Assembly (NCBI GenBank): GCA_902812365.1
Contig: CADDZC010000014.1
Coordinates: forward strand, 1 to 57,421
Direction: 5' to 3'
Source: Acidobacteriota bacterium
Lineage (GTDB): Bacteria; Acidobacteriota; Terriglobia; UBA7540
DNA: 57,421 nt
The notes under the pieces were generated by a model. It was not told where the DNA came from. It searched no databases and saw nothing but the letters and a program-made list of their open reading frames with translations. This document shows, one piece after another, positions 1 through 57,421 of the stretch (its first letter is position 1; every line of letters begins with the position of its first letter). The translations under genes were made by a program, and so were the position numbers.

Positions 1-120
1 ATTCTCCTTCGACAAAACCTTCGTGATCGCCGCCGTCAACGTCGTCTTCCCATGATCAATGTGACCTATCGTCCCCACGTTCATGTGCGGCTTCGAACGA
101 TCAAATTTCTCTTTGGCCAT
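1..120 (-). CDS. tuf: Elongation factor Tu, N-terminal fragment
   Basis: The first 40 codons of EF-Tu, the GTPase that delivers aminoacyl-tRNA to the ribosome. The translation begins [20 protein letters not shown] and continues into the P-loop GHIDHGKTT, so the G1 motif is intact; the rest lies beyond the left edge of the window. The start is ATG at 120, with a GAGG Shine-Dalgarno about 10 nt upstream. It lies 56 bp downstream of fusA on the same strand, the classic str-operon order rpsL-rpsG-fusA-tuf, so it is very probably co-transcribed with them. Confidence 0.96.
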
Positions 121-176
121 AGTTACTGTGCCTCGTCATTAGGATTCGGCTTCGTCCATCTGGGAACCACCCGGGT

Positions 177-2330
177 TCAATTCCGCACCGTCCGCCCTTG
201 CACCTTGGCAATCACCTCTTCGGCGACCTCATTGGGGGCTTGTTCATATCTCAGAAAATGCATGGTGTACGACGCGCGCCCTTGCGTCCTCGAACGCAGG
301 TCAGTCGCATATCCGAACATCTCCGCCAGCGGCACCCTGGCACGCACGATCTGCGTCGACCCTCGCTTTTCCATGCCTTCGATATGCCCGCGGCGCGAGC
401 TCAAATCTCCCAGCACATCTCCCATAAATTCTTCGGGCACGACTACTTCGACTTTCATAATGGGTTCCAGAAGCACCGGCTTGGCCTTACCCACGGCATC
501 CTTTAAGGCCATCGAACCCGCAATCTTAAAAGCCATTTCCGAGGAGTCAACTTCATGAAACGATCCATCGATCAGCGCGACCCGAATTCCCGTCATCTCA
601 TAACCGGCCAGTACACCTGTCTCCATTGCCTCGCGCACACCCTGATAAACCGCTGGAATATACTCGCGGGGAATGGTTCCGCCGACAATCTCGTCGACAA
701 ACAGAAGGTTCATGTCCGAATCAAACTTGGTAATACTCTTCTTGCGGGTCGACTCCGCAATTTCATCCGGGTGAGGATGGGGTAAGGGCTCCACCGCGAG
801 AATCACGTGGCCATACTGGCCGCGGCCACCTGTCTGGCGAATATATTTCCCTTCGCCAGTCGCCGCCGAACGAATAGTTTCGCGATAGGCAACCTGGGGG
901 CGTCCCACGTTCGCACCCACATTGAACTCCCGCATCATGCGATCCACCAGGATCTCCAGGTGAAGCTCGCCCATGCCCGAAATCAGCGTCTGACCGGTAT
1001 CAGGATCCGAATGAACTTTAAAAGTGGGGTCTTCTTGGGTGAGCTTGCTTAAGGCGTTGGACATCTTCTCTTGGTCGGCCTTCGTCTTCGGTTCAATAGC
1101 CACCGAAATCACCGGAGCCGGAAAGTCCATGGCCTCCAAGACGATGGGGTCGCTTTCGGCGCAAATCGTGTCGCCCGTCGAGACACTCTTTAGGCCCACC
1201 GCCGCGGCAATATCTCCCGCTCGAACTTCGTTGATCTCTTCACGCTTGTTGGCGTGCATCTTGAGCAAGCGCCCGATCCGCTCGCGGCGGTCCCTGCGCG
1301 GATTATAAACCGTGTCCCCATTTTTGAGTGTTCCGGAATAGACCCGGAGAAACGCCAGTTGCCCCACAAATGGGTCGGTCATAATTTTAAAAACCAACGC
1401 CGCAAAGGGCGCGTCGTCGTCCGCTGGCCGGCTGACCCGCTCTTCCGTGCCGGGCACAAGGCCTTCCACCGGCGGGATATCGACCGGAGAGGGCAGATAA
1501 GCCACGACGGCGTCCAACAATGGTTGCACGCCCTTATTCTTGAACGCCGAGCCACAAATGACCGGAAAGATCTTCATGGCGATCGTGTTCCGTCGCAAGC
1601 TGGCTTGCACCTCTTCCACCGCCACGGCTTCGCCATGGACATATTTCTCGAGAATCCTGTCGTCGACTTCGCCCAGCGACTCGATCATCTGCTCGCGATA
1701 TGTCTGGGCCACTTCCAAATAGGCGGCGGGAATCTCCTTCTCTTCATAATCCGCGCCCAGCGTTTCATCCTTATACACGATCGCCTTTTGTCGAATGAGG
1801 TCGATGACGCCTTCGAACCGATCCTCTGACCCCAACGGCAATTGAATCACCACCGGCTTGGCGTGCAGCTTGGTTCGCAGTTGGCTCACGCACTGCTCGA
1901 AATCGGCTCCCACCCGATCCATCTTATTGACAAAAACAATCCGCGGCACCCGGTACTTGTCCGCCTGACGCCACACCGTTTCCGTTTGTGGCTCGACGCC
2001 CTCGACCGCCCCCAAAATTGCGATCGCACCGTCCAACACGCGGAGGGATCTTTCCACCTCGGCCGTGAAGTCCACGTGGCCTGGAGTATCGATGATATTG
2101 ATTCGAAAGTCTTTCCAGAAACACGTGGTGGCGGCGGACGTGATCGTGATTCCGCGCTCCTGCTCCTGCTCCATCCAATCCATTACAGCCGTGCCCTCGT
2201 GGACCTCGCCCATCTTATGCGTGATCCCCGTGTAATAGAGGATGCGCTCCGTCGTCGTCGTCTTACCGGCATCGATGTGCGCCATGATGCCAATGTTTCG
2301 CGTTTTCTCGAGTGGTACCGTTCTGGCCAT
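177..2330 (-). CDS. fusA: Elongation factor G
   Basis: The 717-aa translocation GTPase that moves tRNA and mRNA through the ribosome. The G domain motifs are all visible: AHIDAGKT at residues 17-24 (P-loop), RGITI near 60 (switch I), DTPGH at 81-85 and NKMD at 135-138. The remaining length matches EF-G domains II-V and the usual family size of about 700 aa. The ATG at 2330 has an AGGA Shine-Dalgarno close upstream. It lies in the str operon between rpsG (170 bp upstream) and tuf (56 bp downstream). Nothing in it looks damaged. Confidence 0.98.
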
Positions 2331-2413
2331 GAAGTCCTACAAACTGAAACTCATTCCCGCGTCCGTCGCACTCGGCGGGACATCAGCCCCTCTCAGCCAC
2401 ATTGGAGCTTGAG

Positions 2414-2431
2414 CCTCCCGCAAGCGGGAGG
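2414..2431. repeat. Perfect 8-bp inverted repeat between rpsG and fusA
   Basis: CCTCCCGC, a 2-nt centre, then GCGGGAGG. It lies in the 170-bp gap between rpsG and fusA, which is long for this operon. On the transcribed (minus) strand it is not followed by a T-run, so a simple intrinsic terminator is unlikely. It could be an mRNA hairpin that sets relative expression of the ribosomal-protein and fusA parts of the operon, or a dispersed palindrome. Function is unknown. Confidence 0.5.
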
Positions 2432-2500
2432 TTTAAAGAAGACTGCCGTTCCGGGTCAGAACCACCCTTGAACCGCACCGGCGGCGGTCCAACCAGGAGC

Positions 2501-2971
2501 CTACCAGCGGTAGTGAGCGAAAGCCTTGTTCGCTTCAGCCATCCGGTGAGTGTCGTCTCGTTTCTTGATCGCGCCGCCACGATTGTTGGCAGCATCGATC
2601 AGTTCGCCCGTCAACTTCTCCACCATGGACTTCTCGCTGCGCTGTCGCGCATAACTGATCAGCCATCGAAGACTCAGAGAAGTCTGGCGATTCCGATTGA
2701 CTTCCACAGGTACCTGATAGTTAGCACCACCCACGCGTCGGCTCTTGACTTCCAACGCCGGTTTCACGTTGTCCAGCGCCTTCTTGAAGATCTTAATCGG
2801 GTCGTCATTCGTCCGCTGCCGAATCAGCTCCAGGGAATCGTACACAATTCCCTGGGCTACTGACTTCTTCCCCTCGTACATTAAGCAATTGATCAGTTTT
2901 TGCAGCAAGGGACTGCCGTACACCGGATCCGCATCCGGTTCTCGGCGTTCGACTGTCCCTTTACGCGGCAT
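2501..2971 (-). CDS. rpsG: 30S ribosomal protein S7
   Basis: A 156-aa primary-binding protein of the 30S head that contacts the E-site and the 3' major domain of 16S rRNA. The sequence starts [16 protein letters not shown] and ends [15 protein letters not shown], both typical of S7, and the length is exactly the common family size. The ATG at 2971 is preceded by GGAG with 8-nt spacing. It lies 88 bp after rpsL in the str operon. S7 is the autoregulator of this operon in Escherichia coli; I see no direct evidence of the binding structure here. Confidence 0.98.
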
Positions 2972-3059
2972 ATCAATAACTCCTTACGACCACACCATCA
3001 GCGCCGCCCTTTCGCTCGAAACAACCCCCTCCGGCAAGCACCCGCTTCCGAGCGGAAAG

Positions 3060-3437
3060 TCACGATGCTTTTGGCCTCTTGGCACCGTATTTCGACCGCC
3101 CCTGACGGCGATCACCCACGCCAGCCGAATCGAGCGTTCCGCGGATGACGTGGTACCGCACACCCGGCAGATCCTTCACGCGTCCGCCCCGAATCAACAC
3201 GATCGAGTGCTCCTGAAGGTTGTGGCCCACCCCCGGAATGTAGGTTGTCACCTCCATCCCGTTCGTCAAGCGGACGCGCGCCACCTTGCGGAGCGCCGAG
3301 TTCGGCTTTTTCGGCGTCTGCGTGTAAACGCGAATACAGACACCCCGCTTCTGGGGGCATCCCTCCAGTGCCGGACTCGACGTCTTGTACCGCGGGCGCT
3401 GCCTCCCGCGGCGAACCAGTTGGCTGAAAGTCGGCAC
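3060..3437 (-). CDS. rpsL: 30S ribosomal protein S12
   Basis: The 125-aa decoding-centre protein. I choose the GTG at 3437, which gives the canonical N-terminus [11 protein letters not shown]. An in-frame ATG five codons upstream (3452) would add MRFFR, and its AUGAGG sequence looks instead like the Shine-Dalgarno (GAGG, 9 nt before GTG). The loop [10 protein letters not shown] starts at residue 42, and K43, K88 and D89 carry the ancestral, streptomycin-sensitive residues. It is the first gene of the str operon, about 70 nt downstream of the predicted transcription start. Confidence 0.97.
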
Positions 3438-3513
3438 CCGAAAAAACCTCATTTCCAGCGACCCCGTTGGCCGCCTCGCCCAGTCAGGTTCAACCCAACT
3501 GTCAAACCCTTCA

Positions 3514-3543
3514 ATTATAGACAGTCGCGTTCCAGCCTGTCAA
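3514..3543 (-). promoter_or_regulatory. Predicted sigma-70 promoter of rpsL-rpsG-fusA-tuf
   Basis: On the minus strand a perfect -35 TTGACA (3538-3543) is followed after 18 nt by a perfect -10 TATAAT (3514-3519). This predicts a start near 3507 and a leader of about 70 nt before rpsL. It lies in the 140-bp gap after frr. A second TTGACA at 3500-3505 has no good -10 partner. Inference from consensus only. Confidence 0.85.
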
Positions 3544-3578
3544 CATCGGCTCTGCGCGGACTGTCACGCCGCCCATCC

Positions 3579-4139
3579 TTAACGCAACTCTAAAATTTCC
3601 CGCTCCTTACTCTTGCCTTGCGCCTCCAACCTACTCACAAAATCGTCCGTCAACTTTTGAACTTCCTCCAGACCGCGTTTTTCTTCGTCCTCGGAGATTT
3701 TTTTGTCCTTCAACAGTTTCTTCAGGGCCTCATTGCAGTCCCGACGAATGTTGCGTACCGCCGTGCGGTGGTTCTCAAGCACCCGATGCAAGTGCTTGAC
3801 GAGTTCTTTTCGCCGCTCCTCCGTCAACGGCGGAATGGGCACGCGGAGCAGTTTGCCGTCGCTCATCGGATTCAGCCCCAAGTCCGACGAGCGGATCGCC
3901 TTTTCAATCGCCCCCAGCAGGCTGGGATCCCATGGCTGAACCGTAATGACCGTCGGCTCCGGAACCCCAAGCGTGGCGACTTGGTTAAGCGGAGTCGGAG
4001 TGCCGTAGTAGTCGACCTTCAGATGATCGAGCAAGGCCGTGGAGGCGCGGCCCGTGCGCACCGTCGCCAGCTCGTGACGGAAGTCTTCGAGCGCCTTGTT
4101 CATTCGCGTCTTCGCTTCGGCGATGATCTGGTTTGTCAC
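3579..4139 (-). CDS. frr: Ribosome recycling factor
   Basis: A 186-aa factor that, with EF-G, splits the post-termination ribosome. The N-terminus [20 protein letters not shown] and the motif VRTGRAS are diagnostic, and the C-terminal helix ends [10 protein letters not shown]. Length equals the family norm of 185 aa. The start codon is GTG at 4139 with GGAGG six nt upstream. It sits 19 bp downstream of pyrH, the usual pyrH-frr pair, and closes the rplM-to-frr run. Confidence 0.97.
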
Positions 4140-4158
4140 GACCGACCTCCGAATGAGG

Positions 4159-4908
4159 CTAGCGGCTGACCAGCGAGCCTACGGGTTCGCCGCACACTAC
4201 GCGCTTCAGGTTGCCCGGCACGTTGAGATTGAACACGATGATCGGCAAGCTGTTATCCATGCACAGCGAGATCGCCGTCGTATCCATGACCGCCAGACGG
4301 CGCGACAAGACGTCCAGGTAGGTAATCTTGGAAAACATCTTGGCCTCGGGAACCCGCTGCGGATCCGCATCGTAGACCCCATCCACCTTGGTCGCCTTCA
4401 AAATGACGTCGGCCTTGATCTCCATCCCTCGCAACGCCGCCGCCGTATCGGTGGAGAAATAGGGATTGCCGGTTCCGCCCGCCAGCACAACGACGCGCCC
4501 TTTTTCCAGGTGCCGAATCACGCGCCGCCGAATGAACGGCTCGGCGATCTCGCGCATTTCGATGGCCGTCACGACGCGGGTCTGAGAACCGCGTTTTTCA
4601 AGCGCATCCTGCAGGGCAAGAGCGTTGATGACCGTGGCCAACATCCCCATATTGTCGGCCACGACTCGGTCGATGCCGCCCGCCGAAGCCACCACGCCGC
4701 GAATAAAGTTGCCGCCTCCCACCACCACGGCCACCTGAACCCCCAGCCGCCGCACTTCGTCCAGTTCCGCCGCGACGCGCGTCACCACCTCTGCGTCCAC
4801 GCCGAACGCCTGCGCGCCCATCAGGGCTTCACCACTGAGCTTCACCAGGATGCGCCGGAAGGCGGGCGACGCTTCGGACTGAGGCGCTTGCGACTCCGAG
4901 CTCGGCAT
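4159..4908 (-). CDS. pyrH: UMP kinase
   Basis: A 249-aa amino-acid-kinase-fold enzyme that phosphorylates UMP to UDP in pyrimidine nucleotide synthesis. The core begins [15 protein letters not shown], followed by [11 protein letters not shown] and a C-terminal half with [17 protein letters not shown], all typical of bacterial PyrH. The reading frame stays open upstream to 5046, but that would overlap tsf by 86 bp. The ATG at 4908 gives a normal length with a short Ser/Glu-rich N-tail. It lies between tsf (52 bp upstream) and frr. Confidence 0.95.
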
Positions 4909-4960
4909 GGCGGCTGTTCGCTCTCGGCGGGAGGCCCGTAGACCTTCGTCCTGTTTCCCC

Positions 4961-5596
4961 TCAGGCTCCCGCTCCCTCCGGCAACGCCGGCGCCAGGCCT
5001 TCGCCCACTTTAAAGCGCGCGAAGCGGCGCACGGTAATGTTTTCACCGAATTTCGCGATCTTGGAGTTAATCAACTCCGCCACGGTCGTGTTGCCGGTCT
5101 GATCTTTGATGAAGTGCTGCTCGTACAGACAGTTGTCCTCGTAGAATTTCTCCAGTTTGCCTTCGACGATTCGCTCCAGCACGGCCTCCGGTTTCCCCGA
5201 AGCGGCCGCCTGCTCGCGCAGAATCTCCCGCTCCCGCTCCAGCACCTCGGGACTCACATCCTCCTTGCGCACAAAGCGCGGGTCGGTCGCGCAGATCTGC
5301 ATCGCCAGGTCGTGGACCAGCTGCTGAAACTCCTCGTTTCGAGCCACGAAGTCCGTCTCGCAGTTGACCTCGACGATCACCGCGATCTTCGACCCCGGAT
5401 GCACGTAGGATCCGATCAACCCTTCCGTCGCCCTCCGCCCGGCTTTCTTGGCGGCGGCCGCCTGGCCTCGCTTCCGCAGCACCGTGTAGGCCTTTTCCAG
5501 GTCGCCGCCCGCCTCTTCCAAAGCCTTCTTGCAATCCATTACGCCCGCGCCGCTCATCTCACGGAGCTTCTTCACCAATTGGGGATCAACGCTCAT
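4961..5596 (-). CDS. tsf: Elongation factor Ts
   Basis: A 211-aa guanine-nucleotide exchange factor for EF-Tu. The N-terminal UBA-like domain has [17 protein letters not shown], and the signature [13 protein letters not shown] is present. The length corresponds to the short EF-Ts form with a reduced core compared with the ~280-aa enterobacterial protein. The C-terminal [11 protein letters not shown] is also typical. It follows rpsB on the same strand (85-bp gap) in the conserved rpsB-tsf-pyrH-frr order. Confidence 0.97.
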
Positions 5597-5681
5597 CCTC
5601 GCTCAACTCCTTCCGACACGAAAAAGGTAGGCGTCTCTGTCCTCCCCGCCTACCCAGTCGCCCTTCCGCCGGCTCGCCGGC

Positions 5682-6653
5682 TTACTCGAGCGCCGACAAG
5701 TCGCTGATCTCGTCCCCGCGACGGTCTCGAGGCCGGCCGGCAACCTTCCGCTTTACCTTGGGAGCGCGCACCCGACCGTCCGCCACCTCTTCGGCCGCCA
5801 CGATGGCCGCCGAAACGCCTTCCGCTCCAAGGTAGCCGGCTTCGCCGCCCGCCTCGCCTTCGATCTCGCCCATCTCTTCCAGACCCGCTGCCGCCTCCTG
5901 GCGCTGCCGTTCCAGTTCTTCCGCCTGCCGCTCCGCCTCCAGCTTCTCCGCCTCCAGCCGCGCCTCGTCGGCCGCCTGGCGGCCCTCGAGCACGGCGTCG
6001 GCGATCCGCGAGGTGAACAGGCGAATCGATCGCAGGGCGTCGTCATTGCCTGGGATCACATAGGTCACGTAATCCGGATCGCAGTTCGTATCCACAATGG
6101 CGACCACCGGAATGCCCAACTTGTGCGCCTCCATCACCGCGATGCGCTCCTTGTTCGAGTCCACCACAAACAGCGCGTCCGGCAGGCCCGGCATGTCCTT
6201 GATGCCCGCCAGGTTCTGCTCCAGATGGTGACGCTCCCGCTCGAGTTTCAAAACTTCTTTCTTCGGCAGCAGCTCATAGCGTCCGTCCTTGCGCATCTCT
6301 TCCAATTCTTTCAGGCGCTGAATGGATTTCTGGATCGTGGCATGGTTGGTCAACAACCCGCCCAGCCAGCGATGGTTCACATAAAACATCCCGCATCGCG
6401 TCGCTTCTTCGGCAATCGCCTCTTGAGCTTGCCGCTTCGTGCCCACAAACAGAATGTTCTTGCCCTCCCGCGCGCAGTCGGAAACGAACTTGGCCGCCTC
6501 TTTAAAGAGCTTCAGCGTTTTCTGCAGGTCGATGATGTATATGCCGTTGCGCTCCCCGTAGATATACTCCTTCATCTTGGGATTCCAGCGCCGCGTCTGG
6601 TGGCCGAAGTGGACTCCCGCCTCCAGGAATTCTTTCATCGTAATTGTCGCCAA
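5682..6653 (-). CDS. rpsB: 30S ribosomal protein S2 with acidic C-terminal extension
   Basis: A 30S platform protein, 323 aa from the TTG at 6653. That start gives the canonical [19 protein letters not shown] and has AGGAGG five nt upstream. The open frame reaches 6734 but would overlap rpsI. Residues 1 to about 228 are the S2 core, containing [12 protein letters not shown] and [12 protein letters not shown]. The remaining ~95 residues are an Ala/Glu/Arg-rich coiled-coil-like stretch followed by a Gly/Ala/Glu segment and a basic end. S2 is usually 230-260 aa, so the tail is a lineage feature rather than a frameshift. Confidence 0.96.
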
Positions 6654-6730
6654 ACCCACCTCCTGCAACGATCGGGCCGAAGTCGCCGGCCCTCTTCGGG
6701 CTGCCGCCCCCGCGGTTCGCCGGATCTCCG

Positions 6731-7144
6731 TCACCGTTTCGAGAACTGGAACCGCTTGCGGGCCCCCTTCTGCCCGTACTTCTTCCGCTCCTTGGCGCGC
6801 GGATCGCGGGTCAGAAAGCCGCCTTGGCGCAGCTTCGGCCGGAGCTCGGGATTAAACGCCAGCAAGGCGCGCGCAATTCCCAGCCGCGACGCCCCCGCCT
6901 GCCCGTGCACGCCGCCGCCGCGCGCCAGGATCAGGATGTCAAACTTACCCGCCGTCTCCGTGGCCGCGAGCGGCTGCTGCACCTCGAGGCGCAGCGAGGG
7001 CGAGGGAAAGTAAGCTTCGAGCGGCCGGCGGTTGATCACAATTCTTCCTTCCCCCGGCCGCAGAATGACCCGCGCCACCGACGTCTTGCGACGCCCCGTC
7101 GCCCGATATTGGACGCTATCTTCCACACGTGCTCCTTTGCTCAC
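6731..7144 (-). CDS. rpsI: 30S ribosomal protein S9
   Basis: A 137-aa protein of the 30S head whose C-terminal tail reaches the P-site tRNA. It shows [14 protein letters not shown] near the N-terminus, [19 protein letters not shown] in the middle, and the characteristic end [10 protein letters not shown] with a terminal Lys-Arg. The start is ATG at 7144. It lies 25 bp downstream of rplM, the universal rplM-rpsI pair, and about 77 bp upstream of rpsB. Confidence 0.97.
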
Positions 7145-7169
7145 CAGCCAAAATGGACTGGAACGGTAA

Positions 7170-7604
7170 CTAGCGGCTTAGAGAGAGCGGCTCCGGACGC
7201 TGGGCCGCATGAGGATGAGTCGCCCCCACGTAAACCTTGAGCCGGCGCGCCATTCGGTCTCCCAATCGCGTCTTCGGCAGCATCCCCAGAATCGCCTCGC
7301 GCACCAGGCTGGCCGGTTCGGCCGCCAGCACCTGCCGCGCCGTGATTTCCTTCAGCCCGCCCGGATAGCCGGTATGATGCCGATAAACTTTGCGCTCCCA
7401 CTTCTTGCCGGTCAGTTGCACCTTCTCGGCGTTGATAACGATCAACCCTTCGCGAGGCTCAACATTCGGCGTATAATCCGGCCGGTCCTTTCCCGTCAAT
7501 ATCCGCGAGGCCCGAGCCGCCAGCCGCCCCAGAACGCAACCCTCGGCGTCGATGACGTGCCATCGAATTCCCCCGCGACGCACCTTCCTTAAGCAGGTAC
7601 CCAC
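7170..7604 (-). CDS. rplM: 50S ribosomal protein L13
   Basis: A 144-aa early-assembly protein of the 50S subunit. The core [15 protein letters not shown] and the C-terminal [20 protein letters not shown] are diagnostic. The longest frame starts with ATG at 7637, but that codon overlaps the predicted -10 box and so lies upstream of transcription. I choose GTG at 7604, which has GGAGAGAGG immediately upstream and leaves a leader of about 25 nt. It heads the rplM-rpsI-rpsB-tsf-pyrH-frr run. Confidence 0.95.
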
Positions 7605-7635
7605 CGGCCTCTCTCCATGATGACTGCAATTCTTC

Positions 7636-7665
7636 ATTACACACGGCTCGATGCCAGATTGTCAA
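7636..7665 (-). promoter_or_regulatory. Predicted promoter of rplM operon
   Basis: Minus-strand TTGACA (7660-7665), 18-nt spacer, then TGTAAT (7636-7641; five of six -10 positions). The predicted start is near 7629, just upstream of the GTG used for rplM. The -35 box lies only about 42 bp from the insertion-sequence remnant at 7708, so any upstream activating sequence has probably been replaced. Inference from consensus. Confidence 0.75.
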
Positions 7666-7707
7666 CCCTTTTCCGGCCTACGGCCTCCAGGCGTTGTGGA
7701 AAACCGC

Positions 7708-7830
7708 AAAGAGCAAGATAAAAACAAGAACAAAACACCTATAAGCCAGAAACACATCCCTCCTCCTGATCATCCCTGGAGGAGGACATTTCTAAATTGC
7801 CAAAAACCGGACATTTCTATTTTGCGCTGA
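7708..7830 (+). pseudogene. Transposase C-terminal tail, truncated
   Basis: Reading the plus strand in the frame that ends at TGA 7828-7830 gives a Lys-rich tail, KEQDKNKNKTPISQKHIPP, followed by PDHPWRRTF and then KPDISILR at the stop. A lysine-rich linker plus an HPWRR motif at the very end of the element resembles the C-terminus of DDE (integrase-fold) transposases, as far as I can judge from memory. The frame stays open for some codons further left but no transposase domain is present, so this is a fragment. The same tail occurs on the minus strand at the right edge of the window. Confidence 0.55.
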
Positions 7831-7832
7831 CA
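7708..7832 (+). mobile_element. Insertion-sequence end, left copy
   Basis: This 125-bp stretch is identical, in inverted orientation, to 57297-57421 at the other end of the window. It ends in TGACA at 7832. It contains two direct copies of GGACATTTCT (7784-7793 and 7809-7818, 25 bp apart), a pattern of repeated transposase-binding sites near a TG/CA-type terminus. An 8-bp hairpin, CCTCCTCC/GGAGGAGG, spans 7759-7785. These traits resemble IS21/IS481-type ends; the family is inferred, not proven. To the left the element stops at or shortly before 7708, so it is a truncated remnant next to rplM. Confidence 0.8.
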
Positions 7833-7999
7833 CCCCTTTTCCGGCCGTCGGGCCCGCGCCGTGACGCCGCGCCGTCCCTGCCCGTACTCCTCGCCGGTTC
7901 GAAACGCTGGCTTGGCCGCAACTCGGCCATCCGGCGGCCGTGCCGCCATCCGGGCTCTCGAAAGCCCTTCGAGCCGGCTTGAACTCGGTGGGGAAATCG

Positions 8000-8033
8000 G
8001 GGAGCGGCGAAGCGGCCAACCGCCGCCGCTCCC
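8000..8033 (-). terminator. Hairpin downstream of the Oar-like gene
   Basis: GGGAGCGGCG (8000-8009) pairs with CGCCGCTCCC (8024-8033), a perfect 10-bp GC-rich stem starting 29 nt after the stop codon of the gene ending at 8062. The U-tract on the minus transcript is weak, so it may be a terminator-like or 3'-stabilising structure rather than a strong intrinsic terminator. The rest of the stretch 7833-8061 is GC-rich with no credible gene. Confidence 0.5.
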
Positions 8034-8061
8034 TCAGGCTGAACGCCGCGCCGGCGGCCGG

Positions 8062-11000
8062 CTAGAAGTAGAACTTCAACGCCAACTGAATCTGCCGCGG
8101 ATCGCTCGGATTGTCACGCGTCGAAGTGATCTGGCCGAAGTTGGTATCGCTGAACGTGCGGTCGCTTGGCAGGGCAAAGTTCGGGTGATTCGTGATGTTA
8201 AAGAACTCCGCCCGGAACTCGAAGCGCTTGCTCTCCGTCACCGGGATTTCCTTAAAAAGGGAGAAGTCCAGGCGATGGAATCCCGGACCGACGACGGGTG
8301 GGTCGGCCCCCCCGAGCGGCGCGTAATCCGTCTGGCCGATCGCCGTGGCCACCGGAGGATTCGCAAACGCCTTGGGGTTCAGCCATCGATTCACGTTGTG
8401 CGGCCCGCCAATCGGATTCTGGCCCGGGACGAGCAAGGGAATGCAACCCATTCCGGACTGGGTCGAGACGCTGCAAAAGAAGCTCATCGGCTGGCCGTCC
8501 TGGAGCGTCAAAATCCAGTTCGTAGTCCAACCTCCGAGGATCGCGTTGGCGGCACCGCTGGAGCTGACCCAGCGGCGGCCCTTGCCGAACGGCAACTCGT
8601 AGGAGCCGCTGACGTGCACCACGTTGCGGACGTCAAAATCCGCCAGGCCGTAATCGCCCTGGATTCCAAAGCGGGGTAGATACGGGGCTCGGTACCCGTT
8701 CACGTTGCCGTTAAGAAGGTCCTTGGCGTCGCTGCGCACTTTGCTGTACGTGTAATTGGCGAGAAGGGCGAACCCGCCCGCAAACCGATGCTGATAGTTG
8801 GTCTGTAACGAGTGATAGTAGCTGTTGCCCTCCGTCGCCGCATAGCTGGGGTTGTAACCAAAATCCGGGAAGGGCGCGTAAGCGGATTGATTCAGGCCGG
8901 GCGGCAGAATCTCGCTGACGCGGTTCGAGCCGGGAAAGACCTCGAGGTGCCGCGCAAACGAGCCGACGTACCCGATCCAGAACGAATCGTTGGGAGTCAA
9001 CTCGTATTGAGTGATGAAGTTGGCCGACTGGGTGTAGGGCGTGATGTAATTATATTGAATGCCGCGCAAGGCCAGTCCTTTGGCGTTGACCAGTGCCGGG
9101 TTCAGCGGCGTGCAGGAGAAGCCTACTTCAAAGGTCAGCGCCGCCGCGCAGGTACTGCCGTCCGGGTTGGTCAGCGAGATGGGGTGTTCGGGATCGGGAT
9201 TGAAGAACTGGAAGTTGAATTGGAAAGGATAATTCTCGCCGATATTGGGTGAATAGCCGCGGTTTTCAAATCCGCCGTAAAAGATGCCGTAGCCGCCCCG
9301 CACCACCATCTTCGGCGACACCTGGTAGGCGAATCCGAACCGCGGGGCGAAGTTCGTATTCTGGGACTTTCCGAGTGAGGTGTTCGACGTGTACACAATG
9401 CTGATGCCGTCCTTCGCCGTCAGCGACAGGAACGAGGGTGAAAGAACGTCTTTCTTGCGCTGAATCGGAATCAGGTATTGCGCTTGACCTGGCGGCGCGG
9501 GGATGAAGTTGGCCTGGGCCCCGAAGTTCTCCTCCACCTGGCCGAACCAGTCCCACCGCAATCCGAGGTTCAGAGTCAGCTTGGGAGTGACTTTCCAATC
9601 GTCCTGGAAGTAGGCGCCGTAATAGTTTCGCCCGTCGTCGGTGTTCGACTGGTTGGAAGCGAAAACCGCGTTGGAGCCGCCCGAGTTGTCGACGCCGTTC
9701 GGCACCATGGCCGGAATCGGAGTCAGCAGGAACTGCGCGATCCCGGTGGTTCCGTCGCCCTTGTTGGGAATGGACGTGTACACCCCGCCGTAGTCGAACT
9801 CGCCGCGCGACCAGGGGGGCTGCAAGGTGGAAAATTTAATGTGCTGGAACTCGAAACCGCCTTTGAAGGTGTGATTGTTGTAAATCTTCGTCAGATTTTC
9901 GGTGAACTGAACCGTCGAGTTGAACTCCTGCGAGACCAGGAACGAGTTGCTGCCGAGGCCCTGCAGGTTGGAAATGCCGAACCGCGGCAACCCCCCATTG
10001 AGGGGAATCTGCGGAATCCCCTTGATTCCAAATTTAGCCGGGATGTTGCTTAAATCGTTGCCGAAAGGTTGCAGGCGCCCGGTGCCGATGCGGTTGAAGC
10101 CGAGCCGGGCCTCATTGATTAAAGTGGGCGAAAAGGAATGGGTTTCGCTCAGCGCGGCGGCCGTCGAGTTGGCCGTTTGGTTGCCCTGGTTAAAGCCTCC
10201 GCCGTCGGCGACGCCCTGAAAAGGTCCGGGCTTGAACTGGGGGTTGTCGAGGTAGCTGAACCGCCCGAACATCTGGTCGCGGTCGCTGAAATTCTGGTCA
10301 ATCCGGATATCAAACGAATTGGCCTTGTTCTTGATGATCGGGTTGTTGGCGTAATTGTTGAAGATACCGGGGCTGGTGGGGGGCGGGTACAGATTCAAAA
10401 GATTGATGGCATTGGGATCGAGGCGATTCGGCAGAATCGTGTTGTTCGGAAAGGGATCCCGCACGAATCCGGTGCCTTGGGCCACGATTCCCGTGATCGG
10501 ATCCGCGGCCCCCTGAGTTACCGTGCGGGTGGTGGCGGGGTCAAAGATCGTGCCACAGGGGACGGTGCGGCCCAGCAGATCCGGTCCCTTCGTGCAACCG
10601 GGCTGGCCGGCGATGAGGTCCTGAAAATTGGTATACCCGCTGGCGCGCTCGGCGGCCGTCGGCACGCCGACGACCCAGGTGCTGGCTTGCCGGATGCGCG
10701 TCCCCTGGTAGTCGCCGAAGAAGAACGTTTTGTTCTTGCGGATGGGGCCGCCAATCGAACCTCCAAACTGGTTCTGGCGGAATTCTCCTTTCCTCAAGCC
10801 CTTGGCGTCTTCAAAGAAATCGGCGGCGTCAAATTTGTCATTGCGAACGAACTCCCAGGCATCTCCGTGGAGCTGGTTCGTGCCGGATTTGACGGTGGCA
10901 TTCAGCACCGCGCCCCCCGCTCGGCCGAACTCCGCACTGTAATTGTTGGTTTGGACCTTGAACTCCTGGATGGCATCCACCGGAGGCAGGACGACAAAGG

Positions 11001-11643
11001 CCGTGCCGTTTAGGAAGTCCACCAAGTCGATGTTATTGTCGATCCCGTCCAGCAGGTAATTGTTCTGCGCCGGACGCGTGCCGTTGGCCGAGAAGTCGCC
11101 GGTGGCGTCCAGTCCCCGGCCTTCCTGCTGGCCAATCGTCGTGCCCGCCGCCAGTTGCGCCAGAAACGTGAAGTTGCGGCCGTTCAGCGGCAGGTCATTG
11201 ACTTCCCGCGCCCCCACCACTTGGCCCACCGACGCGTTCTAGGTCTGCAAAAGCGGCGGCGCCCCAGTCACCTCGATCGTCTGCGTAACTTGGCCGGGAC
11301 TGAGCGTAAAATCCACCACAGCCGTCTGCTGGAGGTTCACGGTGATGTCTTTGTGGGTGGCCGTTTGAAAGCCCTGAAACTCCGCCGTCACCGTATACAC
11401 CCCGATCTTGACCGGCGTAAAAGTGTAGGAACCATCCGAACCGGTCACGGTCGACAGAGTCAAGGCCGTGCCCTGATTGGTGATGGTGACCTTAGCACCC
11501 GGTATTACGGCTCCAGTCTGATCGCGCACCGTTCCTGTGATCGAGCCGGTATCCACCTGCGCCCGCAAGCCGCTAGAACTCACCAAAACGAGAACCCCAA
11601 CCAACACAATTCCGACCTGAGCCAATATTCCCTTGGTTCTCAT
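8062..11643 (-). pseudogene. Oar-like TonB-dependent outer-membrane protein, interrupted by in-frame TAG
   Basis: A 1193-codon reading frame in a single phase. It starts at ATG 11643 (GGGAG, 8 nt upstream) with a signal peptide ending near LRAQ. A carboxypeptidase-regulatory beta-sandwich follows (DTGSITGTVRDQTGAVIPGA), then the plug motif EVNDLPLNGRNF, and a long barrel ending in aromatic LALKFYF. The frame is broken once, at codon 135, by TAG (11239-11241), exactly where relatives usually have Gln (PPLLQT-x-NASVGQVVG). Nothing else is damaged over the remaining 1055 codons. It could be a recent pseudogene, a suppressed amber codon, population variation or a base-call error. Homologues are outer-membrane transporters or adhesin-like receptors of Acidobacteriota; the substrate is unknown. 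Confidence 0.85.
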
Positions 11644-11717
11644 GTAAGCGTCTCCCTTTATGGCCGGCTGCCCCCGTAGGAACCCGCTCTACCGTTCGGT
11701 TCTCACACGCGAGCACT

Positions 11718-11746
11718 CTTGTAGCCAAAGATGGCGATACTGTCAA
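11718..11746 (-). promoter_or_regulatory. Predicted promoter of the Oar-like gene
   Basis: Minus-strand TTGACA (11741-11746), 17-nt spacer, TACAAG (11718-11723). The leader to the ATG at 11643 would be about 70 nt. A perfect palindrome, CAATCGATTG (11769-11778), lies about 23 bp upstream of the -35 box in an AT-rich stretch and could be an operator. The rest of 11747-11938 holds no gene that I can support. Confidence 0.65.
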
Positions 11747-11938
11747 CAAAAATATCACCGTTTATAATCAATCGATTGTGATCGTTTTAGTGGATTTCGA
11801 TTATTGGCCAGCTGGATCGTCTTCAGTTTGTCATAGCCCAATCTATTAAAAATGGAAGGTCGGAAGTCTTATGACAGCGTTTTCACCCCGATCTCCCCGT
11901 GCCACCGTATCCCGGCCCGAAGCCCGTCGCTGTGCTTC

Positions 11939-13348
11939 TCAAGAAAGTAACGGCTCAATGACTCGCCCGGAAGAATGGGGGAGCGTGACTTGCAGCCACT
12001 GGGCCATGGTTGCGGCGACATCAGGAAGGGTAGCCGGCGGAAGGTTGAGGCTGCGCGGGTGCCTGGCTCCAGGGGTGACCGCCAGCATCTCGTCAACTCC
12101 ATCAGCCAGAAGCAGATAGAGGGTTTTGCCCCGAAAGGGCGGGATCTCCTCGGCGTTTAACCAGATGTAGTAGGAAAGCAGCTCCACATCCACAAAGGAA
12201 CCGAGCGGATCCTGCAGAATGGGGATCTGGTCGGTCGGCCGGGGCTTGGAGAACAGCAGTAAACTACTGAAAGGCTTCATCTTATCGCGTACTCCGAAGC
12301 GGGCAACCACCAAGCGCGGCTGGGCGCGTTTCAAAGCCTGAACCGCCCCCCACTCGACGAACGTGTTGTTAATGATCAGAGTTCCGGCCCCTTCCAAAAA
12401 CAAGTCACGGATGAAGCTGCGCACCAGACGGTCGGAGTAAAGGGTTGATCCCTCTTCGGGGATAATGTCCAGGGTTTTGAGATAGGCTGCCAACTGCAGT
12501 GGTCCGCTAATCCCAGCCTGAACCTTGCTGTAGATAGCGTCGGACAGAGTCTCGCGATATCGCTGTAACCTATTATAACTCAATCCGATAGCGCAATCTC
12601 GCGCCGGGCGGGTGGCAGCGCTCCGCTCGCAGATTTGATGCAGATGATCGTCAGCCTCGAAAATCCATGTGTCGAAGGGCGAGAAGCCCCGCTGTTCTCG
12701 CAGCGCCTCGAAGAGTGTGACGGCACCTGCTTGGTGCGCATCGACAAATCCGGCCTGCGAGGGCTGCCCCCCGCCGGCCGAACGGTAGGACGTGCCTGTA
12801 AATAGCTGATAAATAAAAGGTTGAGTCGAGTCAGCGCCGTCCAAACGCAGACTGATTGGAATCCCGATCGGACGAAAGCGCCGCCAGAGCGAATCCCGCT
12901 CGATGGCAATACCGCTGCCATAGATCATCACCACCAATCGGGGCAGATTGATCGAGCCATACAACTTCGCCTCCAGGAGCGGCTCGAGTTTGTCAAAAGT
13001 TGCGGCCACCTCGCGCCGCCAATTCGGGTACTGACCCTGCACGCGGAGATAGTCGAGGAGCCGAGACTCTAGCGTTTCGGGATCACCGCCTGAGATTCGG
13101 TCGCAGCCTACCCGCACTTCGAACGCCCGGAGAGGGCCGAATATGTCCTTGAGCTGAGCATCGCTCAGCGCCCCCACCTGATCGATAAGTGTTTGAAAAT
13201 AAGCCTTTTCCGGGTTGAAGAAGTTGGGCCACTTGCGCAATTCCGCAGCCAGGGACACCTGGAACGTCCGCGGTAACCGGTCAAGCGCCTCGCGATGCGC
13301 TCGAACCAGCGCCCGAGGCTCGGAGGTTAGTCCCGAAAACCAATCCAT
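11939..13348 (-). CDS. Unrecognised protein, 469 aa
   Basis: I do not recognise this family. The frame is intact, with ATG at 13348 and no signal peptide or obvious membrane segment. The N-terminal third is helical and charged (DWFSGLTSEPRALVRAHREALDRLP). A central block has LPRLVVMIYGSGIAIERDSLW, and the C-terminal third ends LLLADGVDEMLAVTPGARHP. A late LPDVAATMAQWLQV faintly resembles the C-terminus of alkaline-phosphatase-superfamily proteins such as its neighbour, but no metal-binding set is visible. It follows the exported AlkP-like gene by 86 bp on the same strand, and the molybdoenzyme before that, so the three probably act together. A cytoplasmic partner or regulator is possible but unproven. 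Confidence 0.7.
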   Translation of the reverse strand: MDWFSGLTSEPRALVRAHREALDRLPRTFQVSLAAELRKWPNFFNPEKAYFQTLIDQVGALSDAQLKDIFGPLRAFEVRVGCDRISGGDPETLESRLLDYLRVQGQYPNWRREVAATFDKLEPLLEAKLYGSINLPRLVVMIYGSGIAIERDSLWRRFRPIGIPISLRLDGADSTQPFIYQLFTGTSYRSAGGGQPSQAGFVDAHQAGAVTLFEALREQRGFSPFDTWIFEADDHLHQICERSAATRPARDCAIGLSYNRLQRYRETLSDAIYSKVQAGISGPLQLAAYLKTLDIIPEEGSTLYSDRLVRSFIRDLFLEGAGTLIINNTFVEWGAVQALKRAQPRLVVARFGVRDKMKPFSSLLLFSKPRPTDQIPILQDPLGSFVDVELLSYYIWLNAEEIPPFRGKTLYLLLADGVDEMLAVTPGARHPRSLNLPPATLPDVAATMAQWLQVTLPHSSGRVIEPLLS

Positions 13349-13434
13349 AAGATCGAGTTCACCCGTTGGCCGACGTCAACGTCCCGGTTGGTATCCGCTG
13401 CTCGCGACCGCCGAGTCGATATGGCCGCCCGGAC

Positions 13435-14652
13435 TTAAATCGCTAACTCCTCCAGCACTTGGCCCTGTGTTTCCGGCATCGTGAAGCCTAAAATCTGAGC
13501 CACCGTCGGCGCCACGTCCACATGATGGATGAGCCGCTCGGAACCGGTGCCGCGCGGCACGCCCTGACCTAGAGCCAACAGCCATACGCCCCGGCAAGAG
13601 TCGTCCCCGCTGCGGTGGTTGGCGAAGCCGTTACCGTGGAGGTCGCCGTCACGACCCACCTCGGGGATTACCATCATCGTCGTCCGATCCTTGTACTGGG
13701 GGGAGGACTGCACGTGCTGCCAGAGTTCATAGACGAGCCGGTCAGTACGTCTAATCGCCTGTAAATAAAGGGAATATGACCCGTAATGGGCAATGTCCAT
13801 ATCCCAGAAATTGACCAGCATCAGCGACGGCGCAAAGCGATCCATGATCTCCTTGGCCATGAAGAAGGTCAGTTCGTCGCCGCTCGATGGCACGCTGGGA
13901 TCGTTAATGTAGTTCAACAGTGATTTTGCCAGCGTCTGCTTCAGGTCGAAGCTCAATTTGTGCCCGGATTCGTACACCTGCCAGCCGTAATTCTCATAAC
14001 CTTCGTCGAGCGCCGAAAGCATCTGCTTGGCGAAGGCTTCGCGGTCTTCCACGCCCGGGCCTCGGTCGGTGCTGACCGCCGCCTGAATGGCCTCAAGCAG
14101 CAGTTGTTTGGGCAAAATGACGTTGGCCGCGTAAGCATTTCCGTATCCGCGCCAGCGGCTTCCGCCGATCAAGCTGAAGCTTTTATTGGTGGCGATCACC
14201 CAGGTTTCTTGCGCCGGCAGCCGGCGCTCCTTGCGAAAATACTCGAAAATGGTGGGTGTGGCGGGCGGCTCGCTGCCGAAGCTGTCGACATTCTGCCAGT
14301 TCCCGGTGATCAGCGATGAACTGGAATTAAAGTGGCCGGTAATCCCCTCATTGCGGGCCGAAGGGTAAAAGAGTCCTTGCGGCACCAAATCCTGGGTCAA
14401 GCGCGGGATATTCACCCAGCCGGAGGGCGCAAAGGTATCCTGGTAGCGAGCACCCCCGCCGAAGGTCACCACGATGGCCCGCTGGGAAGGTTTTTCGTAG
14501 GCCTTCGCTTCCCGCGCCAGCGCCCGCCGCGGCAGAAAATGCTCCGCCATGAACGCCGCGATGAACTTTAACAGGTCGCGGCGGCGCATTCCCCCTGGGA
14601 TGCTCGACTCGAGCCGGGGAGCGCCGGGAAAGCGGCTCAACCAACTCAGCAT
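13435..14652 (-). CDS. Exported alkaline-phosphatase-superfamily (sulfatase/DUF1501-like) protein
   Basis: About 405 aa. The N-terminus carries RRRDLLKFIAAFMAEHF, a twin-arginine-like export signal. The C-terminus has HHVDVAPTVAQILGF, the typical closing segment of sulfatase/AlkP-superfamily enzymes, and TTMMVIPEVGRDGDLHGN resembles the metal-site loop of DUF1501-type members. The starting codon is uncertain: the frame is open to a TTG at 14709, ATG 14652 is used here, and ATG 14586 would begin MRRRDLLK with AGGGGG next to it. It lies between the molybdoenzyme gene (about 90 bp upstream) and the unrecognised 469-aa gene. Likely periplasmic; no substrate can be named. Confidence 0.65.
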   Translation of the reverse strand: MLSWLSRFPGAPRLESSIPGGMRRRDLLKFIAAFMAEHFLPRRALAREAKAYEKPSQRAIVVTFGGGARYQDTFAPSGWVNIPRLTQDLVPQGLFYPSARNEGITGHFNSSSSLITGNWQNVDSFGSEPPATPTIFEYFRKERRLPAQETWVIATNKSFSLIGGSRWRGYGNAYAANVILPKQLLLEAIQAAVSTDRGPGVEDREAFAKQMLSALDEGYENYGWQVYESGHKLSFDLKQTLAKSLLNYINDPSVPSSGDELTFFMAKEIMDRFAPSLMLVNFWDMDIAHYGSYSLYLQAIRRTDRLVYELWQHVQSSPQYKDRTTMMVIPEVGRDGDLHGNGFANHRSGDDSCRGVWLLALGQGVPRGTGSERLIHHVDVAPTVAQILGFTMPETQGQVLEELAI

Positions 14653-14744
14653 TTTCGCAACCGGAATCCTCTCCGCGCGCCTGGATTGGCCGGGGAGAAA
14701 AGCCGTCAACGGCCGGCCCGCCGTGACTCGATCCCCCCGAGCTC

Positions 14745-15497
14745 TCAGTAATCCATAATCTCGCCGCCCTTGATCTTCCGCGTCTCGCCCGGAAAGTCGA
14801 ACGGGTGGTCATACCCAGGCTCGATGTCGCCGTTTTGGGTGTAATAAGGCCACGTGTCAGCCACGACGCCCTGCCCTCCGTGACTAACCAGCGTGATTCG
14901 GGTGATGAGTTTCGACGACTTATAGCCGTACTTATACGGGATCACGATCCGTAGCGGCGCCCCGTGCTCCGGGGTGAGCGGTTCGCCGTTCATCCCGATC
15001 GCCAGCAGCACCCGCGGATTCATGAGGTCCTTGAGACTGAGATAATCGTAGTACTTGTCGGCACAGTCCAGACGCACATGCGTGGCCGCCGCCTTCGGCT
15101 GTGCCAGCGCCAGAAGTTCGCCGCAGCGAAACCCTTCCCACACGATCCGCGCCGACCAGCACTGCACGCACTTCATCCGACTGCTCTGCCGGAGGATGTG
15201 AAAACGCCTCAGGTCCCGGGCCCGCAAGGTGACCGGGCGCGCCACCAGGCCGCGGATCTCGAGTTCCCACGCCTCCGGATCGGGAGCCACAATAGGATTG
15301 AACTCCATGATCTTGGCTTTGAAACGGTCCGGAGTGTCAGAAGGGACGATCAGTTGGCGGCCGCGCTCATCGGTTTTCGGAAACGGCCCGGGAGGATTAG
15401 GACAGGGGGTTGGCGGGGCCGCGATCAGGTTGCCGCCCGCCAGGGTAGCCGCCGCGCTGCCTCCCACCGCCAGCCCCATGAACTTGCGGCGATTCAT
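14745..15497 (-). CDS. Sulfite-oxidase-family molybdopterin oxidoreductase (YedY/MsrP-like)
   Basis: A 250-aa molybdopterin-dependent oxidoreductase. The N-terminus MNRRKFMGLAVGGSAAATLA is a twin-arginine signal, so the folded cofactor-bearing protein is exported. The sulfite-oxidase fold shows MKCVQCWSARIVWEGF, in which C110 is the expected Mo-ligating cysteine; an extra C113 follows. Later come EHGAPLRIVIPYKYGYKSSK and FPGETRKIKGGEIMDY. MsrP enzymes reduce protein methionine sulfoxide in the periplasm and usually pair with a haem membrane protein (MsrQ), which is not seen in this window. The actual substrate is therefore uncertain. Confidence 0.88.
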   Translation of the reverse strand: MNRRKFMGLAVGGSAAATLAGGNLIAAPPTPCPNPPGPFPKTDERGRQLIVPSDTPDRFKAKIMEFNPIVAPDPEAWELEIRGLVARPVTLRARDLRRFHILRQSSRMKCVQCWSARIVWEGFRCGELLALAQPKAAATHVRLDCADKYYDYLSLKDLMNPRVLLAIGMNGEPLTPEHGAPLRIVIPYKYGYKSSKLITRITLVSHGGQGVVADTWPYYTQNGDIEPGYDHPFDFPGETRKIKGGEIMDY

Positions 15498-15590
15498 GGA
15501 AGCTCCTTACCCGACGCATTCTATCACAAGCGGGGCTCGGCGACGGATGATCGCATGCCGGCAGTCAAACCGTGCGCGCCCGCGTGGCGC

Positions 15591-15665
15591 TGGTAGCGCT
15601 ACCGGGAATCGAACCCGGGTTTTGAGATTGAGAATCTCACGTCCTAACCCCTAGACGATAGCGCC
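15591..15665 (-). tRNA. tRNA-Glu (anticodon CUC)
   Basis: The minus-strand cloverleaf is complete. The acceptor GGCGCTA pairs with TAGCGCT (first pair G-T), and the D arm carries the tRNA-Glu-like CGTCTAGGGGTTAGGAC. The anticodon stem TGAGA/TCTCA encloses loop TTCTCAA, giving CTC. The T arm is CGGGTTCGATTCCCG, and a 3' ACCA is encoded. It reads GAG codons. It lies between tldE and the molybdoenzyme gene, and tRNA genes are common integration sites, but I see no attachment duplication here. Confidence 0.95.
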
Positions 15666-15839
15666 GTGAACGCGTGCCGGCCGCAGGGCCGGCCCGTGGC
15701 GGCCGGTGACCGCTTCTGCCGCCCGCCTTCGAAGATACAACAGGCCGCCGTTTTCCGGCAACCGATCCTCAATCCGCCGTGCCGGCGCGACTCCCCGGCC
15801 GCCGCCCGCTCGACCCTGGGCCGGCCTGCCCGCAAGCCG

Positions 15840-17177
15840 CTAAAACTTGGTCAGGGACGAGAAGTTGAAGTCGCGTACCTTCATCGCCGGCACCACCATC
15901 TCGAACGATTCTTCGCCCGCCGTCCGCTCGGAAGCGCTCATCAGCTCGACGCTTGACAGCATCTCAATCAGACTCTGATTAAACCGCAGGTTCTTGACGC
16001 CGTACTGCACCTGCCCGTTCTCAATCCAGAAAGTGCCGTCGCGGGTCATGCCGGTGAGAATCTTGCGGTAAGGGTCCACTTCGCGGATGTACCAGAGCCG
16101 CGTGACGAGCAACCCGCGCTCGGTCGAGCGGATCATCTCCTCCACGCTGTGTTTTTCGCCCTCCACGACAATGTTGACCGGAGCCTCGCCATATTCATTG
16201 GGGAGCGGAAAACCATGCCCGGTCGGTTCCCGCTTCATCTTGTGGGCGGTCGAGCGCGAAAACACCAGATTCTTCACCACACCCCGCTCGACCAGAGTCA
16301 CGCGCTGGCGGGGCACTCCTTCGCCGTCAAACGGGGCCCCCGCCTGCAGAGGGTGAAAGACATCATCGCGGATATTGAGGTTGTCGCCGAAAACCTTCTC
16401 GCCCACGCGCCCGGTGAAGCAACTCCGCTTTTCGTGGACGGCCAGGCCCCCGAAGTCAATGACCATGAACCCCAGCAGGTCGAGCACCGCCGCCGGCTCC
16501 AGAATCACGGTGTAGTGCCCGGGCGGCACCTCGCGCGGGTCATGACTGCTCAGCGCCTTGCGAGCCGCGCGATCGGCCAGGGCTTCCGGATCGAGCTCGA
16601 GATGAGACGGTGAAGTCTTCTTGGCCCAGCCTGAACTCGTTCCTCCCAGCATGGTGATCGAAAACTCCGAAAGCGTCTCTTCGTGAAAGGCGCGCAGACC
16701 GCGCGAGTTAAAAAGCGCCTGCACGGTCATGCCGCTCGAAAACACACCCGCTGCCGTTAGATGATCCCGCTCGGCGCGCTCGATGGCGTTCTTGATGGCC
16801 CGGGCGCGATCGAGCGGGCCCAAGTGGGCAGTCTCGACGTGGAAACGATCCACCGAGCGGTAGGTCTGCGGCCCCGGCACGGGAAGCAGGTCGGGGTCCG
16901 GGGGTTGCAGGCGCGCCAGTTCCAAGGCCGATTCGCACACTCGCCGGATCGACTCTTCGTCGAGGCGATCGGTGCTGGCGCGGGCGGTGCGATGGTCCGT
17001 GACGGCGCGCACCGACAGCGCCAGGCTCTCTTCCGCCATGTTCTGGTGGATGGTATTGTTGGCAAACCGGGTGAGGGCGTAAGCCGTCGAGGTCATGAGG
17101 GCCTCGGTCTCATCCGCCGTCGAATACTTCACGACCTTCTTGAAAAGGTCTTCCGCGCGTTCGCGATTGAGCATCAT
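15840..17177 (-). CDS. TldE/PmbA-family metalloprotease subunit
   Basis: A 445-aa member of the TldD/PmbA family. It lacks the HExxxH metal-binding motif and so is the TldE (PmbA) partner, which forms a heterodimer with TldD to trim peptides and unfolded proteins. Typical features are LARFANNTIHQNMAEESLALSVRAV-like N-terminal strands (here beginning TRFANNTIHQN) and a C-terminal half with DGTFWIENGQVQYGVKNLRFNQ near residue 400. The start is ATG at 17177. It is 179 bp downstream of tldD on the same strand; that gap is GC-rich and holds no gene. Confidence 0.9.
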   Translation of the reverse strand: MMLNRERAEDLFKKVVKYSTADETEALMTSTAYALTRFANNTIHQNMAEESLALSVRAVTDHRTARASTDRLDEESIRRVCESALELARLQPPDPDLLPVPGPQTYRSVDRFHVETAHLGPLDRARAIKNAIERAERDHLTAAGVFSSGMTVQALFNSRGLRAFHEETLSEFSITMLGGTSSGWAKKTSPSHLELDPEALADRAARKALSSHDPREVPPGHYTVILEPAAVLDLLGFMVIDFGGLAVHEKRSCFTGRVGEKVFGDNLNIRDDVFHPLQAGAPFDGEGVPRQRVTLVERGVVKNLVFSRSTAHKMKREPTGHGFPLPNEYGEAPVNIVVEGEKHSVEEMIRSTERGLLVTRLWYIREVDPYRKILTGMTRDGTFWIENGQVQYGVKNLRFNQSLIEMLSSVELMSASERTAGEESFEMVVPAMKVRDFNFSSLTKF

Positions 17178-17356
17178 CGAGTCAGAGCGCCGCCGAGGGA
17201 TTCAGCGCCGCGGCTCCCTCCGATTCTCCTGCCGGCCCCGCCCACGAGCAATCCGCTCCGGCAGCAGCCACGGGGGCCGGCCTTGATTTCCACCCACCCG
17301 GCGGCGGTGCTTCGATGCCGAGCCCGGCCTCCGAGGTGAACCGCTCAGGCAGTCCG

Positions 17357-18811
17357 TCAATTGTAAGCCACTCCGACCTGCACCTGGCGGAATCGCGCCG
17401 GGGCGGCACCGTGGCCCGTCCCCATGGTCTGCATCGGCTGGCCTTTGCCGCAGTTGGGGGTGCCCCACAGCACCCAGTGCTCGGGTCCGCAGATGGCGTC
17501 GCAGGAATTCCAGAACTCGGTGGTGATGCCGCCGTAGCTCGGGTTCTTGAGCATGCGTGTCTTCTTGCCGCGCTTGATCTCCCAGCCGATTTCGGTGCCG
17601 AACTGGAAGTTATAGCGGCGGTCGTCAATCGACCAGCTTCGGTTCGTCTCCATGTAGATGCCATCATCGGTGGCAGCGATCAAGTCGTCGAGAGATCCCT
17701 GGCCCGGCAGCAGGCTGACGTTGGTCATGCGGATGAGCGGAATGCGATTCCAGCTCTCGGCGCGCATGGTGCCGTTCGAGCGAGGCTGCCCGATGGCCGC
17801 CGCCGATTCCCGCGACGTCAGGTAACCGACAAAGCGGCCGTGCTGAATGATCGGCGTGGACTGCGCGGGAACGCCTTCGTCGTCGTAAGCGAAGGTGCCC
17901 AGGCCGGGGCCGTGCTGAAGGGTGGCGTCGGCCACGACGTTGACGATCTCGGAGGCGTACTGAAGCCGGTTGAGCTTGTCCAAGGTCAGGAAACTCATGC
18001 CGGCAAAGTTGGCTTCATCGCCGAGCACGCGGTCGAGCTCGATGGGATGGCCGATCGATTCGTGAATCTGCAGCCCCACCTGCGACCCGCCGAGGATGAC
18101 ATCCGTGACCCCCTTGGGGCATTGCTCGGCCCGGTGCAGGGCCACGGCTTCCTCCGCCGCCGGACGGGCGTGAGCGACTAAGTCAAGCTCCTCCACCAGC
18201 TCGTAACCGCGCGTCTGGTACTGCCCGCCGAAGGAGTTGGGATACGAGCGGCGCTGAATTTCATTCCCGGCAAACGAGGTGGCCACCAGGCCCGCTCCCG
18301 TCTGAGTCTTGAGCTGACGAATCTCCGAGCCGGGGCTGGACAAGAAGAGCTGGTCCAGGCGGCGGAAGTCCATCGAGGTTTCGGCCAGGGTCACGCCGGC
18401 GACGGCGCGCAGTTCGGCGTCCACTTTCAGCATCAGCTCGAGGCAGGTGGAAACGGGCACCGTAAAAGGATCAATGCGGCAGGGCGCCACCCAGTGATCC
18501 ACCACTTTGGACTCGGGAGCCAGCCTGACGTCGCGCTTCTTGGCGAAGGCGCTGGCGCGGGCGATTTCCACGGCCCGCGCCGCCACCTGATCCACCGACT
18601 CCCGCCGCAAATCGTCGGTGGCGGCAAACCCCCAGGCGCCGTCGGCGATGACGCGGATCCCGAGTCCCATGGATTCGGAATCGCGCGCCTGGGCCACCTG
18701 GCCGTTTTTGGTGGAGAGATACCGCTGCCGAATGTCGATCACGCGGACGTCGGCGTAGCTGGCGCCGCGAGCCATCGCCGTATCCAAGGCTTGCTGTCCG
18801 AATTCTTTCAT
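17357..18811 (-). CDS. tldD: TldD-family metalloprotease (catalytic subunit)
   Basis: A 484-aa catalytic partner of the TldD/TldE protease. The zinc motif HESIGH lies at residues 250-255 (HExxxH). The C-terminal metal ligand region around NCGKGQPMQTMGTGHGAAPARF is also present. Members mature microcin-like peptides in enterobacteria and degrade flexible peptides more generally. No peptide-modification genes are in this window, so a general proteolytic role is more likely. It lies 111 bp downstream of ahcY, possibly in one long transcript with metK-ahcY and tldE. Confidence 0.92.
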   Translation of the reverse strand: MKEFGQQALDTAMARGASYADVRVIDIRQRYLSTKNGQVAQARDSESMGLGIRVIADGAWGFAATDDLRRESVDQVAARAVEIARASAFAKKRDVRLAPESKVVDHWVAPCRIDPFTVPVSTCLELMLKVDAELRAVAGVTLAETSMDFRRLDQLFLSSPGSEIRQLKTQTGAGLVATSFAGNEIQRRSYPNSFGGQYQTRGYELVEELDLVAHARPAAEEAVALHRAEQCPKGVTDVILGGSQVGLQIHESIGHPIELDRVLGDEANFAGMSFLTLDKLNRLQYASEIVNVVADATLQHGPGLGTFAYDDEGVPAQSTPIIQHGRFVGYLTSRESAAAIGQPRSNGTMRAESWNRIPLIRMTNVSLLPGQGSLDDLIAATDDGIYMETNRSWSIDDRRYNFQFGTEIGWEIKRGKKTRMLKNPSYGGITTEFWNSCDAICGPEHWVLWGTPNCGKGQPMQTMGTGHGAAPARFRQVQVGVAYN

Positions 18812-18922
18812 CAGCCGGTTGCCCGCAACCGAAGTGAGCGATCGAGCCCTCGATCGGTGGCCAGGCTAGAGTGGCGCTTCGCGCCGTCCGTCTAGGCCGA
18901 CCCTCCCCCAATCTCGAGCGAA

Positions 18923-20203
<1,281 letters not shown>

Positions 20204-21358
20204 TTAGAGTCCTGCCTCCTCTCGCAAGACTTGCGCCTTGTCGGTCTTCTCCCAGGTAAACTCTTTTTCGGGACGGCCAAAATGCCCGTAGGCCGCGGTC
20301 TTCTGATAGATCGGCCGGCGCAGGTCGAGGGAGTCGATGATGCCCTCCGGGGTCAGTTGGAAATGCTTGCGGATGATCTTCTCGAGCCTTTGATGATCCA
20401 CCCGGCCGGTGCTGAACGTGTCCACCATGACCGAGACCGGCTCGGCCACCCCGATGGCGTATGCCAGCTGGACCTCGGCCCGCCGGGCCAGACCGGCGGC
20501 GACGATATTTTTGGCGATGTAGCGGGCCATGTAAGCCGCCGAACGATCCACCTTGCTCGGATCCTTGCCCGAGAAGGCCCCGCCGCCGTGGCGCGCCATG
20601 CCGCCGTAAGTGTCCACGATGATCTTGCGGCCGGTCAGCCCGGAATCCCCAACGGGTCCGCCGATTTCAAAGCGTCCGGTCGGGTTGATGTGATACTTCG
20701 TCTTCTCATCCATCATATGAGCGGGTATCACGGGCTTGATAACGCACTCTCTCACCCCTTCGCGCAGCGTCTCGTTGCTCACATTGGCGGTGTGTTGGGT
20801 GGAAACGACCACGGCGTCCACCCGCACGGGCCGGCCGTCTTCGTACTCCACGGTGACTTGCGACTTACCATCCGGCCGGATGAAATCTAAGATTTTTTTT
20901 CGTCGCACTTCGGCCAGGCGCAGGCACAGTTTGTGCGCCATCATAATCGGGAAGGGCATCAACTCATCGGTCTCATCGCAGGCGTAACCGAACATCAGGC
21001 CCTGGTCGCCGGCCCCCCCCGCATCCACTCCCAAGGCAATGTGATCACTCTGCAACGAAATGTTGACTTCCACCCGGCATCCGTCGGCTGTGAAACCGCA
21101 GGCCGGATCCGTGTAACCAATATGGCGCACCTTTTCGCGAGCAATCTTTTCGATGTCGAGCCGGCTCTTCGAGGTGATCTCACCCATGACGTAGACCGAC
21201 TGGTTTTTCACCATGGACTCGCACGCCACACGGCTTTTCGGATCACCACCCAGCGCGGCGTCGAGAACGGCGTCGGAGATCTGGTCGCACATCTTGTCAG
21301 GATGGCCTTCCGTGACCGACTCGGAGGTAAAAAGATAGCGGCGACTTGGCTCAGACAA
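20204..21358 (-). CDS. metK: S-adenosylmethionine synthetase
   Basis: A 384-aa enzyme joining methionine and ATP to form SAM. Motifs include [32 protein letters not shown] and [19 protein letters not shown]. The reading frame is open to 21466. I choose the TTG at 21358 because it gives the canonical [12 protein letters not shown] start and family length, has AGGGGAGG six nt upstream, and lies downstream of the predicted transcription start, whereas the upstream ATG (21406) overlaps the -10 box. It is followed with no gap by ahcY. Confidence 0.96.
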
Positions 21359-21406
21359 GCAAGACCTCCCCTTGGCGAGCAACTTTAGCACCAACGCGAA
21401 TTTCAT

Positions 21407-21435
21407 ATCATAGCACGGAGACCGAGGGCCGTCAC
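21407..21435 (-). promoter_or_regulatory. Predicted promoter of metK-ahcY
   Basis: Minus-strand GTGACG (21430-21435), 17-nt spacer, TATGAT (21407-21412). The start would lie near 21400, giving a leader of about 40 nt. I looked for SAM- or SAH-binding riboswitch architecture in and upstream of this leader and recognised none. The divergent stretch up to 21662 has no other gene. Confidence 0.65.
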
Positions 21436-21662
21436 CGGCATTTACATCGTGGTACAGCCTACTCACATCGTATCCCCCTGGGGGTTGAAGCGGCTTGGTT
21501 CTGAAACGATCGACTTGGCGGGCGGCGTCTGTTGCGATGCTGAACTGGAGGTGGAGCCATTCTTCAAAATAACGGCTCGGTCGTTACTTGGCAGCGCGGC
21601 ACGTTGAAGTTCTGCCCAAAAGCCACTAGACTCAGGTAAGGGGTCTGTTCAAGGAGTAGCGG

Positions 21663-23090
21663 GTGGCCAACAGAAGCAACGGCGCCGGCTTACGAGCACT
21701 GACTCTCGCTGCCTTCCTCTGCCTTCGGCCGCTTCCCGCGCCCGGCAAGCCGCAGAACGCCAGAGGCGACGCACGGGATGCCGACCGCGCGTTTCAATCT
21801 GCTTTGGCGCACTTCGACGCTCGCCGGTATGCAGAAGCGTTGCAGGAGCTTCAACCGCTCGCCCAGCGGTTGCCGCAGAGCTTTGATGTCAACGAGCTGC
21901 TCGGCTTGGTTTACGCAGCCGAGCACGAAGACGCTCAAGCCACGATTTATTTGGCGCACGCCGCCCGCCTCAGGCCGGACTCGGGAGCCGCGCACTCCAA
22001 CCTCGCCGCAAACCTCGCTCGGCGACGGAAGAACACGCAGGCGGAAGTGGAGTTTAAGAAGGCCGTCCAGCTGGAGCCGGCAAGCTATGATGCTAACCAT
22101 AACCTCGGCGAGTTTTACATTCACACGCATCGTCTGGCCGAGGCCATTCCATATCTTGTGCGCGCTCAAAGCCTCAAGGCGTCCTATGACAATGGCTACG
22201 ATCTGGCTCTGGCACAGATCGAAACGGGACGTTACCGTGAGGCCCAACGAACCCTTGGCGAACTCCTCCAACACCAGGACGCCGCCGAGCTTCATAATCT
22301 GCTAGCGGAAGCCGACGAAAAATCGGGTGATTATGTGGGGGCTGAGAACGAATACGAGCGCGCCGCCCATCTGGAACCTTCAGAGGAGAATCTTTTCGAC
22401 TGGGGCAGCGAGCTACTCTTGCACCAAACTCTCGAGCCGGCCGAAGCCGTCTTCCGGCAAGGGATCGCTCGTTTTCCTCGCTCCGCTCGCATGCAACTCG
22501 GCCTAGGAATCACGCTTTACGCCCGCGGCCAGTATGACGCCGCAGTGAAGGCCTTGTCACTCGCCACGGACCTGGCACCTCATGATCCACGTCCCTACCT
22601 GTTCCTCGCCAAAGCTTATGATGTGGCCCCGACCCTGGCCGATGAGGTGCAGGCCCGTCTCAAGCGATTTGCCCAACTGGATCCTCAGAACGCGCGGGCG
22701 CAGTACAACTACGCGATGAGCCTCTGGAAGAGCCACAGGGAGCGCAATCAACCTTCCGGCCTCGGCCAGGTTGAATCACGACTGAAGACGGCCATCGCGC
22801 TCGACCCCAAATTTGCCGACGCCTGCTTGCAGCTAGGTATCCTGTACGCCGCCGAGCACCGCTATTCCGAGGCCGTCGATCAGTACGAGCGGGCCATCAG
22901 ACTGAACCCCGACCTCGGCGACGCCCATTATCGGCTGGCGCAGGCCCTTGCCCGCTTGGGCGAGCGCGCTCGGGCCCAGAGAGAATTCGCGCTCTATGAC
23001 AAGCTCCACCAGCGGCAGATGGCAGAGGCGGACCGGCACCGGTCCGAGATCATGCAATTCGTATACGTCATGAAACAGCCTCAACCATGA
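21663..23090 (+). CDS. Secreted TPR-repeat protein (paralogue 1)
   Basis: 475 aa, GTG start at 21663 with AAGGAG six nt upstream. An N-terminal signal peptide (ALTLAAFLCLRPLPAPG) is followed by roughly ten tetratricopeptide repeats covering the rest, e.g. YDANHNLGEFYIHTHRLAEA and FADACLQLGILYAAEHRYSEA. TPR arrays bind other proteins; no enzymatic motif is seen. Its C-terminal two thirds align clearly with the next gene (EPSEENLFDWGSELLLHQ, DLAPHDPRPYLFLAKAYD, VESRLKTAIALDP), so they are a tandem duplication. Probably periplasmic. Confidence 0.88.
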   Translation: MANRSNGAGLRALTLAAFLCLRPLPAPGKPQNARGDARDADRAFQSALAHFDARRYAEALQELQPLAQRLPQSFDVNELLGLVYAAEHEDAQATIYLAHAARLRPDSGAAHSNLAANLARRRKNTQAEVEFKKAVQLEPASYDANHNLGEFYIHTHRLAEAIPYLVRAQSLKASYDNGYDLALAQIETGRYREAQRTLGELLQHQDAAELHNLLAEADEKSGDYVGAENEYERAAHLEPSEENLFDWGSELLLHQTLEPAEAVFRQGIARFPRSARMQLGLGITLYARGQYDAAVKALSLATDLAPHDPRPYLFLAKAYDVAPTLADEVQARLKRFAQLDPQNARAQYNYAMSLWKSHRERNQPSGLGQVESRLKTAIALDPKFADACLQLGILYAAEHRYSEAVDQYERAIRLNPDLGDAHYRLAQALARLGERARAQREFALYDKLHQRQMAEADRHRSEIMQFVYVMKQPQP

Positions 23091-24400
23091 GTCCGGGTGA
23101 GAGATTCAAGATGGCGCTCAGGCGAAGGGAAGCACAGGCGAATTTCGGGTACGCGCGGCTGAAAATCGTTTGGGGGCCGGTGGCGCTGATTATGTTCGGA
23201 GCCCAGGTCTTCCCTGTTCCGCTGCCGTCGTCGCTTCGGGTTCTCGTCAAGAGCGCCACCGGCACACCTAGTCCTGGAGTTCGAGTCACAATCTCCCGTG
23301 ATGGGCAGAACCAAGAGCGCTCCGCGGTGACCGACAGCACAGGGATATGCCGGTTTCCCAAACTCGAACCCGGAACGTATGGCCTAACGGTCGACGTCGG
23401 CGCTCAGGCGAAGGTGAGCCATTCCAAGGTCGTGCTGGAGAAAGGCCAGCATCTCCAGGTAGAGCTCAGGTTGCCTTTCCCCGGATCGCGTCAGAGCGGA
23501 CTCGGTGACATCGACTTTTACGACCGACCTCAATTCAAGCCGGGCCGCGTCAATCAAACGACGGAGGCCGGCGGGTACAGCGCCTCCGCCTATGCGGACG
23601 GGTACGACTTGGCCCTGAACTACATTGCCAGTGAGGGAACCCGACGTCCTGGCGCGCAGGCGCAGGTGCTCGACCGAAACTTTGATGAATTCGAACCCGG
23701 CCGCTTCGGCAGGAAAGCCCCCGGAAACCGTCTCCATCAGACTCCAGCGCTACCTCCCAACCTCACGGAAGACCAATTCCTCTCGCGCGGGAGTGAGCTC
23801 CTCACGCGGAAGCGATTCGCCGACGCGGCAGGCCTTTTCAAAGCGGGGATTGCCCGTTTTCCGGAATCGGCCAAGCTGCACAGCGGGCTCGGCGTCGCCG
23901 ACTACGCGTGTGGCCGGTATGACGAAGCGGTCCGAAATCTGCTGCGCGCCACCGACCTCGCTCCATTAGACCCTCGTCCCTACCAGCTGCTTGCCGTGGT
24001 ATACGACGCCTCAAAGTTGCAAAGCGAAGAGGTCTCGAAGCGGTTGGAGCGCTGGACTCGCCTCGAGCCCGCAAACGCACTCGCTTACTACTATCAAGCG
24101 TTGGTCCTGTGGAAGGGCACGCCCGTGGAACACGCCGATACCCGTCGCGTCGAGCGCCTGCTCAAGCGCGCTGCCGATTTGGATCCGCGGCTGGCCGATG
24201 CGCCGCTGCAACTCGGCAATCTGTATGCAGAGCAAGGGCGCTATGGGGAGGCCATTCGGGAGTATCAACAGGCGATCACACTCCAGCCTGACCTTGCGGT
24301 TGCGCATTACCGCTTGTCGCAAGCTTACCAACGAACAGGAGATAAGTCGGCCGCTCTCCGCGAACTCGATGCATACACCCGCTTGCGCGGGCACCAATAA
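23087..24400 (+). CDS. Carboxypeptidase-regulatory-like plus TPR protein (paralogue 2)
   Basis: 437 aa; its ATG overlaps the previous stop (ATGA), so translation is coupled. A signal or membrane anchor (VWGPVALIMFGAQVFPVPLP, residues 29-48) precedes a beta-sandwich carboxypeptidase-regulatory domain (SATGTPSPGVRVTISRDGQN, residues 57-76). After that comes a linker with YDRPQFKPGRVNQTTEAGGY, a motif seen in acidobacterial secreted TPR proteins. The C-terminal TPR array is paralogous to the upstream gene. The linker-to-TPR part is shorter than in relatives I recall, so some repeats may have been lost. Function unknown; likely an envelope binding protein. Confidence 0.85.
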   Translation: MSPGERFKMALRRREAQANFGYARLKIVWGPVALIMFGAQVFPVPLPSSLRVLVKSATGTPSPGVRVTISRDGQNQERSAVTDSTGICRFPKLEPGTYGLTVDVGAQAKVSHSKVVLEKGQHLQVELRLPFPGSRQSGLGDIDFYDRPQFKPGRVNQTTEAGGYSASAYADGYDLALNYIASEGTRRPGAQAQVLDRNFDEFEPGRFGRKAPGNRLHQTPALPPNLTEDQFLSRGSELLTRKRFADAAGLFKAGIARFPESAKLHSGLGVADYACGRYDEAVRNLLRATDLAPLDPRPYQLLAVVYDASKLQSEEVSKRLERWTRLEPANALAYYYQALVLWKGTPVEHADTRRVERLLKRAADLDPRLADAPLQLGNLYAEQGRYGEAIREYQQAITLQPDLAVAHYRLSQAYQRTGDKSAALRELDAYTRLRGHQ

Positions 24401-24610
24401 GTGAACATTCCAACGCCGCCTGGCAGGTTTCACGAGCTATAACGTTTATTTATCGCCAGGATGAAAAGTATTCATTAGCACGGCTCTCCGGAAAAACGGA
24501 AAATTAGAAGGCAGTTCTTCGTTGATGGGCCTTGATTAGCCCTCCATGCGGGACCAAGCTGGACATCTCGACGGGGCAGGGGGAGTTCACGTGTCGAGGC
24601 GACGCTAAGT

Positions 24611-27600
24611 ATGACGGATCGGTCGGACAGCAAGGATCACCGCTTGGGGCTTTATCGGCGGGAAGAGCGCGATGCCTGCGGAGTCGGGTTCGTAGCTCAG
24701 CTGGGCGAGCCACCATCGCATCGGGTCATCGAACAGGCGCTCACCTGTTTGAGTTCGCTGACCCATCGCGGTGCCGTGGATGCGGACGGAGCTAGCGGTG
24801 ATGGCGCCGGTATCATAACCCAACTGCCTTCCGGTTTCTTTGCCCGCGAGGCGCACCGCCTAAATGCTTCTTTCAATCAGGATGGGGAAGTCGCCGTCGG
24901 CGTGTTCTTTTTGCCGGTCTCGGGGGCAGACCGCGTCCGCGCGATGTCGATCGCCGAGGCGGTCGTGCGGAGGCGACACTTGGTCTTTGGTGGCTGGAGG
25001 CGCGTCCCATCCAACCCCGAGGTGCTGGGGCCGCAAGCCCGTGAAACCCAGCCTTCCATCTGGCACTTGCTCGTCGGACCGCCCGCCCCGCGACAGCCGT
25101 CCGAGGCGGACTCGCTCAGTTTTGAACGACGCCTATACTTGGCGCGCAAGGAAATTGAGCGCCGACTGAATCAGGCGGGGGTTCAGGGCTGCTACATCGC
25201 TTCGTTCTCATCGCGCAATATCGTTTACAAGGGGTTGCTGGCGGCGTCGCAACTGGGGGCGTTTTACGACGACCTTCGCCAGCCCGGCTTTATCGCCTCT
25301 GCGGCGCTATTCCATCAACGTTTCAGCACCAACACGTCACCCAGTTGGGCTCTGGCCCAGCCCTTCCGGCTCATCGCCCACAACGGCGAAATCAACACCC
25401 TGCTCGGCAACCGCAACTGGATGCGCGCCCGCGAGGCGGTGCTGGACCATCCCTTTTGGGAGGCCGATATCGAGTGGTTGAAGCCGGTGATCCAGCACGG
25501 AGGAAGCGATTCGGCCAGCTTTGACAACGCCCTCGAGTTACTTACCCGCTCCGGTCGCCCGATCCATCACGCGCTGCTGATGATGATTCCGGAAGCGTGG
25601 GAAAGTTCGGTTGAGATTCCTTCCGACGTGAAGGCGTTCTATCACTACCATTCCTGCCTCATGGAGCCGTGGGACGGCCCTGCGGCGATGGCGTTCCTCG
25701 ATGGACATCTGGTAGGCGCGGCGCTGGACCGTAACGGCTTGCGCCCTTCCCGCTATACCATTACGCATGACGGGCTCGTTGTGCTCGGCTCCGAAGTGGG
25801 AATTTTGCCGATTGAGCCGGAGCGCGTGAAAGAGAAAGGGCGACTGGGCCCCGGCCAGATCCTTCTGATCGATCTCGAGCATCAGAAGATTTTCAAAAAT
25901 AATCAGGTAAAGCGACAAGTCTCTCACGGACGGAAGTATCGCAAGTGGATTACACGCAATATGGTATTTTTCCCCCATCATCAGTTGGTCGAAGTGGAGC
26001 GGGCGCAGACCGTCGGGACAGGCGAAGCTCCAGCCGCGAGCAACCAGAACCTGTCGATCTCCATTCGGCGAGCGGCAGGCTACACCGAAGAAGATGTTGA
26101 ACTTCTCATCAAACCAGTCGCGGCACAAAGGAAGGAGCCCGTGGGCTCGATGGGAGACGACACGCCGCTCGCCGCCCTGTCCACGCGGTGGCGACCGCTG
26201 TATCACTACTTCCGCCAAATGTTTGCCCAGGTGACGAATCCGCCCATTGACCCCTTGCGTGAGTCGCTCGTCATGTCACTGAACCTCTACCTGGGTCCGC
26301 GGCATTCCGTGCTGCTTGAGACTCCCCAGCACGCGCGGATGATTCGTTTAGAGACGCCGTTTCTATTTGACCAAGACGTGAACCGGTTGCGACACCTCGA
26401 AGAAGCGGATTTCAGGCCCACTACCATTTCGACGCTTTTTGACCCTAGCGACCGTACTGACGCCGCGACCCGCATGGCGGCAGCCATCGAACGAATCACC
26501 GGCGAGTGTTACGCGGCGGTTCAGTCTGGCAGTTCGATTTTGATACTGAGCGACCGTGGAATCAGTGCCGAGCGCGCCGCGGTTCCCATGCTGCTCACCG
26601 TTGGGGCCGTGGTGGAAGGCCTCATTCGCAAAGGCGTGGGTAACAAGGCCGACTTGGTGCTCGAAACCGCCGAAGCTTGGGAGGCGCATCATTTTGCCTG
26701 CCTGATCGGATACGGCGCGGCGGCCGTCAACCCTTATCTGGCACTCGAAATCGTGGCGGACTTAGCGCGACGCGGCGAGCTGGGCGACCTTAGCCCTGCC
26801 GAGGCGATGCAAAATTTCCGCTATGGCATCGAGGCCGGCCTCAGGAAGATTCTTTCCAAGATGGGCATCTCCACGCTCGCCAGCTACCAGGGAGGGAAAT
26901 TTTTCGAGATTATCGGCCTGGACCGAGAAGTTGTGGAGCGGTTCTTCCCCGACACGCGGTCGCTCGTGGGCGGACGAACCTTTGCCGATCTGGCCGCCGA
27001 CGTCGCTGATCGCCATTACGCCGCCTTCAACACTCCCTCAGAAAGGCTGGAATTTGCCGGCTGGTACCGCTTTCGCAAAGGCTTTGAGCGTCATTCTTAC
27101 AGCGCCGAGGTTATTCGGCACCTGCAAAAGGCAGCCAGGGACAACGACGAGAAAGCCTATCGGCGCCTGGCCGAAGAAGTCGATTGCCGGGAGCCGCTCG
27201 CCGTTCGTGACTTGCTGCGCTTTCGCCCCGGCATGAGCATTCCGACCGAAGAAGTCGAACCGGTCGAGTCGATTCTTCGGCGTTTCACGACACAAGCCAT
27301 GTCGCTCGGGTCGCTTAGCCCGGAAACACAGCACACGTTAGCCGTGGCCATGAACCGCATCGGCGGAAAATCGAACACCGGCGAGGGTGGCGAGTCGCCG
27401 GAAGTGTACGTGGAACTGGTGAACGGCGTTTCGGCGGCGCACAAGATCAAGCAAGTCGCCTCGGCGCGATTCGGCGTGACACCGGAGTACTTGGTGCGAG
27501 CCGAGGAGCTTGAAATTAAGATGGCGCAAGGGTCGAAGCCGGGCGAAGGCGGCCAGTTGCCCGGCCACAAAGTGACACCTTACATCGCGCGGGTGCGCCG

Positions 27601-29170
27601 CGCCGTAGAGGGCATCTCTCTGATCTCGCCTCCTCCGCACCATGACATATATTCAATCGAAGACCTCGCGCAGCTTATCTACGATTTGCGCGAGATTAAT
27701 CCGCGAGCGCGGATCGGCGTCAAACTGGTTTCCCAGGCGGGCGTCGGCACGGTCGCCTCAGGCGTCGCCAAAGCGAACGCCGACGTGATTCTGATCAGCG
27801 GCCACGACGGTGGCACCGGGGCCTCACCGCTCAGTTCCATTAAAAACACCGCGTCTCCATGGGAGATGGGATTGGCCGAAACCCAACAGGCACTGGTGGC
27901 CAACGGCCTCCGCAGCCGCGTTAAACTTCGCGTCGACGGCGGCATGAAGACTGGCCGGCACGTGGTCATGGCGGCGATTCTCGGTGCGGATGAATATGGG
28001 TTCGGTTCCGCGGCCCTCGTCGCTCTGGCCTGCGTGATGGCGCGGCAGTGCCACTTGAACACCTGTCCGGTCGGCGTGGCGACTCAACGTGAAGACCTGC
28101 GGATGCGCTTCCCCAGCGAACCCGACCGCCTCGTCAATTACCTTCGCTTCGTCGCTCACCACGTACGCGAATTGCTGGCTGAACTCGGCTTCCGCTCGCT
28201 CGATGAGATTATTGGCCGCACCGAGCTGCTGGAACCGCGCCCCTACAGGGTTCCGGGACGCCAAGGGTCGCTCGATCTGAGCCCATTACTGGCCAAACCC
28301 GGCTCGGAAGGCAGACCCTCCGTCATGCCGCGCACGCGGCCCATCGATCCGCTGGCCCAGCGCATGGCGGAAGACGTTCGCATTCCTCTCCTCGAGCAGC
28401 ATTCGATTGTCCGGGAATACACAATTGCCAACACGAACCGCACTATCGGTGCCCGCGCCGCCGGTCAAGTCGCGCTGTGCCACGGCCATCGAGGTCTGGA
28501 AGGGGTCAGCGCCGAGTTCCGCTTCAACGGCAGCGCTGGGCAAAGTTTTGGTGCGTTTCTGACCCACGGCTTGCGGCTGTATCTGGAGGGCGAAGCAAAC
28601 GACTACGTAGGCAAAGGCATGGGCGGAGGTGAAATCGTTATCCGGCCCCCGAGGTCGAGCCGCTTCGCCTCGCACGAAAACACCATCGTCGGCAACGCCG
28701 TCCTTTATGGTGCTACCGGCGGCCGTCTCTTTGTCGCTGGACGCGCCGGAGAGCGATTCTGCGTCCGCAACAGCGGTGCCATCGCTGTTGTAGAGGGTAC
28801 CGGTGACCATGGTTGTGAATACATGACCGGAGGCGTGGCCGTCGTGCTCGGCGAAACTGGACGGAATTTCGGTGCCGGCATGACCAACGGCGTCGCTTAC
28901 GTTTACGACCCCTTGGGGCGTTTCGAGCACCGATACAATTCCGAATTGGTCTCGATCGAGCGGATCATTGAACCCGAAGACCTACAGCTTCTTCGCCAAC
29001 TCATCTTCTTTCACGCCGAAAAGACAGGCAGCGTACGAGCGCGGCAGATTCTCGACACGTGGTCGGAGAGCTTGTTCGAGTTTTGGAAAGTCGAGCCACG
29101 ATCGAAGCCTCCGTCTCCGCCGAACCGTGCCGTGCCGCAGTCCTCTACCGAGACTAGCAAGGTCCTGTAA
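24611..29170 (+). CDS. gltB: Glutamate synthase, large subunit
   Basis: A 1519-aa enzyme that moves the amide of glutamine to 2-oxoglutarate, giving two glutamates. The class II glutaminase domain begins at nucleophile C23 in ERDACGVGFVAQ, so a 22-residue propeptide would be removed. A central domain follows, then the FMN/synthase domain at about 850-1210 (GHDGGTGASPLSSIKNTASP). The [3Fe-4S] cysteines are C1141, C1147 and C1152, and a C-terminal GXGXG beta-helix spans about 1290-1470. The length is normal. The small subunit GltD is not in the window. The 210 bp upstream shows no clear promoter. Confidence 0.98.
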   Translation: MTDRSDSKDHRLGLYRREERDACGVGFVAQLGEPPSHRVIEQALTCLSSLTHRGAVDADGASGDGAGIITQLPSGFFAREAHRLNASFNQDGEVAVGVFFLPVSGADRVRAMSIAEAVVRRRHLVFGGWRRVPSNPEVLGPQARETQPSIWHLLVGPPAPRQPSEADSLSFERRLYLARKEIERRLNQAGVQGCYIASFSSRNIVYKGLLAASQLGAFYDDLRQPGFIASAALFHQRFSTNTSPSWALAQPFRLIAHNGEINTLLGNRNWMRAREAVLDHPFWEADIEWLKPVIQHGGSDSASFDNALELLTRSGRPIHHALLMMIPEAWESSVEIPSDVKAFYHYHSCLMEPWDGPAAMAFLDGHLVGAALDRNGLRPSRYTITHDGLVVLGSEVGILPIEPERVKEKGRLGPGQILLIDLEHQKIFKNNQVKRQVSHGRKYRKWITRNMVFFPHHQLVEVERAQTVGTGEAPAASNQNLSISIRRAAGYTEEDVELLIKPVAAQRKEPVGSMGDDTPLAALSTRWRPLYHYFRQMFAQVTNPPIDPLRESLVMSLNLYLGPRHSVLLETPQHARMIRLETPFLFDQDVNRLRHLEEADFRPTTISTLFDPSDRTDAATRMAAAIERITGECYAAVQSGSSILILSDRGISAERAAVPMLLTVGAVVEGLIRKGVGNKADLVLETAEAWEAHHFACLIGYGAAAVNPYLALEIVADLARRGELGDLSPAEAMQNFRYGIEAGLRKILSKMGISTLASYQGGKFFEIIGLDREVVERFFPDTRSLVGGRTFADLAADVADRHYAAFNTPSERLEFAGWYRFRKGFERHSYSAEVIRHLQKAARDNDEKAYRRLAEEVDCREPLAVRDLLRFRPGMSIPTEEVEPVESILRRFTTQAMSLGSLSPETQHTLAVAMNRIGGKSNTGEGGESPEVYVELVNGVSAAHKIKQVASARFGVTPEYLVRAEELEIKMAQGSKPGEGGQLPGHKVTPYIARVRRAVEGISLISPPPHHDIYSIEDLAQLIYDLREINPRARIGVKLVSQAGVGTVASGVAKANADVILISGHDGGTGASPLSSIKNTASPWEMGLAETQQALVANGLRSRVKLRVDGGMKTGRHVVMAAILGADEYGFGSAALVALACVMARQCHLNTCPVGVATQREDLRMRFPSEPDRLVNYLRFVAHHVRELLAELGFRSLDEIIGRTELLEPRPYRVPGRQGSLDLSPLLAKPGSEGRPSVMPRTRPIDPLAQRMAEDVRIPLLEQHSIVREYTIANTNRTIGARAAGQVALCHGHRGLEGVSAEFRFNGSAGQSFGAFLTHGLRLYLEGEANDYVGKGMGGGEIVIRPPRSSRFASHENTIVGNAVLYGATGGRLFVAGRAGERFCVRNSGAIAVVEGTGDHGCEYMTGGVAVVLGETGRNFGAGMTNGVAYVYDPLGRFEHRYNSELVSIERIIEPEDLQLLRQLIFFHAEKTGSVRARQILDTWSESLFEFWKVEPRSKPPSPPNRAVPQSSTETSKVL

Positions 29171-29488
29171 TCTCCGATTGAGTACGTCACCGCCGATTCG
29201 CGGCGGGATCATGTGGGTGGCCAGGACAGATTTCGCCGTCCGCCCGGTCAACGGGATGCCATCCGCGCGATATCGCCAAATTACGGCGACGTGATCATCA
29301 ACGGCGCGCCCGACGGCACCATCAGAACCGGAGGCAACGCTAAGCATCGAGCGAGTCCGCCAACTCTTTCCGCCTGCCGATTGCCCGTTAGACTTTTTCT
29401 CTCCACTTTGGCCGGCAGTTTCAGAGTCGAGCACCGCGGCGTCCGATTTCACGCTACGATGCGCCACTGGCCAATCGTCGCCCTGAGG
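29171..29488. other. Convergent intergenic stretch after gltB
   Basis: 318 bp between the ends of gltB (plus) and the glycosidase gene (minus). A 6-bp hairpin, CCGCCG-ATTCG-CGGCGG, lies at 29190-29206, 20 nt after the gltB stop. It has no T-run, so at most it is a weak terminator. Short open frames on both strands show no family resemblance and no ribosome-binding sites; I call none of them. Confidence 0.5.
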
Positions 29489-31828
29489 TTAATGATTGCT
29501 GAATGCTGACTGTCGCCATCGCAGGCCATGGGCTCGCGCATAGATATTGCGGCTTTCCTCCGTACGCCTCGCCCAGCCTTCCAGTGGGTACAACAACTCG
29601 CGATACACGAGGTACCTCATGCCGGTGGTTCGCCCAGGGCGGTGATCCTTGACGTCATCCACTTGGTCTAGATAGCGGCGCCCATTGGCGGCAGCGACCC
29701 GTGGAAGCCAGGATTGGTACCATGTAGCCGTGACGTCTCCCAGCATCTGATCTCGTTCGGCCCGAATCGTGCCGGCAACTCGGAGCGCTTCATCCAGGTC
29801 GGCTACTGCTCTGGCCGCGTCCGCCCGCGCTGCGGCCGCCTGCGCCGATTTTAGGAGGTCACTGATCCGCTTGAGATCGAGGATCATCTCCAGGTTCTGC
29901 CGGCACAACCGCGCGACCGAGAGTAGCACTTCCAGGTTGTAACGATTGTATTCCACCCGTGCCAAGTTGTCGCGCAGGAGCTCCACTAACTCGTCATTGT
30001 CGGACACAAGACGAGACGCGAGCGCGATTCGCCTGGCATTCTCGGCGTTCCAATCTCGATCTAAAGTCAGCAAGCCGGGCTCCGGAACAGGCAGGCGAGG
30101 CAGAGTTTGATCCAGCGCAGGTCGAGGAGGCTGGAAGATACCGGCAGAGTTCCCAAAGATGGGAGTGCGTGCGCTGGAGGCTACCGTCTCCCAACTGTCA
30201 TCCCAGAACTGTGCCTGAGTACTCAACAACCGATATACACGTCCCATGCCCACAGCGCTCGGTCCGTAAAAAAGCCGATAAAAGGAGTTGGCCAGCTCGG
30301 CCGGGCCCGGTGAAACGGGATGCCAGGCAGTGGCCGAGGCGGTGACGTAGCCCAGCCAAAACGTTTCGGGGTGAAGCCCGGCGTCTCCCCACCCAGCAAC
30401 CAGCGCTCCCATAAGATCCGGTCGGTCAACCGTGCTGCGGTCGAGCGCTTCACCAGACTGAAGGGCATGCTGGGATATGGTATCGAACATCTCGCGGAGG
30501 CGACCCGGCTCTTCCGTACATTTGTGGAGGCACTCAAAGCGGGGCAAAAAATAATAGGCCGGAAACAAGGGTTCCTCGCCTTCAGTTGAGATGTAAACCA
30601 TCTGCCGAATGCCACGGGCCCGGACGGCTCGATCGAATTCCGGCCCGTAGAGTTCGCCGTCGATCAGATACGATGGCAGCGCCGAGATATCCTCCGGCTT
30701 CAGAGGATATTCGCCCCAAAAGATCACCCTCCGGCCACGGGCATGCAGATAATCCGCTATCTGAGCAATAAATTGAGCGAGAAGTTTACCGACACCGCCA
30801 AGCTCACGCGCCCGGTCGGCTTCATCGCACTGAGAATTCTTAGCCTGTCCAACGTAGTACGGCTCGTCGGTGGAAAGAACGAAATATTTGCCACCGCGGT
30901 TGGCGTCGAGCAAATCTTGAGCCATACCCTCCAGCAGTGTATAAGTGGCCGGGTTGGTTACGCAAAATTCATAGTTGCTTTCCGGATACTCCCGCAGGTT
31001 CGCGTATTCCGGGTGTTTCAAAATGAAAGAGTCGTGCGCGGGACCGTCCAAGTAAGGAATTAGCTGAAGATGGTAACGCAAAGCGTACTCGGTCAACTTC
31101 TGAAGTGCGACCGGCGTCAAAGCGTAGGGCTCGACGATCGGTGCGGCGCTCGGATACTGGAAATGACCCTCCAGTTTAAGGGCAAAGCCGTTAATCTTGT
31201 AAAAGGAAGCTTGGCGCAGGGCGCGTTCGAGTTCATCCATCCGCTCTAAATGGTGAGCGTCGTCCCAGTATATAATCCGCAGTTCGAGGTCGGGCCAATC
31301 CGTTATCTCACCTTCCGGCAACCACAAGCTGCCGTCTTGCGGTTTGAGCAGTTGGACGAACGTCTGCACTCCATAAAACAGTCCGGTCGCCGTGTTGCCC
31401 CTAATGACGATGCGGCCGGGAGCAAGAGAAATCTGATAAGCTTGAGCCGCAACCGCATTCCGATCGCGGTCGGTGGTCGGGCCGAGGGGGATGGAATGGG
31501 GAGCAATCTCCAACCGAAGAACACCCGCTGATTGCGCTTTCTCTTCGCGGGCCTGCAGCGTCAAATGATTCCGAGATGCCAGCTGTCCGTTCAAGCTCTG
31601 GAGCGCGACATCGTTCGGCTGAACGCCCGAACCAATCTCGTACCGCCAATTGGCGGTGAACCGGAAGTCCCGCGGTCCTAAAATCACGTTCTGAGGAACC
31701 GGCAGGACGGTATAGCCGCGCGCCGACAGTGGAGAAACTGTCTCCGCCCGGCTGATGAAGCCACCGCATCCCGCCAGCAGAACCAAGCACATCCAGATGC
31801 TTCTGGCCGAGATCCAAGAGCACGTCAT
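29489..31828 (-). CDS. GH20-type beta-N-acetylhexosaminidase lipoprotein
   Basis: 779 aa. The N-terminus ends in lipobox LAGC (C21), so it is a lipid-anchored envelope protein. Next is a GH20b-like N-domain (YTVLPVPQNVILGPRDFRF and GNTATGLFYGVQTFVQLL), then a TIM barrel with the paired acids D321-E322 in FVLSTDEPYYVG, the general acid/base pair of GH20 enzymes. The last ~150 residues are a helical domain of unknown role. It probably releases terminal N-acetylhexosamine from chitin, peptidoglycan or glycans. The nearest genes are unrelated and it stands alone, divergent from purF. Confidence 0.82.
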   Translation of the reverse strand: MTCSWISARSIWMCLVLLAGCGGFISRAETVSPLSARGYTVLPVPQNVILGPRDFRFTANWRYEIGSGVQPNDVALQSLNGQLASRNHLTLQAREEKAQSAGVLRLEIAPHSIPLGPTTDRDRNAVAAQAYQISLAPGRIVIRGNTATGLFYGVQTFVQLLKPQDGSLWLPEGEITDWPDLELRIIYWDDAHHLERMDELERALRQASFYKINGFALKLEGHFQYPSAAPIVEPYALTPVALQKLTEYALRYHLQLIPYLDGPAHDSFILKHPEYANLREYPESNYEFCVTNPATYTLLEGMAQDLLDANRGGKYFVLSTDEPYYVGQAKNSQCDEADRARELGGVGKLLAQFIAQIADYLHARGRRVIFWGEYPLKPEDISALPSYLIDGELYGPEFDRAVRARGIRQMVYISTEGEEPLFPAYYFLPRFECLHKCTEEPGRLREMFDTISQHALQSGEALDRSTVDRPDLMGALVAGWGDAGLHPETFWLGYVTASATAWHPVSPGPAELANSFYRLFYGPSAVGMGRVYRLLSTQAQFWDDSWETVASSARTPIFGNSAGIFQPPRPALDQTLPRLPVPEPGLLTLDRDWNAENARRIALASRLVSDNDELVELLRDNLARVEYNRYNLEVLLSVARLCRQNLEMILDLKRISDLLKSAQAAAARADAARAVADLDEALRVAGTIRAERDQMLGDVTATWYQSWLPRVAAANGRRYLDQVDDVKDHRPGRTTGMRYLVYRELLYPLEGWARRTEESRNIYARAHGLRWRQSAFSNH

Positions 31829-32496
31829 GCGCCCTCGCCAGCATTCGGAGCGTTGCCGCTCCCTGCGTTGACGCGAAGCATATCACCGAACCTATCTCGC
31901 CGATACGCTCGATAAAACATCGGCTACCCAAGTCACCACCCGGCATGACCTCGCCGTGTGCCGAGCCCAACCCGTGTATTCCTTCTGGACTCCAGATTGA
32001 ATCTCACCGAGAGCAGCCCGCCCAGCCAAGATCAGTCGCACGGGTTGTCGTCGCAGCGTTTCAATGAATGTAAGATGGGCCCCGCTATCCGCCGACAACG
32101 GCCGAGTTCAACGTGATGAATTTCCCGCGCGCGGAAGCATCGCCAGGGAGCGGCGGCAAAAATCGACAAGCCAGAACTCGACTGCAGATCTGGCACAGGG
32201 AGCTGACTCATAACCTGTACAAGTCCATAGACTGTCCGTTCAGCGCCCGCAACGTATAGATCAACACTCGCACCCGTATCGCCTTAACCATCCGGGCCAA
32301 GTCAGTTGTCGAATCCATTTTTAACGCTTCCCGGCCCCGGGGCCAAGGCCAGGCAGAATTCGGTTGCGAGACGACAGCATTCCCGGCACAATAAAGGGTA
32401 ACTCGGATTTGTGGCGCGGGGACTTCGCCAGCAGGCTGGCATTGTTGGATGGTAACGGGCGGATGATGGTTCGGAGGAGCGCGACGCGGGTCAAGA
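31829..32496. other. Long intergenic stretch between GH20 and purF
   Basis: About 670 bp between divergently transcribed genes. I see no credible gene: short open frames on both strands have no family features. A self-complementary GGCCCCGGGGCC lies at 32333-32344. No tRNA, riboswitch or clear promoter could be recognised. The region immediately before purF has two overlapping GC-rich inverted repeats, treated separately. Confidence 0.5.
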
Positions 32497-32533
32497 CCCG
32501 GGGGTGCGGGCCTACGCGGCCCGCACCCCCGGG
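32497..32533 (+). promoter_or_regulatory. Perfect 16-bp hairpin abutting the purF ribosome-binding site
   Basis: CCCGGGGGTGCGGGCC (32497-32512), loop TACGC, then its exact complement (32518-32533). The GGAGG Shine-Dalgarno of purF (32536-32540) begins three nt after the stem. A second small palindrome, CGGGTCAAGACCCG (32487-32500), shares four bases with the left arm, so the two cannot fully form together. No T-run follows. This could control translation start or be an mRNA stabiliser; no known purine riboswitch is recognisable. Confidence 0.6.
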
Positions 32534-32547
32534 GCGGAGGATGCTTC

Positions 32548-33975
32548 TTGCAGCCAGGGCGTGAAATCTTTCCGATGGCCTCGCTTCCTGTTGATAAATT
32601 TCATGACGAGTGTGGAGTGTTTGCGGTCTATGGCCATCCTGAAGCTGCCAAACTGACGTACCTCGGCCTGTATGCTTTGCAGCACCGGGGCCAGGAGAGC
32701 GCCGGGATCGCCGCCTCTAATGGCGACGAACTTGTGTGTTACAAAGGCATGGGCCACGTGGAAGAAGTCTTCACGCCGCAGATTCTATCGGGTCTTCCCG
32801 GATACGCCACAATCGGCCATACGCGCTATTCGACGGCCGGCGACACTGATCTGAAGAACGCCCAGCCCTTAATGGTCAGCTGCCAGAAGGGGCAGGTCGC
32901 CCTTGCCCACAACGGTAACTTGGTCAACGCCGCCAGTATCCGTCGCGAACTGGAAAGCCGCGGCGATATTTTTCAAACCACCAGCGACAGCGAGGTGATT
33001 TTCCACTACCTCGCCCGGTCAAAACACAGCGGGATTCCTGAGGCTATTGCCGACGCACTCGACCGCGTTTCAGGAGCGTATTCCCTGGTGATGCTGTTTA
33101 AAGACAGCGTCGTGGCCATTCGCGATCCGCACGGATTCCGCCCGCTCTGCCTGGGCCGGCTGGGCGGCGCTTACGTGGTGGCGTCGGAAACGTGCGCCTT
33201 TGACCTGATCAATGCCCATTACGTGCGCGAGATTGAGCCGGGCGAGATGCTGATTTTGAACGGCGAGGGAACCACCTCGCTCCGTTTCGCTCCACCCACG
33301 CCCAAGCGCTGCATTTTCGAACACGTTTATTTCTCCCGGCCCGACAGCGTGATCTTCGGGCGCTCGGTCAACGCCAGCCGCGAGATGCTCGGGCGCTTAT
33401 TGGCGAAGGAGCATCCCGCCGATGCTGACATGGTTGTCCCGGTCCCGGACTCCGGTGTTCCGGCCGCCATCGGTTACGCCGCCGAGTCGGGCATCCCGAT
33501 GAAGATGGGGCTGATCCGCAACCATTACGTGGGGCGGACCTTTATAGAACCGAGCCAGGCGATCCGCGATTTCGGCGTTAAGCTCAAGCTGAATCCCGTG
33601 CGAACCCTTCTTGCCGATCAGCGCGTGGTGCTGGTGGATGACTCGATCATTCGGGGGACGACGAGCCGCAAGATTGTGCGCATTGTCAGGGAGGCCGGGG
33701 CGCGGGAGGTTCACATGCGAATCAGTTGTCCTCCCACGATCTCGCCCTGCTATTACGGCATCGATACGCCAACCAAGAACGAGCTGATCGCCGCTACCCA
33801 CACGGTGGAGGAGATTCGGGAGTACATCGGGGCCGACACCCTCGGCTACCTTTCGATCGAAGGGATGCGCCGAGCCGTTAACGACACGGAGGGTGACTAT
33901 TGCCTGGCCTGCTACACGGCGAACTATCCGACCGTGGTTCAGGAACCGCTCATCGCCCTTCGCCATCGGGATTGA
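32548..33975 (+). CDS. purF: Amidophosphoribosyltransferase
   Basis: 475 aa; the first committed step of purine synthesis, making phosphoribosylamine from PRPP and glutamine. The class II glutaminase nucleophile is C22 in DECGVFAVYGHP. The PRPP loop VVLVDDSIIRGTTS is at 360-373. Cysteines at C255, C394 or C401, C452 and C455 indicate the Fe-S (Bacillus-type) enzyme, whose cluster makes it oxygen-sensitive. Start choice: TTG at 32548 has GGAGG seven nt upstream, while ATG at 32575 would give a more usual propeptide but lacks a ribosome site. It begins a purF-lepB-purM-MFS run on the plus strand. Confidence 0.96.
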   Translation: MQPGREIFPMASLPVDKFHDECGVFAVYGHPEAAKLTYLGLYALQHRGQESAGIAASNGDELVCYKGMGHVEEVFTPQILSGLPGYATIGHTRYSTAGDTDLKNAQPLMVSCQKGQVALAHNGNLVNAASIRRELESRGDIFQTTSDSEVIFHYLARSKHSGIPEAIADALDRVSGAYSLVMLFKDSVVAIRDPHGFRPLCLGRLGGAYVVASETCAFDLINAHYVREIEPGEMLILNGEGTTSLRFAPPTPKRCIFEHVYFSRPDSVIFGRSVNASREMLGRLLAKEHPADADMVVPVPDSGVPAAIGYAAESGIPMKMGLIRNHYVGRTFIEPSQAIRDFGVKLKLNPVRTLLADQRVVLVDDSIIRGTTSRKIVRIVREAGAREVHMRISCPPTISPCYYGIDTPTKNELIAATHTVEEIREYIGADTLGYLSIEGMRRAVNDTEGDYCLACYTANYPTVVQEPLIALRHRD

Positions 33976-34108
33976 GACCTCAGGTTGCTGGCCCAGCGGG
34001 GACGCTCGGCCACAGAGTTCGGACGTGCGGCGCGCCAGTACCCAGCCTGCTTGGGAACGCACTAGCGAGGTCCTGACAGGACAAGTCGGACGGCGGCGAC
34101 ACATCGGG

Positions 34109-34966
34109 ATGGCCCCAAAAGAGTCGATTATCATGCTTGTCGAATGGCGATCGGAAGTTCAGTTTGAGACGTCGGAAACAGGTGCGGAAAAGCCGCGAGC
34201 GGGGCGTCCGGCGCCCCGCAGTGAGAGCGGCTGGGAGGTCCTCCGTTCCTTACTGGTCGTGCTGGGAGCGGTTTTTTGCATCCGCACGTTTGTAGCGGAA
34301 GCGACGGTCATCCCGACCGGGTCGATGGAAGACACCATCTTGATTGGTGATCATGTGTTTCTCGATAAGCTTCTCTACGGCCCGCAGCTGCCGTACACGT
34401 CGTGGCGCATGCCGGAGATCAAACCGGTTCGGCGCGGCGACATTGTAGCCTTTCACTATCCGCGCAAACCTTCCGTGATGTTCGTTAAGCGAGTCATCGC
34501 CATCGGGGGCGACGTCATTAAAATCATCGACAAGCAGGTTTATGTGAATGGCCAGCCGCTCCGGGAGCCTTACGTCCACTTTGAGTACACCAACATGTAT
34601 CCCCTGCGGGCGAATTTCCCTCCGGCGCTCGATCAGATTCCCTATCTGCCGGTCGGACCCGGCGAGTGGGACCCGGGGTGGGTGCGCGAGATGCCGGCTT
34701 TCATCCGAGCGGACGGCCTGCACGTGCCGCCAGGCTCCTTCTTCGCCATGGGCGATAATCGCGACAATTCACTGGACAGCCGCTTTTGGGGCTTTGTGCC
34801 CGATTCCGACGTGGTGGGCGAACCCCTCTTTGTGTATTGGTCTTACGACGCGCCCACCCCCGAATGGACTGCGGAAAGCCTGACAGCGCGCCTGCGGTTT
34901 GACGGTTCGATTATCAAGAATTTCTTCCAGAAAACGCGGTGGTCGCGAATCGGGAAGGTCTTCTAG
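34109..34966 (+). CDS. lepB: Signal peptidase I
   Basis: 285 aa from ATG 34109 (ATG 34133 is an alternative; the frame extends back into purF, which I reject). It removes signal peptides on the outer face of the cytoplasmic membrane. One N-terminal membrane segment (VLRSLLVVLGAVFCIRTFV, residues 44-62) precedes the catalytic domain. The catalytic serine is S72 in IPTGSMEDT, the general base is K127 in MFVKRVIAIGGD, and the box GDNRDNSLDSRFWG is intact. The insert between box D and box E is long (about 100 residues), as in several soil phyla. It lies about 130 bp after purF. Confidence 0.95.
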   Translation: MAPKESIIMLVEWRSEVQFETSETGAEKPRAGRPAPRSESGWEVLRSLLVVLGAVFCIRTFVAEATVIPTGSMEDTILIGDHVFLDKLLYGPQLPYTSWRMPEIKPVRRGDIVAFHYPRKPSVMFVKRVIAIGGDVIKIIDKQVYVNGQPLREPYVHFEYTNMYPLRANFPPALDQIPYLPVGPGEWDPGWVREMPAFIRADGLHVPPGSFFAMGDNRDNSLDSRFWGFVPDSDVVGEPLFVYWSYDAPTPEWTAESLTARLRFDGSIIKNFFQKTRWSRIGKVF

Positions 34967-35076
34967 GCATATCGTTCCGCATCACGCGAACGCTGCCAAC
35001 CGGAGCGCTTTCGTCCGTTGGTAAGCTGTTGAGCCTCGCAGGATGCGGTATCCACTTCGGCCTGTGACGTTGAACC

Positions 35077-36135
35077 ATGCGTTATCGGGACTCGGGCGTA
35101 AATATCGACGCTGCCCGGCGCGCCAAGCGGCGAATCCGGGTATTGGCGCGCCAAACTTTTAATCGGCGAGTGCTCAGGGACGTCGGGGCGTTCGGGGGCT
35201 TTTTTGCGCTCCGCGGACTGCCATCCGACGCGGTGCTGGTCTCGAGCGTCGACGGTGTGGGCACGAAGCTCAAAATCGCCTTCGCGCTCGACCGGCACTC
35301 CACGGTCGGCGCTGACCTCGTGAACCATTGCGTGAATGACATCGCCGCCCATGGCGCCGAGCCGCTCTTCTTTCTCGACTATCTCGCCACGGGCAGGCTT
35401 CGTCCCGACGTCGTCGTTGAAGTCGTTCGCGGTGTGGCGGGCGCCTGTCGCGCCGTCGGGTGCGCCCTGGTGGGAGGCGAAACGGCCGAAATGCCCGGCT
35501 TTTACCCGGAGAATCAGTACGACTTGGCCGGCACAATTGTGGGCTGGGTGCGTCGTCGCGACATTATCGACGGCGCTGGCATCCGGCCGGGCGATGCGAT
35601 TCTGGGGCTGCCGGCGCTGGGTCTGCACACGAACGGCTATTCTCTGGCGCGCCAGGTGTTGCTCGAGCGACGCGGAATGTCGCTCTCCGCGCACGTGCCC
35701 GAGCTCGGCGATTCGCTGGGCGACGCGCTGCTCGCGCCGCATCGCTGTTACTGGCCGATAGTCAAGCCGCTGATCAAAACGGGTCGGCTCAAGGGGATCG
35801 TTCACGTGACCGGCGGAGGCCTTACGGAGAACACGCCGCGCGTTCTGCCGGCTGGTTGTTATGCCGAGATTTGGCTGGGCAGTTGGCCGGTGCTGCCGAT
35901 CTTCGACCTGATTCAGCGTCTTGGCGGAGTGCCGGAAGACGACATGTTCCGCACTTTCAACATGGGCCTGGGTCTGCTTCTCGTCGTCGCTGAACAACAC
36001 GTCCCACAAGCCATCGCCATGCTGAAGAAACGGCATGAAAAAGTTTGGCGTGTCGGCCGAATCGGCGCCGGGCGGGCAGGCGTGAGATACGTGCCGGCTG
36101 GTGAAAGATCAGTCGGCCGTCAAGTTCGGCGTTAA
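35077..36135 (+). CDS. purM: Phosphoribosylformylglycinamidine cyclo-ligase
   Basis: A 352-aa AIR synthetase (PurM/PurL fold) that closes the imidazole ring in purine synthesis. Motifs: VSSVDGVGTKLKIAF (ATP/substrate), NHCVNDIAAHGAEPLFFLDYLA, GGETAEMPGFY, and GIVHVTGGGLTENTPRVLP in the C-terminal half. The length fits the family (about 345). It is near purF on the same strand, with lepB between them, so purine genes are partly clustered. Start ATG at 35077; the ribosome site is weak. Confidence 0.96.
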   Translation: MRYRDSGVNIDAARRAKRRIRVLARQTFNRRVLRDVGAFGGFFALRGLPSDAVLVSSVDGVGTKLKIAFALDRHSTVGADLVNHCVNDIAAHGAEPLFFLDYLATGRLRPDVVVEVVRGVAGACRAVGCALVGGETAEMPGFYPENQYDLAGTIVGWVRRRDIIDGAGIRPGDAILGLPALGLHTNGYSLARQVLLERRGMSLSAHVPELGDSLGDALLAPHRCYWPIVKPLIKTGRLKGIVHVTGGGLTENTPRVLPAGCYAEIWLGSWPVLPIFDLIQRLGGVPEDDMFRTFNMGLGLLLVVAEQHVPQAIAMLKKRHEKVWRVGRIGAGRAGVRYVPAGERSVGRQVRR

Positions 36136-36223
36136 TCGTTCAGCCGGACGGGTCGCGGCCTGACGCCAGCCCGCCTCCTAGTTCACGGGTCGTGCTCCGC
36201 GGGTCGACCATAAGGCCAAACGC

Positions 36224-37498
36224 GTGAGTGATCAGTTTGCAGTCGGCGTTGATGCGACGCCTCCGTCGGACGACCGTTGGTTGAATCGCAACGTCCTCGG
36301 CATTGGCCTGACGAGCTTGCTCGCTGACGTGAGCCACGAAATGGCCACGGCCATTCTGCCCGGATTTCTTACCGTTCTCGGCGTTTCCCCGGCCATCCTG
36401 GGAGCCATTGAGGGCATAGCGGACTCGGTGGCAAGCTTTGTGAAGCTGGCCGCCGGGTGGTTTTCCGATCGCGTGGGGCGTCGCAAACCCTTGGCCACCG
36501 CAGCGTATTTTTTGACCGGTCTTTCCACAGGGCTGTTCGCGCTGGCGCAGCACTGGCCGCTCGTTCTCGCCGCCCGCACCGCTGGCTGGCTCGGACGTGG
36601 CGTTCGTTCCCCGCTGAAGAACGCCATCCTCGCTGACTCAATTACCCCAAACACCCGAGGCCGGGCTTTCGGTTTTGAGCGGGCTGGGGACACGATCGGC
36701 GCCGTTATCGGCCCCCTCATCGCCGTCGGATTGCTGGCCTGTCTTCATCCTCGCCTGAGTGGGTCGCCGGCACCTTTCCGTGTGATTTTTCTGCTGGCGC
36801 TCGTCCCCGGTCTCGGCGCAGGAGGGGCCTTTGGGGTACTGGTTCATGAAAGGCGAAGACCCCCGTTACCGACGAGACTCTGGGCTAGCATCTGGAACTT
36901 ACCGGCTGACTTTCGCCGCCTCCTCTTCGCCGCGACTATTTTCGGCATGGGCGATTTCGCCCGCACACTCATGATACTGGCCGCCACCCAATTGCTGGCG
37001 CCTTCCCACGGCCTCAGTGAGGCGGCCGAAACGGGTGCCGTACTTTACGTCGTCCATAACGTCGTTTATGCGGCGGCATCGTACCCGATCGGAGCTCTGT
37101 CCGATCGCCTGGGCCGCCGCGGACTGCTGGTGCTGGGTTATCTGGCAGGAGCACTATCGGCGCTGGCGCTTGGCGCGGCGTTCCACTGGAAGGTGAATAC
37201 GGGCGGACAGCTCCTGCCAGCCTTCGTGATGGCAGGGGTTTCGATTGCTATGGTTGACGCCTTAGAAGGCGCGATGACGGCAGATCTTGTCGCTCCAAGA
37301 CTGCGCGGTACCGCCTATGGCGTGCTCGGCACGGCTAACGGCGTCGGCGATTTAGTCGCCAGTGTGGTTGTGGGCGGCCTGTGGACGGCAGCCTCGCCGA
37401 TTTGGGCGTTCGCGTTCGCGGCGGTTATGATGGCCCTAGGCAGCCTCGTTCTGTTTCGCCTGCGCTGGAGGCCCGGCAGTGACACCGAGTCAGGCTGA
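36224..37498 (+). CDS. Major facilitator superfamily transporter
   Basis: A 424-aa, 12-helix membrane protein with GTG start at 36224. The MFS signature between helices 2 and 3 is visible as GWFSDRVGRRKPL (residues 80-92), and a related loop, GALSDRLGRRGLLVLGYL, occurs between helices 8 and 9. The pattern ADVSHEMATAILPGFL near the start is common in a group of MFS proteins next to metabolic genes. The substrate cannot be told from sequence. It follows purM by 88 bp on the same strand, but no purine-transport feature is seen. Confidence 0.88.
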   Translation: MSDQFAVGVDATPPSDDRWLNRNVLGIGLTSLLADVSHEMATAILPGFLTVLGVSPAILGAIEGIADSVASFVKLAAGWFSDRVGRRKPLATAAYFLTGLSTGLFALAQHWPLVLAARTAGWLGRGVRSPLKNAILADSITPNTRGRAFGFERAGDTIGAVIGPLIAVGLLACLHPRLSGSPAPFRVIFLLALVPGLGAGGAFGVLVHERRRPPLPTRLWASIWNLPADFRRLLFAATIFGMGDFARTLMILAATQLLAPSHGLSEAAETGAVLYVVHNVVYAAASYPIGALSDRLGRRGLLVLGYLAGALSALALGAAFHWKVNTGGQLLPAFVMAGVSIAMVDALEGAMTADLVAPRLRGTAYGVLGTANGVGDLVASVVVGGLWTAASPIWAFAFAAVMMALGSLVLFRLRWRPGSDTESG

Positions 37499-37887
37499 TC
37501 TTTTCAATCCACCTCGGTTTCAACTTCTCCTCCGGCCGAGCCCAACCGAAGTGTCGCACCGCCCGAATTGGGGGTTCCCCGAAGCAAGTGGAAGGTGAAT
37601 ACGTTCCGACCCTCCGGCGTATCGGCCAACAAGTCATCTTTCACATCGTCCAAAAGGAGAGATCCGCCTTTGGTTCGCGCCCCAACCTCCGATCGATGGC
37701 GTCGCCATGGATCGGACCTCCAAACGTATCGACACGCGCATTCCCTACGACTTGCCGCGGCTCAACGCCGCCGCCGGCTGGGTAGACTTCGAGGCGGCCG
37801 CGCCGGTGAGCAAAGTATCAGACGTCGGTCTTGTGGGAAGTTCCACACTCCACGCTTGCTAATGGCCAGCGAAGTTCTGGTTCCTTT
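37499..37887. other. Convergent intergenic stretch after the MFS gene
   Basis: 389 bp between two convergent genes. Several short open frames run through it in multiple phases; none has a ribosome site, a family motif, or consistent codon use. A decayed gene is possible, but I cannot support a call. No terminator with a T-run is apparent. Confidence 0.45.
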
Positions 37888-38604
37888 CTATTGCAAGCTA
37901 CTGTACACCCATACCCCGCCCATATGAACCTTGACGGTGATATCCTGCTTGCCCCGCTCGTTGTAAAACCACAGGCGCTGACTCACGCCAGCACTGTCTG
38001 ATTCCATCCCGCCGTGCAGGTCGCTTTGCACATAGCCCAACCACGCATGCGCATCGAGGGTACGGACGTCCCAGGCCGAAGGTACGTCGATTTCGACGTC
38101 ACCATAGTTAACACGGATCAGTTCCCGGCCCGCCAGTCCGGAGACGCGGACGTCCCCATCGACTGAATGGAGGGTGAGGTTGGCATCGTAAGGCATTTTA
38201 ATGCGAAAGTTCACGGAAAGCTTCGACTCATCTCGAAACGGCCGCCAAAGACGGCGGGGAGGGTAAATCGTACGTAAGCACACGGCCTTATCCTGTCCTT
38301 CCAACTGGATCTTGACTCGGTCATAGAGCGGTTCAGCAGCCGAGGCGCTCTTGGCGCGGACGATCTTTTCAGCTTGGATCTCCAGCCGGGGATTATCCCA
38401 TCCTTGAATCTCAATGTCGCCCGTGCGGGTATCAACCGTGAGCATTCCGTAAGAAAACATCCGAACAGAGTAGGTGGAGGCTCGGCTGAACTCGTCTGCG
38501 CGCGCAGCGCCGCCCGAGACGCACAAAACACAGAGGAAATACAAAACTGGAGAAACCGGGAATAAAACCGTGCCGAACGTCTTAGGACGATACTCCCCCT
38601 TCAT
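37888..38604 (-). CDS. DUF4097-like exported beta-strand protein
   Basis: About 238 aa from ATG 38604 (GTG 38625 is possible). A hydrophobic signal peptide ends near GGAARADEF. The remainder alternates short strands with the recurring pattern GDIEIQGWDNPRLEIQAEK and LHSVDGDVRVSGLAGRELIR, characteristic of DUF4097-type right-handed beta proteins. Such proteins are often found near regulators or envelope systems. It is the last gene of a co-directional run, 44 bp after the FG-GAP/ASPIC gene, suggesting co-transcription. Function unknown. Confidence 0.75.
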   Translation of the reverse strand: MKGEYRPKTFGTVLFPVSPVLYFLCVLCVSGGAARADEFSRASTYSVRMFSYGMLTVDTRTGDIEIQGWDNPRLEIQAEKIVRAKSASAAEPLYDRVKIQLEGQDKAVCLRTIYPPRRLWRPFRDESKLSVNFRIKMPYDANLTLHSVDGDVRVSGLAGRELIRVNYGDVEIDVPSAWDVRTLDAHAWLGYVQSDLHGGMESDSAGVSQRLWFYNERGKQDITVKVHMGGVWVYSSLQ

Positions 38605-38647
38605 GTCGCACCGTCGCGGCCGCACATCCTTGCCGCAACCTTCCTCT

Positions 38648-40462
38648 CTATGGCCCCAGCGTCGCTCTTCCCGCGGCCTTGTTGAAAAGTTCGGCGGCTG
38701 CGAGACCGCGGCCCTCCTTCACGACCAGAACCGAATCGACGGGCGGACGAGTGATCACGTCAGTCGTACCGCTTGGCCAGCGAACCAGAAGACGGTCAAC
38801 CGTCGTCGCGGGGCCCAGCCCGAAGTGGACTCGTAAATCGCTTGACGAAAGGTAGCTGCTACCGCTCCGCACTTCATCGTATTGGCTGAATCCAGCCGCG
38901 GTCACCTCGACTTTGGCACCAACACCGTCGCGATTGCTCCTCGTCCCGATCGTACGCACCAGGATGGAATGGTGAGGATTCTTACGCCGGTGACGCAGTA
39001 GCTCGGGTGAATCGTTCATGTTGGTGACCACGATTTCGACGTCGCCGTCATTATCGTAATCCGCGGTGGCCAGCCCCCGGCTGACCTTTTCAATGGCCAG
39101 ACCCGGACCGCCCCGCCGCCCGACCTCCTTGAACCGACCGTTGCGGAGATTACGAAACAAAAGGTTACGCTCTGCGTACGTGATACCGGTCCGATAGCGG
39201 TCGATCTGCGGGAAAACTTGGCCGTCGGCGAAGAAAACATCCTTCCATCCGTCGTTGTCGTAGTCGAGAAACTTGGCGCCAAAGGTCGTGAAGAGCCACG
39301 TGGGGGCGGCGATGCCTGCCGGATAGGCAACGTCGGTGAACGTGCCGTTGCGATTGTTGTGGTAAAGGTTGTTGTAGTCGTCGGAAAAATTACCCTTGAT
39401 GAGGTCGGGCCAGCCGTCGTTATCATAGTCGCCGAAGTCCGTGCCCATACCAGCCTGTTCCTGACCTTCACCGCTGTACGCAACTCCAGCTTCAACACCC
39501 ACGTCCGTAAACGTGCCATCGCCGTTGTTGTGATAGAGCGAGCTGGGCGTCGAGTCGTTAGCCACGTAAATATCTTCACGGCCATCCCGGTCGTAGTCCC
39601 CCCATACAACTCCCAAGCCGTAATATCGGTTGGGATCGATGCCGGCCCTTTCGCTGACATCCGTGAAGGTTCCGTCGCCGTTGTTGTGAAACAAAAGGTC
39701 GCGGCCACCCGGCAACCCACGGGGTCCACAGAAGGTAGCCATGCCGCGATACGTGCAATTGGGGGCGCTGCCCGGTGGCGCTAGATGGTTGATGTCCACG
39801 TCGACATAATTGGCCACGTACAAATCCAGGCGCCCATCATTGTCGTAATCGCCGAAGGCGCAACCCATACTCCAGCCGTGACCGCGAACGCCAGCCTTCT
39901 GTGTCACATCGGAAAATGTCCCGTCGCCGTTATTACGATAGAGGACGTTGCCGCCGTAATAGGTAACGTACAGGTCGTCAAAGCCGTCGTTATCATAGTC
40001 TCCCACGCAGACGCCCATACCCCATCCGCGGTGATCGAGGCCGGAACCGGCAGTGACGTCGGTGAACGTACCGTTACGGTTGTTTCGGTACAGGCGGGAA
40101 AGAGGACAGGCATGACGTCGCCACAGCTCGAAAGTACAACCATTGACAAAGAAGAGGTCGGGATACCCATCATTGTTGTAGTCGATCCAGGCCACGCCTC
40201 CGCCCCCCTTAGCCTCGATGATATAGCGCTTTTCAGGTCCGCCGCTGGTCAGAGCGAAGCGGATCCCGGCTTGGCTGGCCACGTCGATGAACTGGTCCGT
40301 CTCGGCTCCTGCGCGGGCCGCAGCTCTCGTCGGGGAGAGTGTGGGAGTACGCCGTTGTGAGGCGAGGTGCGGCCGGCGCGACCACCCAGCCCCAAACCCT
40401 GCGAGGCCCAGGCAACTCAGGGCTAAACTGCGCAGGAATCGCCATCCATTCGGTAATTTCAT
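38648..40462 (-). CDS. Secreted FG-GAP/VCBS repeat protein with ASPIC/UnbV domain
   Basis: 604 aa from ATG 40462, just after the stop of the TPR gene. A signal peptide (FLRSLALSCLGLAGFGAG) precedes at least seven FG-GAP repeats with calcium-loop cores such as DYDNDGFDDLYV and DYDNDGRLDLYV, separated by NNGDGTF. These form an integrin-like beta-propeller. The C-terminal 100 residues match the ASPIC/UnbV domain (VEVTAAGFSQYDEVRSG, LHFGLG-like VHFGLGPATTVDRL and VRWPSGTTD). Members are extracellular or outer-membrane associated, and in this phylum often pair with TPR proteins as here. Ligand unknown. Confidence 0.9.
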   Translation of the reverse strand: MKLPNGWRFLRSLALSCLGLAGFGAGWSRRPHLASQRRTPTLSPTRAAARAGAETDQFIDVASQAGIRFALTSGGPEKRYIIEAKGGGGVAWIDYNNDGYPDLFFVNGCTFELWRRHACPLSRLYRNNRNGTFTDVTAGSGLDHRGWGMGVCVGDYDNDGFDDLYVTYYGGNVLYRNNGDGTFSDVTQKAGVRGHGWSMGCAFGDYDNDGRLDLYVANYVDVDINHLAPPGSAPNCTYRGMATFCGPRGLPGGRDLLFHNNGDGTFTDVSERAGIDPNRYYGLGVVWGDYDRDGREDIYVANDSTPSSLYHNNGDGTFTDVGVEAGVAYSGEGQEQAGMGTDFGDYDNDGWPDLIKGNFSDDYNNLYHNNRNGTFTDVAYPAGIAAPTWLFTTFGAKFLDYDNDGWKDVFFADGQVFPQIDRYRTGITYAERNLLFRNLRNGRFKEVGRRGGPGLAIEKVSRGLATADYDNDGDVEIVVTNMNDSPELLRHRRKNPHHSILVRTIGTRSNRDGVGAKVEVTAAGFSQYDEVRSGSSYLSSSDLRVHFGLGPATTVDRLLVRWPSGTTDVITRPPVDSVLVVKEGRGLAAAELFNKAAGRATLGP

Positions 40463-40466
40463 CCGA

Positions 40467-41441
40467 TCAGGGTCGGCCGCCAGCAATCCCGGATTCACGC
40501 GCCTGGCTGCGGGCATTGAGTTGCTCGCACAACTCAAATTCGCGCTGCGCGTCGGCCTTGCGATCCATCTGCCGATAGAGGTAGGCGAGAGCGTAGTGAA
40601 TCTTTACATTGTCGGGCCGAAGCGCCAATGCCTTTTTCAGCTCAGCTTCCGCGGCCGCAAGCTGATTCTGCAGCGCCAAAACCCGCCCCAGGCCGTAGTG
40701 GGCTTCGAAACGGCCGGCATCAAGGCCAGCGGCTCGCTCGTAAAGTCTCCGAGCTTCAGGGATATTTCCCAGTTCGAGCTCAATATCTCCGGCCCGCCAG
40801 TAAGAATCGCAGAAGTGAGGATTAAATTGCATCTCCTTCCGGTACTCGGCCAGCGCAGCCGCGAGTTGACCCTGGCTCTGGTAAGCGTAGGCGAGATGGT
40901 AATGTGACAGCGGGAGCCGAGGTGCCAGCTCCAAGACTTTCCGGAATTGCTCGATGGCGGGGAGCGTTTCGTTGAGGTTGTGCAAGGCTCGGCCCAGCAA
41001 AAGATGCGCCTCCGGATTCCGTGGATCGATCCGTAAATAGGCTTCCAGCGACTGAACGGCGCTACTATAATCGCGCTCGCTCAGTTCCACGAGCGCCAGG
41101 TCGTAGTAGCTCTCGGACCGCGCCGGGTCGAGTTCGATGGCGTGTTGAAGCGCCCCGCGAGCCTGCCGGTCCTCCCCCTTCTTGAACAGCGCGACACCCA
41201 GCAGTTGATTCAAGGTCGCGGAACTGGGATACCGTCCGACGGCAAGCTCGGCAGCCGTGACCGCGGCGTCGATCTGGTTGGCTTCCAGCTTGGCGCGTAC
41301 CCGGTCGGCCAAATCGGCAGCCGAGTCTTCCGCCCTCGCCGAGCCGACGACGCAGAACAAGCACAGGCAGGCGACAACATCGCAAACGAAGACGAGATCG
41401 CGCGGAAACGCTCGCCCGCCGCCTCCCCTCTCCCCTCTCAT
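40467..41441 (-). CDS. Secreted TPR-repeat protein
   Basis: 324 aa from ATG 41441; the frame runs upstream to 41588 but would overlap the receptor gene. A signal peptide (FVCDVVACLCLFCVVGSARA) is followed by about seven TPR units, for example SESYYDLALVELSERDYSSA and FEAHYGLGRVLALQNQLAAA. It probably serves as a periplasmic scaffold or partner of the FG-GAP/ASPIC protein that begins four bases after its stop. The receptor gene lies 116 bp upstream on the same strand. Confidence 0.88.
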   Translation of the reverse strand: MRGERGGGGRAFPRDLVFVCDVVACLCLFCVVGSARAEDSAADLADRVRAKLEANQIDAAVTAAELAVGRYPSSATLNQLLGVALFKKGEDRQARGALQHAIELDPARSESYYDLALVELSERDYSSAVQSLEAYLRIDPRNPEAHLLLGRALHNLNETLPAIEQFRKVLELAPRLPLSHYHLAYAYQSQGQLAAALAEYRKEMQFNPHFCDSYWRAGDIELELGNIPEARRLYERAAGLDAGRFEAHYGLGRVLALQNQLAAAEAELKKALALRPDNVKIHYALAYLYRQMDRKADAQREFELCEQLNARSQARESGIAGGRP

Positions 41442-41557
41442 GCTGTTATCATACTGCGCTTTTGTTCTGACGGGGTTCGCAACCGGTTTTCCCCCGGTTA
41501 GTTGGCCGCCAGCTTCCGGGTAGCCCGCTCGATGCGCCACCCCGGTTCGACGCCCGA

Positions 41558-44215
41558 TTAGAACACCAGCCGCGCCTCGCCCTGCCAAACCCGCGGCGGC
41601 ACAAAGTGCGTGCCGCTGAAGGTAGAAAGGAAGTTATACAACGCCTCCCGATCGGTTAGATTGATGACCGTCAACTGCAGGTTCAACTTGTAACGGTCGG
41701 TGTGTAAGACGTTGTCCATTCCGGCGGCCAGATCGAAGAGGTGGCGCGGTGCGATGCGGGGTGGGTTCGTGTCATCGTTCTCAGTCCCGGGAGCGGGAAT
41801 TCGCAACCGCGTCGCGCCATACAGCGGAAAGGGCAGATGGCACGATGGGATGCGATTCGTCAAGCTGGCAACGTTGTCTCCGCAAAAGAAGCCGATCGCG
41901 GCCTGCTGATCCGCATCCAGAGACAAAGCGGCGGCAAGGTCCGGCACCGAACCCGCCACCAGGCCGCTATCGTACCGCCAACTCAACGCTACCCAAGGCC
42001 CCCGCTTGGAGAACTGATACTGAAGGTGAGTCGACTGCTGGAAAGCCTGATCGTGGTCGATTCGAAAAACGTTGTTGTTAAGAGGAGAGTTAAAGATCAC
42101 GCCGCCATTTTCGGGACCGAAGTAGCGCGACCGGGTATGTCCCATCACCGAATAGGCGCTGAACCCGTGGTAGTTCGTCAGATTGAGGCGCAGCCCCACC
42201 CCGTCGATCTTCGACTTGCTCCAGGTAATGGGAAAGGTGAGCGGCGTGTTAAACAGCACGTCGAAATCGAAGGCGTTACGCGTATGCTTGTAGAAGTATT
42301 CCCCGTCCACCACCGCCCAGCGCCCCAGCGCCTGCTCAAACCCGGCGTCGAACTGATTCCGGCGTCCGGATTGCAAAGGCTGGGCTGCCAACGCTCCGAA
42401 GACATGCGTCGCCAGTCCCCCGGCGCCGGTCGCGCTCGACAGGAGCAAATTCTCATTGAAGGGCGTTTCGAGGAATCGGCCGTAAGAGGCTCGCAGCACC
42501 GTATTTGTCCGCTTCAACTTGTAAGCAACTCCCGTCCGAGGCTCGATCTGGTTGGCTCGGCTCAACCCTCGATAGAGATCGCCACGCACGCCCAGGCTCA
42601 CGGTCCAATCACCCACCGTCAAAGCATCCTGTCCGTAGACTGCGTATTCCTTGATCGAGCCCCGGTCGTTGAAGTTAAACAGGTGTCCGCCTCGCGTCAG
42701 ATCGAACGGCACAAGACCCGCGTTGAGCGCGGGGTTGGGCTGAAAACCGGCCGGCGCGCACTGACCGGGATAGGTGATCGCTGGATTGAGCACCGGAGCC
42801 CCATCGGCCTCCAGGCAGACCGGGTTGAAGGCAGCGTCCGTGACGCCCAACGCAAAACCTTCGCCCAAGGCGTTGTACTTCAATTCGATCCCGGCCTTGG
42901 CGTTATGAATGCCACGGGCGTAAGAAAGATCCGCCCGGGCGCCATAGACGCCCAGCCGCCGGTCTTGACCGAGCGTGGCCGGCAAGTCAGAAAAGAGATC
43001 CCGGCTTGGATAGTACTGGACATGGTCGATGCGGGCATACGGGTTCAGGGTGAGCAGCAGCGTGGGTCCGAAAAGATGGGTGTAGCCCGGCGCGACATTG
43101 ATGGATCGGATTTGCTGGTGCTGGTCCTGGCCAACGGCCAACTGATCGTAGGTGTTAGGAATCTGAAACCATGAACGCGAGGCGGAAAGGTTCAGATGCA
43201 AGGAGTCCGCTTCGGTCGGATTGAAGTCAATTCGGTCAAAGACGCTCTCGCCATTGCCGTAATCGTGGAAATTACGGAACTCGGGCGAATCCAAGAATCG
43301 GCCGGTATTGGTGAAGTTCGCGGCCAGGAAGTTTCCCCAGCGCTTTCGTCCGGCTCCGAGAGTGAAATCCGTCGTCGAGGTGCCGAAGGACCCGTATTCG
43401 GCTGTGAAGCTGCCGTGGGGAGGATTCTCTCCCACGCCCGAGCGCGTGACCACGTTAATCACCATGCTGCTCTTATCGCCGTATTCGGCCTGAGGCGTTC
43501 CGGTGACGATCTCCAAGGATTGAACGGCATCGAGCGAAATCTGATTGGAGAAGATTTTACTGTACTGGTCGGTAATGGGCTGGTTATCGAGCGAGATTTG
43601 CGCCTCGGCGTGGTCGCCCAAAGGGTGGAAGAAGCCGTTGGCGTCAGCCGCCACGGATGGCGAAGCGTTGGTGATGACGGAACTGAAGCCGATGGTGGGG
43701 TTCTCGATGGGAAGCTTGTCAATCAAGGATCGATTGACGTCGGTATGAGCGACGGGTGTCTGCTCCAATAGATCGGAAGGCTCGGTCGAGACCGTGATCG
43801 AGGTCGTGGCGGCGGCGATGGCGAGCGCCACCTTTAACTCCACGGGTACCGACGTCCGCACCGAAACGTCTTGCTGGCTGGTTTGAAATCCTGCTGCTGA
43901 TACAACGACATGATAAGGGTTAAAAGGGACATTCGTGAATTCAAAGCTTCCGGACACATCCGTAGTGGTTGTCTTCTCATAGCCGCTGAGAGGGTCGCGA
44001 ATTTCAACCGTCGCTCCCCGGATGGCGGCCCCGGACGGATCCACCACCGAGCCGCGAATCGTTCCGGAAGCGCCGAGGCCCTGGCTCGCAGCCTGCCTGG
44101 GCAATGACAGCAGCAGCAGGATGAACAGAACCGGGACGACTGGGTTCGCGGTCAGCCACCGACCGAGCACAGATAAACGAGCTGCCGATGTCGCTCTAAA
44201 TACGGACCGGTACAT
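41558..44215 (-). CDS. TonB-dependent receptor with carboxypeptidase-regulatory domain
   Basis: 885 aa; ATG 44215 with AAGGAGGG six nt upstream. A signal peptide ending near RQAAS is followed by a carboxypeptidase-regulatory sandwich (GTIRGSVVDPSGAAIRGATV), then a plug domain with DKLPIENPTIGFSSVI, QISLDNQPITDQYS and VTGTPQAEYGDKSSMVINVVTRSG. The 22-strand barrel ends in a terminal aromatic QGEARLVF. It imports a substrate across the outer membrane using TonB energy. The gene just upstream encodes a CPACQI small protein, an arrangement that hints at a metal or metallophore. No substrate can be assigned from sequence alone. Confidence 0.92.
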   Translation of the reverse strand: MYRSVFRATSAARLSVLGRWLTANPVVPVLFILLLLSLPRQAASQGLGASGTIRGSVVDPSGAAIRGATVEIRDPLSGYEKTTTTDVSGSFEFTNVPFNPYHVVVSAAGFQTSQQDVSVRTSVPVELKVALAIAAATTSITVSTEPSDLLEQTPVAHTDVNRSLIDKLPIENPTIGFSSVITNASPSVAADANGFFHPLGDHAEAQISLDNQPITDQYSKIFSNQISLDAVQSLEIVTGTPQAEYGDKSSMVINVVTRSGVGENPPHGSFTAEYGSFGTSTTDFTLGAGRKRWGNFLAANFTNTGRFLDSPEFRNFHDYGNGESVFDRIDFNPTEADSLHLNLSASRSWFQIPNTYDQLAVGQDQHQQIRSINVAPGYTHLFGPTLLLTLNPYARIDHVQYYPSRDLFSDLPATLGQDRRLGVYGARADLSYARGIHNAKAGIELKYNALGEGFALGVTDAAFNPVCLEADGAPVLNPAITYPGQCAPAGFQPNPALNAGLVPFDLTRGGHLFNFNDRGSIKEYAVYGQDALTVGDWTVSLGVRGDLYRGLSRANQIEPRTGVAYKLKRTNTVLRASYGRFLETPFNENLLLSSATGAGGLATHVFGALAAQPLQSGRRNQFDAGFEQALGRWAVVDGEYFYKHTRNAFDFDVLFNTPLTFPITWSKSKIDGVGLRLNLTNYHGFSAYSVMGHTRSRYFGPENGGVIFNSPLNNNVFRIDHDQAFQQSTHLQYQFSKRGPWVALSWRYDSGLVAGSVPDLAAALSLDADQQAAIGFFCGDNVASLTNRIPSCHLPFPLYGATRLRIPAPGTENDDTNPPRIAPRHLFDLAAGMDNVLHTDRYKLNLQLTVINLTDREALYNFLSTFSGTHFVPPRVWQGEARLVF

Positions 44216-44265
44216 GCATCCCTCCTTTGGATATGAACGGCTTGAAATGAAAGGGGTGAAGTCTC

Positions 44266-44631
44266 TCAGTCAGCGGGAGGGTCTCGAGCACCCACGGGCA
44301 AGCGGGAGTTCAGAGTCGGCAGCACAGCCGGAAGCAAAACCAAGCCCGGCACAAAGGGAAGAGGATCAGGCCCCACGGCGCTGGGTGCGGGGTACACGGA
44401 CCCGTGGCGGGCGATCTGGCAGGCCGGGCAGAATGGCTCCGGCTTTTCGAGAGCCTCAACGTGCGCGTGCCGAGCCCACCTCGAAATCGAGTACGTCTGC
44501 AGAAGCGTCAGCGATCCGTGGCCATGAAGTTGCAATATAAAAAAGAGGTGCAACTGGACGAGGATAGCGGCTCCGGCCGTGACCGCGCGGCATGTTCGAT
44601 GCTGGCGCAACGTAATCGACCTCAGCACCAC
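44266..44631 (-). CDS. Small membrane-anchored His-rich CPACQI protein
   Basis: 121 aa, GTG 44631 with GAGGAGG four nt upstream. One hydrophobic segment (TAGAAILVQLHLFFILQL, residues 18-35) is followed by His-rich stretches (HGHG at 36-39, HAH at 55-57) and the motif FCPACQIAR (C68, C71). A low-complexity Pro/Leu tail follows. A very similar plan, N-terminal hydrophobic segment, His cluster, CPxCQI, occurs in the gene at 51105. The layout recalls DUF2946-type proteins, which neighbour TonB copper receptors in some proteobacteria; that link is from memory. It is 50 bp upstream of the receptor gene and surely co-transcribed. Confidence 0.72.
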   Translation of the reverse strand: MVLRSITLRQHRTCRAVTAGAAILVQLHLFFILQLHGHGSLTLLQTYSISRWARHAHVEALEKPEPFCPACQIARHGSVYPAPSAVGPDPLPFVPGLVLLPAVLPTLNSRLPVGARDPPAD

Positions 44632-44650
44632 GCCTCCTCACCGGGGCTAG

Positions 44651-44669
44651 CCGTTCGCCGAGCGAACGG
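44651..44669 (-). promoter_or_regulatory. Inverted repeat upstream of the CPACQI gene
   Basis: CCGTTCG-CCGAG-CGAACGG, a perfect 7-bp palindrome with 5-nt centre, 20 nt before the start codon of the small CPACQI gene. It could be an operator for a metal regulator or a leader hairpin controlling the operon. The stretch 44670-44947 up to the redoxin gene has no other gene and no convincing promoter. Confidence 0.5.
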
Positions 44670-44947
44670 TGAAGCAACCGCCTTCCTCCCCGCTACTTGA
44701 GGGCTGTGCGTGCGATGCGCGAAATCATGCGAAAAGTTGTCTGACAATCGAGGCGGCTTTCCCTTTGACCTCCGCACGCCTTTGCCGCCAAAACCCATTC
44801 TGTCCGAAGCAAACACAATCGAAGCTTGAGCGGCGCTCGGCACCGTGGACTCCGTGTACCGCGCTTCAACGGCGCGACGAGCTTGCCCTCCAGACCGGCC
44901 GGAAGACCTTCATCTCGCCCTCTCGGCAACTCCGTGTCTTGGCCCGA

Positions 44948-46123
44948 TCATCGGCCGTAGACCGCCTGGCGCCAGTACGCTGTATGCCCGATGTAATCGT
45001 CGTCTGGCAGATTGGCGAGAATAAGGCGGCGAAGCCGCAGGGCGTCGACGGCTCCCTCGTGGTGGTACAGCATCTCGCCGCCGGGGCCGAGTAAAACTGT
45101 ATAAGGCACGGCTCCGCTCCAGCCGGGATCGAAGGCTGCTATGAGGTCGTAGATTTGAGGCGAGCCAAAGATCAAATTCCGGCTCGTCGCATGCTGCTTC
45201 TGCAGGTCGCGAAGGACAGCTACCTGCTCGTCCGGATAGTTGATGCTGACGGTCACCAGCTCAAACGCCCGGTGTCCGTACATACGATACATGGTCTCCA
45301 AATCGGGAAATTCTTCGAGGCACGGCCCGCACCACGTAGCCCAGAAGTTGACGAGCGCCAGCTTTCCCGTCGGATTCTGCCGTAGAGCCTTCAGGCCCTC
45401 CCCGTTCACTGACTGCACGGTGACCGGCAAGCTCTCGATCCGCCTCAGTTCCGCTTCGCTCGCCGCCTCCTTGTACATCCACTTGGTGGAGCAGCCGACG
45501 GCCGGAGTTTTCGCCACCGTCACCGGCTTTCCCGCCAAAAGCTCGTCGATGGCGAGGCGAGCGTCCTGGCGGGTGACATATTGCGGGCGCGGGTTGTTGT
45601 CCACGCGCCCCTCATAGCGAAGTCGGCGCTCCGCGTCGAAAATGAAAACGTGGGGCGTGGCCACTGGGCCATAGGCGCGCGCCACCTGCTGAGTATCGCC
45701 ATCATAGAGATAAGGGAAGTTAAAGTGCCGGTAGGCCGCCCGGATTTTCATCTCCTCAAACGAATCGCTCACGTCGGTATAGCCGAGCTCATCCAGGCGA
45801 ATGGCCTTCGGATTATTCGGCTGGATGGCGACGAAGGCCACTCCGCGGCCCTCCTCATCCTCCACCAGCTTCTTAATGCGCGTCTCGTACAGCTGGGCCG
45901 TCGGACAGTGGTTGCAGGTGAAGATGACCACCAGGACCTTGGCCGAAGCGTAATCCTTCAGGCAATGCGTCTTGCCGTCGACCCCGGGCAGACAAAAGTT
46001 CGGGGCGGGCGAGCCGATAGCCAGGGTGGGCGGTGGTTGATCGGCGTCGGGCCGCGCGCCGAGCGCCACAGCGGTCACAGCGAAAAGCAAAACTCCCGAA
46101 GCCCAGCGAAAACTCATGTCCAT
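44948..46123 (-). CDS. Exported redoxin with two thioredoxin-like domains
   Basis: 391 aa with a signal peptide (GVLLFAVTAVALGARP). Domain 1 (about residues 35-195) is an AhpC/peroxiredoxin-like thioredoxin fold starting IGSPAPNFCLPGVDGKTHCL, with FTCNHCPTAQ carrying C70 and C73. Domain 2 (about 235-370) is TlpA-like, with NFWATWCGPCLEEFP (C265, C268). A lone C211 sits between them in AVGCSTKW. Such doubles handle disulfides or thiol cargo in the periplasm. It is co-directional with, and 317 bp upstream of, the CPACQI/TonB operon, so a thiol or metal link is possible but unproven. Confidence 0.9.
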   Translation of the reverse strand: MDMSFRWASGVLLFAVTAVALGARPDADQPPPTLAIGSPAPNFCLPGVDGKTHCLKDYASAKVLVVIFTCNHCPTAQLYETRIKKLVEDEEGRGVAFVAIQPNNPKAIRLDELGYTDVSDSFEEMKIRAAYRHFNFPYLYDGDTQQVARAYGPVATPHVFIFDAERRLRYEGRVDNNPRPQYVTRQDARLAIDELLAGKPVTVAKTPAVGCSTKWMYKEAASEAELRRIESLPVTVQSVNGEGLKALRQNPTGKLALVNFWATWCGPCLEEFPDLETMYRMYGHRAFELVTVSINYPDEQVAVLRDLQKQHATSRNLIFGSPQIYDLIAAFDPGWSGAVPYTVLLGPGGEMLYHHEGAVDALRLRRLILANLPDDDYIGHTAYWRQAVYGR

Positions 46124-46374
46124 AACCTCCTCTCGGGCGAGCGTGACCTGTCGCCCGTTCCGGTATCCCTCATCCGCCTGGGATTGTCAACCACCCGCTG
46201 GGGGCGCGGCCGGAGCGGCGACAACCTCGGCGGCGGCCGCCCGATATGGACGGCGCAAGGATGTTCCTCAAGCGCCAGCCGAAGCCGGAGTCGCACCAGA
46301 AGGCCAACGGCCGTCGAAACGGGGGCGTCCCCCCGCCCGCAGCGGGCAGGCGTTCTCTGCTATAGTTCCCTCGC

Positions 46375-47160
46375 ATGGATGATCCATTTCTCAGCATCGT
46401 CATCCCGGCTTACAACGAAGCCTTGCGCATCCGCAAATCGCTCGAAAGCGTGCGGAGCTATCTTGAGGCGAAGAGCTTCGCCTCGGAGCTGATCGTGGTG
46501 GACGACGGCTCGACCGACAACATGGCTCAGGTGCTTGAAGACGTGGCGCGAAGCTGGCCAGCCCTGCGCGTCCTGCGCCACGCGCCGAATCGCGGCAAAG
46601 GCTACAGTGTCCGCGAGGGGGTGTTGGCGGCGCGCGGACGCTTTGTCGTGTTTGCAGACGCGGACCTTTCCGCGCCCATCGAACAAGCGGACCGGTTGAT
46701 TGCGGCGCTCGAGTCGACCGGGGCCGACGCGGCAGTAGGTTCCCGGGCACTCGAGCGCGCGCTGATCGGCATTCATCAGCCATGGTTCCGAGAGTGGGCG
46801 GGGCGGCTCTTCAACCTGTTCGTCCGCCTCTTTACGGGCCTGGGCATCCACGACACGCAATGCGGCCTGAAAGCCTTTCGACGCGAGACGACGCGGCGCA
46901 GCTTTGAGTTGCAGAGGGTCGAAGGATTTGGCTTTGATCCCGAGGTGTTGTTTCTTATCAAACGTCAGGGGGGCTCCATCCTGGAAATACCCGTTTGCTG
47001 GAACGATGACCGCGCCAGCAAGGTGAGGCTGTGGCGCGATTCAATCCGCATGCTCGGGGAGCTGATCGCCCTGCGCTGGCGGGTATGCACAGGCCGGTAT
47101 CCGAGGGCGCCCGGCTCCCGAGGCAGCCCGCATCCACTGGCCGACGGCCGGGAGCACTAG
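46375..47160 (+). CDS. Family 2 glycosyltransferase (dolichyl-phosphate glucosyltransferase-like)
   Basis: 261 aa, GT-A fold. FLSIVIPAYNEALRI starts the nucleotide-binding half, DDGS is at 43-46, and the metal-binding DAD at 95-97 lies in FADADLSAPIEQ. IHDTQCGLKAFRRE and VEGFGFDPEVLFLIKRQG are typical of enzymes that load a sugar onto a polyprenyl-phosphate carrier. No C-terminal membrane segments are seen, unlike Gtr-type homologues. Start ATG 46375. It is divergent from the redoxin gene (250-bp gap without other genes) and convergent with the RNase P RNA gene. Confidence 0.92.
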   Translation: MDDPFLSIVIPAYNEALRIRKSLESVRSYLEAKSFASELIVVDDGSTDNMAQVLEDVARSWPALRVLRHAPNRGKGYSVREGVLAARGRFVVFADADLSAPIEQADRLIAALESTGADAAVGSRALERALIGIHQPWFREWAGRLFNLFVRLFTGLGIHDTQCGLKAFRRETTRRSFELQRVEGFGFDPEVLFLIKRQGGSILEIPVCWNDDRASKVRLWRDSIRMLGELIALRWRVCTGRYPRAPGSRGSPHPLADGREH

Positions 47161-47200
47161 CTTGGAAACCATGGCGCGGAACGCTAGGGTGCGGTCAGGT

Positions 47201-47745
47201 GGCGCGAGCGGGCCTATAAGCCGAATTCTGTACCCCGATACGATCGGGGTGGTGATCATTCCTCTAACTCCGGCATCGCTGCCGGAGTCCAGCGACCTAC
47301 CCGAGAGTCGCTCTGCCGCGGCGACCCGTAGTTGCCGCTTCCGGCAGCCACCGATCAGGCGGCAGGTTGGTCGGGGCGGGCCACCCCTCCTCTCCTATTT
47401 GGTCTTGCTCCGTGTGGGGTTTGCCATGCCCCCGATATCGCTATCGGGGCGGTGCGCTCTTACATTAAGCACTTAGGCTCTCGGCCTAACCGCCGCACCA
47501 TTTCACCCTTACCCCGTCGGACAATCGGCTCGCTAGCGCGCATCCGACCGTCGCGAGGCGGTATGTTTTCTGTGGCACTTTCCGTACCGGAGGCGTACGG
47601 CCATTTGAGTGGCATCCCCCTCCGGCCCTTGCTGTTAGCAAGCACACTGCCCTGCGGAGTTCGGACTTTCCTCTCCCCCACCCCTGTTCGGCCGTTAGTA
47701 CGACCACTAGGGCGAGGCAGCGATCACCCGGCCTGCCCGCGCAAG
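47201..47745 (-). ncRNA. rnpB: RNase P RNA, bacterial type A
   Basis: The catalytic RNA that trims tRNA 5' ends. The minus strand carries the invariant GAGGAAAGTCCGAACTCCGC block (about 47655-47674), GGGTGAAATGGTGCGGC (about 47491-47507), and the 3' segment ACAGAATTCGGCTTATAGG (about 47214-47232), ending in GGCCCGCTCGCGCC, which pairs with the 5' GCGCGGGC to form P1. The ends are placed to within a few nt. A TATCAT -10 box lies at 47750-47755. At about 545 nt it is clearly longer than the usual 350-450 nt, with extra GC-rich hairpins in the 3' half. Confidence 0.93.
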
Positions 47746-47996
47746 CTCTATGATACCCAAAACGGCTCGTTTAGGCTAGGGGTGAACCCATCGACATTAT
47801 TGAAGCTAAGATATTTATTTTCATATAGATATAACCTGTTAACCGAACTGTGTCCGTGGGATGCCCGAGAGCGCCCTCCCGAACGCAGTCAGGATCCACC
47901 TCTAAGTATAAAATAAGTTATTTATAATCAATAATTTGTGTAAATACGCCGCGCTCCTTCAGAGGAGATCTCCCCGCTTCGAACGCATTTTTGGCC

Positions 47997-48026
47997 TTGA
48001 CATCCTGATCTTCCATCCGCTATAAA
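47997..48026 (+). promoter_or_regulatory. Predicted promoter of the small TPR gene
   Basis: TTGACA (47997-48002), 18-nt spacer, TATAAA (48021-48026). The predicted start is near 48033, leaving about 16 nt before the GTG at 48049. It lies at the end of an AT-rich 250-bp stretch between rnpB and this gene, which otherwise contains only the rnpB -10 region and no gene I can support. Confidence 0.75.
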
Positions 48027-48048
48027 ATATAGATAGGTAAAGAGTAAC

Positions 48049-48792
48049 GTGCGCGACGGAAGTTCGCGTGCTGATGCAGCGATGAAGACGGCGAATAAGC
48101 GGCGATATGAGAGGCCATCCACATCCCGATCCCGGGTCCGGTCGGTGCGGGACATGGTCGTACGCACGCACCGCTCCTCAGCAAGACGTGAGCGGCAACG
48201 GCTTGCCGGTCAATCTCATACGCTGCCGTCGCCGCGACCCGTGCCGCGAGAAGGCGTTAGGGTGATTTCAAAGCCGGCTCCCGACGCTCTCCACGCGGCG
48301 GCGATTAAAAACTTTGAGATGGCGGTTCGCTCTTTTCGCCGGCAAAATTATGTTCGGGCCAAACAGATTTTTGAAAAATTAGCGGCGTCGGCTCCGCCGG
48401 AAGTCGCCGACCGCGCGCGCGTTTATCTCGGCTACTGCACACAAAAGATTGGAGTTAGAACGATTGCCCCAAAAACCGCCGCGGACTACCAGGTGTTAGG
48501 CGTAGCGGAGCTGAACGCCCGGCGGCTCGACTCCGCCATCCAGCACTTGGCTAAAGCTCAGAAACTGGATCCAAAGCGAGAGGATGTCCGTTACGCTCTC
48601 GCTGCCGCCCATGCCTTAAGGGGTGACGCCGAGTCGGCCCTCGAGCACCTGAAAGTCGCGATCGCCTTGCGCCCTCAAAATCGTTTTCTCGCTCGTTCGG
48701 ACGAAGACTTTGGGCCCCTGGCTCAGGATCCGCGGTTCCAAAGCCTCATCGCTTCGACGGGTCACGCCAACTCCGGACATCTTCGCACGTGA
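48049..48792 (+). CDS. Small TPR protein with Arg-rich N-terminus
   Basis: 247 aa, GTG 48049 (an ATG lies 33 nt further on). Residues 12-60 are strongly basic (ANKRRYERPSTSRSRVRSVR), with no signal peptide. From residue 80 on there are three to four TPR-type helix pairs (AAIKNFEMAVRSFRRQNYVR and AELNARRLDSAIQHLAKAQK). It is probably cytoplasmic; the basic tail may bind nucleic acid or membranes. It is 48 bp upstream of the YvcK-like gene on the same strand, so they may be co-expressed. No function can be named. Confidence 0.8.
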   Translation: MRDGSSRADAAMKTANKRRYERPSTSRSRVRSVRDMVVRTHRSSARRERQRLAGQSHTLPSPRPVPREGVRVISKPAPDALHAAAIKNFEMAVRSFRRQNYVRAKQIFEKLAASAPPEVADRARVYLGYCTQKIGVRTIAPKTAADYQVLGVAELNARRLDSAIQHLAKAQKLDPKREDVRYALAAAHALRGDAESALEHLKVAIALRPQNRFLARSDEDFGPLAQDPRFQSLIASTGHANSGHLRT

Positions 48793-48840
48793 AGGCAGCC
48801 GTCCATCTGTGCACGGCATCTCAATCCAGGTCGTAACCCC

Positions 48841-49812
48841 ATGAACGTCGTGGCGATCGGTGGCGGTACAGGTCTGGCGACGCTCTTGCGCGGCCTGAAG
48901 TTGCACGTAACCGCGCCGGGTCGGCCCGCCCAACTGCAACCCTCTGTCAGTCGCCTCGCCGCCGTTGTTACCGTCACCGACGAGGGGGGGAGCTCGGGCC
49001 GCCTACGCCGCGACTTGGGCATGCTTCCGCCGGGAGACATTCGTAATTGTCTGGTGGCGCTCGCCGAGGACGAACAACTGTTTACGAGACTTTTCAACTT
49101 TCGCTTCAGCGGCGGGCATGGTCTGGCTGGCCACAGTTTTGGCAATCTGTTTCTGGCGGCGCTGACTCGGCTGACCGGAGACTTCGCCGCCGCCGTGCGT
49201 GTTTCCAGCGAGGTGCTCGCCGTCCGCGGTGATATCTTCCCCTCCACTCTGGCCGATGTGCGTCTTCGCGCCGAACTTCGTGACGGCCGGATGATCGACG
49301 GCGAGCGGCGAATTGCCAAGACCCGCGTCCCCATTCGGCGCCTTCAGCTGGTCCCGTCCCGCTGCCGGCCCCTGCCGGAAACGCTGCAAGCTATCGAGGA
49401 GGCGGATCTGATTACCATCGGCCCCGGGTCTCTATATACCTCGCTCATACCCAACCTCCTGGTGGCAGGCATTCCCGAGCACATCGCCCGCTCCCGAGCC
49501 CGTAAGGTTTTTATCTCCAACCTCATGACCCAGCGCGGCGAAACGCGGAACTACTCGGCTTCCGATCACTTGCGGGCTTTGCAAGAGCACGCCGGCCGGA
49601 GACTTTTTGACTGCATCGTCCTCAACACCGCCGCCGTATCGCCAGCCATGCAAAAGCGCTACGCCGCTGAGCGGGCCTCGCCCGTCCTCAACGACCTCGA
49701 GCGGATCCGCGAATTCGGAGTGTCGCCGGTCTGCGCCGATTTGCTGAGTCGCGATCGCGTGGCGCGCCACGATCCTCGACAGCTCGCCGAGCTCGTCCTC
49801 GGGCTGGTGTAA
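48841..49812 (+). CDS. yvcK: YvcK/CofD-like protein (gluconeogenesis factor)
   Basis: 323 aa. The N-terminal Rossmann segment VVAIGGGTGLATLLRGLK (residues 3-20) and the motif VVTVTDEGGSSGRLRRDLGML (part of residues 42-62) are diagnostic, followed by FRFSGGHGLAGHSFGNLFL and ITIGPGSLYTSLIPNLLV. YvcK proteins bind UDP-sugars and affect cell shape and carbon use in Bacillus and mycobacteria; the exact activity is not established. In many bacteria it sits with whiA and rapZ, which are absent here. It follows the small TPR gene. Confidence 0.93.
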   Translation: MNVVAIGGGTGLATLLRGLKLHVTAPGRPAQLQPSVSRLAAVVTVTDEGGSSGRLRRDLGMLPPGDIRNCLVALAEDEQLFTRLFNFRFSGGHGLAGHSFGNLFLAALTRLTGDFAAAVRVSSEVLAVRGDIFPSTLADVRLRAELRDGRMIDGERRIAKTRVPIRRLQLVPSRCRPLPETLQAIEEADLITIGPGSLYTSLIPNLLVAGIPEHIARSRARKVFISNLMTQRGETRNYSASDHLRALQEHAGRRLFDCIVLNTAAVSPAMQKRYAAERASPVLNDLERIREFGVSPVCADLLSRDRVARHDPRQLAELVLGLV

Positions 49813-49910
49813 GGGGCCGGCCGCCGAGCCGCACGGGAGCTCTCCCGCCCGGAAAACCCTTATCGCCAACCGGCTCCGCCGTGTGTAGAATCAAACAGAG
49901 AGGATCGGTC

Positions 49911-50981
49911 ATGCCGGAACTGAAGCTCGCGCCGCCTTCTGCGGGTTCGACAGCGACCGCGAGCCTTCACGTGATCGCCGTCGCTATCGTCATTTATGCC
50001 TTGTACGCAGCCAGCTCGATCGTCATCACGCTCGTGTGCTCCATTTTTATTGCCTTTGTGCTCGATCCCGGCGTCGAGCTGATGGAGCGGGCGCGCGTTC
50101 CCCGCTGGGTCGGATCACTCTTCATGGTTCTCCTCGCGCTGGCTGCCGTCTATTTGCTGGTCTACCTTATCTATGGACGGGCTATAGCTCTTCTCGACGA
50201 CCTTCCCCAGCTCGCGATGCGTCTGCGGCACATTGTGACCCATTTCCAGAGTGTTTTCACCCGGATCGGGCAATCGCTTCCCTCTTCCCTCTCGCCCTCC
50301 GATGCCGGTGTGCCTACGGTGCGCGTCCAGCAGGAATCCCCTTGGCAACAGTTCCTGCTGCGCGGCATCGGGTCGTTTTACGCCTTTAGCGTCACGGTGA
50401 TGTTTATTCCGTTTCTCGTCTTTTTCATGTTGGCCTCGAAGGACCATGTGTGGGCGACCAGCCTGAATCTCTTTCCAGCCGAGCGGCGCCAGCACGTCGA
50501 GGACGTCATTCACGGTATTACGCGGATGGCCCGCGAGTACGTGCTCGGCAACATCCTGGTTGCCGTCATCTCAGCGGCGGTCATCACCCCCATCTTCGTC
50601 GGGTTGGGACTGCCCTACGCTCTTATCTTGGGACCGGTAGCAGCTTTCCTCAGCCTCATTCCCTATATCGGCGTGGCGCTGGCGCTGCTGCCACCTCTGC
50701 TGATCGCGCTCGCCACCTTCGAGACGGTCGGACCTTTCGTGGTCATCGCCCTCACAGTCATGGTCGTGCACTTTCTGGCCGTCAACTTTCTCACCCCTAA
50801 ACTCGTGGGACATTTCGTGAAGCTCAATGCCCTTACGATTACGTTGGCCATGATGTTCTGGGCGTGGCTATGGGGAGGCATCGGATTGGTACTCGCCGTG
50901 CCCATGACGGCTACCTTGAAAACCATCTGCGATAACGTTCCCTCGCTCCGTCCGCTCGGCGATTGGATGGGGGGAAGTTAA
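49911..50981 (+). CDS. AI-2E family transporter
   Basis: A 356-aa integral membrane protein from ATG 49911 (GAGAGG seven nt upstream; an upstream start at 49881 has no such site). About seven or eight membrane segments are visible, including VIAVAIVIYALYAASSIVI and the late VLAVPMTATLKTICDNV. The loop LIPYIGVALALLPPLLIAL and VNFLTPKLVGHFVKLNALTI match the AI-2E (UPF0118/TqsA) family. Substrates of this family are mixed (signal export, Na+/H+ antiport); none can be inferred. It lies about 100 bp after the YvcK-like gene. Confidence 0.92.
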   Translation: MPELKLAPPSAGSTATASLHVIAVAIVIYALYAASSIVITLVCSIFIAFVLDPGVELMERARVPRWVGSLFMVLLALAAVYLLVYLIYGRAIALLDDLPQLAMRLRHIVTHFQSVFTRIGQSLPSSLSPSDAGVPTVRVQQESPWQQFLLRGIGSFYAFSVTVMFIPFLVFFMLASKDHVWATSLNLFPAERRQHVEDVIHGITRMAREYVLGNILVAVISAAVITPIFVGLGLPYALILGPVAAFLSLIPYIGVALALLPPLLIALATFETVGPFVVIALTVMVVHFLAVNFLTPKLVGHFVKLNALTITLAMMFWAWLWGGIGLVLAVPMTATLKTICDNVPSLRPLGDWMGGS

Positions 50982-51104
50982 CCGGCGCAGCCGCCCCCGG
51001 GACGCAGTTGCGGGTCCAACACCGACGCGCCGAGGGCTCCCAGGGGTGCAAGGGCGAATTTCGATTGCCTTCGCGCTGTGGATTCTTGTTAGAATAAAAG
51101 CGCT

Positions 51105-51455
51105 GTGGGCTGGACCGCGAAACGCCGATTTCTGCGGGCTGTTTCTGCATGCCTGTTGGCTTTGCAGATTAACCTCCTGTGGGTGGCCGAAAGCCACCAT
51201 CATGAGGAGTCGGCGGATTTGCCGGGACAGGCGCAAAGCGTCGGGGCGGGTTGCGCTCAGACGCCTCCCGCCGCACCCAAGGCGCTTCTGTGTCCGGTGT
51301 GCCAGATTGTGCGCCAGAGCGCGGCGCGCCCGGCCACGAGCTCTCCGGCGCCCGAGGTGGTGGCCTCCGCCTCGCGGCTTCCCGTTTCCAGGTTCGCAGG
51401 ACTCTTCTCCTATTCTCCCACGGTCATATTTGGCCGCGCCCCTCCGTTGTCGTAG
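51105..51455 (+). CDS. Small exported His-rich CPVCQI protein
   Basis: 116 aa. A hydrophobic N-terminus (RAVSACLLALQINLLWVA) is followed by HHHEE at residues 31-35, C50, and the motif LLCPVCQIVR with C63 and C66, then a Ser/Pro tail. It shares its plan with the CPACQI gene at 44266. The GTG start at 51105 is uncertain: a weak -10-like TAGAAT (51090-51095) would make the transcript almost leaderless. It is about 150 bp upstream of the efflux-channel gene on the same strand. A role in presenting a metal to the pump is my inference. Confidence 0.65.
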   Translation: MGWTAKRRFLRAVSACLLALQINLLWVAESHHHEESADLPGQAQSVGAGCAQTPPAAPKALLCPVCQIVRQSAARPATSSPAPEVVASASRLPVSRFAGLFSYSPTVIFGRAPPLS

Positions 51456-51608
51456 CCTTACCGAGAGGTTGCGATCATCGTGGCGGATCCGCCTGGCGAG
51501 CGGGTGGGCCGGCGTTTTCCTCCCGATATTCACAGTCCTAGCTTCGAATCATGAGGCGGTACCACTGACATGCCGGGAGGCGATTTTCGAGGACTATCGG
51601 AGCAAGCC

Positions 51609-52886
51609 GTGTATCAGACGAGGCACGCCGCTGTCTTCATCATCATCATCTTGACGTTGGCCGCAAGACCGGGAAACGGCCAGCAGCCGGCTCCGCCGGC
51701 GATGACCATCGACCTGAACCAAGCCGTCCGATTGGCCATCAGTCACAATCCATCGCTGCGGGCGGCCCGCAACGGTATTCTGCAAAGTCAGGCCCAAGAG
51801 ATTACCGCGAGCCTCCGCCCGAACCCCGTCTTTACCTACGACGACCTCTTTGTGCCGATCAGCCCCGGACAGTTCACCGCCACCAACCTGAACCAGATCA
51901 CGGAATTTGACGTCGGAATCAGCAACCTCTGGGAGCGTGGCCACAAGCGGCAGGCGCGGATGCGGGCCGCCCATGACGCCACGGCGGTGACAAGATCGCA
52001 GGTGATGGACGCCGAGCGAGCCCTGACCTTCAACGTCGCCCAGCAGTTCATCAACGTGCTCCTGGCGAAGTCCAACCTGCAATTGGCGCAGCAGGACCTG
52101 GCGAGCTTCCAGCAGACCGTCCAGATCAGCGAGCAACGCTACCAGGACGGCGACATCAGCGAGGGCGATCTGTTGAAGATCAAGCTACAACTGCTGCTCT
52201 TTCAGACCGACGTCTCTTCCGCCCGCTTGGCGCTGGTGCAGGCCCTCGCCAGCCTCCGGCAGTTGATCGGCTACGAAGCTCTCCCGGCCAACTACGACGT
52301 AGTCGGCGAACTCGCTTACCAGCCCTTGCGGCTCAACAAGGAGGACCTGGAGGCCTTGGCGCTGAAGAATCGGCCGGACCTGCTTGCCGCCGAGCAGGGC
52401 GTTAACGCCGCCGAGAGCCAGTACGCCCTCGCCAAGGCCAATGGCAAGCGCGATGTGACGACGACGCTTGATTACACCCACGTCTCGGCCATCAACAGCG
52501 CCAGCTTCATCTTCAATATGGAAATTCCGGTCTTCGACCGAAACCAGGGAGAGATCGCGCGCACCCATTATGCCATTGACCAGTCGCAGGAATTGAAGGC
52601 GGCAGCCGAGCAAGCGGTCAGAACCGACGTCACCAACGCTTACGAGGGACTGCGCACCAACGGCCAGATCGTGGAACTTTACCAATCCGGATATCTCCGG
52701 CAAGCGCAAGATTCGCTCGAGATCAGCGAGTACGCGTACAAACGCGGCGCCGCCAGCCTGCTCGATTTCCTGGATGCGGAGCGGAGCTATCGCGCCACGC
52801 AGTTGGCCTACCGGCAGGCTCTGGCCAGCTACATGCTTTCGCTCGAACAGGTTCGGGAAGCGGTGGGCACGAGGAATCTGCCATGA
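51609..52886 (+). CDS. TolC-family outer-membrane efflux channel
   Basis: 425 aa from GTG 51609 (GGAG six nt upstream, signal peptide YQTRHAAVFIIIILTLAA); ATG 51570 is an alternative. Two repeated halves of long helices and short strands, as in TolC/CusC: LNQAVRLAISHNPSLRAARN opens the first half and LNKEDLEALALKNRPDLLAA the second. It forms the exit duct of the tripartite pump and has the CzcC/CusC-like gene order. Its stop overlaps the next start (ATGA), so it is translated with the adaptor. Confidence 0.93.
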   Translation: MYQTRHAAVFIIIILTLAARPGNGQQPAPPAMTIDLNQAVRLAISHNPSLRAARNGILQSQAQEITASLRPNPVFTYDDLFVPISPGQFTATNLNQITEFDVGISNLWERGHKRQARMRAAHDATAVTRSQVMDAERALTFNVAQQFINVLLAKSNLQLAQQDLASFQQTVQISEQRYQDGDISEGDLLKIKLQLLLFQTDVSSARLALVQALASLRQLIGYEALPANYDVVGELAYQPLRLNKEDLEALALKNRPDLLAAEQGVNAAESQYALAKANGKRDVTTTLDYTHVSAINSASFIFNMEIPVFDRNQGEIARTHYAIDQSQELKAAAEQAVRTDVTNAYEGLRTNGQIVELYQSGYLRQAQDSLEISEYAYKRGAASLLDFLDAERSYRATQLAYRQALASYMLSLEQVREAVGTRNLP

Positions 52887-54073
52887 GAGCAGCGGTGACC
52901 GGAGGCGGGCGGCCAGCGAAACGCGTAGTCTGGGCGGTGGTTCTGAGCGCTGTCTTGGCGGCGTTACCGGGATGCGGCCGGCGGCGCACCGAAGCCACCG
53001 AATCGACGTCTTACGGCACCGAGGGGGGCCGGGCGTCCACGGCGCAACTGTTCACGGTTCCCGCTGAGCAGATGTCACACGTTCAGGTGGTGGCGGCCGA
53101 GCTGACGCCCCTGACGCGCATCCTGCGCCTGCCCGGGGCCGTCGCCTATAACAACTTTGAGACCACGCCGGTCATCACCCAGGTCAGCGGTCCGGTATCC
53201 CGCATTTTGGTGTCGCCGGGGGAGATGGTGCAGAAGGGTCAGCCCATGCTGGAGGTGGCAAGCCCCGATTACGCCCAAGCCCGCACGGCGTACCTGAAGG
53301 CCCGCGACGCCTATGACCTTGCCCAAAAGACTTACTCGCGCGCCAAAGACCTTTATGACCACCACGCCGTCGCCTTGGCCGATTTGCAACAGGCCGAATC
53401 GGCGCGAAACCAGGCGCGGGCCGACTTGCAGGCGGCGACCGACGCCCTGAAGGTGCTGGGTATTCAGAATCTCGATCGGCTGGCTCGAGACCCCGTCTCG
53501 GCGGAAATTCCCGTGCTCGCCCCCATCAGCGGCGAGGTGGTGGAACGGTTGGTGGGCCCGGGCCAGGTCATTCAGAGCGGAGCGACTCAGGTTTTCACCA
53601 TCTCCAATATGAAGACCGTCTGGGTGCTGGTCAACGTTTACGAGCACGACCTCGGCTACGTTCATCTCGGCGAGCCCGTCAGCATTCAAACCGACGCCTA
53701 TCCGACCACGTTCCATGGCCGGATTTCCTATATCGCTTCGGCGCTCGACCCCAACACGCGCACTCTCCAGGTGCGCATCGTGACCGACAACCCCGGCGAG
53801 AAGCTGAAAAAGGACATGTATGTCACGGCCACGGTTGAGGCCGGCACGATCACGAACGCCCTGACGGTGCCGGACTCCGCCGTGCTGCGCACGCCCGAGA
53901 ACCAACCTTTCGTTTACGTGGCCACGGGGCCCAATCAGTTTGCTCAACGCCTGGTGGACGTGGGCGAAAGCGAGAATGGAAAAACCCAGATTGTGGATGG
54001 CCTGCGGGCCGGAGAACGCGTGGCCGCTGCCGGCAGCCTGTTCCTGCAGTTTGCGAATTCTTTGCAGCGCTAG
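52883..54073 (+). CDS. RND efflux periplasmic adaptor (CusB/CzcB-type)
   Basis: 396 aa. The N-terminus has lipobox LPGC (C31), so it is lipid-anchored. A barrel-sandwich hybrid domain opens PVSRILVSPGEMVQKGQPML (about residues 110-129), with a long coiled-coil hairpin (about 130-195) and the return half APISGEVVERLVGPGQ (about 213-228). A beta-barrel follows with PTTFHGRISYIASALDPNTR, and the membrane-proximal end carries LTVPDSAVLRT. It joins channel and pump. No extended Met/His metal-binding N-tail of the CusF type is present. It is 130 bp ahead of the pump gene. Confidence 0.94.
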   Translation: MRAAVTGGGRPAKRVVWAVVLSAVLAALPGCGRRRTEATESTSYGTEGGRASTAQLFTVPAEQMSHVQVVAAELTPLTRILRLPGAVAYNNFETTPVITQVSGPVSRILVSPGEMVQKGQPMLEVASPDYAQARTAYLKARDAYDLAQKTYSRAKDLYDHHAVALADLQQAESARNQARADLQAATDALKVLGIQNLDRLARDPVSAEIPVLAPISGEVVERLVGPGQVIQSGATQVFTISNMKTVWVLVNVYEHDLGYVHLGEPVSIQTDAYPTTFHGRISYIASALDPNTRTLQVRIVTDNPGEKLKKDMYVTATVEAGTITNALTVPDSAVLRTPENQPFVYVATGPNQFAQRLVDVGESENGKTQIVDGLRAGERVAAAGSLFLQFANSLQR

Positions 54074-54203
54074 CGGCCGGCGCTGGGAGGCCGGTCGGCG
54101 GCCTTCCCGAGGCCGGTGAGGAGCTCGGGCCCGCGGAGCTCGCCGCGGCGCCGAACGGGGGCATCCGGAAGCGGCGGGCGCCGAGCGAGCGGGCGGTCAA
54201 CCG

Positions 54204-57200
54204 ATGATTCATCGCCTTGTCCAGTTTGCGCTCCATCAGCGGTTTTTGATCCTGATGCTGGTGGCCTTCATCACCCTGGCCGGGGCCATTGCCTTCGAGC
54301 GCATGCCCGTTGACGCCTACCCGGACCTTTCTCCGCCGATGGTGGAGCTAATTACGCAATGGCCCGGTCACGCGGCCGAAGAGGTCGAGCGCCTCGTCAC
54401 CATACCGATCGAGATCGAGATGAACGGCGTACCCAACCTCGTGGTGATGCGTTCGATTTCTCTTTACGGGCTCTCCGACGTGCGGCTGACGTTCGAGTAC
54501 AACACCGATAACTATTTCGCTCGGCAGGTGGTCTTCGAACGCCTGGGAAACGTCACTCTGCCGGCCGGCATTACGCCCAGTATGGCACCGCTGTTCAGCC
54601 CGAGCGGCTTGGTCTACCGATACGTGATCGAGAGTCCGGATCGGACTCCGCAGGAGCTGAAGACCATCGAAGACTGGGTTCTGGAACGCGAATATAAGTC
54701 GGTTCCGGGCGTGGCGGACGACTCCGGTTTTGGCGGCACGGTGATGCAATATCAGGTGTTGCTCGACCCGGTACGGCTTTACGGCTATCACCTGACGGTG
54801 CCGCAAGTGATCCAGGCGCTCGCCGCGAATAATGGCAATACCGGCGGCGGTTTCTATTCCCAGGGCGGACAGTTTTACTATGTGCGCGGTTTGGGTCTGG
54901 TTCACGATTTGAACGACATCGGTGACATCGTGGTCGCCAGCGTCAACGGCGCTCCCATCCGCATTAAAGATGTGGGCCGGGTAGTCATCGGGCACGCTCC
55001 ACGCCTGGGCGAGTTCGGCTTTCAGAACCATGACGACGCCGTCGAAGGCGTCATCATGATGCGCCGCGGCGAGCAGACCCAGAACGTGCTCGAGCGCGTC
55101 GAGGCCAAGACTCGGGAACTCAACCAGCGAGTTTTGCCGCGGGATGTGAAGGTGCACCCGTTCTACGACCGCAGCGGCCTGGTGGACCTGACCACGGACA
55201 CCGTGGAAGCGAACCTATTGCGGGGCATGCTGCTGGTCTTGGTCGTGCTCATTTTTTTCCTGGTCAGCATCCGCGCCGCCATCATCACCGCCCTGACGAT
55301 TCCACTGGCCCTTCTGTTTTCTTTCATCTTCCTTCACGCCCATGACGTTTCCGCCAACCTGCTCTCGATCGGGGCCATCGACTTCGGAATTCTCATCGAC
55401 GGCACCATCGTGATGATGGAAAACGTTTATCGCGAGCTCGGTTTGCGGGCCGGTCAGCGCTATGACCTGCGGGAAGCCATCCTGGCCGCTGCCCGCGACG
55501 TCGATCGCCCAGTCTTCTATTCCGTGGCCGTCATCATCGCCGGCTATCTGCCCATTTACGCCCTAACCGGTCCGGCGGGCTCGCTGTTTCACCCTATGGC
55601 CGATACGATGTCGTTTGCCTTAATTGGCGCCCTGATGTTGGCTCTCACGCTCGTCCCGGTGCTCGCTTCCTATTGGTTCAAGGGCGGCGTCAAGGAACGG
55701 ATGAACCGCCCCTACGAGTGGGTCAAGCGGGTTTACGGAGGTGAGCTTCGCTGGTGTCTGGATCATCCCAAGACAACGATCTTGGCGGCGGCGCTGATTT
55801 TCGGCGGAGTCCTGATGCTGGTTCCGTACATCGGCGGAGAATTTATGCCGCACCTGGACGAAGGGGCGCTTTGGGTGCGGGCGACGATGCCCTATACCAT
55901 TTCGTTCGAAGAGGCTGGCAGGATTGCGCCCCAGATTCGGCATCTGCTGATGTCCTATCCTCAGGTCACCGTCGTTGGACAGGAGCTCGGCCGCCCGGAC
56001 GACGGCACCGATCCGACCGGGTTCTTCAATTGCGAATATTACGTTGGCTTGAAACCATACACGGATCGAGCCTGGCAAGGAACAATCCGGACGAAAGCAG
56101 AACTCATCGACTCCATTAACAGCCGGCTGAAGGCTTACCCAGGCATCATCTTTAATTTTACGCAGCCCGCTGAAGACGCCGTAGATGAAGCGCTAACCGG
56201 ACTCAAGAGCGCCCTGGCGGTGAAAATTTATGGCCCGGACCTGAATGTACTGCAGGACAGGGCCATTAAAATCAAGAACGTTCTTTCCCAGGTACCGGGG
56301 TTTACGGAGCTCACGGTGGTCCGCGAACTCGGCCAACCCAGCCTCCTGGTCGACGTCGATCGCGACAAGATTGCCCGTTACGGCATCAACGTTTCCGACG
56401 TCGAAAGCGTCGTGCAAGCCGGCGTAGGAGGGCAGGCCGCCACCCAAGTGATTCAAGGCGAGAAACTGTTCGATCTGGTCGTGCGGATGGAGCCACGTTA
56501 CCGCGAGGGCGCCCGAGCCATCGGTAACCTGCTGGTAGGGACGCCGAGCGGCCAACAGATTCCGCTCAGCCAGCTGGCCACAATCACCCAGGGCAACGGG
56601 GCTTCCTTCATCTACCGCGAGAACAATTCACGGTACATCGGAGTGCAGTACAGCATCGAGGGCCGCGACCTCGCCCGGGCTGTGGCTGACGGCCAACGCG
56701 CCGTCAGTCAGGCGGTCGATTTGCCAGAGGGCTACCGGCTGGCCTGGGGTGGCGAGTACAGTGAATATCTGGCGGCTAAGGCACAACTCTCCGTGATCGG
56801 CCCTCTCACCGTCGTCTTAATTTTCCTCATTTTGTTTGCCCTTTATGGCAATTTCAAGTTCCCGGTTTCCATCGCGATCGGAGTGATCATGACCGAGCCA
56901 GTCGGAGCCTTGCTGGCCCTAAAGCTTACCCACACGCCGTTTAGCGTGTCCTCCGTCCTCGGACTCCTGGTGTTGATGGGGGTCTCGGTAGAAACTGCCG
57001 TGGTACTGGTTTCCTACATCAACAAGCTGCGGTTGGAAGGAATGGACATCCGTAAAGCCACCTACGAAGCCTCGCTGCTCCGCCTGCGACCGATTATGAT
57101 GACGGCCCTCGTAGCCTGCCTTGGCCTCCTGCCCGCCGCCCTGTCTCACGGTATCGGTTCCGATACTCAGCGCCCCTTCGCCATCGTCATCGTTGCCGGA

Positions 57201-57287
57201 CTCCTCTCTCGCCTGTTTCTCGGGTTCTTTGTCAATCCCGTGCTTTACGAAATGATGGCTCGCGACGGCGACGTCCTGCAGGTATGA
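54204..57287 (+). CDS. RND heavy-metal efflux pump (CzcA/CusA family)
   Basis: A 1027-aa, 12-helix proton-driven inner-membrane pump. Hallmarks: ERMPVDAYPDLSPPMVELIT near residue 33, and the TM4 proton-relay segment DFGILIDGTIVMMEN at 393-407. That pattern (DFG...DG...EN) is the Zn/Co/Ni-type version; Cu/Ag pumps usually carry A-x-G-x-x-x-D-A. The late helix reads VLMGVSVETAVVLVSYINKL, where most relatives have VQNG, so it is a divergent subgroup. The three-methionine site of CusA is not obvious. Divalent metal export is likely; copper cannot be excluded. The gene ends only 10 bp before the insertion-sequence end. Confidence 0.93.
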   Translation: MIHRLVQFALHQRFLILMLVAFITLAGAIAFERMPVDAYPDLSPPMVELITQWPGHAAEEVERLVTIPIEIEMNGVPNLVVMRSISLYGLSDVRLTFEYNTDNYFARQVVFERLGNVTLPAGITPSMAPLFSPSGLVYRYVIESPDRTPQELKTIEDWVLEREYKSVPGVADDSGFGGTVMQYQVLLDPVRLYGYHLTVPQVIQALAANNGNTGGGFYSQGGQFYYVRGLGLVHDLNDIGDIVVASVNGAPIRIKDVGRVVIGHAPRLGEFGFQNHDDAVEGVIMMRRGEQTQNVLERVEAKTRELNQRVLPRDVKVHPFYDRSGLVDLTTDTVEANLLRGMLLVLVVLIFFLVSIRAAIITALTIPLALLFSFIFLHAHDVSANLLSIGAIDFGILIDGTIVMMENVYRELGLRAGQRYDLREAILAAARDVDRPVFYSVAVIIAGYLPIYALTGPAGSLFHPMADTMSFALIGALMLALTLVPVLASYWFKGGVKERMNRPYEWVKRVYGGELRWCLDHPKTTILAAALIFGGVLMLVPYIGGEFMPHLDEGALWVRATMPYTISFEEAGRIAPQIRHLLMSYPQVTVVGQELGRPDDGTDPTGFFNCEYYVGLKPYTDRAWQGTIRTKAELIDSINSRLKAYPGIIFNFTQPAEDAVDEALTGLKSALAVKIYGPDLNVLQDRAIKIKNVLSQVPGFTELTVVRELGQPSLLVDVDRDKIARYGINVSDVESVVQAGVGGQAATQVIQGEKLFDLVVRMEPRYREGARAIGNLLVGTPSGQQIPLSQLATITQGNGASFIYRENNSRYIGVQYSIEGRDLARAVADGQRAVSQAVDLPEGYRLAWGGEYSEYLAAKAQLSVIGPLTVVLIFLILFALYGNFKFPVSIAIGVIMTEPVGALLALKLTHTPFSVSSVLGLLVLMGVSVETAVVLVSYINKLRLEGMDIRKATYEASLLRLRPIMMTALVACLGLLPAALSHGIGSDTQRPFAIVIVAGLLSRLFLGFFVNPVLYEMMARDGDVLQV

Positions 57288-57296
57288 ACTTTATGC

Positions 57297-57421
57297 TGTC
57301 AGCGCAAAATAGAAATGTCCGGTTTTTGGCAATTTAGAAATGTCCTCCTCCAGGGATGATCAGGAGGAGGGATGTGTTTCTGGCTTATAGGTGTTTTGTT
57401 CTTGTTTTTATCTTGCTCTTT
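57297..57421 (-). mobile_element. Insertion-sequence end, right copy (element continues beyond window)
   Basis: The 125 bp to the window edge are the exact reverse complement of 7708-7832. The outer terminus is TGTCAGCGC at 57297, followed by the same two AGAAATGTCC repeats and the hairpin. The element lies to the right of the pump gene and runs off the window, so its full length is unknown and identity with the left copy may extend further. No target-site duplication can be judged because the far end is missing. Confidence 0.85.
57299..57421 (-). CDS. Transposase, C-terminal fragment (partial)
   Basis: On the minus strand the frame enters at the window edge and stops at TGA 57299-57301 just inside the element terminus. 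It encodes the same Lys-rich tail and PDHPWRRTF motif as the left copy. Here the gene may be complete outside the window. It resembles the C-terminus of DDE transposases whose gene overlaps the element end, an inference from pattern memory only. Confidence 0.55.
   Translation of the reverse strand, partial: KEQDKNKNKTPISQKHIPPPDHPWRRTFLNCQKPDISILR

Follow-up and report, generated by a model that had tools for sequence, protein, structure and literature searches.

The window analyzed here, a 57,421-nt stretch of contig CADDZC010000014.1 from an Acidobacteriota bacterium, contains two short genes designated leader A (protein P0001) and leader B (P0002). Their features and those of the adjacent genes are summarized in Table 1. 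Both frames had been singled out in an original prediction, and both carry what it ascribed to them: a hydrophobic N-terminal segment, His clusters and the motif CPACQIAR (leader A) or CPVCQIVR (leader B). Judged by gene order, each appears to be the first gene of its operon. Leader A is separated by 50 nt from a TonB-receptor-like gene, and leader B by 153 nt from the TolC gene of a TolC-MFP-RND cluster (51570 or 51609 to 57287), so that a related small protein of metal-binding type does head one import-type and one export-type operon, as had been proposed.

Among solved structures, the nearest relative of the window RND pump is ZneA (777 bits; CusA, 511 bits). The periplasmic adaptor scores 178.7 bits with TIGR00999 (CzcB/NccB), under the cut-off of 319.3. 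Comparison of the receptor with solved structures yielded two matches, YncD and a PQQ transporter, both so weak that they give no hint of its ligand. A search of the window against Rfam detected an RNase P RNA and a tRNA, and nothing else.

Table 1. Genes and sequence elements associated with the two leaders of the window
Feature	Position	Strand	Remarks
Leader A (P0001)	44266..44631	minus	CruR/CutF-like arrest leader (very probable); first before TonB receptor; 121 residues
Leader A start codon	44631 or 44628	minus	GTG
GAGGAGG	44633-44639		upstream of leader A start
Leader A CPAC codons	44419..44430	minus	proposed metal site together with upstream His cluster
Leader A RDPP codons	44275..44286	minus	putative arrest motif; 44 residues past CxxC, two residues ahead of stop
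CCCTCC	44276..44281	minus	within Asp-Pro-Pro codons of leader A; proposed anti-Shine-Dalgarno, complementary to 44220-44225
GGAGGG	44220..44225	minus	Shine-Dalgarno of TonB receptor gene
TonB-dependent receptor-like outer membrane protein	41558..44215	minus	CarboxypepD_reg, OMP_b-brl_4; Plug only below cut-off
Leader B (P0002)	51105..51455	plus	CruR/CutF-like arrest leader (very probable); first in RND pump operon; 116 residues
Leader B CPVC codons	51291..51302	plus	
Leader B RAPP codons	51435..51446	plus	putative arrest motif; 44 residues past CxxC, two residues ahead of stop
TolC/CzcC-type outer membrane efflux protein	51609..52886	plus	GTG 51609 predicted; frame open from ATG 51570; Pfam OEP
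RND periplasmic adaptor	52883..54073	plus	Pfam HlyD_D23; TIGR01730 (RND_mfp) 163 bits, cut-off 94.9
CusA/CzcA-family RND pump	54204..57287	plus	Pfam ACR_tran; TIGR00914 876 bits, cut-off 701

Conservation and distribution of the leader family

The two leader proteins are homologous (E 6e-7 in a single BLASTP comparison). A CP[AV]CQ-type DNA pattern, allowing zero mismatches, occurs in only two places of the 3.5-Mb assembly, i.e. in leaders A and B, and a scan of the genome contigs with P0002 gave no match. Homologues were found in 38 (query P0002) or 30 (query P0001) of the 299 genomes of the class, and within the family to which the window belongs, P0002 as query detected one in 36 of 39 listed genomes. 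All 53 places identified with P0002 are stop-free, while a stop is present in two of the 37 identified with P0001. Codon-level conservation, on which the original prediction depended, is evident from dN/dS values of 0.09-0.47 in all 23 homologue pairs with at least 55% identity. Together with the 53 stop-free places, this rules out a non-coding frame or chance resemblance: leaders A and B are real, translated, homologous genes.

The anticipated conservation of Cys and His residues was borne out among 58 homologues, in which the second Cys is invariant (58/58) and the first Cys and the first His of the cluster are each present in 57; the second His is retained in 51 and the Arg in 55. The complete CXXC occurs in 57 homologues, including both window copies, the exception being L075, a second copy. 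At the C-terminal end, 57 of the 58 have [R/T]xPP and 55 have RxPP (it is lacking in L066), placed 2-7 residues ahead of the stop codon. The spacing from CxxC to this motif is 43-45 in 55 of the 56 homologues with both motifs, and exactly 44 in 51. In a first count, taken from the last CxxC, L098 had a spacing of 11, which became 43 in the recount; the value for L072 is 25. Eleven distant relatives, hand-picked from weak matches that mostly reach the profile end and not a fair sample, have spacings of 43-44 (ten) and 47 (one). The near-invariant elements of the family are thus CxxC, one His and a C-terminal RxPP at fixed spacing. The "low-complexity tails" of the original prediction exist, but their R[D/A]PP ending at a fixed distance from CxxC had been overlooked.

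The suspected resemblance to DUF2946 (PF11162) is real but weak. Matches were obtained for 20 of the 58 family members at E<=1 (best 2.8e-5), but P0002 reaches only 13.8 bits and P0001 has no match, so that membership of the window copies was rejected at the Pfam cut-off of 23.7 bits; in the own genome, DUF2946 gave no match at E<=0.01. As in the rule-based CutF-like family, both leaders are shorter than 150 residues, carry PP among their final 15 and have a next gene on the same strand within 1,000 nt. The predicted structure of P0002 (mean pLDDT 71.5) comprises a helix at residues 3-36, a short helix at CxxC and coil in the remainder, a model more in keeping with a leader than with an adaptor that folds. 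No match to the leader profile was found among solved structures.

Downstream operons and pairing at their junctions

Gene order places 29 of the 58 homologues at the head of TonB receptor genes, 21 before RND pump genes (including L063 and L071, in which TolC was not recognized between leader and MFP) and seven before porin-like and/or ZnuA genes; the remaining one lies behind an RND gene where its contig ends. The neighbors are non-random, as expected. Eight loci have the order leader-CzcCBA-leader-TonB (one ending before TonB), with the second copy following the RND gene, and in seven loci pump, receptor and leaders share one gene row. Leaders tend to sort by the operon headed, with 7 changes on a tree of 57 rows against a mean of 22.6 after shuffling. 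In locus L068 the pump leader and the receptor leader are sister sequences (support 99/96).

In all 21 full-length pumps, Asp, Glu and Asp stand opposite D172, E610 and D654 of ZneA, and Leu opposite E136, which we take to be the site residues of that protein; a literature search for the ZneA site residues did not find them. Neither a shared palindrome nor a Zur-like site was seen upstream of the leaders in what was a weak test.

The junctions behind the leaders were analyzed for Shine-Dalgarno (SD) pairing. At TonB junctions (n=26), openness of the SD was 0.14 in free RNA, rose to 0.40 when a ribosome was parked and came to 0.24 with the arrest segment shuffled (free versus shuffled, Wilcoxon p 4e-5; this and the other p-values of the junction tests are optimistic, since related loci are not independent). 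Cognate duplexes had -17.1 kcal/mol, compared with -14.0 for swapped partners (n=19), and 0 of 20,000 permutations were as good. The first Pro codon is CCT in 34 of 57 cases versus 124 of 539 other Pro codons of the same ORFs (p 3e-8), but CCT is favored at pump junctions too, so this bias may have another cause. Pairing was not significant at pump junctions (free versus shuffled p 0.23, n=18; duplex test p 0.093, n=17), and porin junctions (n=4) revealed no effect (0.22 free, 0.23 parked, 0.22 shuffled). Junctions above 200 nt, or with c13 or c5 as the next gene, were excluded from the codon, folding and duplex tests, and downstream starts were chosen by a script favoring good SD sequences. 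The duplex test omitted near-copies, which accounted for seven of the 26 TonB junctions and one of the 18 at pumps; one of these was L104, whose closest kin left in the set is only L091, L100 being already out for length. The window's own TonB junction fits the anti-SD pattern without reaching significance by itself (synonymous-codon control 0.563, shuffle fraction 0.10, duplex rank 7/19).

Proposed mode of action and its alternatives

Computation provided the genes, their conservation, the motif, its spacing, the neighbors and the covariation of pairing across TonB loci. An RxPP held so close to the stop codon and at a fixed distance from CxxC indicates a cis-acting leader (uORF), and we consider it very probable that the two genes encode arrest leaders like those of CruR/CutF, acting in cis and responding to metal. 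As read from sequence, their peptides probably stall their own ribosome depending on a metal ion, switching the import or pump genes behind them. Translation would begin with the leader; while its CxxC, His cluster and signal-like N-terminus leave the ribosome, RxPP at the peptidyl-transferase center would stall that ribosome just ahead of the stop codon, as may be extrapolated from CruR. A transition metal on the nascent His/CxxC site would alter the stall, and the stall would determine expression of the next genes. Stalling, metal binding, the metal's identity and the direction of the response are what we infer.

For the TonB-receptor leaders, the data favor a SecM-like read-out. In SecM, the stalled ribosome opens a downstream SD. 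Here, Pro-Pro and the stop-proximal codons would constitute an anti-SD hairpin arm hiding the SD of the receptor gene. A ribosome parked on RxPP would hold this SD open and the receptor on, while metal-triggered release would let the hairpin close and turn the receptor off.

If metal released the stall in both leaders, a metal pump would, paradoxically, be turned off by the very metal it exports. The paradox would vanish if metal relieved the stall of receptor leaders (off, CruR-like) and promoted that of pump leaders (on, CutF-like), giving reciprocal control of uptake and efflux from one mRNA, and we regard this as possible but less likely than not. Responses of either sign have been reported in the wider family (PMC9973294), the two leader classes largely separate on the tree, and RAPP occurs in 19 of 21 pump leaders (all 21 keep RAPP, RGPP or RSPP) compared with 8 of 27 receptor leaders. 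However, both classes share the His/CxxC layout and spacing, and the sister leaders of L068 also speak against opposite signs.

The closest tested precedent, B. pertussis CruR (PMC9426467), would suggest Rho-dependent intergenic transcription termination as the read-out of arrest at both operons, which appears rather unlikely to us. Pump junctions, with a median length of 96 nt (n=18) compared with 59 nt for TonB junctions (n=27) and no significant SD pairing, would be compatible with it, but the TonB junctions as a group show SD sequestration and covariation, and they are typically short relative to the 162 nt of cruR-bfrG.

It is improbable that the RND pump acts in metal acquisition, e.g. 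by exporting a small metal-binding compound for re-uptake through the TonB receptor, with both leaders switching their genes on in starvation. Such a role would agree with the shared gene rows and with the same leader type heading porin-like/ZnuA uptake genes, but the pump is of the CusA/CzcA heavy-metal type, nearest to ZneA, and no metallophore biosynthesis gene was recognized among the representative neighbors scanned.

A shared metal-binding adaptor (the original proposal) or periplasmic chaperone, passing metal to receptor and pump alike, is highly improbable: the signal-like N-terminus, the His cluster and CxxC in nearly all members and the copies adjoining each transporter type would suit it, but an adaptor has no need for RxPP near the stop at a fixed CxxC distance, the P0002 model is of low confidence and mostly coil, leaders tend to sort by operon, 3' codons covary with the downstream SD at TonB junctions, and the relatives studied seem to be short-lived, CutF being degraded rapidly and CruR presumably so (PMC9973294, PMC9426467).

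Comparison with known systems

The locus had been put forward as an undescribed system, but the literature already describes both leaders of the CruR/CutF (DUF2946) type, whose stalled ribosome makes expression of the following genes copper-responsive, and their location ahead of RND pumps and of TonB receptors (PMC9426467, PMC9973294). CruR (B. pertussis bp2923, the DUF2946 uORF of bfrG/crtA) is likewise a small ORF with an export-signal-like N-terminus, CXXC and a C-terminal RAPP, located directly ahead of a TonB receptor (PMC9426467), and its arrest at RAPP has been demonstrated in vitro. Its CXXC-RAPP spacing is 45, held within one or two residues in its family (PMC9426467), compared with 44 in both window leaders. 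Leader B has the same RAPP, while leader A has the variant RDPP, which allowed arrest only in part when introduced into ApdA/ApdP by mutation (PMC12992588). Whereas cruR genes are described as systematically in first position, with CruR acting by Rho-dependent termination in response to copper (PMC9426467), here a second leader can sit between pump and receptor, most receptor junctions are short and, taken together, show SD pairing, and the neighbors lean to zinc. CruR belongs to DUF2946; the window copies score under its cut-off.

Proteins of the CutF-like family (R. capsulatus CutF and rule-based relatives) share with the leaders their size, terminal PP, Cys motif and same-strand next gene, and often adjoin OEP/CusA/CzcA and TonB genes (PMC9973294). 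In CutF, a stem-loop over the downstream SD also controls expression; it is intergenic, whereas the anti-SD arm at the receptor junctions described here seems to consist of the arrest codons themselves. Copper turns CutF-controlled expression on. CutF-like proteins are not all copper-specific, as clusters with only a His motif lie beside HupE/UreJ (nickel/cobalt), and CzcI, encoded before czcCBA, is reported without a Pro motif, unlike the pump leaders described here (PMC9973294).

SecM and other RAPP-type arrest peptides likewise have a C-terminal RAPP/RAGP-like arrest motif. Those related to Sec/YidC serve as monitors of protein export, and a pulling force releases them; a metal site is not described in the available parts of these sources (PMC10987492, PMC12992588).

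A zinc-responsive or tandem version did not appear among the open-access articles searched. Apparently new are the two leaders in one operon, an additional leader position ahead of porin/ZnuA uptake genes, the zinc-leaning gene set around the leaders, and the pairing of arrest codons with the receptor SD at TonB junctions. Combined, they would describe a nascent-chain sensor of zinc (or another divalent metal) and not of copper, present in two copies on the same mRNA (leader-CzcCBA-leader-TonB) and once more ahead of ZnuA-type genes, in which one peptide type sets efflux and uptake and arrest codons double as receptor anti-SD; this combination we judge unlikely as a whole. The paired pump and receptor leaders in one gene row constitute a natural experiment, with the same sensor facing opposite needs, and the lineage allows one to ask if the ligand can be zinc and if a stalling motif and an anti-SD can share codons.

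The two probable leader genes of the window and their family

Both small CPxCQI frames of the original prediction are present in the window with the positions and features it gave them. These leaders, A (query P0001) and B (query P0002), are mutually homologous (E 6e-7). Within their own assembly, the CP[AV]CQ-type DNA pattern with 0 mismatches occurs in two places only, i.e. in leaders A and B, and a profile search returned them as two strong matches (1.5e-33, 2.7e-30), together with a third, weak one (0.007) containing an internal stop. We conclude with high confidence that these genes and their homologues, a divergent set, are CruR/CutF-like arrest leaders. Coordinates are summarized in the table.

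Features of the window and of two fetched stretches
Feature	Stretch	Position	Strand	Remarks
Leader A	window	44266-44631	minus	TonB-receptor-like gene 50 nt later, with strong Shine-Dalgarno
Leader B	window	51105-51455	plus	followed by TolC-MFP-RND genes
Extended -10-like element TGTTAGAAT	window	51087-51107		ends 9 nt 5′ of leader B GTG
Perfect 8-bp inverted repeat, 3-nt loop	window	44651-44669		just 5′ of leader A ribosome-binding site
Double-domain AhpC/TSA and TlpA/ResA-like thioredoxin protein	window	44948-46123	minus	upstream of leader A
RNase P class A RNA gene	window	47201-47739	minus	overlaps two listed plus-strand ORFs
Putative leader, CxxC kept, RxPP ending missing	L066	6781-7143		possibly decayed
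Porin-like frame with HGHDHGEE stretch (by eye)	L162 (G307)	5613-7165	minus	CxxC-RAPP small ORF at its upstream end (by eye)

The element preceding leader B resembles the extended -10 consensus; from its position, the leader B transcript may have no 5′ untranslated region, or hardly any. It is absent from the list produced by a promoter scan of the window. No repeat like that next to leader A was seen in the compared regions upstream of other leaders. AhpC_TSA genes, one of which lies near leader A, are reported in cruR operons (PMC9426467).

Leader B matched in 38 of the 299 genomes drawn from the class, comprising 36 of the 39 listed genomes of the window's family (its own included) and two belonging to one other family; leader A matched in 30 of the 299. 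Around these matches 47 stretches were fetched, and 58 family members were recovered from 47 of the 48 sequences (window included), the exception being L103. The dN/dS ratio was 0.09-0.47 in all 23 homologue pairs with at least 55% identity, so the leader frames are translated, and selection acts on the encoded protein. Six of the 58 leaders weakly match Pfam DUF6769 as well (best E 4e-4), which may represent another branch of the same leaders.

The low-complexity tails described in the original prediction are present, but it had missed that they end in an arrest motif. A [RT]xPP ending was found in 57 of the 58 members (55 RxPP, 2 TDPP; none in L066), with the stop 2-7 residues later (exactly two in 42/57). 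The CxxC-to-motif spacing is 44 in 51 of the 56 members having both motifs, other values being 45 in two, 43 in one and 25 in one (L072); in L098 it is 43 after correction. All 58 members have the second Cys; the first Cys is kept in 57, as is the leading His of the cluster, and the motif Arg in 55. Pump leaders (n=21) carry RAPP (19), RGPP (1) or RSPP (1), and receptor leaders (n=27) RDPP (10), RAPP (8), RGPP (4), RSPP (3) or TDPP (2). A CxxC-RxPP-type design is shared by 11 distant relatives, hand-picked from weak matches in the phylum and class (one, L163, above the DUF2946 cut-off), with spacing 44 in nine, 43 in one and 47 in one. Eight precede a TonB-type receptor gene, L162 a porin-like frame and L157 a gene of no assigned identity, while L156 follows a TonB gene.

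Genes behind the leaders and the candidate metal

By gene order, 21 of the 58 leaders head RND pump genes (including L063 and L071, without a recognised TolC between), 29 head TonB receptors, and seven a porin-like protein and/or ZnuA (PF01297). Four of these seven also showed an ABC-3 permease. The one remaining leader lies behind an RND gene where the contig stops. In eight loci (L063, L064, L067, L068, L069, L075, L077, L080) the pump has one leader before and a second after it. A TonB gene stands behind the second leader in seven; in L075 the contig ends before any TonB gene and the second copy retains RAPP, not CxxC. DUF2946 genes are described as systematically first in operons (PMC9426467), so finding a second copy inside the operon is new with respect to the literature found. 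In L078 and L079, from another family, a check confirmed that no leader precedes the pump, and leaders stand before TonB and porin-ZnuA genes.

Leaders tend to sort by the gene headed (7 changes versus a shuffled mean of 22.6) on a 57-row tree whose bootstrap is not settled and in which leader A is unplaced. The two leaders of L068, however, are sister sequences, which shows that leaders are also exchanged or were recently duplicated. A DsbC/DsbG-like thioredoxin_4 protein (cluster c5; Pfam run on two members) recurs near leader genes in 12 loci (L064, L066, L067, L080, L084, L092 and six more).

CxxC and His can be zinc or copper ligands. The window RND protein scores above the cut-off of TIGR00914, the model of the CusA/CzcA heavy-metal family, and among solved structures it is closest to ZneA (777 bits), ahead of CusA (511). 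TM4 reads DFGxxxDG or DFGxxxEG in 21/21 full-length pumps of leader loci, and three of the four ZneA site residues are kept. For the ABC binding proteins, zinc proteins score best and manganese proteins not much lower (AztC at 99 bits, under its cut-off, versus MntC 81; in a second comparison, zinc 82 versus manganese 72). Among the distant relatives, the L153 and L154 receptors have ZnuD as their best NCBIfam model (scores of 233 and 224 bits, below the cut-off of 950), versus 64 and 71 with the TonB-copper model, and ZnuD is also nearest to the L153 receptor among solved structures (138 versus 76 bits). Neither family models nor solved structures gave a hint of the metal of the window's own receptor. 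We give slightly less than an even chance to zinc or another divalent metal.

Predicted pairing between arrest codons and the downstream Shine-Dalgarno

At receptor junctions, the downstream Shine-Dalgarno is faced by the Pro-Pro and stop-proximal codons. Fewer than 5% of synonymously recoded versions pair as well in 9/26 TonB, 1/17 TolC and 1/4 porin junctions. Shine-Dalgarno opening was modelled for free RNA, a ribosome parked on RxPP and a shuffled arrest segment, giving 0.14, 0.40 and 0.24 at 26 TonB junctions (free versus shuffled, p 4e-5). The values were 0.16, 0.27 and 0.18 at 18 pump junctions (p 0.23, not significant), and 0.22, 0.23 and 0.22 at four porin junctions, i.e. no effect. 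Cognate pairing exceeded swapped pairing at TonB junctions (-17.1 versus -14.0 kcal/mol, n=19; 0/20,000 permutations as good); at pump junctions it did not do so significantly (n=17, p 0.093). For the window's receptor junction the model gives an opening of 0.28, rising to 0.77 with the parked ribosome; taken alone, this junction is not significant in the recoding, opening or duplex-swap test.

The first Pro codon of the motif is CCT in 34/57 leaders versus 124/539 other Pro codons of the same ORFs. Since pump leaders share this bias, something besides pairing may contribute to it.

Relation to CruR and CutF

In B. pertussis, the DUF2946 protein CruR is encoded by an upstream ORF; its CXXC is required for the copper response and its RAPP for downstream expression (PMC9426467); arrest at RAPP was demonstrated in vitro (PMC12992588). 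RAPP/RGPP uORFs before TonB and copper genes have already been reported, and RDPP and RSPP are partly permissive in ApdA/ApdP (PMC12992588). RAPP-type arrest peptides are also treated in PMC10987492. CutF-like proteins, as defined in PMC9973294, are frequently neighboured by OEP, CusA/CzcA and TonB genes and are not all copper-specific, and CutF acts with a stem-loop covering the next Shine-Dalgarno (PMC9973294). Leaders of this kind, in both placements (pump and receptor), are thus published, and the shared uptake-and-efflux metal adaptor originally proposed is not needed to explain them.

For the present leaders we infer stalling, metal binding and the sign of control; among known ones the sign differs, as copper turns CutO on through CutF, opposite to CruR (PMC9973294). 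The CXXC-RAPP spacing of CruR is 45 (PMC9426467), versus mostly 44 here. Relative to the known leaders, the use of leaders in pairs, the internal position and the zinc-leaning gene set appear to be new, as do arrest codons that probably double as an anti-Shine-Dalgarno.
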